Shown one piece after another: positions 1 to 64,000 of a stretch of 64,000 nucleotides of DNA (positions are counted from its first letter, which is position 1; each line of letters opens with the position of its first letter). The translations under genes were made by a program, and so were the position numbers. Origin of the DNA: Brassica napus (lineage: Eukaryota; Streptophyta; Magnoliopsida; Brassicales; Brassicaceae); contig NC_063451.1 of NCBI RefSeq assembly GCF_020379485.1, positions 22,302,630 through 22,366,629 on the forward strand, read 5' to 3'. The notes beneath the pieces are model-generated. The model ran no database searches. It saw only the letters and a list, made by a program, of their open reading frames with translations, and was not told where the DNA came from.

Positions 1-3000
1 TAGTAAGAAGTTGGATCGCATTTTAGTGAATGAAACTTGGTTGAATAAGCGTACACAGGCTTATGGAGTTTTTGAGGCTGGAGGAGTATCTGATCATTTA
101 AGGGGAAGATTTCATTTGGATGTGGAGGTTACTAGGAAAAGAAAGCCGTTTAAGTTTACAAATGTGGTTGCAGAAACAGCAGAGTTCAAGGAGATCATTG
201 CGAACTACTGGAGAGATACTCAACCTTTGTTTCAATCAACCTCAGCGCTCTTTAAATTTTCAAAGTACCTTAAAGGGTTGAAACCTCATTTGCGATCTTT
301 AAGTAAGAATAAACTGGGGGATCTTACTCAGAAAGTGAAAGAAGCTTTTAGTGATTTATGTGAGAAACAAGAAAGATTGATGGAAGCTCCTTCTATGGAA
401 AATGTTCAAGCAGAGTATGAAGCTGTAGTGAGATGGCAACGGGTTTCAGATATTGAGGAGAAGGTGTTGAAACAGAGATCAAAAATACATTGGTTGCAAG
501 TTGGTGATAAAAATAACAAGGCTTTCCACACTGCAGTAAAGGTTCGAGAAACAAGAAATGCAATCAGAGAAATCAAATGTCCTGATGGAAGTACAGTAAC
601 TAAACAGGAGGGTATAAAGAAGGAAGCTGAAAGATTCTTCAATGATTTTCTTACCTATGAGCCACTGGATATTGGAGGAAAAACAGTTGAAGAGATTCAG
701 AGTTTCGTTCCTTTTAGATGCAGTGAAGAAGAAAGAGGAAGACTTATAAGAGTGGTTTCAGAGGAGGAGGTGAGAGAAGTTGTATTCAAAATGCCTAGTA
801 ACAAATCTCCAGGTCCGGATGGGTTTACAAGTGAATTCTTTAAATCATCATGGAGTGTGATAGGAAAAGACTTCACAACTGCTGTACAATCTTTCTTCAG
901 CAAAGGCTTCCTCCCAAAAGGTTTAAATTCTACCATTCTGGCGCTTATACCTAAGAAAAACAGAGCACAAGAAATGAAGGATTATAGACCGATCTCGTGC
1001 TGCAACGTGCTGTACAAAGTGATATCAAAAATCATTGCCAACAGATTGAAAAGTACATTACCCCAGTGTATCTCGTATAATCAATCTGCATTCGTGAAGG
1101 ACAGGCTTCTGGTGGAGAATTTATTATTGGCAACAGAGATAGTCAAAGATTATCATAAAGAAGATGTCTCACCTCGCTGTGCCATGAAGATAGATATTGC
1201 AAAAGCTTTTGACTTAGTTCACTGGCCGTTTCTGTTGAATACATTAAGAGCTTTGAACATGCCTGATGAATTCATACATTGGATCAAGTTATGTGTGTGC
1301 ACGGCCTCGTTTTCAGTACAAGTGAATGGAGAGCTTGCGGGTTTCTTTCAGAGCAAGAGAGGATTGAGGCAAGGGTGTGCTTTATCTCCCTACCTGTTTG
1401 TGATTTGCATCAACGTTCTCTCTGGTATGCTTGACAAAGCCGTGGAAAGGAAGCAGATTGGTTACCATCCTAGATGCAAAAACATTCTACTCTCCCATCT
1501 ATGTTTCGCAGACGATCTGTTGGTTTTCACTGATGGTACGAAAAGGTCTATCGAAGGAGTGCTCAGGATATTCAAGGAATTTGAAAGCTGTTCTGGTCTA
1601 AGGATAAGTTTGGAAAAGTCCACTCTATATACTGCAGGCATAAGTGACAGTATAAAAGAAGATATTCTTGCATCTTTTCCTTTCTCAACAGGTAGCTTAC
1701 CGGTTAGATACTTGGGGTTACCTCTCCTTACTAAGCGCATGACAGTGAATGACTATCTGCCACTAGTAGAGAAAGTACGAAAGAAAATGAGCTCATGGAG
1801 AGGGAGACTTCTTTCGCATGCGGGACGCTTGCAACTTATAAAGTCTGTCATCACAAGCTTAGCTAACTTCTGGATGGCAGCTTTCAGGCTTCCTAGTAGT
1901 TGTCTAAAAGAGATTGAAAGGCTCTGCTCGGCTTATCTTTGGTCTGGTCTTGATCTTAAAACAACAAAAGCGAAGGTTAGTTGGCAAGACATCTGTTACC
2001 CAAAAGAAGAAGGTGGATTGGGGCTTAGACCTTTGAAGGAACTAAATAAAGTGTATGGGCTGAAACTCATATGGAGGTTAATGGCAGAGACATCGTTGTG
2101 GGTTCGTTGGGTTAAATGCTATCTGGTTCGGAAAGGTTCATTCGGGTCTATTAAAGAAAATACTAGTTCGGGATCATGGGTCTGGAGGAAGTTACTGAAA
2201 CTAAGAGGTCTTGCAAAATAGTATATAAAGAAGGAAGTGAGAAATGGAGAGAGTACATCTTTTTGGTATGATAGCTGGTCAAGATTTGATACCCTAAAAG
2301 ATCTACTTGGAGAACGAGGTCCGCTTGACTTAGGAGTTCCTGATCACTATTCTGTTGCTGAGGTTAAAAGAAGCAGAAAGAGGAGTAGGAGGAGAAGAAA
2401 TCACAGAGTGGATATTCTAAATCAGATAGAAGAAGTGATAAGCAGGCTTGAAAATGACAGTGATGAGGACATTGTATTATGGAAGCATGCAGAAGGAAAA
2501 TTCAAAACCAACTTTTTGACAAGCAAAACCTGGAACCAGATTCGCAATGTGAGGCCGGTATGCACATGGCATAAGGGAGTCTGGTTTTCTCAATCAACTC
2601 CGAAGTATGCTTTCACTATGTGGGTAGCTATCAAAGGGAGATTGCAGACAACAGACAGAATGCAGCAGTGGAATAGCTCCATTAACACAACATGTGTGCT
2701 TTGTAATGATATGCCAGAGTCTTGTGCTCATCTTTTCTTTGGTTGTCGATACTCTGGGATGATTTGGAGGAAGCTTGTGGAGGGTCTGATGAGAGATGCG
2801 TTTACTGTGGACTGGAGTGAGCTAATATCTATAGTCTCGAAGTCATGGGTAACACCTATAAAGACCTTCATACTCCGATATGTAATGCAGGCCACAGTTT
2901 ACACAATCTGGGGGGAGAGAAACACACGCAGACATGGGGAGAAGCCGAGAAATATTGATTGCTTGACAAAACTTGTGGACAAGTATATGAGGTTGAAGCT

Positions 3001-3197
3001 TTTATCACTAAAGGGTAGGAGAGACTATTATGAAGATGGTCTGATAACATGGTTTGGTGCACAACCAAACTCATGATTTATATAGACAATTATTTGGTGT
3101 TTTCATAGAGTTGTAAGCAAAACAGAGTAACACTCTTGATGTAATACAGTTTTTCTGAATAAAATTTAACATTTATTCAAAAAAAAAAAAAAAAAAT
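1..3197 (+). mobile_element. L1-type LINE, 5' part outside window
   Basis: A non-LTR retrotransposon runs from the window edge to a poly(A) tail at about 3179-3197. It holds the end of an endonuclease domain, a complete reverse transcriptase and a C-terminal zinc-knuckle type region. About 100 bp of 3' untranslated sequence with AATAAA-like signals follows the last stop codon. Reading continues open to base 2, so the element certainly extends left of the window. The sequence just past the tail could be one copy of a target duplication, but the other copy is outside the window. Confidence 0.93.
2..3076 (+). pseudogene. LINE ORF2 polyprotein, one in-frame stop
   Basis: The product would be the endonuclease/reverse transcriptase that copies LINE RNA at a nicked target site. 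The first residues contain GVSDH, the end of an APE-type endonuclease domain. The reverse transcriptase follows: SPGPDGF, then DYRPISCCNVLYK, the catalytic KIDIAKAFD (Asp near 1193-1195), RQGCALSPYL and the catalytic FADD at 1505-1516. A TAG at 2219-2221 ends the first open frame. The same frame then continues without a shift to TGA at 3074-3076, through a zf-RVT region with the C-x2-C...H-x4-C pattern (CVLC...CAHLFFGC). One point mutation therefore separates two otherwise healthy halves, which suggests a fairly young copy. No ATG is visible because the start lies upstream of the window. Confidence 0.92.
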
Positions 3198-4043
3198 TCT
3201 GGTGGACATGCAGTACAAGCCTTATAGCCTGTTCTTCCAATCCCAGTCACCACCCTCTTAAAATTTTCTTTGCAAAATCCTAAACAAAGCAGAGAAGAGA
3301 AGGAATAAGTAAAGGTGAACACATCAACGCCACATAAATGTAAGATACGGATGGATATTGAACACCAATAACAAAGGCAGGAAAGGTTTTATACAAACAA
3401 AAACATTAGGCAATGAAAAGAAACTAATCTTTGATGAAGAAGCAAAAAAATCATTAGTAACATCCAGTCCAACCAATCTGCCTCGTTTTCTAAAACTGCA
3501 CACTAACTCTGTAACAATCCAATTCAAGACCCGAATTGATCATAATGCTACAGCTTCCCTCATAGTCGAAACCAAACCGAAGCTGACTTTTAAAGGCACT
3601 ACCGATTGTATCCACCACATAGGCAAAAGTTGTAAATTTTTACATCGGCGCCTCTATTATTTAGCAACAATCGGTATATGAATCGAATCTAAGAAGCTGA
3701 AGAGGAAGAAGGAAACTTACTTCTCGTTGTGATTGGAATCCAACAAAAGCTCTCTGATCCCGCAGTTGAAGAAGAAGAATATAATGAATCGCCGATAACC
3801 GGTGCTATAATGATCTGGTTTAGCTAAGCCATTTCCCAAACCGGTAAGTCATAAATAAAATCCAATGCAGAGTCAGTCAGTTAGTTAGTTGGTTAGTTAA
3901 TTACCAAGATTAAACAAAAAGTTAAGAAGAAGCTTAATCTTTTTTTGTTTTTTTGTTTTTAAGCTTAAAAGCACAAACTAACCTTTTTATTCTCGCCTCG
4001 TCGTCGTCTCTCAGACTTCTTCGTTTCTTCCGTCAAATCAAAA
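3198..4043. other. Spacer; possible minus-strand exon remnants and shared promoter
   Basis: No convincing complete gene. On the minus strand, 3720-3790 looks like a short exon ending in a good splice donor (GAGAA then GTAAGTTT). Another open stretch at about 3200-3290 encodes something ending KACTACPPE, where the LINE tail joins. These could be exons of one minus-strand gene hit by the LINE, but I do not recognise a family. The T- and C-rich stretch at 3940-4040 looks like a promoter and 5' UTR for the plus-strand gene that starts at 4044. Confidence 0.25.
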
Positions 4044-4845
4044 ATGGTAGACACCGTCGAAGCTCTCATCGAACAACTGATTGATAGAGCTTCCGGCTGG
4101 GCTCAACTCGAGTACTGGCATATAGGTCAAGAGGAGGATATTCGTCAAGCTCTGGAACTAAGGTAGCTTCAGATTTAGGGTTTTGACATTTGAGATTTTT
4201 TCTGGTTTCATAGATCTAAGTTTCTAGGAGTGATTTACTTGATTGATGTGGTTTTTTAGTGTGGTGAAGACTCTGCTGAGAGTTTAGCGATATATCTCAA
4301 AAATGGGAAGCGTTTGCTTGAGGCGTCTAAAGGAGAGATTGGCGAACGTGAACGATCTGTTCTTGTTGATTTAGCATGTGAGATGCTCAAATCTGCAAGG
4401 AAGATTGTTCTTCTTGGGAGAAGAAAGCTCTTTTCACCAAAAGAAATAAGTTGAGAGAGTCATAACTTGGCTTGGTGACAGCTTATTTGTCTTGGCTCTT
4501 AAGAATTTTAAAGAAGCTCTGCAGATGCTTGAGCATACCTCCTTCTCTCCAAACCAGGCTAAGCTGTATGCTCTTTTTACTCTTGTTTTATCCATGTTTG
4601 TTTGTGTGTGCTTGTTTGTTGACGTCTTGATGCTCTGAAACACTGCGAAATAAGTGTTGCCATGTCCAAAGAGTTGATCAAGAAGATGAAGACTGTCGAT
4701 GAGTACTTTGGCTCAGAAGAAGCTTAAAGTTCGTGCTAGGGATGTTGAAGGAGAACGAGAAGAGGAACCTGCTACCTTTTTGGCCAAGAAGAGGAGGCTG
4801 GAAGATGTGATGTCTTTGACCCGTGAATCGGAAGATACTTAGTAG
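4044..4845 (+). pseudogene. Unrecognised host gene remnant, frameshifted
   Basis: A C/T-rich leader precedes a good ATG context at 4044. The first exon of 39 codons begins MVDTVEALIEQLIDRA and ends with a donor after 4162 (AG then GTAGCTTC). A T-rich tract and TTTTTTAG at 4252-4259 look like the matching acceptor. Spliced this way, the frame hits a stop within ten codons. The other frame reads well: GEDSAESLAIYLKNGKRLLE and a further helical stretch to about 4450. Later pieces at 4455-4560 and 4700-4842 (KKLKVRARDVEGE..., ending RESEDT) lie in other frames. It looks like a charged, helical protein with several indels. I do not recognise the family and give no function. Confidence 0.45.
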
Positions 4846-5912
4846 TAAAAAAATAGAAGAGAGAGTTTATTTTCTTTTGTCTCATCAACCCAACTGTTCA
4901 TGCATAGACATAGACTTCTCTGTTAAATAATCTAACCTAAAAAAAAAAGCAAAGACAAGACTTGATTTTTGCCTTTTCTTATCAGTGAAATGTGTTCACT
5001 GTAGACTAGAAGTCTTATCTTTTGAGGTCCCAACTAAAAAAAGTATTAACAACTAACTATTCACCGTTTGTGTTCTTTTCCTAACTTCACCCAATAACAA
5101 TTTCAAATCATAAATAACTCTTATTGAGAGACTAACCAATTTATTCACTCTGAGTTGAATTAGTACTCTATTCAAGACTGATAGAGATCCATATTCCTTT
5201 GTATAGATAGACCTTTGTTGTTTCGTTGTAAACATTTTCCTTAGTGCTCAAATAATATTTTTGTAGTCCCACTAGTGACAATTAATCTTTGTGCTAAATT
5301 TGAATACCATCGTTTCAAGAATCTATTGTCAGTGAGAATCTTTGTGCTAACTTACAATATACCACCGTTTTGTTGTAACCAATTGTTCAAATAATTTTGT
5401 CACTTTATATATCAAACGAATATTAGGGAGATCTCAAACAACTCATCATGCGTGATTCTTATTAATATGATTACGGGTGTATACATAGGAAAAAGACTAT
5501 TTGGTCAATATACTACGTAACAGGCTATTGGATCAATAACAGTAGATTCTTTAATTTAACTTCTTTTTTTAATTCTAAATTACACATTCTTATACAGGAG
5601 AGTGGTCACTCTCCCTCGAGAGCAGGTCACTGTGACAAGATATCTCTAGCTAGACCATCAGGGTATCAAATCAGCACCTTAAAAAATATCTCAACTTTAC
5701 TTTTCGCAAGAGAACAATGAACAGAAGATATCCAATAACAAATTAATACGAAGATTAGAAAATAGCAAGTGTTATGAAATAACTTATAATTTATAGTATC
5801 GTGAAATTTAAATAAGAGTAGAATTTAATACCCGTAGGAAGCAAATAACACTAGTATAAGGGAGAGAGTTTATTATAAGAAGGAAGAAGAAAATGTAATG
5901 ATTACTACATTC
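4846..5912. other. AT-rich spacer, no feature recognised
   Basis: About 1.07 kb without a convincing open frame, terminal repeat or RNA gene. The only long frame (minus strand, 60 codons) has no recognisable content. The stretch 5590-5660 is less AT-rich than its surroundings but I see no motif in it. Confidence 0.5.
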
Positions 5913-7430
5913 TTTTTTTTTTGTCATCTGTTGAAATATATTCATCATCAGAGAAGTTTACTACAAGGTTCTCTCACCGTCACAGACTCATTTTCCAACG
6001 GCATAACGCTTATATCCAAAATTCAGTTTTGTTTCTCAAACCAAAAACCACCAAAGAGATCAAACAGAGGGTAAAACTCTCTCACTGTCAAGCAATGTCC
6101 ACAGCCACCGAGGAGGACCTGTCGCCACATAAGATTGAGTTCTAAGTTCTTTAGTCACGCTTTGTGCAATAAGAAAAGCCCCTCTATTAGTTGGACGTTC
6201 TTCAACAACAATCCTCCACCATTCAATCCTTGCTAATCCGATCATCATCTCATGAATATGATATTTGAATGATGGCCACACTCTCGGTCTAGTGATCATT
6301 TCAACTGTTGTGGAGTCCTCAACCGCAAATATGATCTTGTTTTTCCGATGACTTGACATGCTTTCGATTGCCCATAGAACCGTCAAGTGGCGAGCTTCAT
6401 CAATATTTGCGGAGTTGAAGAAGGCTTTTCTGCTATGCATAAGGACAGATCCATGTTCGTTTCTTAAAATCCAAGCAGCTCCACCCATCTTCTTATGTTT
6501 ATCCCAGACCACTCCAATGTTGCATTTTAGCCACCCCGAAGGAGGTTGCGACCATCTCTTTTGTTTCACAGGGGCGAGAGACTTCTCCTCTTTAATCCAA
6601 TCTTCCTCCTTGGCACGTGCCATAAACCAAAATTCAGCTTCTTCTCTGGCTTTTTGAACCAACATGTCTGCTTCCTTTGCTACTCCATCAAACACAACTC
6701 CATTTCTGTTTTTCCACAAAAACCAGATTATCCATGGAAACACACGTACCGTCTCCTTTGGAGCCACATATTTTTCCTTCTGCTCAAGCAAGTGATGAAA
6801 ATTGGAGAAATATGATCTTTCGTCAAAGCCTCCTTGAGGTGTAGGTATATTCGCCAGAGCCCATACCAGTCTCGCAATAGGGCATGTGAAGATTATGTGG
6901 TTAACAGATTCACCTTGGTGACCACAAGTTTGGCACACAGGGTCCATCTTGATTCCTCTCTTTATGATCAGATCCCCCGCAGGGATAGCATTGCAAAGGG
7001 TTTTCCACATAAAACCTTGTATTTTTGGGGATGTAGCAGTTTTCCATACAACTGCTTTTAGGATATTAATCGATGGTTCTGCCACTGCTTCTCGAATCTC
7101 CTCCATTCTTGTCAAACGGTTCTTCAACCAGTAACCCGACTTGACAGAATAGCTTCCGTTTCTGTTATGCATCCATACCCAAAAATCACTCTCGTCAGTG
7201 ATAGGCTTCATCTTCATAATGCTCTCGATATCTTGGTCGAAGAAGAGATCGCTTAAGATACCAGGGTCCCAAGTTTTTGTGACAAGATCAATGAGACTGC
7301 AAACTTTAAGCTCCAAATCTACCAAAATGTTTTTCATAAGTGGTCTTCTCATTGGTTCTCCTACAATCCATTGATCCATCCAGACATCCACTGATACTCC
7401 ATCACCAACCTCTTTCCTTAAGCCTTAGCA
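5913..7430 (-). mobile_element. 5'-truncated LINE with RNase H domain
   Basis: The minus-strand poly(A) tail appears as a T run at 5913-5922 on the plus strand. The element carries only the C-terminal third of ORF2, which is typical 5' truncation at insertion. The open frame extends a little upstream of the first ATG, through KEVGDGVSVDVW, before a stop near 7430. I could not identify a target-site duplication with confidence. Confidence 0.85.
6060..7391 (-). pseudogene. LINE ORF2 C-terminus: zf-RVT plus RNase H-like domain
   Basis: The 443-residue frame has two recognisable parts. The zf-RVT region spans roughly residues 125-185, with FMWKTLCNAIPAGDLI and CQTCGHQGESVNHIIFTC. The RNase H-like (RVT_3) domain lies at about residues 285-410, with GGAAWILRNEHGSVLMHSR, the EARHLTVLWAIESM helix and VEDSTTVEMI. 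Some plant L1 lineages are known to carry such an RNase H after the reverse transcriptase. The first catalytic position, normally Asp in a KCN-hydrophobic-D motif, is Gly here (KCNIGVVW), so the nuclease is probably inactive. No endonuclease or reverse transcriptase remains, so this piece cannot transpose alone. Confidence 0.85.
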
Positions 7431-8467
7431 AGGTGGTTCTATATACACATTTTTTTTTAAAAGATTTTTTCCTAAAGTCAATATGCTTTCTACCTCATCG
7501 AAACAATCATAAGCTGCTAGCGTTTTAGCAAAACTTTTTTTTTTTTTTGAACAAACAAAACCTTTATATCTAACCTAGTATTTGTGTGTTCGTCGATTTT
7601 TGATTGCATGTCAATGTCATGCAATTTTCTTGGGCTCCTTAACATGTTCAGTATGTTTTTAGCATTATCTTATACTGAAGTTTTTTATATGTCAACCTTA
7701 CATTCAAGTTACTCACCTATTTTCACAGAAACATAATATATATGACCGATGATTGATGAGAGGTCATGTGATTAAGATATACATTTGTTATATCATTTAC
7801 AAAGTCATTTGATGGTGTTAGGCCATGTGCTTATGGATTATCTAGCGTATCCTCACATATAGTCATTTACATTACATTCTGATCCATAACGAAGTTCCAT
7901 CATTCCATGTTATATTTATTCCAAATCAATGTATTTCAGATTTTTTTTTTAATGATTTTAGATTGTTAGAAACACTTGTTATACAAAAACAAGTGTTTTT
8001 TTTCAATCAGTAAACATTAAATTTTTGTTATATCTTATTATATAAAGTAGACAATTCTTTTCTTCTCATTCAGCAACATCATCAAATAAGTTATCCAGAG
8101 CGTGATACCTGCCATGTATATCAATCCGTATCGTTTCATTTAATTTAGTTTACGTACACATTGGGCTTCGTTTTCTATTTGGCCCATTATTTCTGCACAC
8201 TTGACCCAACCCATCTCGAGTATCTTTACGTGTAAGCACGGCGTTTTGATATTAGGGGCCGTTTTCATCTATTCTGTTCCAGATCGAGGAACAACTTGAG
8301 TTTTAATAGCGTTGTTTCATCGTCTTCCAAATAATCTAAAGAGTCACCAGTTAAAATCCATCCTCTTAAAGTTTCTTAAAATCTATCACCATGATCTACC
8401 TTGAAAGGCGGTGGAACTCTGACTATAAAAAGGTACGCTTTACTACTGATAGAAGAATCGACGAAGA
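7431..8467. other. AT-rich spacer with a possible short exon
   Basis: Mostly AT-rich and without recognisable coding sequence. Near the right end, 8391-8430 reads MIYLERRWNSDYKK followed by a consensus-like donor GTACGC, so it could be a first exon of a gene interrupted by the Copia element that starts at 8468. This is a weak call based only on the ATG and donor. Confidence 0.3.
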
Positions 8468-8590
8468 TGAAAAATTGATTCTGTTGTTCAGTTACAGAGT
8501 TTGTTACTCTGTTTATATATTACAAAGAACCGGTTTAAATACACGGTTTAATGCTAAACCAACTATACAATCCCGGTTAACTCTAATACC
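8468..8590 (-). repeat. Copia 3' LTR, short
   Basis: Directly after the end of the RNase H frame the minus strand reads TATTAGAGTTAACCGGG and ends near TTTTTCA, with the plus-strand edge TGAAAAATTG at 8468. It contains an inverted GTTACAGAGTTTGTTACTCTG stretch typical of a short Copia LTR. The length is about 123 bp. The paired 5' LTR is not in the window, so the boundaries are inferred from family style only. Confidence 0.5.
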
Positions 8591-10582
8591 TCAAGATGGC
8601 ATGTATATCGAAGAGAATGACATCTTGCTTAACAAGCTATGAAAAAGAGCAGAATATAAAGGCTTAGTGAACACATCCGCGAGTTGATTATCTGACCGAA
8701 CGTGTAGTGTCTTGATCAAACCCTTTAAAACCTTCTCTCGAACAATATGACAGTCAATCTCCAAACGCTTAGTTCGTTCATGAAATACCGCGTTGTTGGC
8801 AATGTGAATTGCTGCGGTTGAATCACAAAAGAAAGCCACAGGTTGATGTTGTGGCGCCGTGAACTCTTTGAGAAGATTAACCACCCATATTGTTTCTCGT
8901 ACTGCAAACTCCATAGCACGATATTCTGATTCAGCCGATGAGTGAGATACTGTATTTTGTTTCTTGGACTTCCACGAGATCAAAGATGATCCAAGAAACA
9001 TACAATATCCAGAGGTAGAGCGTCGAGTATCAGCAGAAGAACCCCAGTCTGCATCTGTGAAAACCTTCAAGACTAAATCAGAAGTAGCTGAATAGAACAA
9101 TCCTTTGCCAACAATACCTTTCAGATAGTGAAGAACCTTATACGCAGCTTTGAGATGAGTAGCGGTGGGAGCAGATGAGAACTGACATAACTTGTTGACA
9201 GCAAAGGTAATATCAGGACGTGTTATTGTCAAGTACATCATCTTACCCACCAATCTTCTGTATAAGCCGGGATCAGAAAGTAGTGGTTCTTTACTATCCG
9301 TTCGGAGTTTGATACTTGGATCCATAGGTATTGTAGATGGTTTACAAGCAAGTGGCCCTGTTTCATCTAGAAGCTCCAAGATATACTTCCTTTGACAAAT
9401 TGATATTCCATGGCTTGCTCGAGCAATTTCAAGACCAAGGAAATACCGAAGAGGACCAAGATCACGCAGTTTGAAACTCTGTTTCAAAGCATTCTTCAGC
9501 TGATCCACAGCTTCATCATTGTTATTGGCAATAACAATGTCGTCTACATAGACTAGAACTGCCATATAGATACCATTGATATTTCAAATGAACAAGGTAT
9601 GATCTGAATGTGAGGTTTGAAATTCCAGTGATGTCAAGGTAGAACTAAACTTTAGAAACCATTGACGAGAAGCTTGCTTGAGACCATATAGAGACTTGTT
9701 CAATCTACAGACAGGATTTGGTGGCAGAACTGTCCCTTCTCGCGGAGTGTAACCCGGTGGTAGAGACATATATATCTCTTCATCGAGATCTCCATTGAGG
9801 AAAGTATTGGAGATGTCAAGTTGAGTAAGACTCCACTTCTTAGCAGCTGAAACAGCGATCAATGTCTTAACGGTATTCATCTTAGCAACAGGAGAAAAAG
9901 TATCAACAAAATCAATCCCCTCCTGCTGTGTATAGCCTTTAGCAACCAGACGAGCCTTATAGCGTTCTAAGGTGCCATCAGCATTCAGTTGCACCTTGTA
10001 GACCCATCGGCAACCTATAGCATGTTTCCCTGGTGGTAAAGAACAGACAGACCAAGTATCAATTTTCTCTAAAGCAATTAACTCCTCATTCATTGCTTTA
10101 ATCCATTCATCAAATTTCTTTGCTTGATTGAAGGATGTCGGTTTAACATGCTTTGTAACTGCACAGACATAATCACGATATCCCTTGGTGAGCTTCTCAT
10201 ATGATAAGTGAGCGGCAAGAGGATATGGTATGTCTGTAGCAGTCATGTTGCAGTAGTAATCTTCCAGATATGCGGGTTGCTTCAAAGGTCTTCTAGAACT
10301 AGATTCTGAAATTATAGGAACTTGATTATCAACCACAGTATCTTTGTTCACAACTGCAGGAGTATCACCACTCACAGCTACAGGAACATCAGTAGAATCT
10401 GTGTGAGTCTTGGTCACATCATCAGTCTCCGGATAAAGGTCATGCTGAAGATCTGAATCTTTGATCACAGATGGGAAGATATCTTCATGAAAAACGACAT
10501 GACGTGATACAGAAGTTGTATTTGTATCAAGATCCAGTACTTTATACCCTTTGAAGCCAGCTGGATACTCTTCTGGGACTGT
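8591..10582 (-). pseudogene. Copia pol remnant: RT and RNase H, internal TGA
   Basis: Reading starts at the truncated edge near 10582 in the frame giving GYKVLDLDTNT and VSRHVVFHEDIFP. It continues through the reverse transcriptase (RVT_2) with WVYKVQLNADGTLERYKARL, GYTQQEGIDF and SLYGLKQASRQW. A TGA at 9584-9586 interrupts the frame just before the catalytic YVDD ([13 protein letters not shown]). The same frame then runs through RNase H with [30 protein letters not shown] and [12 protein letters not shown] to the stop at 8591. The stop and the missing 5' half make it non-functional. Confidence 0.9.
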
Positions 10583-10760
10583 CTTGCTGACTGGAAATGG
10601 GAGATTAGGTGTGCAGAGATCTCTTTACAAAGGCGCAAGGGAACTGGCGAGATTTGCGGGACTGTTGAGTGGTCCGAAGCCGTCACAAGGATCTATCGTC
10701 CTCTAGATCAGCATCCTTATCACTGTAAAATTTTATATTCTCAATCCTTCAATCTTTGAA
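10583..10760 (+). pseudogene. F-box/kelch gene copy A, last ~55 codons only
   Basis: This stretch is clearly homologous to the final part of the two intact F-box/kelch genes (for example 15457-15635). It keeps GTGCAGAGATCTCTTTACAA, the GTTGAGTGGTCCGAAGCCGT block and the end of the reading frame plus the start of the 3' UTR. Everything upstream has been replaced by the Copia element. It carries more differences than B and C show against each other, so it is the oldest of the three copies. Confidence 0.85.
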
Positions 10761-12250
10761 ATCTCTCTCTCAACTCTATTTAAAAAAAAGTCTCCTATTA
10801 TGTACTGTCTCCTCCTATTTACAAATAAAACACTCTACACTTGTAATGGGTTAGAAAACTATGTTGTTGTTCCTGAAGCACAACATTTGTGTACTTGTTC
10901 ATCTATTCTTATACCTTTCAGGTTCACTTTCTAAACGATCATCATCTCCAACAATCCCGTTGCCATTCATATCCTCTTTTCTGTTTTTCAATCAGTGTAA
11001 TATCAATAGTGGTATCTATTAGCTTTGACAAATCTTTGGAAAAACATTGTTCTGTGTTGCAATTCGTTGTCTACATTAGCTTCGTACAATGTTGCTTCGT
11101 ACAATGTTGCTTGGTACTGTAATAATGTGTAAAAGAATCGATGATATTGAAGAAAATATCATAGCTAGCAAATATGATAACGTTACAGATGATTTGGACC
11201 ACCCTGTTTCTTCCTCTCTTTCCATGTTACATAGTGTTGTTAAACTAAAACTCAGCGTGTGAGAGTAATCATTTTTGATTATGGACATTTGATGATGGTT
11301 TTGAGTGGCATGAAACAAGGTACGTACCATCCCACTTTCCATGTCTTGCTCAGTTACATCTGTCTTTGTAAAGAAGCTAGTGAGTTTTATTTCACCAACT
11401 ATTTCTTTTGCTCCACATCTTATTATTTAATATCACTAGTTGCTTCATACTCGTGGTATTAATGTCTTCTTTTACCATGTACTTCTCTGTGGTCTACTGC
11501 CAAAAAAGTTTAATTTTCACAGTGATGTATATAGATCCTATGTTTCCATGCCATTTGTTTCCGAGCCAACTGTTTATACTGCAACATATCCCCCTTCTTT
11601 ACTTAACAAGTTCATGTTAGTACTCAGCACTGGAAATACTCCTCTGGTACATGAGAACCAACAAGACAAGTCCCCTGAGGTGGAGATATCTGATTAGAGT
11701 GAAGAGAAAGAATACTGTTTGGTCACTGTGTTGTGTTTTGTGCAGAAGACAAAGAGAGGCAAAATTTTAGTTAGTACAGAGATGATCTCTGCAACTAAAT
11801 AAATCAACAAGTATTTTACATGATAATTTTGTTTCAAAAAAAGAAACAGAAACAGAATGCTAATAACTTTGCAGTGTAAGAAAGAAAAATCATGAAGCTC
11901 ATGTGGTGGGGTCGCAGGTATCGTGAGTGCAAAAGCCAAAACAGTGCAAATGAGTCTTGCTCCAAATATTATGACCAAGTTATGATGGCCTAGCCTGTAT
12001 ATGTATCTGAAAACCAAGGGATTCCAAGTTTCAAAAGTACATTAGTGCTCTTGTTTAGATGTTGAGAAGAACAAAAAGCATATTAAAGATATCATACAGT
12101 ACTTGTATTGTTTTATCCTCTCTATTCCCGAACTAAAACTGATTAGGAACCTCAATTTTTTTCTAAATTGGAAAGGGAATTTCATGTTCTGTTTTGGGAT
12201 CAAGGAATTATAAATCTAGGCATGGTCAACGAAAAAAAAAACAATTCTAA
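10761..12250. other. Downstream flank of F-box copy A, partly unique
   Basis: The part 11640-12250 matches the 3' flanks of copies B and C: AAGACAAGTCCCCTGAGG, then TAGTACAGAGATGATCTCTG, then CATGATGGCCTAGCCTG-like sequence. The part 10770-11630 has no match downstream of B or C and no recognisable gene. It contains a small triple repeat of CAATGTTGCTTCGTA at 11085-11115. The region therefore looks like the old 3' flank with an unexplained 0.85-kb insertion or replacement. Confidence 0.55.
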
Positions 12251-12275
12251 GATTAGCCAAAAGTTTGTTATATTA

Positions 12276-12835
12276 CAGTAGAACATCTATAAATTAATAC
12301 TCGATAAATTAATAATCTCTATAAATTAATAAATTTCTCTAGTCTCTACTTGAGTAGGTTCAAAATTTGACATAAATCTATAAAATAATAAGATAATAAT
12401 TTTTTAGAGAATTATATGTAAAGATATGGTCCCATTAAAATTATAAATTAATAATTTATATGTATATATATTATATATAAGTAAGATCCTATCATTATAT
12501 TGTTTGTTTTATATTCACAATGAAATTATTTTTATATATTTTTAACACTTAATATATTTTTGATGAGATTTAGTAATATAATATTTTAAACCATATTTAA
12601 ATTCTATACAATATATATTATATACACCAAATAATAAAATAAAATTAATATAAATGTAAAATTTCAAAAAATAATAACTAATATCTATACACTAAAATCA
12701 AATATATTTTTTTATCTTTGAATAAATATATCTTAAAATAAGAAATCTAAATAAGGAAACTTTCATAAATTAATATCTCTATAAATTAATAAAATTTTAA
12801 AGTCCTAATATTATTAATTTATAGAGGTTCTACTG
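12276..12835. mobile_element. Emigrant-like MITE (Tc1/mariner-pogo type), copy 1
   Basis: The ends are inverted: CAGTAGAACATCTATAAATT on the left and the complement of CAGTAGAACCTCTATAAATT on the right, both flanked by TA. The TA duplication, CAGT start and CTCTATAAATTAATA subterminal sequence match the Emigrant MITE family known from Arabidopsis. The element is 560 bp, very AT-rich and has no reading frame. Confidence 0.9.
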
Positions 12836-12837
12836 TA

Positions 12838-14373
12838 TATTGATTGATAGTTTGTTACTACTGATAGATACATTACTCGTTTCATTCACATTTTGCCTAA
12901 GAAGCTCAGCAAGATCGTTTTGCCTCTATCAAATGCTCTCTTCATGACGGTGTAAAAGCCTAAAATAACACACATTCACCGATTCACATCTAAATTGGAA
13001 AATCTTATTAGATCTTAAATCTAAATTGGTCTAACAGATTCAGGTTTTAAATGATATGACTCATAAATAGTATGGGTTTAAATAGAGACTTATTCCATCA
13101 TCCATAATTTATATTTGATATGTTTTTTATTAAATTTTTATAATGTAAAATATTGCGCAGTTTCAAATCGCGGATCAAAATCTAGGTTTCAATTAGTAAA
13201 CATCGCTTAATCGTGGAATCGTCGAAAAATACTTAAGCTGCAAAAAATTTAATTAAGCTGCAGAAATTTTTTAAATTTGCGGAATGGCGGAATGTATATA
13301 GATTGATTAATTTTTTTTATAATTTACTTTTATTATAAGACAAATAAATTTCAATAATAAACTAATTACTACAAAATGTGAAAATAACGAAAAATTTACT
13401 AAAAATACTTTACTTCTTATTATAATTATTTTACTTATTTTCAATACATTTTAACAATAGATTGACATCTTATAATATTATAAAAAAAGTTTAATATAAT
13501 TTTATCATCAAAATATTTATTACTATTTATTTCTTAATATAGATGGATTTGTTTTTAATTAAATTTTAGCAATGTAAATATCCCGCACTTTTAAAGGAGT
13601 AATCAAATTTTCAAATTAACGTTAGTGTTTAATTAGTTGCATAACAAAAAGTGTTTTTATATGTTAAAATATAAAAACAATAAACTCATTGGCCTTCTTA
13701 ATAACCGGTCTGGTTCGCTCTTCCAAATAAGCTCTGTTTGTTTTTTCGACGCTGACTCCGGCGGTTGCGTCAAAAAATTAAGTCATTAATGACAGAATCA
13801 CGCATCACTTGTGAAGCACGATTCACTGATTTCCAGTCACTGCGGCAACTACTAGCCAGTATAACGGACGTAGAATAAAGCAGCGTCGAAGATTCTGCGT
13901 TTCTGACAATGTATTAGCCACTACTTTGGATTTTCTGCGTCTCTGACTTTGTTATTTTTGTCTCTGTCACAGAGTATTTTTTTGACGCAACCATCGGACG
14001 GGGCGACTACGAAAAGAACATGATAGTTGTTGTAAAAAGGTACAGTCTTATAGCTTCTTCGATTTTCTGAACTCTTTTAATGCGGGGAGCACAATGTCGC
14101 AAGTGAAAAACTTTATTAGAAAAAAACGAAAAAAAGGAGTACGGTATTAAACAACAAAAACGGATCTGGTGGTCGTAAGTTAGATAAAAGAAAAAGTTAA
14201 AAAATCTCAATTATTGATAGGGTAAATCTTATTGAGAAAGAAAAAGGAAACAAACATAAAAAAAAAAAAGTAAATATTATAGTTTTGTTCCTTGTTCGGA
14301 TAGAATTAGTATTCAGAGTACCCTTTATAAACAAGTTGGAGCAAGTGCTTTCTCTTGGAAAAAACAAACAAAC
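12838..14373. other. AT-rich upstream region of F-box gene B
   Basis: No coding sequence. It contains blocks such as AATATTGCGCAGTTTCAAAT and ATATCCCGCACTTTTAAAGG that resemble internal parts of small Brassicaceae Helitrons, without clear ends. The less AT-rich stretch 13690-13990 (GGCCTTCTTAATAACCGG onward) is the best candidate for the promoter and leader region. The same region recurs at 16730-18265 upstream of gene C. Confidence 0.5.
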
Positions 14374-15615
14374 ATGATGTCAGTTTATGGGAAAGCAAAA
14401 CAAAGCACGATGAAGAGGAATTGTAGGAAGAAACAGAGGAACTACTGTCCGCAGCAGGCATGTAAGTTATCTGTGTTGCCAGATGAAATCGTAATGAATT
14501 GCTTGGCCTTTGTCTCAAGATTGGACCACGGATCATTATACCTGGTCTCCAAGCTGCACCGCTCTCTAATGCTTTCCCCGGAGTTATACCAAGCCCGATC
14601 CCTAATGGGTTGCACCGAACACTGCATCTATTTATGTTTAAGCATCCCTTCAGACCCGTTCGCACGCTGGTTCGGCTTCTACCCAAAAGCCCCCGTAAAT
14701 CATCCTAGTCGGCTGCTTCAGATCCGGCCACACTTGTATCAGCCTCCTGAAGCATCTTCCGTGGTGGCCCATGGTTGGGGTATCTATGTGATTGGTGGGA
14801 TGATTGGCAGGAAGCGATCATCCAGGGTCTTTTTCCTGGATTGCCGATCTCATACGTGGACCAATCTCCCCTCCATGGGGTTCGCTCGAGCTTCTGCTGC
14901 AGCTGGCGTGGTGGACGGGAAGATATACGTTTTTGGAGGTTGCAAGAAACCAAATTGGGCAGTGGAGGTTTTTGATCCAAAGACGCAGACTTGGGATGCC
15001 TTGCCTCCTCCGCCAGATGATCTGAACTCCTCTTCGGCCTTAATGCACGAAATCGCACTGATAGAGGAGGAGAAGACAAAGAAGATTTTCGGTTTGAATG
15101 ACAAAGGTGATGGACTGCTTTACATTCCGAGTCAAGGCATATGGAAAACAGGGAACTCGGATACCAACGAACTTAGAAAGGGTTGGCATGTGATCGACAA
15201 TGTCATCTACTCTTGTGTAACCGGTGGGTGGATATTGTGGTGTGAGGCAAGTGATTTGGAGGAGTCCGCGGTTGGGATGAAGTGGAGACAAGTTATGGGC
15301 TTGGAGGATCTAAGGGGCACCCTTTGTGCCTCCAAAGTGGTCAATTATGGTTGGGGTTTGCCATCCCTACACCTTGACGGTATATTTCCCGGTCACAAAC
15401 TGAGCAACTCTGGTCCCAACATGTTACTCTTCTGGGACTCTCCTGCTAATAGGAAATGGGAGATTTGGTGTGCAGAGATCTCTTTACAAAGGCGCAAAGA
15501 AACTGGCGAGATTTGGGGAACTGTTGAGTGGTCCGAAGCCGTCACAACGATCGATTATCCTCTACATCGGCCTCGTCACTGTAAAATTTTATATTCTCTA
15601 TCCTTCAATCTTTGA
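14374..15615 (+). CDS. F-box/kelch-repeat protein, copy B
   Basis: A single-exon gene of 413 residues. F-box proteins bind SKP1 in SCF ubiquitin ligases, and kelch repeats form a propeller that recruits the target. The F-box lies at about residues 31-75 (LSVLPDEIVMNCLAFVSRLD, then LYLVSKLHRSLMLSPELYQAR). Two clear kelch repeats follow at about 128-175 (YVIGG...RVFFLDCRSHTWTNLPSM) and 178-215 (DGKIYVFGGC...VEVFDPKTQTWDALP), with weaker ones up to about 330. This is the usual architecture and size for the large Brassicaceae family. The start is ATG ATG at 14374, preceded by stop codons in frame. Copies B and C differ at residue 48 (Ser in B, Pro in C). The target substrate cannot be told from sequence. 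Confidence 0.92.
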   Translation: MMSVYGKAKQSTMKRNCRKKQRNYCPQQACKLSVLPDEIVMNCLAFVSRLDHGSLYLVSKLHRSLMLSPELYQARSLMGCTEHCIYLCLSIPSDPFARWFGFYPKAPVNHPSRLLQIRPHLYQPPEASSVVAHGWGIYVIGGMIGRKRSSRVFFLDCRSHTWTNLPSMGFARASAAAGVVDGKIYVFGGCKKPNWAVEVFDPKTQTWDALPPPPDDLNSSSALMHEIALIEEEKTKKIFGLNDKGDGLLYIPSQGIWKTGNSDTNELRKGWHVIDNVIYSCVTGGWILWCEASDLEESAVGMKWRQVMGLEDLRGTLCASKVVNYGWGLPSLHLDGIFPGHKLSNSGPNMLLFWDSPANRKWEIWCAEISLQRRKETGEIWGTVEWSEAVTTIDYPLHRPRHCKILYSLSFNL

Positions 15616-16167
15616 AATCTCCCTCTCAACTCTACTTTGAAAATTTCCAAGCCAACAACAATGTAAGTGGACTAGATATACATTATACAAAGATATACAT
15701 TATACAACTCATAGTTTTGTCATACAAGGTGTTTAGTGTTAATACTCCTCCCCCATCAAAGATCGTGCCCTCAAAGTTGATGATCTTGATATCACTTGAG
15801 AAGCAACAAGACAAGTCCCCTGAGGTAGAGATATCTGAGTGAAGAGAAGAGAAATAATACCATTTGGTCGCTGTGTTGTGTTTTGTGCAGAAGACAAAGA
15901 GAGTCAAAATTTTAGTTAGTACAGAGATGATCTCTGCAACTAAACAAATCAACAAGTATTTTCCATGATAATTTTGTAAAACCTGTATCAAAAAGAAACA
16001 ATAATGCTAATAAGTGTAAGAAAGAAAAATTATGAAGCTCATTTGGTGGGGTCGCAGCTATTCGTGAGTGCAAGCCAAAACAGTGCAAATGAGTCTTGCT
16101 CCAAATATTAGTCATGATGGCCTAGCCTGTATATGTATCTGAGATTAGCCAAAAGTTTGTTATATTA

Positions 16168-16727
16168 CAGTAGAACATCTATAAATTAATACTCGATAAA
16201 TTAATAATCTCTATAAATTAATAAATTTCTCTAGTCTCTACTTGAGTCGGTTCAAAATTTGACATAAATCTATAAAATAATAAGATAATAATTTTTTAGA
16301 GAATTCTATGTAAAGATATGGTCCCATTAAAATTATAAATTAATAATTTATATGTATATATATTTTATATAAGTAAGATCCTATCATTATATTGTTTGTT
16401 TTATATTCACAATGAAATTATTTTTATATTTTTTTAACACTTAATATATTTTTGATGAGATTTAGTAATATAATATTTTAAACCATATTTAAATTCTATA
16501 CAATATATATTATATACACCAAATAATAAAATAAAATTAATATAAATGTAAAATTTCAAAAAATAATAATTAATATCTATACACTAAAATCAAATATTTT
16601 TTTTTATCTTTGAATAAATATATCTTAAAATAAGAAATCTAAATAAGGAAACTTTCATAAATTAATATCTCTATAAATTAATAAAATTTTAAAGTCCTAA
16701 TATTATTAATTTATAGAGGTTCTACTG
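16168..16727. mobile_element. Emigrant-like MITE, copy 2 (duplicate of copy 1)
   Basis: Same 560-bp length, same ends and same flanks as the copy at 12276, with a few base differences. It was copied as part of the tandem duplication rather than by transposition, because the flanking DNA on both sides is duplicated with it. Confidence 0.9.
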
Positions 16728-18265
16728 TATATTGATTGATAGTTTGTTACTACTGATAGATACATTACTAGTTTCATTCACATTTTGCCTAAGAAGCTCA
16801 GCAAGATCGTTTTGCCTCTATCAAATGCTCTCTTCATGACGGTGTAAAAGCCTAAAATAACACACATTCACCGATTCACATCTAAATTGGAAAATCTTAT
16901 TAGATCTTAAATCTAAATTGGTCTAACAGATTCGGGTTTTAAATGATATGACTCATAAATAGTATGGGTTTAAGTAGAGACTTATTCCAGCATCCATAAT
17001 TTATATTTGATATGTTTTTTATTAAATTTTTACAATGTAAAATATTGCGCAGTTTCAAATCGCGGATCAAAATCTAGGTTTCAATTAGTAAACATCGCTT
17101 AATCGTGAAATTGTCGAAAAATACTTAAGCTGCAAAAAATTTAATTAAGCTGCAGAAATTTTTTAAATTTGCGGAATGGCGGAATGTATATAGATTGATT
17201 AATTTTTTTTATAATTTACTTTTATTATAAGACAAATAAATTTCAATAATAAACTAATTACTACAAAATGTGAAAATAACGAAAAATTTACTAAAAATAC
17301 TTTACTTCTTATTATAATTTTTACTTATTTTCAATACATTTTAACAATAGATTGACATCTTATAATATTATAAAAAAAAGTTTAATATAATTTTATCATC
17401 AAAATATTTATTACTATTTATTTCTTAATATAGATCGATTTGTTTTTGATTAAATTTTTGCAATGTAAATATCCCGCACTTTTAAAGGAGTAATCAAATT
17501 TCCAAATTAACGTTAGTGTTTAATTAGTTGCATAACAAAAAGTGTTTTTATATGTTAAAATATAAAAACAATAAACTCATTGGCCTTCTTAATAACCGGT
17601 CTGGTTCGCTCTTCCAAATAAGCCTTGTTCGTTTCTTCGACGCTGACTCCGGCGGTTGCGTCAAAAAATTAAGTCATTAATGACAGAAACACGCATCACT
17701 TGTGAAGCACGATTCACTGATTTCCAGTCACTGCGGCAACTAGTAGCCAGTATAACGGACGTAGAATAAAGCAGCGTCGAAGTTTCTGCGTTTCTGACAA
17801 TGTATTAGCCACTACTTTGGATTTTCTGCGTCTCCGATTTTGTTATTTTTGTCTCTGTCACAGAGTATTTTTTTGACGCAGCCATCTGACGGGGCGACTA
17901 AGAAACGAACATGATAGTTGTTGTAAAAAGGTAAAGTCTTATAGCTTCTTCGAATTTCTGAACTCTTTTAATGCGGGGAGCACAATGTCGCAAGTGAAAA
18001 ACTTTATTAGGAAAAAACGAAAAAAAGGAGTACGGTATTAAACAACAAAAACGGATCTGGTGGTCGTAAGTTAGATAAAAGAAAAAGTTAAAAAATCTCA
18101 ATTATTGATAGGGTAAATCTTATTGAGAAAGAAAAAGGAAACAAACATAAAAAAAAAAAAGTAAATATTATAGTTTTGTTCCTTGTTCGGATAGAATTAG
18201 TATTCAGAGTACCCTTTATAAACAAGTTGGAGCAAGTGCTTTTCTCTTGGAAAAAACAAACAAAC

Positions 18266-19507
18266 ATGATGTCAGTTTATGGGAAAGCAAAACAAAGCAC
18301 GATGAAGAGGAATTGTAGGAAGAAACAGAGGAACTACTGTCCGCAGCAGGCATGTAAGTTATCTGTGTTGCCAGATGAAATCGTAATGAATTGCTTGGCC
18401 TTTGTCCCAAGATTGGACCACGGATCCTTATATCTGGTCTCCAAGCTGCACCGCTCTCTAATGCTTTCCCCGGAGTTATACCAAGCCCGATCCCTAATGG
18501 GTTGCACCGAACACTGCATCTATTTGTGTTTAAGCATCCCTTCAGACCCGTTCGCACGCTGGTTCGGCTTCTACCCAAAAGCCCCCGTAAATCATCCTAG
18601 TCGGCTGCTTCAGATCCGGCCACACTTGTATCAGCCTCCTGAAGCATCTTCCGTGGTGGCCCATGGTTGGGGTATCTATGTGATTGGTGGGATGATTGGC
18701 AGGAAGCGATCATCCAGGGTCTTTTTCCTGGATTGCCGATCTCATACGTGGACCAATCTCCCCTCCATGGGGTTCGCTCGAGCTTCTGCTGCAGCTGGCG
18801 TGGTGGACGGGAAGATATACGTTTTTGGAGGTTGCAAGAAACCAAATTGGGCAGTGGAGGTTTTTGATCCAAAGACGCAGACTTGGGATGCCTTGCCTCC
18901 TCCGCCAGATGATCTGAACTCCTCTTCGGCCTTAATGCACGAAATCGCACTGATAGAGGAGGAGAAGACAAAGAAGATTTTCGGTTTGAATGACAAAGGT
19001 GATGGACTGCTTTACATTCCGAGTCAAGGCATATGGAAAACAGGGAACTCGGATACCAACGAACTTAGAAAGGGTTGGCATGTGATCGACAATGTCATCT
19101 ACTCTTGTGTAACCGGTGGGTGGATATTGTGGTGTGAGGCAAGTGATTTGGAGGAGTCCGCGGTTGGGATGAAGTGGAGACAAGTTATGGGCTTGGAGGA
19201 TCTAAGGGGCACCCTTTGTGCCTCCAAAGTGGTCAATTATGGTTGGGGTTTGCCATCCCTACACCTTGACGGTATATTTCCCGGTCACAAACTGAGCAAC
19301 TCTGGTCCCAACATGTTACTCTTCTGGGACTCTCCTGCTAATAGGAAATGGGAGATTTGGTGTGCAGAGATCTCTTTACAAAGGCGCAAAGAAACTGGCG
19401 AGATTTGGGGAACTGTTGAGTGGTCCGAAGCCGTCACAACGATCGATTATCCTCTACATCGGCCTCGTCACTGTAAAATTTTATATTCTCTATCCTTCAA
19501 TCTTTGA
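18266..19507 (+). CDS. F-box/kelch-repeat protein, copy C
   Basis: Second intact copy, 413 residues, nearly identical to the gene at 14374, with the same F-box and kelch positions and Pro instead of Ser at residue 48. An extra T near 18241 leaves the frame open upstream to 18176, but that stretch has no ATG, so I take the first ATG at 18266. Both copies keep open frames and matching upstream regions, so both may be expressed. The 3' flank continues into sequence shared with copy A rather than into another MITE. Confidence 0.92.
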   Translation: MMSVYGKAKQSTMKRNCRKKQRNYCPQQACKLSVLPDEIVMNCLAFVPRLDHGSLYLVSKLHRSLMLSPELYQARSLMGCTEHCIYLCLSIPSDPFARWFGFYPKAPVNHPSRLLQIRPHLYQPPEASSVVAHGWGIYVIGGMIGRKRSSRVFFLDCRSHTWTNLPSMGFARASAAAGVVDGKIYVFGGCKKPNWAVEVFDPKTQTWDALPPPPDDLNSSSALMHEIALIEEEKTKKIFGLNDKGDGLLYIPSQGIWKTGNSDTNELRKGWHVIDNVIYSCVTGGWILWCEASDLEESAVGMKWRQVMGLEDLRGTLCASKVVNYGWGLPSLHLDGIFPGHKLSNSGPNMLLFWDSPANRKWEIWCAEISLQRRKETGEIWGTVEWSEAVTTIDYPLHRPRHCKILYSLSFNL

Positions 19508-20339
19508 AATCTCCCTCTCAACTCTACTTTGAAAATTTCCAAGCCAACAACAATGTAAGTGGACTAGATATACATTATACAAAGATATACATTATACAAC
19601 TCATAGTTTTGTCATACAAGGTGTTTAGTGTTAATACTCCTCCCCCATCAAAGATCGTGCCCTCAAAGTTGATGATCTTGATATCACTTGAGAAGCAACA
19701 AGACAAGTCCCCTGAGGTAGAGATATCTGAGTGAAGAGAAGAGAAATAATACCATTTGGTCGCTGTGTTGTGTTTTGTGCAGAAGACAAAGAGAGTCAAA
19801 ATTTTAGTTAGTACAGAGATGATCTCTGCAACTAAACAAATCAACAAGTATTTTCCATGATAATTTTGTAAAACCTGTATCAAAAAGAAACAATAATGCT
19901 AATAAGTGTAAGAAAGAAAAATTATGAAGCTCATTTGGTGGGGTCGCAGCTATTCGTGAGTGCAAGCCAAAACAGTGCAAATGAGTCTTGCTCCAAATAT
20001 TATGACCAAGTCATGATGGCCTAGCCTGTATATGTATCTGAAAACCAAGGGATTCCAAGTTTCGAAAGTACATTAGTGCTCTTGTTTAGATGTTGAGAAG
20101 AACAAAAGGCATATTAAAGATATCATACAGTACTTGTATCGTATTGTCCTCTCTATTCTCGAACTAAAACTGATTATGAACCTCATTATTATAAATCTAG
20201 GCATGGTCAACGAAATCAAAAACTCAATTCTAAGATTAGCCAAAAAGTTATGGAGGAAAAAACGGTTACAGCAAAAATAGGAGAAGGTTCATTTGTACTT
20301 CAAAAATACAGTATGTTGTCTTCTTACTCTTTGATTATA
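19508..20339. other. 3' flank of F-box copy C
   Basis: It matches 15616-16142 and then the 12000-12250 flank of copy A (AAACCAAGGGATTCCAAGTT). Homology to A stops after GATTAGCCAAAA near 20240. A short open frame just downstream of both intact genes (19504-19734) is equally conserved only because the whole block is duplicated. I see no protein family in it. Confidence 0.6.
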
Positions 20340-20402
20340 CGATATCTTCTTCTACATGGCTACATGGAGTAGAAGATATCGGTACATACTCGATGTAGCC
20401 AC
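20340..20402. other. Overlapping inverted repeats (hairpin)
   Basis: 20340-20358 pairs with 20363-20381 (17 of 19 positions) around a 4-base loop. A second, overlapping inverted repeat pairs 20359-20372 with 20388-20401 (13 of 14 positions). The two hairpins compete for the same middle segment. Function unknown. Confidence 0.6.
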
Positions 20403-20453
20403 GTTGAACACTAAAATAATAGTTCTCAATATAACAAGCTATCAATCAATATA

Positions 20454-21160
20454 ATTTTTTTTTGGGTAAAATGTTTAAGTATTATTACCAATTTTCCATT
20501 TGTGACAGAAGATACAGAGGTAAGTTGTAGCAGAAAACAAAAATAAATCTAAACAGCACAAACAAAAGTAAGCAAGCCAAAACAATTGGAGGAAAACATA
20601 AGTTAAGTAAGTCCCCAAGAGAATAGTTAGGTGCTCAAGAACTGACCCAAGACGAGCAAAAGCAGACTCGGTATCCAGACAATGCCGAACCCATCAACCA
20701 AGACTGATTGACACAGAACCAGGGACCAACTCTTGCCTCATACCGCTCATGTTACAGCCAACACCAATCCGAGATCCACATACGAGAGCAGAGCAGGCCA
20801 AGGCATCGCAACTCAGGTTCACAGAGGACAGAGGAGAAGAAGAGATTACATTGAAGTGGAAAGGCACAGCTTCAATGTGGTAGGCGGCGGATGTAAACAA
20901 ACCGCCACCACCGGACTCGATACTCGCTCCAACGCCAAAATACACTGAAAGCGGACCCGATGACAGCAACGATAACCGGAACAGCAAACACCGGACGAGA
21001 CCGGAGATCCATCGCCGGCGCTGGGATGTAGGGCCCAGGATGAAAACGATGCTTCCGGAGAACCGGAGAAACCTACCAATCTCCGCCGAAAGTCACACCG
21101 ACTAAGGAGGAGGACTCCCACTGAGTCAACTTGGAAGAAACGCCGAGATCTGAAAAATCT
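20454..21160 (-). mobile_element. Non-coding retroposon-like insertion with A tail
   Basis: Read on the minus strand, a GC-richer block with many CCGG and TCCGGT stretches begins near 21160. It ends in TTTTACCCAAAAAAAA near 20454, followed by AATATAA. A similar AATATAA lies at the other edge (21168-21174), a possible short target duplication. No reading frame shows a family signature. It could be a LINE-derived non-autonomous retroposon or a retrocopied gene leader. Confidence 0.45.
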
Positions 21161-21224
21161 GAAAATTAATATAAACCGAAAATCTCTATATTTTATAGTC
21201 TCAAATCGAATTTTTGATTTAATT

Positions 21225-21317
21225 AGTATATCTATAAATTAATATCTCTATATATTAATAAAAAAATTTATAGTTTTGCTCTAAACCCAACATTATTAAT
21301 TTATAGACGTTTCACTG
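21225..21317. mobile_element. Emigrant-related MITE fragment
   Basis: The sequence ATCTATAAATTAATATCTCT on the left and ATTATTAATTTATAGACGTT with CACTGTA on the right (end near 21317) match the termini of the two Emigrant-like MITEs, but the middle is mostly deleted. Confidence 0.65.
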
Positions 21318-21954
21318 TATATATATTATATATATAGTTTAATGATGTAACATTTTGAATGTCTACAAATATTTTGTTTTTTTTATTACAAAATGTTTCA
21401 AAAACAAAAGCTTCTACAGTGTATAACATAAATAGATTAGATCATAAAATTTCTTAACAATATCCATCCAATTTATCCTAACAAATCCAAGTTCCTAATC
21501 CGATAATATATTTAATAGTCAAAATTTTACCACGCAAAATCAAAAAAAAATATATAAAACTTGTTACAATATTTGGTACCTAAAAATGAAGAAGTTTAAA
21601 AATATTTCAAAATCACTGATTTTAGTTTTATGCTATAATATAAAAAAAACAAGTTTGCTATAACGACAACACGAGAATTTTGGAGAATAAAAAGCTTTTA
21701 CAATATAATATTGCTTACATTTATATAAAAAAATGAATATTAAATTGTTCTTTATTTGTATTGTTGCGATTCTTTGTATTTTTCTTTATTTGTATTTGAA
21801 AACCAAAGTATGGTTTAAAAGAATATCTGTTTAAATTAAGTAATCAGTCAATATTAAGTATGATGTATAAAAAGCGTGTGTATAGTAAATGATAGAATTA
21901 TGAGAAGTTCCAAAAGTTAAAAGAAATTTTTTTATCAATAGATAAATATAAGAA

Positions 21955-22744
21955 TCGTCTAGACGTTATTTGTGAAGTGATTTCACGCATGTCATCTCCA
22001 CAATCAATTTCACCACAAAAATGTGACATGAAATAATAAAATTAATGACACGGTTTATGGTTAAAAGTGACATGGACAACAACATTTAGTGTTAATTTCA
22101 ATTTTTGGTAAGTTTTGATAATATGGTAATAACTCATAAATCATCATTAAAATAAATCTATTCAAATATGTCATTACATAATATGACAATGGAAATATAA
22201 AAGATTTTAAAATTTCTAAATAGTATTTAAATATATTTTTATAATCATAAAAATTTTATTATTAAAAAATATTTTCAAAATGTTATACAATCCTTTTTTA
22301 AAAATTTAATTTTTAATCGTGATATCATTTGTTTATTTTTGATATCTACAAATTTTAGGAATTATTTTTTATTTATTTTTTAATAATTATAAAAAAAATA
22401 TTATCTGAACCGGTAGTAATTAGTTCATAGTTTAGTGTTTATTTTTGTAAAAAAAAAGTTATAAAAAAATTTGTATCAATTTTACTGTATACAAGTTAAT
22501 TTAATTTATCTTAACCAAAATAAATAAATGAATATCTTTGTAAAATATAATTTTAAATATAACTTGAAATTATTTTAAGTAAATCAAAATTTTTTATTTT
22601 ATTGTAATTCTATGTTTAACTAAATTAGTATTTAGTATTTTTATTAAAATATTAGTTCAAAACAATAAAATATAAAATATTAACAAATTTTTTAAAATAT
22701 AATGTAAACTTTTATCACTGCACATGGTGCAGAAAAACATCTAG
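21955..22744 (+). mobile_element. Non-autonomous Helitron
   Basis: The 3' end is characteristic: a short hairpin (CTGCACATGGTGCAG), a spacer AAAAACAT and CTAG at 22741-22744 followed by T. The 5' end is placed at TCGTCTAGACG after an A at 21954, and the adjacent TTTCACGCATGTCATCTCC is typical of these elements. No coding sequence. The 3' end is solid; the 5' end is a proposal. Confidence 0.6.
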
Positions 22745-22979
22745 TCTAAATTAACAGTATAGATAATGAGCATGGTCTAAGTTTTTATATGATTTTTTTG
22801 CTCAAATTTTTAGAGTATTTAGTGGAAGCGATATAATTGGATGTTGTTGTTTTTCAAGACTTTCGAACAATTTAAGTCTTACCGGATCACTGATTACTAA
22901 AAAAGTACCAAATAGATTAGTTTTATTTAAGAAAAACTTTTTCTCTCGTTATAATTTTGAAAAGGTTTTTTAAATATAA

Positions 22980-23060
22980 TTAGATTCTGATCCGCGCTTT
23001 AAAAACGCGGAACTGTTTTTTTCAAATAAATTAGTATAGGTTACATATATTTATAAGTTT
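22980..23060 (-). mobile_element. Helitron 3' terminus, minus strand
   Basis: On the minus strand a hairpin CCGCG...CGCGG is followed by ATCAGAAT and CTAA, then T, which fits a Helitron 3' end at 22980. The body should extend to the right towards about 23600, but I could not fix the 5' end. Confidence 0.5.
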
Positions 23061-23859
23061 AATTTCTATAACTATACATTCCGTACCTAAATATAATTAT
23101 TAAGCATTTGTTATCATAAATACTATTGTATTTTAAAAGTCAGTTTTTTTAGTGACAAATGAAAGACAGTGAGAATAATTGAAGAGTGTAGAGTTGTGTA
23201 TATTTTAACATTAGATATATTTGCTAAATATTATTCTTTTTACAAACCTATTCTGAAAATATACATATTTTGAAAATATCTCAAAGTTCTGAACGTTATT
23301 ATTTATTTTGAAATAAAAAATCAAACAAAACTTAAATCACATTGTAAATCCTAAGTTACTTAACAATTCAATATACCTTCTCCTGTAAGTGTCATATCAT
23401 AATATAAAAAGGCAAATAAAATATAATATAATATAGGTACACAGGGGTTTAGGATTTGCATGGTTAGTATTTATTATTTTCAACCGGAATGTAATATAGG
23501 GTCATTGTTTAGTAACTTAGGATAATATCATTGCTATATAAGTATTTATTTATCGGATAGATAGTTATGGAATAATATCTAAAAGGTTAATTTATTTAAT
23601 AAAATTTATTTAAGGGCTATTTTCCTAAATAATCATTTTTAAGTTTTTGTCTCAAATGTATCCTCTCAAATTGGAAATCAGAATAATAGCCTTCATTAAT
23701 AGAACTAAAGACTATAATGCCCTTCTTTCAACTGTAATATTGTCTCCACCAAAAAAATATGAAGTAATCTCCGGCGACGAGTCACTTCCGGCGACGAGCT
23801 GTTGAAGTCCGGCGAGGAACGAAGCGGTGATTATCCCTCCATGTCGACGAAACGAGCTG

Positions 23860-24125
23860 TGTATCGGTATGTTTCAATCAATATTGACAATGGTTTACAA
23901 AGAAAAATTTCAATCTCAATTCAAAAATTTCGGGTCGAATTGAAATTTGGGGGTTTCAATTTGTAGTTCTTCATATAATAGATTTGAGCTTGTTTGTTGT
24001 TCAAATCAAACCGAGAGAACATAGTCAAAATTACAAAGAAAGAATCTCAGGAAGTTTCATTTACAGAACTTGGCTTATGGAAGAAGACGAGTTCGTGACC
24101 TTACTTTTTGGTAAGCCATTTTGAA
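23860..24125 (+). repeat. Large direct repeat inside MULE, copy 1
   Basis: This leader-like stretch, with GAGCTGTGTATCGGTATGTT near its start and a later part reading TTTACAGAACTTGGCTTATG, recurs in diverged form at about 25545-25835 in the same order and orientation. The offset is about 1.68 kb. No open frame is conserved between copies, so this is a DNA-level duplication. Confidence 0.7.
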
Positions 24126-24477
24126 TCTTTGATGTTCCTAGTTCTTCTTTGACCAATGCTTTATTTCTCTCAGATTCAAATTTTTGGTCTGATTGTGTCA
24201 TCCAGGTAGATTGGGTGATATGATATTGTTTCAAACATGTGTGTGTCGATGTTGTAGTTCTCTTGTTCCTCTAAAATTTATAGCTTTTTCTTGTTAGGAA
24301 CATACATAAAAATAAGTTAGCATTCAGAACATAGTATCTTAAGCTGAGTCGTATAGAGAATTAGTCGATAAGGCTTGAAATTTCATATTTGCACTTCTCT
24401 GGTACTATCTGAACATAGAAACAAAAACTCAATACAATTTGTTCAACTCATAACATTGATTTCGTCAGAACAAAACG

Positions 24478-25265
24478 TTTTGGAAGCATTTATACATTAT
24501 CATGATAGCCTTCCTGATTTTTTTTTGCAGAATGAGACAGAGCCATCGAATGAAACACTTGCCTTTCCATTGTCTCCACAGACTGGGACTCAAGTTTTTT
24601 CTCCTAATATGACACAACACATATATGCTCAAATCTTGTTTTACACTTGGAGTTTCAAGTAGTTTTTAAGCTTTTGTACATAATCATGACAGCCTTCTTG
24701 ATTTTGTTTTTGTAGAAAGACAGAGTCATCGAATGCGACACTTGGCTCTCCATTGTCTCCACAGACTAGGACTCAAGTTTCTTCCCCCTAATGAGACACA
24801 ACACGTATAAGCTCAAATCTTATTTTACACTTAGAGTTTTTATGTAGTTCTGGAAGCTTTTGTATATAATCATGATATCCTTTTTGATTTTTCCAGAATG
24901 AGACAGAGTCATCGAATGAGGCCCCATCCAATCCAAAACAAGCAGAAAAATAACTTGACAATGAGGTAAGATTTATTCTGAAAAAAACTTTTATAGTTTT
25001 CTTTTGCCTTATAGGCTGAAAAATGAATATTTTTCACCTAATGTGCTTATTCTTGTTTTACAATTGGAGTTTTCAAGTAGTTTTGGAAGCTTTTGTACAT
25101 AATCATGATAGTCTTCCTGATTTTCGCAGACTGACACAGAGCCATCAAAGGAGACGTCATTCAAGCCGAATCAAGCAGAAGTAAAGATTTCAAGGAAGGT
25201 TAGAGAAAGTGAACATTTCATACTCATTCCTGACCGCCTCGGAAATAGATACAACTGCTTGGTGA
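24478..25265 (+). repeat. Four tandem repeats, ~185 bp
   Basis: Units begin with TTTTGGAAGC or a close variant at 24478, 24663, 24848 and 25081 (steps 185, 185, 233). Each carries ACATAATCATGATAGCCTTC, a T-rich tract with CAG, then AGACAGAGCCATCGAATG. The T-tract plus CAG looks like a splice acceptor before a short exon-like segment (NETEPSNE), so the array may be a multiplied intron-exon piece, but no frame runs through it. Confidence 0.75.
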
Positions 25266-25383
25266 TCCTCGGGGGCGGGCATAAGCAGCATTAAATTTCT
25301 TGTTTAGCTTAGACTATGTTTTTAAACTTTGTTTACTATTAATGTTGACTTGGGCAAGTACGAAATGTTCCTACGCAGTTTGT

Positions 25384-25536
25384 AATGAATTATGACGACT
25401 TTTGTTTCATTTAGGCTGTTATTGAAGAAAATTCAGGATTTAACACTTTTTTAATAAAATTACTGAAAATGCTTCAAAAAATTCGGAAATTTCTTTAATA
25501 ACAGCCTAAATGAAACAAAAGTCTTCATAATTCGTT
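25384..25536. repeat. Long inverted repeat, 40-bp arms
   Basis: The arms 25384-25423 and 25497-25536 are reverse complements at 38 of 40 positions, with a 73-base centre that is itself partly self-complementary. The transcript would fold into a single long hairpin. It could be a small foldback element or a source of small RNA. Confidence 0.85.
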
Positions 25537-25544
25537 ATAACATC

Positions 25545-25835
25545 GAACTGTGAATCGGTATATTTCAATCATTTTTATCAATGGTGTACAAAGAAAAGCC
25601 CAAGTTTACTTAGGGTTTTCAAATTGAGATTTGGGACTTTCGTGTTGTTGTTCTTTGGATGATACATTTAAGCTTGTTTTGTTGTTTGAATTGAACAGAG
25701 AGAGCATAATCAGAGTTACAAATAATGAATTTCAGAAAGCTTCATCTACAGACAATTTTGGCTTACATAGGAAGATGAGCTCGTGATTTTGCTTTTATGT
25801 AAGAAATTTTGAATTTTTGATATTCATGTTTCTTA
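25545..25835 (+). repeat. Large direct repeat inside MULE, copy 2
   Basis: Diverged second copy of 23860-24125: GAACTGTGAATCGGTATATT, AATGGTGTACAAAGAAAA and ACAATTTTGGCTTACATAGG match in order. It starts directly after the 25384-25536 inverted repeat. Confidence 0.7.
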
Positions 25836-26074
25836 TATGATCAAGGAATCTAGTGAGAAGAGACCTTTGATTCTTAGAGTTGGTCTTCAGATACTGCAAT
25901 ATGTAATGCTTTTTATTTTTGGAAAGTAAAAAAATGATAACAAGTAAAGGAGAGGACGCATGTTTTAAGTTTACATGAATAAATGGAGTATTATATATCT
26001 TAAATACTGGAAGAGACAAGTGTGTCTAGTCTTTTGACAAACCTTGGAATAAATGGAATATTATATATCTTAAA

Positions 26075-26825
26075 TATTGATATTTTTGGTAGGTTCGTGA
26101 ATTTGCTTATGAAATTGTTAGTCGCTTGCTTGTGCTTGTGAAACTGTGTGGTTTTATTAATTTCAGGAATGATTTGTGTAGTTTCAAGATAGCTTTCCAG
26201 AAAATCTGATATTAATAAATTTGAAAAACGTTTTGCTTGGTTACTTGTTTGGCTTACGCATATTGATATCTTTGGTAGGCTCGTGAATTTGCTTATGACA
26301 TTGTTAATCGCTTGTGGCTTGCTTGTGCTTGTGAAACTGTGTGGTTTTGTTAATTTTAAGAAGTATTTGTTTAGGTCAGGAAAGCTTTCTAGAAAATCCG
26401 ATATTAACGAATTTGAGAAACTTTTTGCTTGGTTACTTGTTTGGCTTACACATATTAATATCTTTGGTATGCTCGTGAATTTGCTTATGACATTGTTAAT
26501 CTCTTGCTTGTGGCTGTGAAACTGTGTTGTTTTGTTAATTTTAGGAAGGATTTGTTTAGTTTCAGGAAAGCTTTCCAGAAAATCAGATATTAACAAATTT
26601 GAGAAACTTTGTGCTTGATTACTTGTTTGGCTTACGCATATTGATATCTTTTGGTAGGCTCGTGAATTTGCTTATGACATTTCTAGACAATTTCTTGTGC
26701 CTGTGATACTATGTCATTTTTTTTTAATTTTCAGCAGGGATTTGTATAGTTTCAGAAAATTTTCTAAAAAATTCGATGTTAACAAATTTGAATTTTTTTT
26801 TACTTGTTTACGCAGGATAGTAACA
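26075..26825 (+). repeat. Four tandem repeats, 186-192 bp
   Basis: Units begin TATTGATATCTTTGGTAGGC (or variant) at 26075, 26261, 26453 and 26639, steps of 186, 192 and 186. Each contains CTCGTGAATTTGCTTATGAC and CTTTCCAGAAAATC. All steps are multiples of three, so a 198-residue repetitive minus-strand frame stays open (26000-26596), but it resembles no family and is probably a by-product. Confidence 0.85.
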
Positions 26826-26965
26826 CGCTGGGAAATCATTACTTTTCAGAATAACACGGAAAACTTTCTAAAAAATTCGATGTTAACAAATTTGAATTTT
26901 TTTTACTTGTTTACGCAGGATAGTAACACGCTGGGAAATCATTATCTCTCAGACTAACACGGCCT
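26752..26965 (+). repeat. Two direct repeats, ~108 bp
   Basis: TTTCTAAAAAATTCGATGTT followed by AACAAATTTGAATTTTTTTT and CAGGATAGTAACACGCTGGG occurs at about 26761 and again at about 26869, almost unchanged. It directly follows the 186-bp array. Confidence 0.85.
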
Positions 26966-27400
26966 GAGCTGAAGTATCAGAAGACCCAAGGCAAAACAGT
27001 TGGAGATTTATGTTGCTTATTGATATTTTTTAGATTTCTGAATGTAACAAGAAAGCATTTTACATATTCTGGATGACTTTACAAAACAAAAAAAAAATAG
27101 AAAAAATGTTATAGATGATTGGAAAGCATTTGGTAATTTTTGGATCTAGCAATGTTTAAACTTAAAAATGAACTTAGATAAAAAAAACTTAGTGACTTTA
27201 AGGTTTAGTAAGAATATTGGTTTAGACGCTAGGCTGAGGAGAATCATTTGTTAAGTCAAACACATAAATTTACTTAAACCTAAATTATATACGATAAAAT
27301 TGGAAAACATGTGATAATTTCTGGATATGCTTCCAGAAATAATAACTTGCATGATTCAAATTGTTTTGGAAGGTTTAGTATATAATTAGGACAACTATCC

Positions 27401-27725
27401 TTAATAGTACTTAGTTGATATAAAATAACAAACCTTAACACACAACCAACATATTCCATGAAAAGCTCTAATCTTGTCGATGAAACTTTTGAGTTTACGA
27501 GTATTTTCTATGGAGATTGGGAGAAAATCTTCAACAATACTTTTTAACTCTAAAAAAATTCCATAGATCAAAGTTATAGCTTCCTCTTGAATACGGAAAT
27601 CTTCAGAAACCATCTTCAGCAAATCTTCATACTGAAGATCTTCTTCTAAGTGAATAAAGGATGTAGTCATATTCTTATCAACCGAGAACTCCCACTGGAA
27701 ATATTCCTTTAAACTCCATTCTCCA
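27401..27725 (-). pseudogene. MURA-like transposase N-terminal fragment
   Basis: On the minus strand the frame reads QWEFSVDKNMTTSFIHLEED, then YEDLLKMVSEDFRIQEEAIT and a further 40 residues. A W-x-F-x-VD stretch, a short strand and the YEDLL-x-MV-x-ED helix fit the small N-terminal domain of plant MuDR/MURA transposases. The catalytic domain and zinc finger are absent. This assignment is by pattern only. Confidence 0.45.
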
Positions 27726-28040
27726 CAAACACAAAAAAAACTTCAACCATATTTCGAAAATCTGTTAAAAATATCAAAACCAAATCTCAAAATGATCAAC
27801 CACAAAGACATTTAACTAAATATTCCAAAAAAATACTGAAGATCTTCTTCTAAGTGAATAAACGATGCAGTCATATTCTTATCAACATAGAACTCCCACT
27901 GAAAAGATTCCTTTGAACTCTATTCCCCACAAACACAAAAAACTTCAACCATATTTCGAAAATCTGTTAAAAATATCAAAACCAAATCTCAAAATAATCA
28001 ACCACAGAGACATTTAACTAAATATTCCAAAACAACTCAA
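27628..28040 (-). repeat. Tandem duplication of 207 bp
   Basis: The block ATACTGAAGATCTTCTTCTA through ATTTAACTAAATATTCCAAA occurs at 27628-27834 and again at 27835-28040 with few changes. The second copy repeats the start of the transposase-like frame (WEFYVDKNMTASFIH). Confidence 0.88.
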
Positions 28041-28139
28041 AAAATTGTGAGTCTAGAAGATGAAGATGACGACAATCCAATTTTAAATTTCAAAACAACT
28101 AGAAATCTAATCACAGTAACAAATCATCAAGTTATAATG

Positions 28140-28420
28140 AACATGAAATGATGATACCTTGATCCGATGCGGAGACACGAAATAATGAGATGTGGAGACG
28201 GCGGCAGATCGGAGATGATGAGGAGACGATGAGGGATCGGAGATGACGATGGCGCGATACGGAAACGACGATGGCGCAATTCGGAGACGACGATGCGGAG
28301 ACGACGATGGCGCGATGCAGAGACGACGATGGCGCGATGCGGAGACTGGAGACGACGACGGAGACACAACGGAGATGACGATGGAGGCGATGCGGAGAAG
28401 ACGGCACAACTTTGTCTTCG
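28140..28420 (-). repeat. Degenerate GACGATGGCGCGATGCGGA repeats
   Basis: A GC-rich array of imperfect short units built from GACGATGGCGCGATGCGGA and GGAGACGACGATG. It keeps several overlapping low-complexity frames open on both strands. I regard those frames as by-products, not genes. Confidence 0.75.
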
Positions 28421-28608
28421 TGGAAATCTTTATCAAGTTTTCAAAATATTTTGATTTTGTTATTATATAATTTAAGTTAAATTAACATTGTTGGTAATAT
28501 AGTAATTGACCATCATTAAATGAAACATTTCTGTGAATTTTGGGCCTTGGGTCTATATTTGGAAGGAAAACTTGGTTTTGAGCTCTCTAGGGCATTTCTA
28601 TTTATTTA

Positions 28609-29109
28609 AGAGAAAATGACTATGATAGCACTAAAATTTTTTTTGTCACAAATATAGCATCTAAGAATAAAAATGACCAAAATAGCACTTAATGTTTTAT
28701 CAAAAGAGATAAATATACACTTATACCCCAATGGTAAATTAATTTAGACATTAGGATTTAGAGTTAAGAGGTGGGGTTTATGATTTAGGGTTTAAGATTT
28801 AGGGTTTAGGGTTTAGAGTTTAGGGTTTAGGGTTTAGAGTTTAGGGGTGGGGTTTAGGGTTTAGGGTTTAGAGTTAAGGGGTGGGGTTTAGGATTTAGGG
28901 TTTAGGGTTTAGAATTTAGGATTTAGGGTTTAGAGTTTAGGTTTTAGGGTTTAGTGTTGGGGAGTGGGGTTTTGGGATAAGATTTCAAATTTTGAAAAAT
29001 AAAAAAAATTAAATTTTTCAAAAGATAAAATGCTATTTTGGTCATTTTAGTTTTTGATGGCTATTTTTGTGACATAAACTTAGAAATGTGCTATTTTGGA
29101 GATTTGTCG
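28609..29109. mobile_element. MULE-type MITE with telomere-like core, 501 bp
   Basis: Termini of about 75 bp are inverted: left AGAGAAAATGACTATGATAG with TTGTCACAAATATAGCAT, right the complement of CGACAAATCTCCAAAATAGC with TATGTCACAAAAATAGCC. TTTATTTA flanks both sides (28601-28608 and 29110-29117). The centre (28743-28962) is made of degenerate TTTAGGG repeats. The same terminal family occurs at 62.5 and 62.9 kb. Confidence 0.8.
28743..28962 (+). repeat. Degenerate plant telomere-like repeats
   Basis: Many TTTAGGG units interleaved with TTTAGAG, TTAAGGG and GGGGTGGGG variants. It lies inside the MITE at 28609-29109, so it is a transposon component and not a chromosome end. Confidence 0.9.
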
Positions 29110-29117
29110 TTTATTTA

Positions 29118-31140
29118 CTGCTGCAATACGTTAGTTTATTTTTTGGATCAAAATAATTAATATTATCTTATTATACTTAGAGGCTGCCACATCACTAATT
29201 GATCTCTTCTAAGCATGACATTTGTCCAGATAAATATATTGCAGCTTATCATTTGTTTATATTTTGGACTTTAACTTTAAAATGGGTTTGAGCCGTTCAT
29301 TAAGTTGGCTGATGAAAATATTATTCGAGCCCGATAGTAACAGTAGTCGTCTTAAAAAATTGCAAGCTTCTGTTTCTAGGGTTTATGATGTTTTCAACTT
29401 CTGATTTCTTAGACCGGCCTTGAATTTTTGGGAAGGTGATAGGAGACAAATATTTACAACTAATTTCTGGCGAATTCCGCCGTTCGTGCCGATTCTGTTG
29501 GAGTTCTTCTCACCAACAAAGGGAAACCGAAACCATTACAGGCTGTATTCATCGTCGTCTTTAACGTCCTTCTTTACTCCTTCTCTCCACTCCTTCAACG
29601 ATCTATCATTAAATGCACCTCTTCTTCTTCCTACCCGTGAATCTGCAGCTATAAATAGGTTAGTCTTGACCCTGTAAACTTCATCATTTCAATCCTCACA
29701 ATAATAATAATCTTTAAAACTTTCTGTGAGTAGAATAGAATACGCCTCTCTCCTCCTTCAAGACTCCAAAGCCGGTCGCTGTACACGGACGAGGTGTAGC
29801 TGCTGAGGTTTTGGGAGACCGATAATGTAAAAGGGGCGGCTAGGTTATGGGTTTTCATGGCGGACAGTTTCAGCTTTCATCATCATCCTCGATTCTTATT
29901 AATGGCAATCAGTAAGTGAACTTTTCCTTTTCGTTCTTCCTGTGCACATGGAATTTACATTTGCTCAATCTTTTTTTGGCATCTGTGTTTGACGATTGAA
30001 AATCAGAATCCGATTTCAAGTCATAGATCTGAAAATTAATGATGCGCTGGCTATGGAAATTTTGTCTTGATACCAACATAATTTCACAAGTCGAAGGCTT
30101 GGTGATGTTTACGACCGCAGGTTAGCGTTTTGCATTTAATCCTTCTAACATTTTATATGTTTCCTCATACGTTTTTTATTCTTCGTTGATTTGGATTGGG
30201 TTGGTGATTTACATGTGAAGTTGTGGCTGATGCTGAGAACCAGAAGAAGTGGACTAAGTCTCCTTTTACTGGTTTCGCATAGGGTGTGGCGTGGTGTCTC
30301 TGGCTCTTTCAAGGTGATGTTAGATTAATGTCAGTGTTTGGTGGAACTCCATTATGTTATCTATAGAAGATATGATCCCACATTCTTTATGGGCGTGTGT
30401 CAAATACACAATTCTTTGTTATAACAATAAGCTGAGGAAGAAGACTTGAGAAGGATCAAAAGAAAATGGTCTATTTAAGAATCAGTGGTATCAGCTTCTA
30501 AAACTTTTCTTCTCTTTTATTTTTATAATAATTGGATATAATTTGAACTTTTTATTGACACGCCAAAGTAAAACAAACAGAGTCGATAGGCAGAGGAAAG
30601 AAAGAATAACAGAATTAAGGATTTTTCAAAGATCCTCTCATTCTCCTCTCATTCTTCTACATGTTTGTTCACAAATTTTAAATTTATTGTTTTTTTTTAA
30701 ATGGGGTTGAAGTATATTCACGGCTCTGCTAAGAAATGTTCAGACTTGGTATTATATTGAATATTGTTTTTTACTTTCACGTTTCAAATCTCAAATGATG
30801 TACATCTTAAGGGTTTGATGTCATCTGCTAAATACAAATTTAGAACAAAAAAAAAACATTTAAGAATCTATGACCAATTAAGTTTGTCCTCTTCTCTTTT
30901 ATGAAGGTCTTGAAGATATACATGGATCAACATCCCAGTTATAAATGTTGATGCATTCTCTTATGTATACATAAAGTTCTTACAGATGATTTCTCTTTTT
31001 TTTTATAATAAAAGGATAAAAGATTGAATCTTTTTCATTTGATTTCAGACAAGAACATAAATATATATATATATATATATATGGTGTGGTTGTCTTATCA
31101 TTGTTCTTTCTTTATATCTTGATTTTTGCAACAGATTCCT
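29118..31140 (+). other. Possible host gene remnant, unrecognised
   Basis: A gene-like but unassigned stretch. A TATA box TATAAATAG lies at about 29650. A short open exon (MADSFSFHHHPRFLLMAIS) begins at about 29858 and ends at a good donor, AGTAAGTGAAC near 29912. A later open piece at about 30220-30290 reads VVADAENQKKWTKSPFTGFA before a stop. No frame is long and no family is recognised. An (AT)n run sits at 31062-31082. Confidence 0.3.
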
Positions 31141-31239
31141 CTAAAAGCTTTTTGTTTTTTTTCAGCTATTAGCTGGTGTATGTACTAGAAACTCTCCAAA
31201 AAAGAAAGACAGAGGTGGTTGCGTTTCTTCACAGATAAA

Positions 31240-31777
31240 ACTCAGCAACAAGATTCATCAGAAGAAGCATAAACATGGTGGTAGACCTGGAAAATGCGGG
31301 GCCAAAAACTCAGCTACGATGCCCGATAAATGATTATAATGAAGGAAATCTCGGTTCCGGATCAGTGTCTTCTGTGAGCACTTCTGTGTGCTCAGGCCGA
31401 GACAACACAACATTTGTTCTTCAATTGCACTTACAGTACTCAGCATTCCAAGCTGAAATATATTTTATTTGGAAAGAGAGGAATGCTATACTTCATAACA
31501 ATACTTCTCGACGGCCAGTGCTCTAACTGAAGACATCTCTCGACAGCTTAGAGCAAAACTTGACATTCTCTCTCCACGGCAACTGGCGCGTTTTGCTCCT
31601 GTTTCCTTTCTTGCCACTTGGATTTCTTTATTCTAGAGCTTCGGTTTATTCATGATTGAAGCTAGGAAACTATTTTTGTATGCAGATCCTTAGGGACTGA
31701 GAATTTGTGATGTAATCATGTATGGATGTTGGTTGAAATGAATGAAGTACTTCAAAAAAAAAAAAAAAAAAAAAACA
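31240..31777 (+). mobile_element. LINE 3' end fragment with poly(A) tail
   Basis: The last part of a LINE ORF2 is recognisable: AFQAEIYFIWKERNAILHNN, then, after a stop and small shift, LRAKLDILSPRQLARFAPVS and a terminal stop near 31637. A 3' UTR and a 20-base A run at 31755-31777 follow. The part before 31440 is rearranged and has lost the zinc-knuckle cysteines. Confidence 0.8.
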
Positions 31778-33430
31778 AAAAACAAGGACACTACTTTGCT
31801 TTGGACATTGCTTTCACATGAAGCATAAAGGGAAGCCGAGACAGAAATCATTCTTCCAACGCCACCGGAGACATCTCAGTGACGACTCGAAGCGAGGAAA
31901 GAAAACGATGCAGCTTCAACGCTTACTTATATAATCAGCCTACTGGATCTGCGACCTATGTTAGACAAACTGAGTTTTCTCTGATCGCAGGATTATTTAG
32001 ACTTTTCTGATGTGTCACTGTTCTCTGGCGTTCATCACAAGAAATCAGAAGAAGCTATGGTGAGTCCATTAGGCTTTAACGAAGGCTGAGACGAAGCCAA
32101 AGATTTTTCACACAAATGGGATGAATGAGGTATTACAGAGGACTGAGAGTGATACCAGAGTCGGTGTTCGAAGACTATCAAGAACAGAAAGAGTTAAAAA
32201 TGAGAGAAAAAGAACTAACATTAGTTTTAGCCAGTCATACACTTCTTACCATATCTAAATTACAAATTTGTCTCAGTTGTGTGTTATGTTCTAATGTGAA
32301 GTTTAATTTGTGATATTATTCCTGCTAGAAATAAAAAAAATTGTGCACAAGTTAAAGAAAAGTTTTGAAAACAAAGAGGAAAAGGAACAACTACAACTTA
32401 CAAAGAAACAAACAAAGTTTGAACATAGTCGGAAATACGGAAACTCCAAATTAGAACAAAAACACAAAATTTATAACAAGAGAAATGTTCACCATTATCG
32501 AATTATACTGTAGAGAAGATAATCTTTCTCCTTCTTAACCGATTTTTTTTTTTTTCAATTTATTCCTTCACTCTTACATTTTATATTATTCTTTTGAATT
32601 CGTAACATAAAGTAACAAAATGTAGTCGGCCAGAAGGAATGAATAAAATGTAGTTACGAGATTAGATGGTCTTTGATTAGATTTTATTTTTAACATTGGT
32701 TTTACTAAGGTAGAATAGGACTACAACTCCAAACTCAGAAGAGCACATATGAGTTCAATACTAAAGATTTAGAGAAAAGGCCTTTACCATAGGCAAACCA
32801 GAAATCTAAATGAAAACACCAGTAGGTGCTGTTGATATAGCCATCCTCAACAAAGGGTAGAGGAGATCTGCATAGACTGACAAACCAAGGAGTTGAAACA
32901 GCCGAACAATCAACTAAGATTCATGTAAATATTCGATGGAGATAAATCTTGATGAATGAGAGCACGAAGCCGCTGCTTTTGTTAGATTGTTGATTCACTT
33001 TTTCATTTTTAAGTATTGCAAAATAAATATTTCTTCAATTGAGGAGAAGATTCAGAAGCATCATATGAAATGGCTTTAAAGAAAGATAGAGCAGCCTTGC
33101 AATGCTTTTTTCCGACATAAGCACAAGCCTCATATCTAAGACAATTTGAATACATATATGTAGTTTTCGTACTCATTAGTCTTTAAATAGATGAATAAAT
33201 TATGAATATGTGAATAAACAACAATGATTTATGTAACTACTATGTAAGTGAAACACAATGAGTACCTTAAGAACTAGAAACATTAGATGACGTCTTCTTG
33301 GCTACGATGAGGAACCTCTCCAGATAACTTATGCTACAAGAACAAATAAATTTAGAACTTTGAGAGACTGGGGAGAAACTTGAGACAACTCCACCAATTT
33401 TAACATAAAAGGCCGTAGAATATAAAGGTG
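31778..33430. other. AT-rich region with unassigned coding-like scraps
   Basis: A stretch at 32125-32225 encodes YYRGLRVIPESVFEDYQEQK and a charged continuation. 32310-32515 encodes a lysine-rich segment. Neither is recognised and no splice sites link them convincingly. The rest is AT-rich without features I can name. Confidence 0.3.
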
Positions 33431-33439
33431 AAAAAAGTG

Positions 33440-33780
33440 TAAGAACTTTTCCAAAACCCACCGAGCAGAAGACCTAATCCATAAAATCTAATAAGACTGT
33501 CAAGACAGACCAGCCTCCATCAATTGTCAAGGAATTTGTATCTGAAAAAGAGGAGTAGAGAAGCCAAAGGAAGAAGATCCAAAAAGAAGAAGAACCAACA
33601 AAATTAACAAAAAGGAAGAGGAGTTGATTAAGAAAAAAGAGGAGAAAAGAAAACAAAAGGAAGTGGCAGAGATGAAGGAGTAACATCGGTTGCAAGAAAT
33701 ATCAAAAGCTACAAAAGCAAGGGAGAGAGAAGGAATAATAGAGAAGAAAAGACAAAAACAAGGTCACTGAAGGGAAGCTA
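33440..33780 (+). pseudogene. Lysine/glutamate-rich coiled-coil gene fragment
   Basis: Frames on the plus strand give KPKEEDPKRRRTNKINK, KEEELIKKKEEKRKQKEVAE and, after a stop, HRLQEISKATKARERE. The pattern resembles the charged C-terminal helix of plant proton pump interactor-like proteins, but low complexity makes this uncertain. Stops and frame changes show it is not functional. Confidence 0.35.
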
Positions 33781-34216
33781 AAAGGCATGTACAAGAAACA
33801 TAAATTACTAACTTCCGTAACACTTCTACAAAAATATATGAAATATGAAACAAGCAGAGGCTTGCAGTAGACTTAACAACATTTTCAAAATTTGACAGAA
33901 TATTGCTTAGCAAATGGAATTTGAAGGCCTTCCATATTATCTTCGTTCAAACATATGTTTATTCTAAATAAAAAAAATTATGTTAGAACCAAGAAAGAAA
34001 TAACTCAGGTATCTTTTAATTAACAACAAACGAATGAATTAATCTTTCTAAATTAAAATGAAGATCTATTATGTGTTTAAATTTGGATAAATGTTACGCT
34101 CAGTTTGTCTATTTAAAGTAATACATTTGTTACTTTTTTGCCATTTCTTTTTATTTTCTTTTTATTTTTTCCCTTTTCTGCCTTACTAATAACTTGTTAG
34201 TACGATTAATTACATA

Positions 34217-34484
34217 CTCTCTCCGTTTCAAAATGATGCATATTATAGAGAAAAAATTTGTTTCTAAAAGATACATTTTTATATTTCCAATGCAATTTTT
34301 GCAACTTATAATGAAAAATTGTGAATTTCAAAAACATTAAATGCATTTTAAAAATCTTATTTTTTTTTAAATATAGGAAATATAAAATTACAAAAAAAAA
34401 CTATGCATTTATGACTACATTTCAATATGTTTTATTAAAAAAATGTGAAAATTCTAAAATATGTATAATTTTGAAACGAAAGGG
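34217..34484. mobile_element. Stowaway-like MITE, 268 bp
   Basis: Flanked by TA (34215-34216, 34485-34486). The left end CTCTCTCCGTTTCAAAATGA and the right end, complement of CCCTTTCGTTTCAAAATTAT, form imperfect terminal inverted repeats. This matches the Stowaway family (Tc1/mariner type). Confidence 0.88.
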
Positions 34485-35039
34485 TAATTCATAAGCAAAT
34501 TTAAGCAAAAATATCAAACAAAAGAAACAAAGAAAGACTAAGAAATTTATTTTGTAAGTCAAATATTCAACGTAATTAATCATATATAACAATACATTCA
34601 GAAACCACAATAACCCATTATAACATAGATACCAAAAAACCAACAACAATTGTTAATAATAGCAATTATTAATATTGTCCAAAACAACTATAATCGATAG
34701 GACAAAAAAAACTATAATCGACAGAGAGTTCATGTAAATTAAAACCTATTTTTTCACTTTTTTATAAACCCTCACAAAAAAAGATACAATGGTATTTGAA
34801 AACTCAATATCATTCTTTATTGATCGATTTCGGTTGATTTATGTATTTTATAGTGTTATAATACTTAAAACACTATAAAATCTTATAACTCTTAATTAAA
34901 TCAGCAACAATACTAAGTATCCGGTTATCTTTAGTTATATTAAATTGGAATTCAGTGTAGACAACATATTTATACTCGTACCAAACTTAAACGGAAAATA
35001 AAATATACACAAAATTATATATTTTATAAAAATCGATAT

Positions 35040-35071
35040 CAACTCCCACACGTAGCGTGGACCTGCCCTAG
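35040..35071 (+). mobile_element. Helitron 3' terminus, plus strand
   Basis: The short hairpin CCACACGTAGCGTGG is followed by ACCTGCC and CTAG (35068-35071), then T. This fits a Helitron 3' end. The 5' end, to the left, was not found. Confidence 0.55.
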
Positions 35072-35429
35072 TTAGGTATAAATAAGGAAATTTTACTATA
35101 AAATTTTTATTTAATGAAATTTTTACATATTCCAGTTCCTCCGATATGTTATTGTAAATCTTTTGGTTGTGACTTCATTTAACAGATGTTATTTTGGTTA
35201 TAGAACCCGTAGATTTGGTGAAACACGTTTTTAGCCATCTGGTTAATTATGCTATTTTAAATAATGTAAAATATTTCATAGCCGATTTTACCGCCGACAA
35301 CGATAATTCTAATGAGAATTATAATATTTTTTTGGTGAAACACGTTAAGATATATTTTTTGCGATGATATATCGTAATGGTATAGTTTGAATTTATAATT
35401 GGTGTGGGTGTGACAAATTGTAAAGTTAA

Positions 35430-36001
35430 CTAGAGTTTATCCCGCACATAGTGCGGGTATATTTTCATTTTATAAATATTTAATTTTAATATTATTATAT
35501 AAATTTAAATATACAATTTATATTTTAGTGTTTAGTATTTTATAACTTTTTAATTTTATTGTTTAAGTTTCTTATTACTTTATTAATATAGGGGTTTGTT
35601 TTATACATTTTACCTTTTTTATTACGTTTTCGAGTTTTCATAATTTGAAATCATCAAATAAAAAATATTCTTCAACATATGATTTTTGAAAATATATAGC
35701 TGTAGAAATAAAATTTTAACATATGTTAATAACTTCATTTGTATAAAACAAATCTGACATGATTAACAAATTTGAACCCGTTTTAGTGGTAGATGATAAT
35801 TTATTTAAATGAAAGCATTATATTATTTAATTACGAAATTAATTAAACAAATATTAAATAAAAATTATTAATCTATAGTTAAAATTAATTTATTATTAAT
35901 ATTCCTATTAATTATTATATCATATTATGTGATTAATGAAATGGTCCTAGTAGACTTCTAAATAGTAGATAAAAATGATACTTCTCTTTTAATAGAGAAG
36001 A
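35430..36001 (-). mobile_element. Non-autonomous Helitron, 572 bp
   Basis: On the minus strand it begins TCTTCTCTATTAAAAGAGAA after an A and ends with a hairpin CCCGCAC-TATG-TGCGGG, a short spacer and CTAG before T. Both ends are typical of small Brassicaceae Helitrons inserted between A and T. No coding sequence. Confidence 0.85.
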
Positions 36002-36429
36002 TATATTCAGAATATACTGAGGTATATAATATATTGATAAATGTGTCGTTTGTTGTAACAATTCAAATCTTCTTAAAATAGGACCATATGATATTGGTAA
36101 AGAATTTTTTCACACTTAACAATATGGAAAGTTTTTATTGTTGGCCAAGTCCTAATCTTTTCAAAAATGCAAAAATGCAGTGCGATTTGTAATTCATTAT
36201 GTTTTTTTTTTTGAAAAAAATTGTAATTTATAATTTAATAATTTGTAATTTATTATGTTGGTCGCATAAATAAACCAATAAGAGTTTTTTTATTTCCTTT
36301 TAAAACAAAAACAAAAATATTTTTTTGTTAAAAAAAACTCTAGCTTACATTGCATATCAAATATATACACATTTCAGGCTTGGTTTAGCTTGTTGGTTAT
36401 GTTTAAAGTACTTGGAGTAACAGAATCCT

Positions 36430-36580
36430 CATCGGAGAATCCAGAAGGTATTCCATGACGGCGAGTGTAGCTACGAAAAAGCAGCAGAATCTCTAAACAG
36501 ACTGAGCTATTTCTTCCTCTGTTACTTTTTTATCTCCTGCTTCTTCTTCGTAAAATCTTATGAAGTTTTGTCCTAGAGAG
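36430..36580 (-). pseudogene. 3' piece of coiled-coil gene split by the nested LINE
   Basis: Reading the minus strand from the LINE target site, the frame ACSLGQNFIRFYEEEAGDKK and VTEEEIAQSV continues directly from the frame ending KVKGEA at 61342-61360. It shows that 36.43-36.58 and 61.34-62.05 kb were once contiguous. A stop follows near 36495. The ACS...N-IR-YE motif repeats one found on the other side (ACSISKNLIRLYED). Confidence 0.65.
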
Positions 36581-36587
36581 CAAGCTT

Positions 36588-37158
36588 TTTTTTTTCCTTT
36601 TTTATTAAACTGTAAATATCATAAATGAAAAGAAGATTTTACAAAGTAATATCTTAAGTTTTGAGCCATCTTGGCAAAAAGAAATAAAAAACAAGATGGA
36701 TCATTAATTTAAACTTACAAGAAACCAATTATCTCAGCCACAAGGCCATGAGGGAACAAACTTCTTTCTTTGTCTTCTTCCTGAGATAATGTTCCTTATC
36801 TCTTTATCAATGCCTCGGAAACAGCAGCAGCCGGGATTGATGTCTGGTTGTGAATGAGATTGTTCCTCTGCTTCTAGAGGTGGTAGACCACAGTTTGGGT
36901 CGCTAGTTTCCTTAATAGAACGATCTTGCTCGACGGTGCTCCTCTGATCCAAGACAATAGCTCCGCCCAGTTTGTGAGCATACTTGGTGGTGGCTGACAT
37001 CGAAAAAGAACCTCCCTCTTGACTGTAATCACAGGACAGAAGGAGATGGTCCATGGTTTCGTCAGAGCGAGAGCAGAGAGGACAGGTAGGTGAGATATGC
37101 AAGCCCCACGCCGCAAGCCTTGACCTTGTTGGCAGGCGATCGTAATTTGCGATCCACA
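36588..37158 (-). pseudogene. Nested LINE, block 3: zf-RVT to poly(A)
   Basis: Starts in the middle of the zf-RVT region, MWIANYDRLPTRSRLAAWGL, and shows CPLCSRSDETMDHLLLSC. A frameshift then moves the reading to LFRCQPPPSMLTNWAELLSW and on to TQTVVYHLW, and back to FRGIDKEIRNIISGRRQRKK near the end of ORF2 (about 36730). A short 3' UTR and poly(A) follow. It continues block 2 across the CACTA insertion. Confidence 0.9.
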
Positions 37159-37883
37159 TTGCACTACAAGAAAAATGTTCATTGTTAGCGCCGGTTATAT
37201 GAAATGTTAGAGTTTTGATAGCGAATTCACAACTGCTGTGTATACGGCAGCCATCATATGTAGCCCCCTTATAATAGCGTTTTTCTTTGATGCTATGAAA
37301 TGTTCGTTTACGATAGAATTAATTAGCTGATGTTATTAATGAATCTACGGCACAATTATTTTTTGTTACAAATTGATTATGATACATATTGCGTGCCATG
37401 GTAGCGACGTCTACAATAGCAATAGCTTATTTTGGTAATTGCTGTGGATAAGTGCTTTACTAAAGTTTTTAATAGCTTAGAAATATATTATGATAGTTTA
37501 CATTATATGAAATATTTAATGCTATGCTTTACAAGCATAACTGTTTTTTTTTAGCTATTGTTATTTGTCCACGAGCTATGAATTTGCATTTTCGAAAATT
37601 TGTAATAAAAAAAGCAGAAACTTCATAACAAACTAACCCTTTCATAAAATAAGTTTGACATACATAAGTCATTACACATAAGTGTTACTGATGCAGTTCT
37701 AAAACACAAACCAAAGTCATAAGCAATAATATCATACATCAAGTTCATTAGCCTAGCTTAAACACTAGCTAAATCTGGACCTAAGTTCTTCATTCCCTCA
37801 GCTGCTGCAACAATGAAAACTCTGATCAGTTATGCAATTACATATGCAGGTTTAAACACACAAAACAGAATACTTACAGCAGC

Positions 37884-38692
37884 TTAAAATATGACCAATT
37901 TATCAATTGGCCATGCAATTGATGAACCGTGTGCATCTTTCAAACTCTCTATTTCATCTGATTTCCTCCAAACTTCTGCATCATCTACGAGCACTGCATC
38001 TACCCACACTCTAGCTGCTTTCGGACCCAAGCGCACAAAGTGGACCAGTTGAGTTGGGTCTGTTGAATGGATACGACCTTCAGCAACAACTTGTTTCCTC
38101 TCACCAATGTCCATCAATTTGCACTTCTGATTCTGTTTCATTGTCTGAGATCCATGCTTAAGCTGACACTTTACAATAGACATGCACACAATTCAAAACA
38201 CAGATATTAATCTGAGCAGATGATTGAACATATAAGTTAAAAATTTACCTGATCAATTGCAGGAGACTCCTCAGTATGAATTGATGTTGTTGCTCCTGAT
38301 TTTGCACCTTTTCTACCACTTGTATCAGTAGGCGACTTATAACCAACCGATGTAACTTTCATACCCGTAGGAGATTGTTCTCTTGTTGCTTCTGGTGGAT
38401 TGTCAAAGACAACTTTGCTAGCAGGCCATGACATAAAAGAATGTAAGCAGTCCTCCAGGTAGGAATCTACCACCTGTGATGTATCTTTTGCACTAGCTCT
38501 ACACACTGCTGTAGCCTCATAATAGACCCCACTATTCTGACTTTTCCTATCAACTGAAACTGTGTGAAACCTCTGCCCATTAACAATGAATCCTGTATAT
38601 GATCTCGCAGAACAACGTGGACCATAAGCTATCCACTTAAGTGTGTCGTCATGTTCTGCAGAATCAAGAGGCACCTGATAAAGAAATAACAA
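37884..38692 (-). CDS. CACTA transposase C-terminal region with TNPA-like domain
   Basis: Two open segments follow the TNP2 core on the minus strand. 38692-38237 begins with the DUF4216-like start (PRCSARSYTGFIVNGQRFHT, then SGVYYEAT). That domain stops early and a different sequence follows (SYLEDCLHSFMSWPASKVVF and a Ser/Thr-rich linker). 38189-37884 holds CKLMDIGERKQVVAEGRIHS and AARVWVDAVLVDDAEVW, ending IAWPIDKLVIF. This last module resembles a C-terminal domain found in plant En/Spm TNP1/TNPA-type proteins. It may be a separate protein, or exons of the same gene joined across the short intron at 38190-38236. I see no stop within the two open segments. Confidence 0.6.
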
Positions 38693-38746
38693 GTCAATAA
38701 CAAGTAGGCAGTCTATAAGAGGAGAATTGTATAATGTAATTCAGTA

Positions 38747-41700
38747 CCTTCTCTTTTAGCCAGGAAGCAAAATTCTTAGTATGCATACTCCATAACGTTG
38801 ATGCATCTCGCCGACACCTTCCATCTGTGTCTTGTAAATATTGTAGATGCTCACTAGTAGCAGATCAAAATAGAAATAAATTAGAAAAAGTTGTTGATTG
38901 TAAATAAAAACTATGTAATGAAAGATAAATTTATACTTACTCTACATAAGGTTCAACCAGAGCCATGTTTTGGATGATAGCAAGATGAGCAATCCTCTTT
39001 TCCGTTTCAGTGAGAGTTACTGAAGTAGCAGTGGTTATTGGACGACCCTCTAAGAAAGAATTGTTCTCATACTCTGTGTTTCTATCCTGTTTCTCTTGAA
39101 CATTTGTTGTTTTCTTCAGGAACTCACTGCAAAACCGGATACATTCCTCAGCAAGGTAGCACTCAGCTATGCAGCCCTCTGGTCTTGCAGGATTTCTAAC
39201 AAAGTCTTTGAGGACTTTCATGTACCTGAATCAAATCAATAAATGTCAGTTTTGGATATGTTTGTAACAGAATGAAAAAAAAAATCATATCTATATACCT
39301 TTCAAACGGGTACATCCATCTAAAGTGGACTGGTCCACCAAGCCGAGCTTATCTTCCTAGATGGACAGTCAAATGAAGCATGATATCAAACAAACTTGGA
39401 GGAAAGTATCTTTCAAACAAGCAAAGAGTCTCAACAATCTCAGCTTCCATAACCAGAAGCTTCTCCATGTCAATCACTCTCTGACACAACAGATTGAAGA
39501 AAGAGCATAATCTAAAAATTGCAAGCCTCGGTCCTTTTGGCAGCAACCCTTTAAGTGCAATCGGCAGAAGTTGTTGCATCAAAACATGGTAGTCATGTGA
39601 TTTCAGACCAGAGACTTTACAGTCATCCAACGAGACACCTCTTGATATGTTAGAACAATATCCATCTGGCCCTTTGAAGTCAAATAGACGCCTGCAAAAT
39701 ATCTTCTTTTCTTGCTTGGACAGAGACCACGGTGCTGGAGGGAGATAGGTTCTTTTTTCTTGCACTCTAGGGTGCAAATCCGGCCTAATACCAAGCTCCT
39801 CCAGATCCTTACGAGCGGCAAGACCATCCTTAGATTTCCCACAGTGCAACAACGTTGAAACTAAGCTTGCAGCAACATTTCTCTCCACATGCATTACATC
39901 TAAGTTGTGCCTCACCGGGAGTTCCTACACATGAGAAATAAAACATCATATTTAAGTTAAGAAAATAACAGTGATGAGGAAAAAAAAATTAAGCAAATGA
40001 AATAATAATCTACCTCCCAATAAGGTAGCTTGAAGAATATTGACCTCTTCTTCCATCTAGATAACTCATCCTCATCTACTAGTACTTCTTCCTCTTCATC
40101 TGATTCACTCGACATACCCTCAATATCAGACCCTAAATCAGTTGAACCCTGCATCATTTTTCTCTTACTGGCAGACCGTTTAAAATTTCCAAAATCATTG
40201 TGAAAATTTCTCAGATTTTGAGAAATATCACGCCCAGTAAGTATTCTTCCCCTTCTCCCTTGTTCTACTTTTCCATCAAACCATTTCTTCTTTCCTCTAA
40301 AACTGTGAGTTGGTGGCAGACCCTTTCTATGACCCATATACACATGCTTTCTGCTGAACTTCAACCACATGCTCTCTGTATTTTTTCCACATAACGGACA
40401 TCCCATTTTTCCCTTTACTTTGCAGCCTGCTAGATTCCCAAAAGCTGGTAAATCGCTGATTGTCCAAAGCAGCATCGCCTTTAGTGTAAAAGCTGATCGA
40501 GTAAGAGCGTCGTATGTTACCTCTCCAATGCTCCACAGAGTGTTAAGATCGTCGATTAGGGGTTCTAAATACACGTCTATGCTATTACCAGGCTGATGTG
40601 GACCAGGAATCAGCAAAGAAAGCATGATGTTCTCCTTCTTCATGCACAGGTCTGGAGGTAAGTTGTAGTTAACTAGCAGGACAGGCCAGCAACTGTACAT
40701 CGAGTTCTTCATGTTGAATGGATTGAATCCATCTGTTGAAAGTCCCAGCCTCAGGTTCCTTGCTTCATCTGCAAACGTAGGGTATTTGGCATTCATATGA
40801 TCCCATGTCACAGAATCAACAGGATGACGCAGCTTTCCATCACTGCTTTTGTTGGTAAAGTGCCACCTCAAATCCTTGGCCATTTCTTCAGACCGGAACA
40901 TTCTCTTCAGTCTTGGTATTACAGGGAAGTAACGGAGAACTTTCTGTGGGACGCCTTTCTTCGTCTCACCCGTGTGGACATTAGTCTTTTACCTTGAAGC
41001 CTTGCATTTAGGACACTTATCGAGTTTCTTGAACCTCTTTCTGAATAGGCAGCAGTCGTTGCCACAAGCATGGATCTTCTCGTAGCCCATGTCAAATGAT
41101 TTCAAGAACTTCTTCACGTCATAGAGTGATGTGTGCAAGACATTTTCTTCAGGTAACATGTCTGGCAAGGTCTCTAGCAAATCATTGAAGCTCTTGTCAG
41201 ACCATCCATTCTGAGTCTTCAATCTGAACAACGAAACAATTGAAGATAATTTGCTATGGCTTGAACAGCTCGGATACAATGGTGTTTCAGCGTCAGCTAG
41301 CTTTGCCAAGAACTCATCTTCTTTCTTGTCCTCTCCCTCTGACATATCAGATAGATTCCCCATACCAGCTAACTCTTCATCAAAACACTCAGCAGCTCTG
41401 AACAACCCATAGATCTCATCGTTCCACTCACTTCCTTTGCTTTCATCAGCAACCTTTGCGTTCAACTCTCCATGTAGATACCAATCAGCCCGCATCTTAT
41501 AACCCTCCTCCATACCCTAGTAACAAGATGATCAAGTACCACACTTGCTGAATGTCGAACTATGTTACGGCAGTCAATACACGGACATACAATAACATCA
41601 ACCCCTCCCATTGCTGAAGCCACATCCCGGACAAACTTTGAAGCCCCTCTCTCATATCCAGGATCAACTCTACCATTAACAATCAAAAGAAAAACAAAAT

Positions 41701-41789
41701 TAAACAAGTTAAGTCAGTAATCACCAAATGAAACATGAGATACACGCTTAAGCTCATTACCTGTTTAGATGTACCCAAGCTTTGTCCAT
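38747..41789 (-). pseudogene. TNP2-type CACTA transposase, disrupted
   Basis: The TNPD/TNP2 transposase would cut the element out at its CACTA ends. Exon 1 is 41789-41761 (MDKAWVHLN, donor AG-GTAATG); exon 2 starts at 41669 with RVDPGYERGASKFV and holds CPCIDCRN. The core carries YEKIHACGNDCCLFRKRF and CPKCKASR, then DSVTWDHMNAKYP, LSTDGFNPF and the GCPLCGKNT cysteines. Splice sites near 40014/39924 and 39300/39225 lead to DVMHVERNVAASLV and a DUF4218-like part with PFERYMKVLKDFVRNP; a further exon at about 38855-38747 ends WLKEK. Breaks: a one-base loss near 41517, a TAA at 40989-40991 after CKASR and a TAA at 39349-39351. No functional protein can be made. Confidence 0.9.
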
Positions 41790-42096
41790 AACGCTGTGTT
41801 CGAACCTAAGTTGAAACCTTTTGTAACAAAACGAACTTATAACATAACACATAAGAGTCAGAGGATGTAATGATATAGCAAAAATATTCAGAGCATGAAA
41901 CGATACCAACCAAATAAAAAGATAACTGGAATAAAACAGGAAATCAAAGCAACCAACATATCAAAGCAACCAAGAAATTAAAGCAAAAAAATAAAACTTC
42001 GATTTCAGCTTAACACTGACAGAGATATCGAAATTGTGACTTCCTATACCTAAGAGATGTAGAACAGGAGTTGAATCGGAGCTGGGAGAAGCGGCG

Positions 42097-42285
42097 ATGA
42101 AGGAGAGTGATGGAGAATCGAGGGGGAGATGGAGAATCGAGGAGGAGATGGAGAATCAGAGATGGATAATCGATGCGGAGATGGAGAATCGAGGCGGAGA
42201 TGGAGAACCAGAGATGGAGAATCGAGACAGAGATGGAAATAGAGAGAGAACGATAGAGAAGGAGATGGAGAATCCAGATTGATTT
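42097..42285 (+). repeat. GATGGAGAATCGAGG minisatellite in CACTA leader
   Basis: Units of about 15-21 bp built on GGAGATGGAGAATCGAGG repeat nine or ten times with small changes. On the transposase strand it lies upstream of exon 1, in the leader or promoter, close to the 5' subterminal region. It keeps a frame open on the plus strand that I do not treat as a gene. Confidence 0.85.
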
Positions 42286-42551
42286 CTCTTAGAGTTTTGT
42301 CGAGAAAGGGGGAAAATGAGAGAGAAGAGAGGGAACCCCGATTAGAGAGAGGGAAAACAGAAAATATTAGCTATTTTTTACTAAGTGTTTCGTGGAAAAG
42401 CTAATTTTAGCTTCCCGCTTAGAAAAACTCTATCATAGCATTTATATAATGCTAACCTATACTAGAAAAAAAATTCACTCATCAACGACAGCAGTTCAGT
42501 GAAACGTGCTATAACAATGTGCTATGAATAGCAACTTTTTTTGTAGTGTTG

Positions 42552-43582
42552 TGAAGCTGTGCTTAGGAATGGCTCCTTTAAACCAAACCACATCGACCCA
42601 ATCTTGGATATCATTGCGCGGTCTAAGCACTTCCCAGGTTGTGGATGACCTGAAAACACGTATAGGGGAATTACCAGCAACCCATTCATATTCATCAATA
42701 ACATCAACATCTAAGGGAAGGTTAATCGTTGTAAGGTGAGCATGTAAATCAACTTCCTGTTGTGATCTAGGGTGTGGTAGAGACCAAACCGAGTTTCTGA
42801 TAGCGTCTGCCACTACAGCTTGCTTCCTGACTTGAGGGGATCTAGGTCCCGAAGGACCAATGTGCGTTATGAGCTGGCCCACTGGAGTCCATACATCATA
42901 CCAGAAACTGGTCGCGAGTCCGTTACCAAGGCGAGTTCTGATGAATTGAAGGGTGAGCGGTCTCAGGTCAAGTAGTTTCCTCCAGGCTAAAGAGTCTGTA
43001 GCTGAAGCTGTAATGTTCCAAAAGGACTGGCCATTCAGGTGAGCGCTCCAATGCCAGTCTACCCACAGCGAGGGAGATTTAGATAATAAGGTCCATATAA
43101 ACTTTAAGCATAGCACCTGGTTCCATGTCGAGAAGCTTCTAAGGCCGAGACCACCTTCTTCCTTTGGGAGACAGACAGTAGTCCAAGCAATTTTTGAATT
43201 TTCTATACTTCCTGACCACAAGAACCGGGAGCATAACGATTCAATGTTCTCGATACAGCCCTTAGGAAGAATGAAAGCTAAGATCCAGAGTTGACTGTGC
43301 CAAAGATGACAGTCTTGAGGAGATGCAATCTGCCCGCAAAGGACATGAGCTTTGCTGACCACGACTAGAAGCGCGCGGTGATCTTGGTCATCAGTGGAGC
43401 ATACTCTGAGATTTTGAGCTTTCTGGCTATGAGCGGTAGGACAAGGTATCTAATTGGGAATTGACCGGAGGGGAAACCGTAGCTATTGATTACTGCTGTT
43501 TCAGATTGGCAACTCCAGAGGTGAACATGTCAGTTTTGGTTGTATTCATGTGGAGACCAGACCAAGAAGCAAAATCATCTAG
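42552..43582 (-). pseudogene. Nested LINE, block 2: RT thumb to zf-RVT
   Basis: The minus strand reads GLHMNTTKTDMF, then FPSGQFPIRYL and LMSFAGRLHLLKTVIFGTVN across a stop and a frameshift near 43360. It continues with FILPKGCIENIESLCSRFLW, CLPKEEGGLGLRSFSTWNQV and GNGLATSFWYDVWTP. The last codons, WFKGAIPKHSF, end exactly at the CACTA target site. This is the usual order between the palm and the C-terminal zinc knuckle of L1 ORF2. Confidence 0.92.
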
Positions 43583-43782
43583 GCATTTGATAGGCCATGG
43601 ATTTTACCCATTATTAGCCATGGTTTATACGTGTTTTAAGATATATTTACTATTATATAGTGTCTATTTAGAGTAATTACAGGTTCAGGTACTAACTGGA
43701 AGAAAATGATGTATTTGGAGCTATTTGGAGATCTTTTGAGCTTTGCTGGAAATAGGAGATGGTCGACGGTTACCAAGAAATA

Positions 43783-43838
43783 TCGACCGACGGTTACCAA
43801 CAAATATCGATCGATGTTGAGCTCTTCTCATTGATCGA
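43783..43838 (+). repeat. 24-bp-step octamer array, 5' LTR part 1
   Basis: TCGACCGA at 43783, TCGATCGA at 43807, TTGATCGA at 43831. The 16-bp spacers do not resemble each other. The matching 3' LTR cluster is at 59118, 59142 and 59166. Confidence 0.85.
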
Positions 43839-44459
43839 CGACGAAGCCACACGAGAGTTAATGACAAATTAGAAGTTTCAAGTCTCACAAAAGTTTCAAT
43901 AATTACATCTTAAGTCCCTGGCCGCCTGTTAGGCTATTTATTAGTGTTTTGTATCATTTTAGAGGCAGACTTGCCTAGAGACCTTTTAGACCTAATTTGG
44001 AAGAAGCAAGAAGCCACCATTGAAAGGAGAGAGTTTAGGATTAGAGAGATAGATCAATACTGCAAAACAAAGAAGATCTTGAACTCCCTTGCTTTCACTT
44101 ATTTTGTTGCTTACTTTTATTGTTTATTTTATTTAAGTATTACTCAGACCATCATAACTATGTATTTCATGAATATGTCTGAGTAGTCCTTACTGTTAGA
44201 TTTAGGTTTCTCAATAGGTTGATAAATGTATTACTGATACAAACAATTGTTAGGGTGTTTAAAAATATAGTTCTTCATAAGTTTAGGATTGATCACCATT
44301 TAAACTTAGATCTTAGGATTAATTGAGATCAAGTCATTGCTTGACTCAATACCTGAAAATAAACTAGTATGATCTAACTGACTAGATACAGACGAGAGTT
44401 GATCTAGTGAGTTAGAGAATATAAATTAAACCTGTCCGTAAAGCTTTCTGGAAGAAGCA

Positions 44460-44539
44460 TCGATCGACGCAGCGATAGCCCTGTCGATCAATATTTTGAA
44501 AGGTGTATCGATTGATATTTGTAATGAATCATCGATTGA
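44460..44539 (+). repeat. 24-bp-step octamer array, 5' LTR part 2
   Basis: TCGATCGA at 44460, TCGATCAA at 44484, TCGATTGA at 44508 and 44532, all exactly 24 bp apart. Confidence 0.88.
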
Positions 44540-44933
44540 CACTTTCTCGTGATTGACATACGAGAATTGAAATCCGAGATCTAGATTAGATAATCAGATT
44601 GATTATATCTTATTTTGAATTCAAGAACAATTAATATCAATAAACCCTAAAAACCCAATTTAAGTTTTACTTGTCGTACCTGAGAATATACATGAATCTA
44701 GCTATTCTCCCAACTGTTAACAACCTCAAAACAAATCAATCGAGCAATAAACTTGCTCACAAATCCATTTTCTGCTTTAAAACTTATAAACCAATTAATC
44801 TAGATTTATTTCAAGACCATAATCTATTGTGTAATCCTAGAGTCTCTGTTGATTTGATCCCTAAGTACTACATCTGAACCTCTTATTTGAGAGAGTAATT
44901 CACTCCTTAGGGTAATTTGAGTGATATCAAATT

Positions 44934-44951
44934 TGGCGCCGTTGCCTGGGA
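44934..44951 (+). other. Primer binding site, tRNA-Asp
   Basis: TGGCGCCGTTGCCTGGGA lies four bases after the 5' LTR. It is complementary to the 3' end of plant tRNA-Asp(GUC), including CCA, with one mismatch. Athila-clade elements are known to use tRNA-Asp. Confidence 0.88.
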
Positions 44952-45055
44952 CTCTTTCTTATTACCATTATATTACGTTTAGAATTCAGTCTAGATTTTG
45001 TTACTAAATTTGCTAAAAGTCTTCCCTCTTTTCCTGCCGACACAGTAACTTAAAG

Positions 45056-46225
45056 ATGGAAGATATGAATTTCGGACGGATATCGATCAACGAAACAACA
45101 ACAACATCGAGCAACAAGTCGACGGCAAAATCGATCGACGGCGCACATCAAACATCGATCGACACCCTGCCGGAAGCAGGTAAGTTTTCTCTTACCTATA
45201 ATACTAATGAGGGAGTAGTCCTAGGAGAACCTAAAGGTAAACTAAGCAATGTAATTAACTCAATCATGAATGAACAGGGGACTGCAATCCCTGTTAAAAT
45301 TAATTTGATCTCAAAACGAGATCATGAAATAAAATTACCTCTGCAAGACTACTTAAACCCTGGGAGGACCTATTCCAATAGGTCCGCCATTAAATTACCA
45401 AAAGATGGTACCAAGAAATCCGGGGTCAGCCTCGAATACTTAGTCTTGGTACGTCAAAACCCTTTCCGTGGAACCGTCACAGAACACCCACACGATCACA
45501 TCGAATACTTAGAAGATATGATGGATGACGAGTACAATCGCTGTAAAATCTTTCCATTCTTCTTAGAAGGCGATGCCAGAAAATGGCTAGACCAACTACC
45601 TACGGGTTCTCTAACCTGCTGGAAGGAGATGAGGAATACCTTCATTAATCAATTCTTCGATGAGGCGTGTTACTGGGATGTAAGGAAGAAAATCTCCACA
45701 TTCCGTCAAGGTCCACGGGAATCATTCAGAAACGCATGGGAGAGATTCAAGAGCTATCAACTTGAATGTCCCCACCATGGTTATTCAAAACCACAACTCA
45801 TTAATACCTTTTACGGAGGTATTAACTTGCACTACCAAATCACGCTTGATACAGCCAGTGAAGGGAGCTTCAGTACCAGGAACCCTGAAAATACAAAGCG
45901 TTTGATAAAGAATGTAGCTACAGGTAGATCCTACGAAATGATGGACGTAGAGCGAGGAAGGAGAGTTGACTCGATGGATGGGCCACCTTTTGCAAAAATC
46001 AAAGAATCTCTAGATTCGCTTCATTCTGTTCTAGCGGGACAAAACCAATTTGGGATTTACCAAATTGACGATGATACCCTTTCTGAATTAGAACAACAAG
46101 TAAACTTCGTAGATATCCCAACCTTGAAAGATAGGTACCATATCCCTAATCCCAATAGCTTTACCCAAAATTACGATGCTACTGTTGGATCACGCCGAGG
46201 CAGAGCGAAATTTAGAATAAACTAA
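45056..46225 (+). CDS. Gag protein of the Athila-like element
   Basis: An open frame of 389 residues starting at the first ATG after the primer site. The retrotransposon gag (capsid-like) domain lies at about residues 165-280, with GDARKWLDQLPTGSLTCWKE, RNTFINQFFD and FRNAWERFKSYQLECPHHGY. The N-terminus shows an 8-residue rhythm, SIN/SSN/SID/SID at residues 10, 18, 26 and 34, produced by the 24-bp octamer array in the DNA. The frame ends at 46225. A further gag-pol linker continues in other frames at 46247-46474 and 46771-47031, so indels have broken the original longer frame. No zinc knuckle is visible. Confidence 0.88.
   Translation: MEDMNFGRISINETTTTSSNKSTAKSIDGAHQTSIDTLPEAGKFSLTYNTNEGVVLGEPKGKLSNVINSIMNEQGTAIPVKINLISKRDHEIKLPLQDYLNPGRTYSNRSAIKLPKDGTKKSGVSLEYLVLVRQNPFRGTVTEHPHDHIEYLEDMMDDEYNRCKIFPFFLEGDARKWLDQLPTGSLTCWKEMRNTFINQFFDEACYWDVRKKISTFRQGPRESFRNAWERFKSYQLECPHHGYSKPQLINTFYGGINLHYQITLDTASEGSFSTRNPENTKRLIKNVATGRSYEMMDVERGRRVDSMDGPPFAKIKESLDSLHSVLAGQNQFGIYQIDDDTLSELEQQVNFVDIPTLKDRYHIPNPNSFTQNYDATVGSRRGRAKFRIN
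45083..45162 (+). repeat. 24-bp-step octamer array in gag
   Basis: TCGATCAA at 45083, TCGAGCAA at 45107, TCGATCGA at 45131 and 45155. It reads in frame as Ser-Ile-Asp/Asn every eight residues. Confidence 0.88.
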
Positions 46226-46657
46226 GCTTTCACGGGAAATCGCAAAATGGCCACTGATCTGAACGGAAAGATAGACATAATCTACAGTGAGCTAATGAGG
46301 AAGTTCGACGCTTTAAGTGAACACATTAAGAGACTGGACGGTCAAGTCGCGGAAAACGCGACCGCCATCAAAAGGGAGACAGGACGTCTCCCTGGGCGGA
46401 CTAACGCGAATCCGAAACGTCAAGTTAATGCTGTTTTACTAAGGACGGAAAATGCCTCATCCCGAGCACAATAGAGATCAACAACGCAGAAAAACGTGCT
46501 AAAGTTGAGAAAACCGGTGAAAATAGGTCACGACCAATAATCCTCGATAGTCCCAATCCCGAATCAGATACACCTCGGGAGAAAGAGCAGTCCAATACTG
46601 AGGAAGTAGCCATTGACCTCGAGGAGGAAGAAGAGGAGTCGGAAGAAGATGTAGAAA

Positions 46658-46737
46658 TCGATTGACAAGAAGGAACCAACGTCGATCGACCCACTACGGT
46701 AAATATCGATCGACAAACTGGGAACAATGTCGATCGA
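46658..46737 (+). repeat. 24-bp-step octamer array in gag-pol linker
   Basis: TCGATTGA at 46658, TCGATCGA at 46682, 46706 and 46730. In the frame of the following open segment it reads as Val/Ile-Asp-Arg, one register off from gag. Confidence 0.88.
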
Positions 46738-46991
46738 CGCTCGGCTCCTGCTGAACCAGCCATAGAGAGAGTGTATAGGACTCTACCACCCTTTGCTCCT
46801 AAAAAGACACAGACTAAGCAAGAATTAGACAAGGTGATCTGCAAGAAAGCATTCGATAATATCACGTTGGAGATGCCATTGAGTGATGCCATAAAAGTTT
46901 CATCATCAATAAAGAAATATGTAAAGGACATGGTATCCAACAGCTTCCCAACTGCTGAACGCAGCGTCATGATGGTTTCTGAGGAAGTAAG

Positions 46992-49900
46992 TGTTGGGGT
47001 CAAAATCAGTCGCGACGGAATCAATGTTTAAAAGTCCCCGGAAAATATTTCTCCCAATATAAATTTCGTCTAATTTTTATTGAAAAGGTTATACGACGAG
47101 TTATTGATATATTTTATCGACAACAAGACGCAAACATTGTTGGGGTCAAAAACGGTTATCTCGAAATAAACATCCCAAAATTGCGTTTCGGTACGAAAGC
47201 TTTCTCAACACACTCTCGACAAAAGCTCTTGAGAAAAAGATTCGAGAGAAATGGATCACAGAACCAAACACGCAGTCCAACTCGTTCGTTCGGACCTTTT
47301 GAGGTGCAGAACTACACAGACGCGTCAGATGGTTAGCTATATATGAAGACCTTCCCATGGTTTTATTGAGTCTATATTTTGACACAAGATATATCTTTGA
47401 GTTAGCTTTCCAATTCCACCGGTCTGAGGTCAATCAGCATCATGTTGCATAAGTTATGCCCGTTTTATTGAAGGGTGGACATAGCACACCGTCCAGCTCG
47501 GCGGATGCCCGAGCTGGATCAACCAAAATGACCAGCTCGGTGTTACAGGCTGGAATCTGGGTCGCCCAAATGGTTGTTGGGGGTTCAAATCGGATCAACC
47601 AAAGATCTGACCGGTTGGTCGATATGGTCTGAAATCGATTGTAAAACCTGAAACAAATGAAAGATTAATGAGATTTGAATGTTATGAAGAATAAACTATG
47701 ATAAATAAACAAAGGTAAATGATAGATATGGCGGAATCAAGCTGCTGGATGTGTATCACTCTCAGCTTGATCAAAAGATGGATGGAAGTGGATTTGCTGA
47801 TGAATGTTTGATTGAATCTCTCAATCTGATGGATGATGCAAACGATGTGATTGACTCTCTCAATCTGTGTACTGAGCTTGTTTAATTTTCACAAACAAAC
47901 TAGACTCACAAAATCAATAGAACAACAAAGAATCTCTCTTTGAATCCTAAAGACCAATATTTTATACAAAGAACAATCTTTGATAAAAACTGAATAAACT
48001 TCTTATTAACTTGGTGATTGAGGGTGTTATTTACAATAGACGTCTAGGAGCTTATATAATGCTCAGATACAAAGGTCCTAACGTTCTAAAAAGATAAAAA
48101 AGAAACAAATCAAAGACAAATTAAGAAATCGAAAAACTAGCCGTTGGAGCCTTTTGTTGGATTTTGGCTCCAAGTAAGAAACTTTTCCTTGTTTGAACCT
48201 GGACGGTTTTGAGGGATAAGAGAGCTGCCTTGGGACCTTCTTGGATGCTTGATAGGTGCTGATCTCGTCCACAGCTTGATAGGAAAAGAGCTGTTGGACA
48301 TTAATGTCGGTTTGCTCCATATAAGGCAGGTTGGTGTAAATGAGGATCCTCCTGATCCAATGTTGGCTGGTGCATGGTATGAACTTGTTGAACTCCTTTT
48401 GGATGCCTATGATGTCTTCTGAAAGCCTTGGTTTAGTCTGGATGTCTTCTGGTCGGAATTGGTTGGGTTGGAAAGGATTAAACCGAAAGATTGTCCAATC
48501 TTTCCATAAATAGCTACGGTGGGTTTTATAACTTCTTCAAGGATCCGCCTGATCCTATGGGTTCTGGTGCAGATAAGGACTTCTGAAATACCTCCTGATT
48601 GGTTAAAATAATCTCCTGGTTCCCATAAATAGCTCTGGGTCGAACCAAACTGAATTGGTTGAAGACTTTCCATAGATGACGTCGGTTTGGCCGGTTCTGG
48701 GGAATTGATAATAACTCCTAATTTTCGTGGCCATTTCTCCTGATATTGGGCTTTATTTAAAGCTGATAAACTCCTATTGACTCCTATGATGGGCTTTTCT
48801 TCAGGCCGCTCCTTACTTGAGCTTGAATCTCCTTCTAAAGTCGGGTACTCGCAGATGGACGGGCTGAGAATCCTCTGATTGTAAAACTCATAACTTCTGT
48901 CTCCGTGAATATTTTGGCCCGATTCCAATTGGCATAGACTCCTTCTTGAGTGTAGAATCCATAAAAATTAGCCTCGTAATTTTGGCTCGTTCGCTGAGCT
49001 GGACCCGAGACGGATTCAGCTCGGCCATTTGCCGAGCTGGACCGGTCCAGTTCGGCGAATGGCCGAGCTGGATCGATCGGAGTCCGTTTTCGCCTCGTCC
49101 CCATAATTCCTCTCCCAAAGATTGCATTGAACTCATTCTTGTTTCTTTTCGATCGGAGTCACCGTTGGAACTTTACCATTTAAAAACCGCAAGAACTCGT
49201 TCTCTCGAATAACATTTGGATTGATCGTATAAAATGGCAACGGTTAGCTGAACACCTCGAATTGCCTAAGCTATACGGGGAATTGGATGTTCTTTGGAAT
49301 CAACGTTGTTTCGAAAGCGCTTTTTTTATAAAATCGTAAAAATGCATGTCGGAAAACTGTCCGAAAGGGCCCAGAACGCGGCTAAGAGCCCACTTACGAT
49401 TTTACACCAAATCAAGTCCAATCTTTATGACGGTTTATCTTTTGTTATGCAGGAGAAGATAAATGTCAAGTTCGGAGGATAAATGTGAAGTTTCCAAAGA
49501 TAAACACGAAGATCGAAGGAAAATGTAATATTTCCGCGAAGTGATAAACTCGACCATGGGCAGAAAGGAAAAGAGTAAACCGCCTCAAGGAGGAGTATAT
49601 AAGGATGTCGAGGTTGAAGAGGCAAGTGGACAATTCTTTTAAACTTAGAGCTCTCTGCACTTAGAAACTCTTAGGCATTATTCTCGACATGCTTTATTTC
49701 TATGACTGGCACCCGATTACCAGTCAAACGCGCACAACCAGTTCGATCTCTTGGTTCACTCTTGAACTACGTTTGGCTTGATCCTTGAAAGGGGTACGTA
49801 GGCAGCCTTTCATAAGGTTCAGTCCAAAATCAATCAAAACCTTGTTCGTATATTTTCCGTCTTCTGTTATCGAGCTGCGACTCAACTAGGTTTAAGGTTT

Positions 49901-50165
49901 TAGGTTGCTAGAACTAGGTAATTCGCTGACAGCTCTTGCGGCTGAAGCTTTTATGATCTCTTGTAATGATCGCAATGCTCTTACACGGATTCGAAATAAG
50001 ATCTACCTTTTCTATAAATTTGTTTTGTTATCTTTTCATATATTCCACATTTATTTGGTCACTTTTCGTTGGCTCTCGCAGAGAATCCGGGACCTCAGGG
50101 AAAGTTAGGGTTTCCTGACTTTCCTCCCATTACGGAAATCGACGGTGTGAATTTAGATTCCCACA
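46992..50165 (+). mobile_element. LTR-like insertion, 3174 bp (probable solo LTR)
   Basis: It starts TGTTGGGGTCAAAATCAGTC and ends GATTCCCACA, the TG...CA pattern, and is flanked by GTAAG at 46987-46991 and 50166-50170. Near its right end it has GAAAGGGGTACGTAGGCAGC, a phrase common in plant gypsy LTRs. No pol or gag frame is present, so it is best explained as a solo LTR of a different family, possibly with its own internal insertion: the block of about 1.4 kb from 47573 has a second TGTTGGGGGTTC start and different composition. The minus-strand frame 48407-48928 is not recognised. Confidence 0.7.
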
Positions 50166-51013
50166 GTAAGTGCAATAATCCAAGGCCAAACCCTGGTCAA
50201 GAGACCTGATCCGGGCAGTTTTGTTCTAGATTGCAATATACGAAATAAAAGTTTTCCTCGATCCCTCTGTGATTTAGGTTCCAGCGTAAACCTCATGCCA
50301 CACTCTGTCGCGACATCCCTGGGATACGATGAGTTCAAACCTACCAAAATAACTTTGGTTCTTGCCGATAGATTCGTTAGAGTACTTGAGGGAGTACTTG
50401 ATGACGTGCCAATAAAGATTAACGACTGTCATGTACCTACGGATTTCGTGTGCTAAAATATCAGAATGAACCGAAAGATCCCCTCATTTTGGGTAGACCA
50501 TTTCTAGCTACAGCTGGTGCGATCATCGATGTCAAGGAAGGTAGGATATGTATAAACATTGGAAACATTCCGATGATCTTAGACATGAAAAAGCTGATAA
50601 GACGACCCTTAATCGATAAACAAACTTCCTACGTTGACGATATCTTTGAGTTGGCTGAAGAATCTTTCATAGACATGTGCTTAGACGATCCCCTGGAAAA
50701 AGTACTCACGTCCAGTGAGGAAGAAACAATTAGTGTTGACTGCAGAGCTGAGGAATACACACGATTGATGGACGCAAGTTTGGAAGTAGCGAATGTTGAT
50801 GACATGGAGGATGACACTTCGGAAATAAACGTCGATCGATATTTGGAAAAAGCTGCCGATCGACAACCATCTCCTTTAGAAGATTGGGATCCTGAAAAAG
50901 CACCAAAGATTTAGTTAAATCAACTATCCGCTGGACTCAAATATGCTTTCTCTATAAAAATTCCTACCCCGTAATCGTGAACGCCAACCTGACCAATAGA
51001 GAACTTGCGTTGT

Positions 51014-52317
51014 TGATATCACTCAAATTACCCTAAGAGTGAATTTGCTCTCTCAAATAAGAGGTTAAATTGCAGTACTTACAGATCGAAACTACAAGGA
51101 GCTAGGAAACCTAATGAATATAATATGATTTGTTAAGTAATGTGGTTTAATGATTTAAATGTAAAATTGCAGTTTTGTGAGCAAGTAATTGCTCGATTGA
51201 TTGGTTGAGGTTTTGGTGCTTAAAACAAAATAGCTAGACTTAGGGTTTTTATTCATGAAACTTGGGATTATAATCCTACAGATGCCTAATGAGTTGCATG
51301 CATGATAATGTAAAGCTCAATTACTAAATCAACATGTCAATCATCTCTCGCATGTCTGGACTTGTCTATTAACTAGATCTAATGACCCAAACAAATGTGT
51401 TCGGTCAATAGCAGTGTTGATCGATGATCCTATAGGGATATCGATCGATACACCTTTCACTCCGTCGATCGATTATTCAGTTTTGATATCGATCGACGCG
51501 CTTCTAGTTAAGCTTTATGCGCGGGTTGAAAGATGCTTACTAAGCTCACTAGATCAGCTCTCGCCTTACTCTTAGCAAGAAACTTAGCTCAGTTAGAATA
51601 GTTTCAGGATGAGAATGAAGCTATCGCTTTTATCTAACAATCCTAGGTAGCTAATCTAGAATCAGACATTAATGACAATTCTAATGATTATTATCATAAC
51701 TCAGCAATCTATAGTTGGGGCTAATCCCTCATAACCTATTTAAACCCTAAAATCTAACAATGAAACTACTCAGACATAGCCAAACAATTTATGAAAGCAA
51801 TTAGGTAAGAAAACTTCATTAGAATAGTAAATAGATATTAATGGAGTTCCAATCACAAATATAACTTTGAATCTTCTCTCCAATCTATCAAAATCCTAAA
51901 AACCTTTTGCTGAAAGTAGTAAAAACCAGAAACGCAAGAAAAGCACACTTTGCCTCTAACATGGTGTCAAAGCTAATATATTTAGGTTAAAACTCGTCAG
52001 GGGTAATCTTGTAAATTGGTGAAGACTTGGGCTTCAAGAAGGATGTGACCAAACAGGCTTTCTGTGCGCTTCTCTGTCGATCGATGTTCTGATGTGAACA
52101 TCGATCGATATTTGTTCCTCAATATCGACCGATGGTCGAGCTCGATGGTCATCTCGGGTGCTTGCTCCAAATATCTCCAAAATGCTCCAAAATCATCACT
52201 TATCTCCAAATCACTCATGATCTTACAAATAAAATAAATAGACTCTATAATATAATAATTAGTAGTAAAAACACCTATAAACCATGGGTGAAATTGGGTC
52301 AAATCCATGGTCTATCA
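51014..52317 (-). mobile_element. Reversed solo LTR of the same Athila-like family
   Basis: The minus strand begins TGATAGACCATGGATTTGAC and ends GGGTAATTTGAGTGATATCA, matching the LTRs of the host element in inverted orientation. Flanks are GTTGT (51009-51013) and GTTGC (52318-52322), one mismatch apart. It is diverged from both LTRs of the host copy, so it came from another family member and then lost its body by LTR recombination. It splits the protease-RT linker, whose frame resumes after the insertion. Confidence 0.93.
51417..52132 (-). repeat. 24-bp-step octamer arrays in the reversed solo LTR
   Basis: One cluster at 51417, 51441, 51465, 51489 (TTGATCGA, then three TCGATCGA) and a second at 52077, 52101, 52125 (two TCGATCGA, then TCGACCGA). 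They correspond to the two clusters in the full-length LTRs. Confidence 0.88.
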
Positions 52318-53600
52318 GTTGCTATTGAACAAACTGCGAAAATATAGGAAAGCCCTCGGATACTCTCTCGAGGATATTCCTGGTATTTCTCCAGATCTTT
52401 GCATGCATCAGATTCACCTAGAAGACGATTCAAAATCGTCAGTGGAGCACCAGAGGCGACTAAACCCAAACTTGAAAGAAGTTGTTAAAAAAAAAAAATC
52501 AAGCTTCTAAACGCAAGGGTCATTTACCCGATATCGGATAGCAACTGGGTTAGCCCTGTACATGTCGTACCAAAAAAAGGCGGAATCACTATGGTGAAGA
52601 ATGATAAAAAGGGGCTCATCCCTACGCGAACTGTCACCGGACATCGGATGTGCATCGACTATAGGAAGTTGAACGCTGCCACAATAAAAGATCACTTCCC
52701 TTTACCCTTCATTGATCAAATGTTGGAAAGATTGGCAAATCACCAATATTATTGTTTTCTTGACGGTTATTCCAGATTTTTTCAAATTCCTATACATCCT
52801 GACGATCAAGAAAAGACCACTTTTACATGCCCTTACGGAACATTCGCATACCGCAGGATGCCTTTCGGTCTTTGTAATGCTCCCGCCACTTTCCAACGCT
52901 GCATGATGTCAATCTTCACAGATATGATAAAGGATTTCATGGAAGTTTTAATGGCGATTTCTCTGTGTATGGATCCAGGTTCAAAAATTGTCGCGATAAC
53001 CTATGTAAACTCTTGGCAAGATGTGAAGAAAAGAACCTCGTTCTAAACTGGGAAAAATGCCACTTTATGGTTAACGATGGGATCGTCCTAGGACATAAAG
53101 TGTCCGCTGCTGGCGTAGATGTAGATCGGGCGAAGATTGAGGTAATGACCGGCTTGCCTGCACCCATGAACGTAAAAGACGTGAGAAGTATTCTCGGGCA
53201 CGCCGGATTTTACAGAAGGTTCATACAAGATTTTAGCAAAATCGCTAGACCTCTCACTTCCCTCCTCTGTAAAGAAGTTAAATTCGACTTCACACCATAA
53301 TGCGTAAAGGCTTTTGAGGAAATAAAGAAAGCCTTGATAACTGCCCCCATCGTACAAGCACCTGACTGAAATCTTCCTTTCGAAATCATGTGCGATGCGA
53401 GCGATTTCGCTGTTGGAGCAGTTCTAGGCCAAAGAAAAGACAAAAAGCTACATGCAGTTTACTACGCCAGTCGAACACTCGACGAGGCACAAAGGAATTA
53501 CGCAACAACAGAAAAAGAACTGCTTGCTGTAGTTTATGCATTTGAAAAGTTTCGCCAATACCTGGTTGGCTCGCGAGTCATCGTCCATACTGACCACTGA
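52318..53600 (+). pseudogene. Athila-like reverse transcriptase and RNase H start
   Basis: The linker resumes with RKYRKALGYSLEDIPGI. The RT shows HRMCIDYRKLNAATIKDHFP, LDGYSRFFQIPIHPDDQEKT and TFAYRRMPFGLCNAPATFQR. Just where the catalytic F-x-DD motif belongs (about 52948-52960) bases are missing: the reading slips from EVL to a new frame at YGSRFKNCRDNLCKLLARCE. The thumb follows (GHKVSAAGVDVDRAKIEVM, ILGHAGFYRRFIQDFSKIAR) and, after stops near 53300 and 53370, RNase H with MCDASDFAVGAVLGQRK and [19 protein letters not shown]. The active site and frame are lost, so it is inactive. Confidence 0.93.
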
Positions 53601-55339
53601 CCACGCTGCGATTAAATATTTAATGCAAAAGAAAGATGCGAAACCACGACTCCTGCGATGGATCCTTCTACTTCAAGAACTTGACATAGAGATTAAAGAT
53701 AAAAGAGGAGTAGAAAACGGAGTTGCAGATCATCTTTCCCGGATACAAATAGAAGATGGCGTTCATATCGATGACTTCTTACCAACGGAAAACGTTTACC
53801 AAACGGATTCATTCGTCGGAAATGTATGTCTCACTTCCGAAGAATTGTCGATCGACGACAATGATGCTATGTCGATCGATGACATAGATACTATGTCGAT
53901 CGACACTCCAGATGATCTAAACAAAAATATAAATCCCATAACCCTCACCTTTGATATAAAAGTAAACGTCGCATACAACGAGCTGCACTCTGACCATGAT
54001 TCACCCGTAGATGAAAGTCTGCATCGGGAAGTGCACGCAGTCAAAAAAGGTTCAAGGAGCAGACCTTGGTACGCTGATATAGTGAACTATCTAGCTGCTG
54101 ACATAGAACCCGAAGAGCTGAGAGGGTATACAAGGAAGAAGTTTTTAAGAGAAGTTAGGAGATATCACTGGGACGAACCATATCTCCACAAGCACTGTTC
54201 TGACGGGATGTATAGGCGCTGTGTCGCCGAAACTAAAACACCCGACATTTTATTCCAATGCCATGGATCCGACTATGCTGGACATTTTGCAACCTTTAAA
54301 ACGGTATCAAAAATTCTTCAAGCGGGATTCTGGTGGCCGACTATGTTTCGCGATGCTCATGCGTTCATAGCACAATGCGACAGATGTCAACGGAGAGGAA
54401 AAATCAGTAAAAGACATGAAATGGAACATAAATCTATTCTAGAAGTAGAAGTATTGGGGGATAGATTTCATGGGTCCTTTCCCCTCCTCCTACGGGAATA
54501 AATACATTCTGGTCGCAGTTGATTATATGTCAAAATGGGTCGAAGCAGTAGCTTCCCCAACAAACGACGCATCGGTAGTTATTAAGCTTTTCAAAAGCAT
54601 TATCTTCCCGAGATTTGGAATTCCCCGAATAGTCATAAGTGATGGTGGATCCCATTTCATTAACAAAAATTTTGAAGGACTACTCCGGAAGAACAGAGTG
54701 CATCATAGAGTTGCTACACCCTACCACCCACAGACGACGGGCAGGTAGAAGTCTCAAATCGACAGATCAAAGAAATCTTAGAAAAGACTGTAGGAACATC
54801 TAGAAAAGATTGGTCTAGAAAATTGGACAATGCACTCTGGGTTACCGGACTGCTTTCAAGACTCCCTTAGGAACCACTCCATTTCACCTGCTTTATGGAA
54901 AATCATGTCACTTACCGGTTGATCTGGAACACAAAGCAGCCTAGGCTATTAAATTATTAAATTTCGACATCAAACCAGCAGCCGAAAGGAGGCTCATACA
55001 ACTTAACGAGCTGGATGAAATAAGACATTTAGCCTACGAGAGTTCAAAGATATTCAAAGAAAAACGAAAGCATATCATGATAAAAAGATCATCTCCAGAC
55101 ACTTCGAACCAAATGATCAAGTGCTGCTGTATAACTCTCGCCTAACACTATTTCCTGGAAAACTCCGATCTCGTTGGTCAGGTCCTTTTACCGTTGTGAA
55201 CGTCAATCCTTATGGAGCTATTGCGCTTATAAATAATAAAGGAGACGAATTCACGGTAAATGGCCAACGAGTTAAACACTATTGGGCTAAACCACAAATT
55301 AGCGGGCCTTTACACTTTGACCCCCCTCCCGATAATTAA
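53536..55339 (+). pseudogene. Athila-like RNase H end and integrase
   Basis: A shift at about 53597 leads into [20 protein letters not shown] and [18 protein letters not shown]. The octamer array at 53848-53903 encodes [19 protein letters not shown]. The integrase zinc finger is present ([35 protein letters not shown]), but bases are lost near 54460 before the core. The core keeps [19 protein letters not shown] and [20 protein letters not shown] and breaks before the catalytic Glu (PYHPQTTGR, stop). The C-terminus resumes at 55121 (LRSRWSGPFTVVNVNPYGAI) and ends at 55339. Confidence 0.93.
53848..53903 (+). repeat. 24-bp-step octamer array in pol
   Basis: TCGATCGA at 53848, 53872 and 53896, in frame as Ser-Ile-Asp, between the RNase H and integrase parts. 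Confidence 0.88.
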
Positions 55340-56037
55340 ATCGAATATCGAGTCAAGCTAAAGACTTAAAATAAGTGTTGAATGGGAGGCAACTTATTTC
55401 TAGTTTTTAGATATTGAGGATTTAGCTTAAATTTCAAAAAAAAAAAAAAACCTTCGGAAAACGTAAAGTCTGTCGATCGACGAAGACCCCTCTTCATCGA
55501 TCGACATTAAATGAACAGACACGGGCTTATATTAAGTTGACACTTAAGTCGACATTCACACAAACCCAAAAACCCTACAAAAACACTCCCATCTCTTTTC
55601 TCTCTCATTTTTTCGGCCAAATCCAACGATTCTTTCGCTCAATCCACTCGATTTTCAACCCTCTATCCGCTTAGATCGCTTAACTCACACATCATCACGG
55701 TATGAACACTGAAATTTTCGTTCTTGCTAGGGTTGAAATAGAGAATGAGTTAGAACCGAGATTTTGGGGCCTATATCGATCGATTTGTGCTAAAGGAGTG
55801 ATAGAATAAGGATTACTGATCGATTAAACCGATTATATATGCCATTCAAATCGAATTGCATCAATGGGTTTTTGCAGGTTCCCGTGAAGGGGAAATCGAT
55901 CGATGATACACAACTTTCATCGATCGATTGTCACACCGAATATAAATCAACATCGACCCGTTACCATTGATCGATATTGCACCAAACCATCGAACCGAAC
56001 TGAATTCCTATTTTTCGTTTATGGTTTTTGGTTACAG
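55340..56037 (+). other. Pol to env-position spacer with octamer clusters
   Basis: Non-coding between pol and the third ORF. It has an A run at 55437-55450, octamer copies at 55473, 55497, 55776, 55896 and 55920, and ends in a T-rich stretch with TTACAG just before the ATG at 56038, which would suit a splice acceptor for a spliced subgenomic mRNA. Confidence 0.6.
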
Positions 56038-57447
56038 ATGTATGAAAGGAGGACGAAGCGGAGGTTCGAAGTAGGCGGCAGTAGCACAGCTCCGCCACCA
56101 CCACCGGGTCGCGACCAGTACCCTTGGCCACGCGAGCGCGAAGATGAACCTATCCCACTATTTGACCACTTCGAGGACACACACAAAGCGGCGAAGAGCT
56201 CGGCATGTAGAAACCGTGCGATCAAGGACACGTGGGACGACTATGACAGCATATTCTACAATGAGTGGCTGAAGGTCTCCATCGAACCGACGCGGTTCGT
56301 CGATCCAGACGTGATCCGGGCTTTGGGCATCAAATCGGACCTCGAGGACTTGTTCGAGGGGCTGGGTATGGGGAACATGGCCACTAACACACAGGTTCTC
56401 TACCCGGAGCTGGTTCGTCAGTTCATGGCCAGGGTGAATGTCTATTATGCCAACGAGAGGGCAAAGAGAGCTAACAAGGGTGTCTTGACCTTCTTCATTC
56501 GCGGCATCCGCTACAGAGTCCCTCTATCGACTCTCTGCACTATCTATGGGTTCAAGAACGAGCGTCAGTACGCCATCATACCCGACTTCGCAGGGATATC
56601 GACATTTTGTGGGCACATAGCCACCGGCTTCTTGGACTCCGCCAAGACTCTTCAGACGGACATCCGTCACCCGACTCTGCGCTACTTCATGAAGGTCCTT
56701 GCCAACACTATGTTGTGCAAGATGGAACCTAGTAAGGTTCGGGTGCAGGAGCTCACATTGGTCTATTACGCGGTGAGGAGTTTGGTTCACATGGAGGACA
56801 TCGCGGAGCCCGCATATGACGTGTGGCCCAACATTGGAGCCGTATTGGCTGAGCATCTAGTCAAGCTCAAGATGAAGCCATTCCAGTCAAAGGGAAGGAA
56901 GAAGGAGACGGTCGGGAGCCTACTTACCCCAATTTTCCTACATTGTAGAGTCCCATTAGACGATGCTGAGATGGATGACCGGATCGTCTACATGGATGCA
57001 GCGCATCTCACAAGCACCCAGTGGCTCAAGGAAGACCGCGACTGGTGCTTCAGGGATGAGGACGGCACACGCTTGGCGAGGCTGCCATTTCGTACACTCA
57101 CGGATTTCGACCATGGCCTTACCAGCATTAAGTTTCGCCCTGACCCACGCCTCCTCCGAGCCCCAGCGACCATGCCGCGACGCTACACGGTCCAGCGACC
57201 TGGAGGACCTCAGCCGCATCAGCCCGAGGCCGCACTCCCGCCATTCCCACCTATGCCAGACATGTCTACACGCCCTGAGGGAGATTTCCAGCGTGTCGTA
57301 GTCGATGCTCTCACTGCCATCTGGGCTAGAGTATCAAGATGTTGCTGTTTGAGCAGGAGGAGTGTGCGAGCCAGCCCACCGTTAGCAGCAGGACCATCAC
57401 GCCAGCGCAGAGGCCCCTCCAGCGACGAAACAACTGATCAGGACTAG
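56038..57447 (+). CDS. Athila-type third ORF (env-position protein)
   Basis: An intact frame of about 469 residues located between pol and the 3' LTR, where Athila-clade elements carry their extra ORF. It resembles the plant ATHILA ORF family by pattern: RAIKDTWDDYDSIFYNEWLK, then LYPELVRQFMARVNVYYANE and GVLTFFIRGIRYRVPLSTLC, and a long helical middle to about residue 300, with a proline-rich tail. The start is ATG at 56038, right after TTACAG. The frame is open further upstream to 55903, but that stretch lies in the octamer cluster and is probably leader. I see no signal peptide or membrane segment, so a true envelope role is not supported. It is the only long frame of the element that stayed undamaged. 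Confidence 0.8.
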   Translation: MYERRTKRRFEVGGSSTAPPPPPGRDQYPWPREREDEPIPLFDHFEDTHKAAKSSACRNRAIKDTWDDYDSIFYNEWLKVSIEPTRFVDPDVIRALGIKSDLEDLFEGLGMGNMATNTQVLYPELVRQFMARVNVYYANERAKRANKGVLTFFIRGIRYRVPLSTLCTIYGFKNERQYAIIPDFAGISTFCGHIATGFLDSAKTLQTDIRHPTLRYFMKVLANTMLCKMEPSKVRVQELTLVYYAVRSLVHMEDIAEPAYDVWPNIGAVLAEHLVKLKMKPFQSKGRKKETVGSLLTPIFLHCRVPLDDAEMDDRIVYMDAAHLTSTQWLKEDRDWCFRDEDGTRLARLPFRTLTDFDHGLTSIKFRPDPRLLRAPATMPRRYTVQRPGGPQPHQPEAALPPFPPMPDMSTRPEGDFQRVVVDALTAIWARVSRCCCLSRRSVRASPPLAAGPSRQRRGPSSDETTDQD

Positions 57448-58922
57448 TCCTCATATCTCTATCCCTATCTTCTTATGTTTTCTTTTACTTTCGTACTATT
57501 AGGATTTGCTTTCGAACTTATTATTCTATGTTATGTATGGAATTTATCTATTTTGCTAACCTTGCATGTGTTTGAATTGTCTAACAGAGCTAACCTAGCT
57601 GACTGATATGATTCTATGATGAGTTAGACACCTTGATACACTGCAGCTATCACAGAAATTTTTGGTCTCTGCGCTATCGATCGATGAAGAGGTACTTATA
57701 TCGATCGACGGTGATGCGCTTATGTCTATCGATGGAGAGTTGTTTATATTGATCGACACTCGAGACAGAGGGTACGAGCATTCTTTTCTTTTGTCTAACA
57801 TCTAACTTAATACTTATTATTCATTCTCTAACCAACCAATCTTAGACCGAATATCACTGGGAACAGTGAAATTTAAGTCGGGGGGAGGTACTCACAAACG
57901 TTAGTTTATTCATGAATTTTTAAATCATATTTTCAAAACATAAAGTTTTTTATTAAGTCAAGAAGGGGATTATGGACTTATTAGATTTTTGCTTGTTATC
58001 TAACCACTCTTTAGCACTATTCTAGACTTACTGATTGCAGATAGTACTAAAATTACTAAAGTGGATCAACTTGTCAACTATATTACACTTGCTGAGATTG
58101 TTTGAAGGAACCAAAGCTGACCTCCAACACTAAAACTTGACACAACTGCTTGTCTTGGGGCTTGGTATACACGGGATCAGATTCTTCAAACAAGTCTGGA
58201 AGGTAAAGCCTTGTGTAGATAGATTTATCACCCTCTCTCTCTCTATTTTCGAAATTTTTTTTTATTATATATACATATCTATTAGAGATATATTAGGAAG
58301 GGATTCGATCATGACTTGGTGACTACAACCATTAAGGCTTGCTTCATAAGAATCCTATAGGTAAAGGATTAGAACATGACTTGTGGCTACAACCATTAAG
58401 GCTTGCTTCACAAATAATCCTAGGATATAGGTCAAAAAGAAGTGAATAGGACTTGGTGGCAACCACCATTAAAGCTTGATTCATGGAAGCATGTCCAATC
58501 TTGGTCAATGATCTTGCAAATATAAGCAGACTTTGACTAAGAGAGAAAGTTAGCAGAGAGAGAGAATAGGAATTAATGTTTCCCTGCAGGTCCAAATACT
58601 TGTTTGAAAATTCTTGCATCCTGTGATCGATACTCCCAAGTTAAAGTCTGCCCTTTTTTATTTATGCTAAGAAATGAGATTGGTAGAGGAGAATGTCAGA
58701 CAAGATTTGCTAAGTTGTTAGCTAGGTGAATTTGGTTGCTATGCTAGGATATGGTATAATGTGCTTTTGTGATTAGGACTTCTTAGATGTGGATTGCAAG
58801 ATTGTAGAAGTGATTATTCTAAGTTTAAAATTGTGTGAGTCTCTGCTGTCTTCAAACCTCTTTCAGAGAGACTGCTAGTATGTTTTGCTTGAGGACAAGC
58901 AAAAGAGTAAGGCTGGGGGAGT
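57448..58922 (+). other. 3' internal non-coding region of the Athila-like element
   Basis: About 1.5 kb without genes. It carries a four-unit octamer array at 57677-57756, three imperfect repeats of 65-75 bp around TACAACCATTAAGGCTTGCT at about 58310-58490, and at its right edge a purine-rich tract (AAGAGTAAGGCTGGGGGAGT, about 58903-58922) that fits the polypurine tract for plus-strand priming directly before the 3' LTR. Confidence 0.75.
57677..57756 (+). repeat. 24-bp-step octamer array, 3' internal region
   Basis: TCGATCGA at 57677 and 57701, TCTATCGA at 57725, TTGATCGA at 57749, in non-coding DNA after the third ORF. Confidence 0.88.
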
Positions 58923-60277
58923 TGATAGGCCATGGATTTTACCCATTATTAGCCATGGTTTATAAGTGTTGTAAGATATATTTACTATTATATAGAGTCT
59001 ATTTAGAGTAATTATAGGTCCAAGTACTAACTGGAAGAAAATGATGTATTTGGAGCTATTTGGAGATCTTTTGAGCTTTGCTGGAAATAGGAGATGGTCG
59101 ACGGTTACCAAGAAATATCGACCGACGGTTACCAACAAATACCGATCAATGTTGAGCTATTCTCATCGATCGACGGCGAAGCCACCCGAGAGTTAATGAC
59201 AAATTAGAAGATTTCAAGTTTCACAAAAGTTTCAATAATTACTTCTTAAGTTCCTGGCCGTATGTTAGGCTATTTATTAGGGTTTTGTATCATTTTAGAG
59301 GCAGACTTGCCTAGAGACCTTTTAAACCTAATTTGGAGGAAGCAAGAGGCCACCATTGAAAGGAGAGAGCTTAGGATTAGAGAGATAGATCAATACTGCA
59401 AAACAGAGAAGATCTTGAACTCTCTTGCTTTCACTTATTCTGTTGCTTACTTTTATTGTTTATTTTATTTAAGTATTATTCAGCCCATCATAACTATGTG
59501 TTTCATGAATATGTTTGAGTAGCCCTTACTGTTAGATTTAGGTTCTCAATAGGTTGATAAATGTATTACTGATACAAAAAATTGTTACGGTGTTTAAAAA
59601 TATAGTTCTTCATCTATTTGTGCTTAAAGCTAAGTTTATGATTGATCACCCTTTAAAATATAGTTCTTCATCTATTTGTGCTTAAATATAGTTCTTCATC
59701 TATTTGTGCTTATACCTGAAAATAAACTAGTATGATCTAACTGACTTGATACAGACGAGAGTTGATCTAGTGAGTTAGAGAATATAAATCAAACATGTCC
59801 GTAAAGCTTTCTGGAAGAAGTATCGATCGACGCAGTGATAGCCCTGTCGATCGATATTTTGAAAGGTGTAGCGAATCATCGATCGATACTTTCTCGTGAT
59901 TGACATACGATAGTTGAAATCCGAGATCCAGATTATATAATCAGATTGATTATATCTTAGTTTGAATTCAAGAACAATTAATATCAATAAACTCCTAAAA
60001 ACCCAGTTTAAGTTTTACTTGTCATACCCGAGAATATACATGAATCTAGCTATTCTTCCAACTGTTAACAACCTCAAAACAAATCAATCGAGCAATAAAC
60101 TTACTCACAAATCCATTTACTGCTTTAAAACATATAAACCAATTAATCTAGATTTATTTCAAGATCATAATCTATTGTGTAATCCTAGAGTCTCTGTGGA
60201 TTCGATTCCTAAGTACTACATCCGAACCTCTTATTTGAGAGAGTAATTAACTCCTTAGGGTAATTTGAGTGATATCA
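58923..60277 (+). repeat. 3' LTR of the Athila-like element
   Basis: 1355 bp, same ends as the 5' LTR. It has two indels worth noting: a local triplication of ATAGTTCTTCATCTATTTGT at about 59602-59715, which replaces 5' LTR sequence, and a 16-bp loss inside its octamer array (steps 24 and 32 instead of 24, 24, 24). Confidence 0.95.
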
Positions 60278-60282
60278 GCATT

Positions 60283-61334
60283 CAGAAATTCTGTGGAGAC
60301 TGTTGCTTGACCCGTCAAAGAAGACCATTACGTTGTCCACAAACATGAGATGCGAGATCTTGAGCTGTTCTGATCTCGGATGGTATCCAATGCTTCCTGC
60401 CTCATTGCGAGGGAATAGCAATCGGGATAGACACTCCATCGCAAGCACAAATAGATACGCCGATAAAGGGTCGCCCTGCCGTATTCCTTTAGTACTCTTA
60501 AAGAATCCTCTTGAGACTCCATTTACCGAGACAGAGAAGGACACTGTAGATAGACAATCCGAGATCAATCTGATATAGCTGTCTGGTATGTCCAGGGCTC
60601 GAAGGGATGCCAGAATAAAATCCCTTTACGAGATCAGTAGCTAGGAGCACATTTTCTGCTAGAAGCTGGCCCGGGAGGAAAGCCTGCTGTGATTTTGAGA
60701 CCATAAGAGGGAGGATCTCCTTTAGCCTGGATGCAAGAAGCTTGGAGATAACTTTGTACACTGTATTGAGGCAAGATATGGGTCTGAAATCCGTAGTCAG
60801 AGACGCGTTCGGCTTCTTCGGTATGAGAACCAGGTTTGCCGAGTTCCATTGCTTAAGCAATTTGCATGTTCTAAAGAATTCCAAGATAGCTTCTGTATTT
60901 TCAGGGCCAATAACAGACCACACAGAAGTGAAGAAGTCCGCTGAATAACCATCCGGACCCCCTGTTTTATTCTTGGGCAGAGAGAAAAAAGCTTCTTTAA
61001 TATCATCCGCAGAGAAACCCTTTTCGAAGCTAGCTACATGTTCAGCGTAGCATTTGAAATCAAAGAGGAGATGAAGGTCACTCTAGATGAACATATGGTG
61101 AGAAACCGGACTACCAAGAAGATCAGAAAAGTAATCGACACACAATTTTAGAATTCCCGCTTGAGAATCAACCTGTTCCCGAGACTCCGACATAAGGAAA
61201 TGAATGTGGTTCATGGCCTGTCTTGAAGCAGCATATCTGTGAAACAGAGTTGTATTGCCATCGCCAAAGGATAGCCAGTTAATCTGCAACCTCTGAAAGA
61301 AGAATGCAGCCTCTGCTGTTGACAATTCATCCCT
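60283..61334 (-). pseudogene. Nested LINE, block 1: linker and RT palm, broken
   Basis: Reads on the minus strand RDELSTAEAAFFFQRLQINW, FGDGNTTLFHRYAASRQAMN, then LVLIPKKPNASLTTDFRPIS, LNTVYKVISKLLASRLKEIL and SQQAFLPGQLLAENVLLATD. Directly after DLVKG about 40 codons are missing, including the first catalytic Asp motif, and the frame changes. It then resumes with RLISDCLSTVSFSVSVNGVS, GIRQGDPLSAYLFVLAMECL and a mutated active site FVDN in place of F-A-DD. The endonuclease was never copied (5' truncation). Inactive. Confidence 0.93.
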
Positions 61335-61341
61335 CAAGCTT

Positions 61342-62045
61342 CTCCTTTCACTTTCTCAAGCTACTCTATTCTTCTCTTGAATAACTTTTCTGTCTCTTTC
61401 CTCTTACTCACCTGTCAAAATGAAATTTTATACGATGATTAATATAACTTCTTGTTTTCTGAACTGAGTCTTAAGATTAGTTACCTTGTCTTCATATAGA
61501 CGTATCAAGTTCTTGCTTATTGAGCAGCTCTTTTTCCTTCTCCTTCTTTGTCTTCTCAAGCTCTTCCTCTTGTTTCTTCACAGATTCCTCCAGCTCTTTC
61601 CTCTTTCAGTTGTTCATTTTACAACTGCATCCCTAATTTATAAAATCAATATAAAATTCAACTACTCGTCTGACATTAGAACATTCATTTTTCTGTCTCT
61701 GACGTTACTATCATGAACAATGACAAGCACTTCTTCAATCTCTTATTTGGTTTTCTCGTGTTCTTATTTCTCCTTCCTCAACATCTCTTCAGTTTCAACT
61801 CTGCGTCTCAGTTCCTCATTATTGTTTATCTTTCTTCCGTCCAGAATGATGCTAAGCGCGTCGTCCCTTTCTAGTTTAGTCTTCTCCAGTAATGTTCTTT
61901 GTTTCGCCAAAGCTTATTTACCTTCTTTCCTTAGTCTCTTTTCCTTACGGAAGATAGCTTCGTACTTTCTTGCGTTTAAAGTAAAAGTAAACAATTCTAA
62001 GCAAACAAAACAAAAAGAGAAGAACATTCTCAATACAAACATGTG
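61342..62045 (-). pseudogene. Coiled-coil host gene, 5' piece (U-box/kinase-like linker?)
   Basis: The minus strand encodes a long charged coiled coil with stops and shifts: RKYEAIFRKEKRLRKEGK, ALAKQRTLLEKTKLERDDAL, EELRRRVETEEMLRKEK, then KELEESVKKQEEELEKTKKE and, one frame over, ACSISKNLIRLYEDK at a splice donor (GTAACTAATC). After an acceptor near 61411 it continues VSKRKETEKLFKRRIE and LEKVKGEA to the LINE target site. The alternation resembles the helical linker between the USP and kinase domains of plant U-box kinases, but no kinase or U-box is present in the window. Several stops make it a pseudogene even without the LINE. Confidence 0.55.
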
Positions 62046-62494
62046 AATGGTCTCAACGGCTGTGTTTTCAGGTTTGAGCTGTAGGATCTTAACGTTTGAG
62101 CTTATTTTTTTAGTTGAATTGTGGAGACGGTGATGACTATATTTATATGATTTGCAGGTTTAAGGTTTATACATTCGTATATTCGATATAGTTACGATAT
62201 TCTTGAGCGTAAGATTAGGAACTAATATTCGATATAGTTTAACTATTTCCAATGCCGAATTTTGAGTATTAGTTATGATTAGGAATATTCATAAATGAAT
62301 TTGGGATTATTAAAAAAAAAAACCCTCTTAAATTCAAATTGCCATAAATGTATGATGTCTTTGGACAAAGAAAACACTTTTTAAATAGTGGTCAAGATTT
62401 GACATGGAAATATGGAATATGAGAATATATTGTTAGGTATTTTTCATACATATTGATCGATATATGGGAGATATTGGTCAATGATTATTACCTA
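62046..62494. other. AT-rich spacer
   Basis: No feature recognised. It could include promoter sequence of the interrupted minus-strand gene. Confidence 0.4.
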
Positions 62495-62766
62495 GGGCAA
62501 TTCTCTAAAATATCTATTTTTAAGTTTTTGTCACAAAAATAACATTCAAGAAAGAAAATGATCAAAATAGTCTTTTTTATTTTGAAAATTTCAATTTTTA
62601 TTTTTTATTTCTTTAATTTAAAACCATATCTCCAAAACCCCACCATAAGTTTAGATTAGTTAACCCTAAGGGAAAACATTTTAATAAAACTTACTTTGAT
62701 CATCTTTTTCGTTGAGAACTATTTTTATGACAAAAACTTAAAAAAAGATATCAAAATTTCTCTATT
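62495..62766. mobile_element. MULE-type MITE, about 270 bp
   Basis: Inverted termini of about 75 bp: left TTCTCTAAAATATCTATTTT with AGTTTTTGTCACAAAAATAA, right the complement of AGAGAAATTTTGATATCTTT with AGTTTTTGTCATAAAAATAG. Same family as 28609-29109. Exact edges and target duplication uncertain. Confidence 0.75.
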
Positions 62767-62918
62767 ACTTATTAGTATATTTAGGTTAATCAAAATATAT
62801 TATTTCCCTACTAGAAAATGAGAAAGTAGTGAAAATTTGAAATGATTGAAATATGAAAACATAATATAATAATATAATATGATTCATGTTCGATGTCTAG
62901 AAATGTGCAAATAAAAAA

Positions 62919-63208
62919 TAGAAAAAATTTCTAGAATATCCATTTTTAAGTTTTTATCACAAAAATAGTCTTCAAGGAAGAAAATAACCAAAATAAGTTT
63001 TATTAAAATGTAAAAATGTGTTTTTACCCTAGGGTTAACTAATCTAAAATTAGAGTTTAGAGTTAATGGGTGAAATTTTAGGATAGAATTTCAAATTTTA
63101 AAAAATAAAAATTAAAAAGATCAAAATAAGAAAGGACTATTTTAGTTTTTTTTAGGGTTATTTTGTGATAAAAATTTTAAAAATGATATTTGAGAGAATT
63201 GACCTAAA
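62919..63208. mobile_element. MULE-type MITE, about 290 bp
   Basis: Inverted termini: left TTTCTAGAATATCCATTTTT with AGTTTTTATCACAAAAATAG, right the complement of TCAATTCTCTCAAATATCAT with AATTTTTATCACAAAATAAC. It lies in the neighbourhood of, and is related to, the copy at 62495. Confidence 0.75.
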
Positions 63209-63412
63209 AATATGATTCATGTTTGTTGAGAATAATTTTGTCTCAGAAAATGTCGCATATTTTTAGAAGGCTGGGACGAAGAAGAGTCGAAGAAAAGAAG
63301 AGTCGAAGAGAACAATAGAAAAGCCAGTTTGTTTTCAAAAACATTTCCTATCATATATAATAGAGTGGCGCGTCCCACCACTTAATATCAGAAAAAAAAA
63401 ACACGATATATA

Positions 63413-64000
63413 TCCCCTACCCCCTATATATTAAAAGCAAATCATTTTTTAAGTTGCAACTTAAAGTACAAAGTTGACGTCTTAGTCTGTCAGTCTTTCT
63501 CAGAGTCATCAAATGCCCTTTTTTTTACTAGAGATTTACGTTTTGTGTCATTACATGGACCAACCTAATAATAACTAACGAAAACCACCTTATATTTTAT
63601 TGTAATGTAACAGACGCACGCATGGTTCATGGAACCGGTTACCAAATTTAGCATTTTAATTCTGGTTTTTCTTTGAACCCGTAACATTAATAACGAAGGA
63701 ACAATTAATTTTTGACAGGTTTAGTTCGTAACACTCTATCGATTAACAGTGTTCATTTGAAAAATGTATAGCTTTCAAGCAAGCACTAATACATTTCAAC
63801 ATCACACCGTTTTATTGTAAAATTGATATCCTCTATGTACAAGCATATATTTCAACATCATGCCGTTTTAATGTAAAATTGATATCCAGTTTTCTTTAGT
63901 TTATGCATTCTTCACAACATAGTTCGTATTATAATCCCCTATATATTAATTGAGATCATTTAAAAAGTTATAACCTTAGATTTATACTAATTAAAAAAAG
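63413..64000 (+). mobile_element. Helitron 5' ends, continuing past the window
   Basis: TCCCCTACCCCCTATATATT from 63413 and TCCCCTATATATTAATTGAG from 63935 (after an A) match the 5' terminal phrase TCCCCTATATATTAAA of Brassicaceae Helitrons. No 3' hairpin with CTRR lies between them, so the second may be nested in the first, and both run past the right edge. A short direct repeat (CATTTCAACATCAC...GTAAAATTGATATCC) lies at about 63790-63885. Confidence 0.5.

Follow-up and report, generated by a model that had tools for sequence, protein, structure and literature searches.

A single palindromic octamer, TCGATCGA, recurs at an exact 24-bp step in the LTRs, coding stretches and untranslated DNA of one retrotransposon in Brassica napus, which raises the question of what keeps so short a word in register. 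ATHILA elements are abundant in Brassicaceae heterochromatin, and the host here is a degenerate ATHILA-type Ty3 LTR retrotransposon of 16.7 kb, lying in a window of 64,000 nucleotides (contig NC_063451.1, positions 22,302,630 to 22,366,629 of the forward strand; Table 1). The LTR termini, TGATAG...ATATCA (TG...CA type), are flanked on both sides by the 5-bp target duplication GCATT (43583–43587 and 60278–60282). Pfam matches follow the order PF03732, PF00078, PF17917, PF17921 and PF03078 (Retrotrans_gag, RVT_1, RT_RNaseH, Integrase_H2C2 and ATHILA), so that gag, RT, RNase H and integrase precede an ATHILA ORF past pol, as in ATHILA-type Ty3 elements. The Pfam search of the element gave no match for protease or integrase core, and stops and frame breaks interrupt gag-pol. 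Besides PF03078, the ATHILA ORF has a match to PF20167 below cut-off; its AlphaFold models reach pLDDT 39 and 36, and its profile had no matches among solved structures.

Table 1. Element parts and phased octamer clusters (window positions).
Feature	Position	Strand	Details
ATHILA-type Ty3 element	43588..60277	+	LTR pair 91% identical; TSD; Pfam
5' LTR	43588..44929	+	two phased clusters
LTR cluster 1 (5' LTR)	43783..43838	.	units 43783, 43807, 43831
LTR cluster 2 (5' LTR)	44460..44539	.	units 44460, 44484, 44508, 44532
gag reading frame	45056..46222	+	first methionine 45056; in-frame stop after 46222; PF03732 E 1.5e-22; 111 related proteins
gag N-terminal cluster	45083..45162	.	TCG-ATC-GAY (SID) frame; units 45083, 45107 (2 mismatches), 45131, 45155
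Cluster, gag to protease-like part	46658..46737	.	RTC-GAT-CGA ([VI]DR) frame; units 46658, 46682, 46706, 46730
Cluster, protease-like part (label by eye) to RT	50832..50863	.	units 50832, 50856
Nested inverted solo LTR, related subfamily	51014..52317	-	flanks GCAAC/ACAAC
Nested LTR cluster 2	51417..51496	.	units 51417, 51441, 51465, 51489
Nested LTR cluster 1	52077..52132	.	units 52077, 52101, 52125
Cluster, RNase H to integrase domains	53848..53903	.	SID frame; units 53848, 53872, 53896
Cluster 3' of pol	55473..55504	.	units 55473, 55497
Cluster 5' of ATHILA ORF	55896..55927	.	units 55896, 55920; near-unit 55967
ATHILA ORF-1 family reading frame, open	56038..57447	+	PF03078 E 2.7e-33; 59 related proteins
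Cluster past ATHILA ORF	57677..57756	.	units 57677, 57701, 57725, 57749
3' LTR	58923..60277	+	
3' LTR cluster 1	59118..59173	.	units 59118, 59142 (2 mismatches), 59166
3' LTR cluster 2	59823..59886	.	units 59823, 59847, 59879

The 24-bp step and the 12-bp dyad

The original prediction had counted about 25 perfect octamers in 16.7 kb and none elsewhere, and the count holds: the window has 27 exact copies, every one within 43807–59886, and the remaining 47.3 kb has none. Dinucleotide-preserving shuffles of the element (300) gave a mean of 0.41 and a maximum of 3, and among all 256 palindromic octamers in the element TCGATCGA ranks first, the runner-up having 5 copies. A 24-bp peak over controls, which had been proposed as a check for Athila-like copies across Brassicaceae, is present in this window, where 12 pairs of exact octamers lie exactly 24 bp apart, compared with 0.04 on random placement (maximum 3 in 20,000 trials) and 0.29 when each octamer was jittered by ±30 bp (maximum 4 in 20,000 trials). 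Excluding the 3' LTR and the nested LTR leaves 18 octamers and 8 such pairs. When all combinations of 8-mer and lag with dissimilar spacers were ranked over the whole window, TCGATCGA at 24 bp came first with 11 pairs; its own shifted and lag-48 forms had 4, 3 and 3, and the other listed combinations at most 2. The 40 positions named earlier all checked, 38 with at most one mismatch but 45107 and 59142 with two. Exact octamers at 55776 and 59879 were absent from that list, and the near-unit at 55967 stands 1 bp off the phase of 55896/55920. The clusters occupy nine distinct places, four of them within gag-pol reading frames.

The real unit is longer than the octamer, namely a 12-bp dyad, YR-TCGATCGA-YR, with about 12 free bases. 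Among the phased octamers, taken as the 38 with at most one mismatch and picked without use of their flanks, R at -1 and Y at +8 are each found in 38 of 38, and Y at -2 and R at +9 each in 35 of 38 (unit 46658, for instance, has A at -2). Unphased one-mismatch matches carry R at -1 and Y at +8 in 6/12 and 5/12 cases inside the element and in 6/10 and 6/10 outside it, whereas the two exact unphased octamers obey both positions (2/2 each). The spacers within a cluster had been called unrelated. Those from different clusters are so (4.84 of 16 bases identical), but the two bases on each side of the octamer keep the YR...YR pattern. Within clusters identity is 5.76 of 16 (permutation p 0.003), a slight likeness that points to a trace of tandem duplication. 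Ordinary tandem-repeat slippage had also been discounted, and this was half right: the arrays seem to have been born by 24-bp tandem duplication, as suggested by within-cluster spacer similarity and by the related protein P0143, in which three of six units are identical, and afterwards mainly the dyad was kept.

Conservation between LTR subfamilies and among relatives

The array had been described as running across one retrotransposon. That description fails, as LTRs of two subfamilies are present, and two of the clusters are parts of a nested inverted solo LTR rather than of the host element's pol. The nested LTR is 73–74% identical to the host LTR in two BLAST-aligned stretches and 57% overall, and both LTR clusters recur in it. 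Against the 5' LTR, identity is 49/56 in octamers, 30/60 in mid-spacers and 678/1216 in the rest of the LTR; against the 3' LTR, the values are 43/48, 14/36 and 682/1206. Thus, in an alignment that the octamers themselves partly anchor, octamers are 88–90% identical between subfamilies, mid-spacers 39–50% and other LTR positions 56–58%. Plotted by offset, identity peaks at 0.88–0.90 at offset 0 and is 0.42–0.52 in mid-spacer. The earlier proposal had been to compare octamer with spacer divergence; between the two LTR subfamilies octamers were kept and spacers diverged. After insertion the octamers show no sign of protection, as the 5' and 3' LTRs differ at 5/48 octamer bases and at 84/1278 others, a comparison limited to 48 octamer bases. 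Four of those five differences are at CpG. Cluster 2 of the 3' LTR has also lost one unit, and its last unit is shifted, through a 16-bp deletion when compared with the 5' LTR.

Conservation at the DNA level in relatives was read through protein frames, in 218 proteins that are not independent (171 are named Brassica or Raphanus). The 24-bp step corresponds there to eight residues and appears in three frames, SID, [VI]DR and RS: lags of at most 50 residues are multiples of eight in 190 of 202 cases for SID, 274 of 285 for [VI]DR and 9 of 9 for [YCHR]RS[IMT]. Phased units lie within 40 bp of six of the nine distinct places, in 68, 71, 2, 1, 5 and 3 of the 218 relatives, and unit number varies among copies. 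The YR rule was read from the neighbouring residues in distinct phased contexts of 168 relatives' proteins. The residue before SID falls in the NYR set in 114/131 phased and 23/49 unphased cases, and the residue after it fits the rule in 125/131 (background 0.72). The residue after xDR is one of Y, H, Q, C, W or R in 79/116 phased and 54/154 unphased cases, and the first residue of xDR is I or V in 112/116, though nine residues are allowed. Before xDR the predicted Y-ending codon fits in 86/116 against a background of 0.80, and the YR prediction fails there; the misfits are mostly E ahead of the unit that opens the gag-protease cluster, as at 46658 in the window. A codon-choice test was set aside, the units having been chosen by their DNA and the background stretch 46228–47028 being read with 7 stops.

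Among the 80 matches of a gag profile search, those named are Brassica or Raphanus save one Vigna and one Tanacetum, and the matches to the ATHILA ORF include Capsella, Cardamine and Arabidopsis arenosa. In the sequences of two Quercus matches, phased units of the SID or [VI]DR type were not seen. A pattern search of viral contigs gave no matches, and no gag relatives were confirmed in viral and genome contigs.

A probable protein-binding array and its alternatives

The clusters probably consist of 12-bp dyad-symmetric binding sites for a protein, YRTCGATCGAYR, repeated at a 24-bp step and common to related Brassica/Raphanus ATHILA-type elements, and the evidence agrees with selection for such an array acting on the element as it replicates. 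The DNA level is favoured because the word occurs in three reading frames as well as in non-coding DNA, because its dyad-symmetric YR flanks lack base-pair covariation, and because octamers were kept between LTR subfamilies while spacers diverged. The earlier idea that octamer and phase are kept for a DNA- or RNA-level reason is supported as to maintenance, with DNA favoured and RNA hairpins finding no support in the sequence. The octamers could instead be functionless leftovers of an old 24-bp tandem repeat that seeded the ancestor at several places. The slight likeness of spacers within clusters, the three identical units of P0143 and the differing unit numbers would suit such a history, but octamer and spacer would then be equally old and yet differ as they do in identity between the LTR subfamilies. 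CpG-rich octamers would moreover be expected to decay faster, and most octamer differences between the element's own LTRs are indeed at CpG. The unrelated spacers of different clusters also indicate that clusters were not copied whole from one another, and this passive origin is unlikely.

Pairing in the transcript was considered as well, with adjacent palindromes forming 8-bp stems and 16-nt loops for packaging, dimerisation or dsRNA feeding 24-nt siRNA. Palindromes in maize Sirevirus LTRs are reportedly linked to siRNAs, and an energy model folds adjacent units of most clusters into hairpins (real sequences only). However, stem-extending positions do not covary (outer 16/24 against 15.8 expected, inner 18/24 against 16.7), spacer interiors pair at chance (p 0.46), and a stem requires complementarity and not one fixed palindrome, so that a role in RNA has a very low probability. 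A stem formed by self-pairing of one unit was tried and rejected (21/35 against 22.4 expected). The two symmetric CGs of each unit suggest another reader, a host methyl-CpG complex such as that of MBD7, recruited by phased CGs and keeping methylated DNA expressible. Readers of this kind exist in Arabidopsis, according to the available parts of two reports (PMC4416881, PMC5462541), but a CpG reader should need neither the fixed A-T core nor the YR flanks, and such recruitment is likewise very improbable. Conservation could finally lie in the peptide, with a period of 8 residues in Gag and the polyprotein linkers. In 37 distinct ungapped gag N-termini the S-x-D columns are kept (entropy 0.47 bit in motif columns against 1.65 in spacers, p 3e-5), and two of the four conserved units, which read SSD and S[TIV]D, are hence imperfect as octamers, so that a constraint on the peptide is conceivable at that place. 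Conversely, a single DNA word appears in three frames, as SID, [VI]DR and RS, it also occupies the LTRs and the inverted nested LTR, and the YR rule is a rule of DNA, all of which leaves the peptide scarcely credible as the cause.

Under the protein-binding reading, a DNA-binding protein, probably a dimer, would read the dyads, perhaps cooperatively on adjacent sites. New sites would arise by tandem duplication of the 24-bp unit, after which spacers would drift and sites be kept in replicating elements, those in coding DNA presumably being placed outside Pfam-recognised domains. Because arrays are present in both LTR halves, close to the ATHILA ORF and down the body of the element, their most likely use would be to regulate the chromatin or transcription of the element itself, through activation or anti-silencing. 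Either the ATHILA ORF product or a host factor could be the reader. We know of no established function for the ATHILA ORF, and its product is a candidate trans factor by analogy alone.

Precedents and implications

CRISPR arrays also combine a constant repeat with variable spacers of constant length, a superficial likeness given that the present host is a plant retrotransposon and the repeat 8–12 bp. The nearest precedents are the palindromic repeats of Sireviruses and the VANC target motifs, described here from the available parts of the sources. In the Ty1/copia Sireviruses, palindromic CpG-bearing motifs occur in at least 8 and up to 32 copies in the LTRs and 5' of the env-like gene, with a suggested cis-regulatory role, and the Tnd-1 motif ACAATCGATTGT has the ATCGAT core in common with the octamer (PMC2829016). 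Arrays likewise occupy both LTRs here and precede the ATHILA ORF (55896–55927). Unlike those hosts, this element has Ty3-type order with an ATHILA ORF; in the available text, the Sirevirus core is mostly CGG-CCG, no constant step is given, and the only coding copies mentioned lie where ENV begins, in two elements (PMC2829016). The VANC target motif YAGTATTAY of the Mutator-like elements VANDAL21 and VANDAL6 (PMC5735166, PMC10398659) is similarly short, dense in one transposon family, built up through tandem repeats and scarce in other elements (PMC5735166). The present motif has also accumulated in tandem within one family, and its layout along the element resembles that of the VANC motif in VANDAL elements. 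VANC, however, concerns a DNA transposon, a non-palindromic motif and a known protein, and the VANC21 motif is mainly non-coding, whereas here an LTR retrotransposon bears a palindrome, at four of nine places within gag-pol frames; the words "spacing" and "periodic" are absent from the available text, in contrast to the exact step found here, in coding stretches too (PMC5735166). Short interrupted repeat cassettes (SIRC) of Arabidopsis, whose hosts include ATHILA2 and ATHILA6A, share short direct repeats, diverse spacers and enrichment in mobile elements, but are algorithm-defined, heterogeneous 10–29-bp repeats that have neither one common motif nor one step in the parts available (PMC10342631). 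Titles on TCGATCGA included none on retrotransposons among the matches listed. Titles and abstract openings, a scope outside which most subscription papers fall, gave no report of this array, none on CGATCG with DAP-seq in Arabidopsis and none on palindromic 24-bp tandem retrotransposon repeats in Brassica.

In ATHILA-type elements of the Brassica tribe, a protein that they encode, perhaps the product of the ATHILA ORF, might act on this 24-bp dyad ladder over LTRs and coding linkers as the elements' own anti-silencing or transcription system, an independently evolved counterpart of VANC; we regard this as a long shot worth stating. If true genome-wide, the arrays would amount to a cis code that spans an entire retrotransposon, its coding stretches too, in three frames and at a fixed step. 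YRTCGATCGAYR repeated at 24 bp would then be a concrete bait for the reader protein. The arrays would also hint at what the ATHILA ORF might do and help in asking how ATHILA elements remain active despite silencing.

The phased octamer and its flanking bases

Across the window, 27 copies of the octamer TCGATCGA were counted, all within 43807-59886; 0 copies lie in the remaining 47.3 kb. When the element was shuffled with its dinucleotides preserved (n = 300), the mean was 0.41 octamers and the maximum 3. Twelve octamer pairs are separated by exactly 24 bp; in two sets of 20,000 trials, placing the octamers at random gave 0.04 such pairs, and jittering them individually by no more than 30 bp gave 0.29. 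All 40 predicted positions were recovered, 38 of them with no more than one mismatch and those at 45107 and 59142 with two.

The conserved sequence extends beyond the octamer. Among 35 units (3' LTR excluded), a purine at -1 and a pyrimidine at +8 are present in all, Y at -2 and R at +9 are each found in 32/35, and the twelve central bases between units hold little information. When every phased unit within one mismatch of the octamer is counted, the purine and the pyrimidine are each kept in 38/38; for unphased one-mismatch matches the respective counts are 6/12 and 5/12 inside the element and 6/10 and 6/10 outside. Given this flank bias, the repeat unit is longer than eight bases and consists of YRTCGATCGAYR plus about twelve free bases. 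Base-pair covariation of the flanks was absent within a unit (21/35 vs 22.4 expected) and between neighboring units (16/24 vs 15.8 and 18/24 vs 16.7 expected). Judged from the sequence, symmetric flanks without covariation speak for a protein dyad over a stem. At 55967, 47 bp past 55920, TTGATCGA with YR flanks (pyrimidine–purine on either side) is likely a further unit shifted one base out of phase.

The host element and the motif compared among LTRs

The element is assigned to the ATHILA-type Ty3 group because of its Pfam domain order: gag, reverse transcriptase, RNase H, integrase zinc domain and ATHILA ORF-1 family. The protease was labeled by eye, as its region gave no Pfam match. Gag and pol of this copy carry stops or frame breaks. 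With reverse-transcriptase pieces on both sides, the element seems to have inserted into an older non-LTR (LINE-like) element.

Features of the window (positions count within the window)
Feature	Positions	Strand	Description
ATHILA-type Ty3 element	43588-60277	+	TG...CA LTRs, 91% identical; 5-bp target duplication GCATT
ATHILA ORF	56038-57447		open throughout
Inverted solo LTR	51014-52317		nested upstream of reverse transcriptase; flanks GCAAC and ACAAC
Reverse-transcriptase piece, left	42496-43449	minus	zf-RVT, below cut-off
Reverse-transcriptase piece, right	60275-61082	minus	RVT_1
Open frames	48078-49158	minus	107-186 aa, between gag and protease-like part; two longest tested frames without Pfam match
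Direct tandem duplication	12246-20041		~3.9 kb, 98.7% identity across 3906 bp; two gene copies, translation resembling F-box/kelch protein by eye
Long tandem repeats	24477-28032		several close together; periods 184, 186, 103, 204
Interstitial telomere-like array	28774-28958		GGGTTTA heptamer, ~26.7 copies, 78% match

The nested solo LTR is 73-74% identical to the element's LTR in two BLAST-aligned stretches and 57% identical across 1272 aligned columns. Its clusters at 51417 and 52077 are its own versions of the two LTR clusters, at corresponding sites. Excluding spacers at the deletion and those following a cluster's last unit, identical bases number 49/56 in octamers vs 30/60 in middle spacers against the 5' LTR, and 43/48 vs 14/36 against the 3' LTR; the remaining LTR positions give 678/1216 and 682/1206, respectively. 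Sliding the octamer mask along the LTR alignment places the identity peak at offset zero (0.88-0.90), with 0.42-0.52 mid-spacer. Between the element's own two LTRs, which record divergence after insertion, differences fall at 5/48 octamer bases (four of the five at CpG positions) and at 84/1278 bases elsewhere, with no sign of octamer protection in this small sample of 48 bases. Octamers are thus conserved between LTR subfamilies but show no such protection after insertion, so the motif seems to be retained in replicating lineages.

Phased units in related proteins

Three protein searches, two queried with the element's proteins and one with a profile of relatives, yielded 218 distinct proteins: 171 from Brassica (cretica, napus, oleracea, rapa, carinata) or Raphanus, 37 unnamed and 10 belonging to other plants (Quercus, Cardamine, Capsella, Arabidopsis, Vigna, Tanacetum). 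Depending on the frame, the octamer translates as SID, [VI]DR or RS. Among lags of up to 50 residues, multiples of 8 account for 190/202 (SID), 274/285 ([VI]DR) and 9/9 ([YCHR]RS[IMT]). At the gag N-terminus, 37 distinct ungapped sequences (19 more anchors, lacking a methionine at that offset, were dropped) average 0.47 bit in motif columns vs 1.65 in spacers (p 3e-5); thinning to <80% identity (n = 10) gives 0.57 vs 1.72. Two of the four units in this cluster encode SSD and S[TIV]D, hence their imperfect octamers.

The YR rule, derived in the window, was used to predict neighboring residues in 168 proteins, where residue contexts are distinct yet not independent by descent. The prediction held before SID in 114/131 phased vs 23/49 unphased cases, after SID in 125/131 (background 0.72), after xDR in 79/116 vs 54/154 unphased cases, and for I or V as the first residue of xDR in 112/116. 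It failed before xDR (86/116 vs background 0.80), chiefly because glutamate precedes the first unit of that cluster.

Placed on the element by tblastn (within 40 bp counted as the same place), the relatives' phased units coincide with six of nine distinct cluster sites: the gag N-terminus (68 of the 218 proteins), gag-protease (71), protease-RT (2), RNaseH-integrase (1), after the ATHILA ORF (5) and LTR cluster 1 (3). None of the 218 mapped a phased unit to LTR cluster 2, 55473 or 55896. One protein outside this count (P0134) has two SID units, 8 residues apart, directly before the ATHILA-ORF methionine. In the RNaseH-integrase linker, another (P0143) carries six units vs three in the window; three of the six are identical, and therefore indicate tandem growth.

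A putative role for the arrays

The clusters are best read as arrays of dyad-symmetric putative protein sites on a fixed step. Such arrays would arise by 24-bp duplication, would be kept up by selection acting on the replicating element, and may be used in the control of transcription or silencing. The ATHILA ORF product is, by analogy, a candidate reader; two structure predictions for it failed (pLDDT 39 and 36), and its profile had no match among solved structures. Control of transcription or silencing is the role we favor because the placement of the arrays in the LTRs, beside the ATHILA ORF and along the element body recalls that of VANC target motifs (PMC5735166) and of Sirevirus palindromic repeats (PMC2829016).
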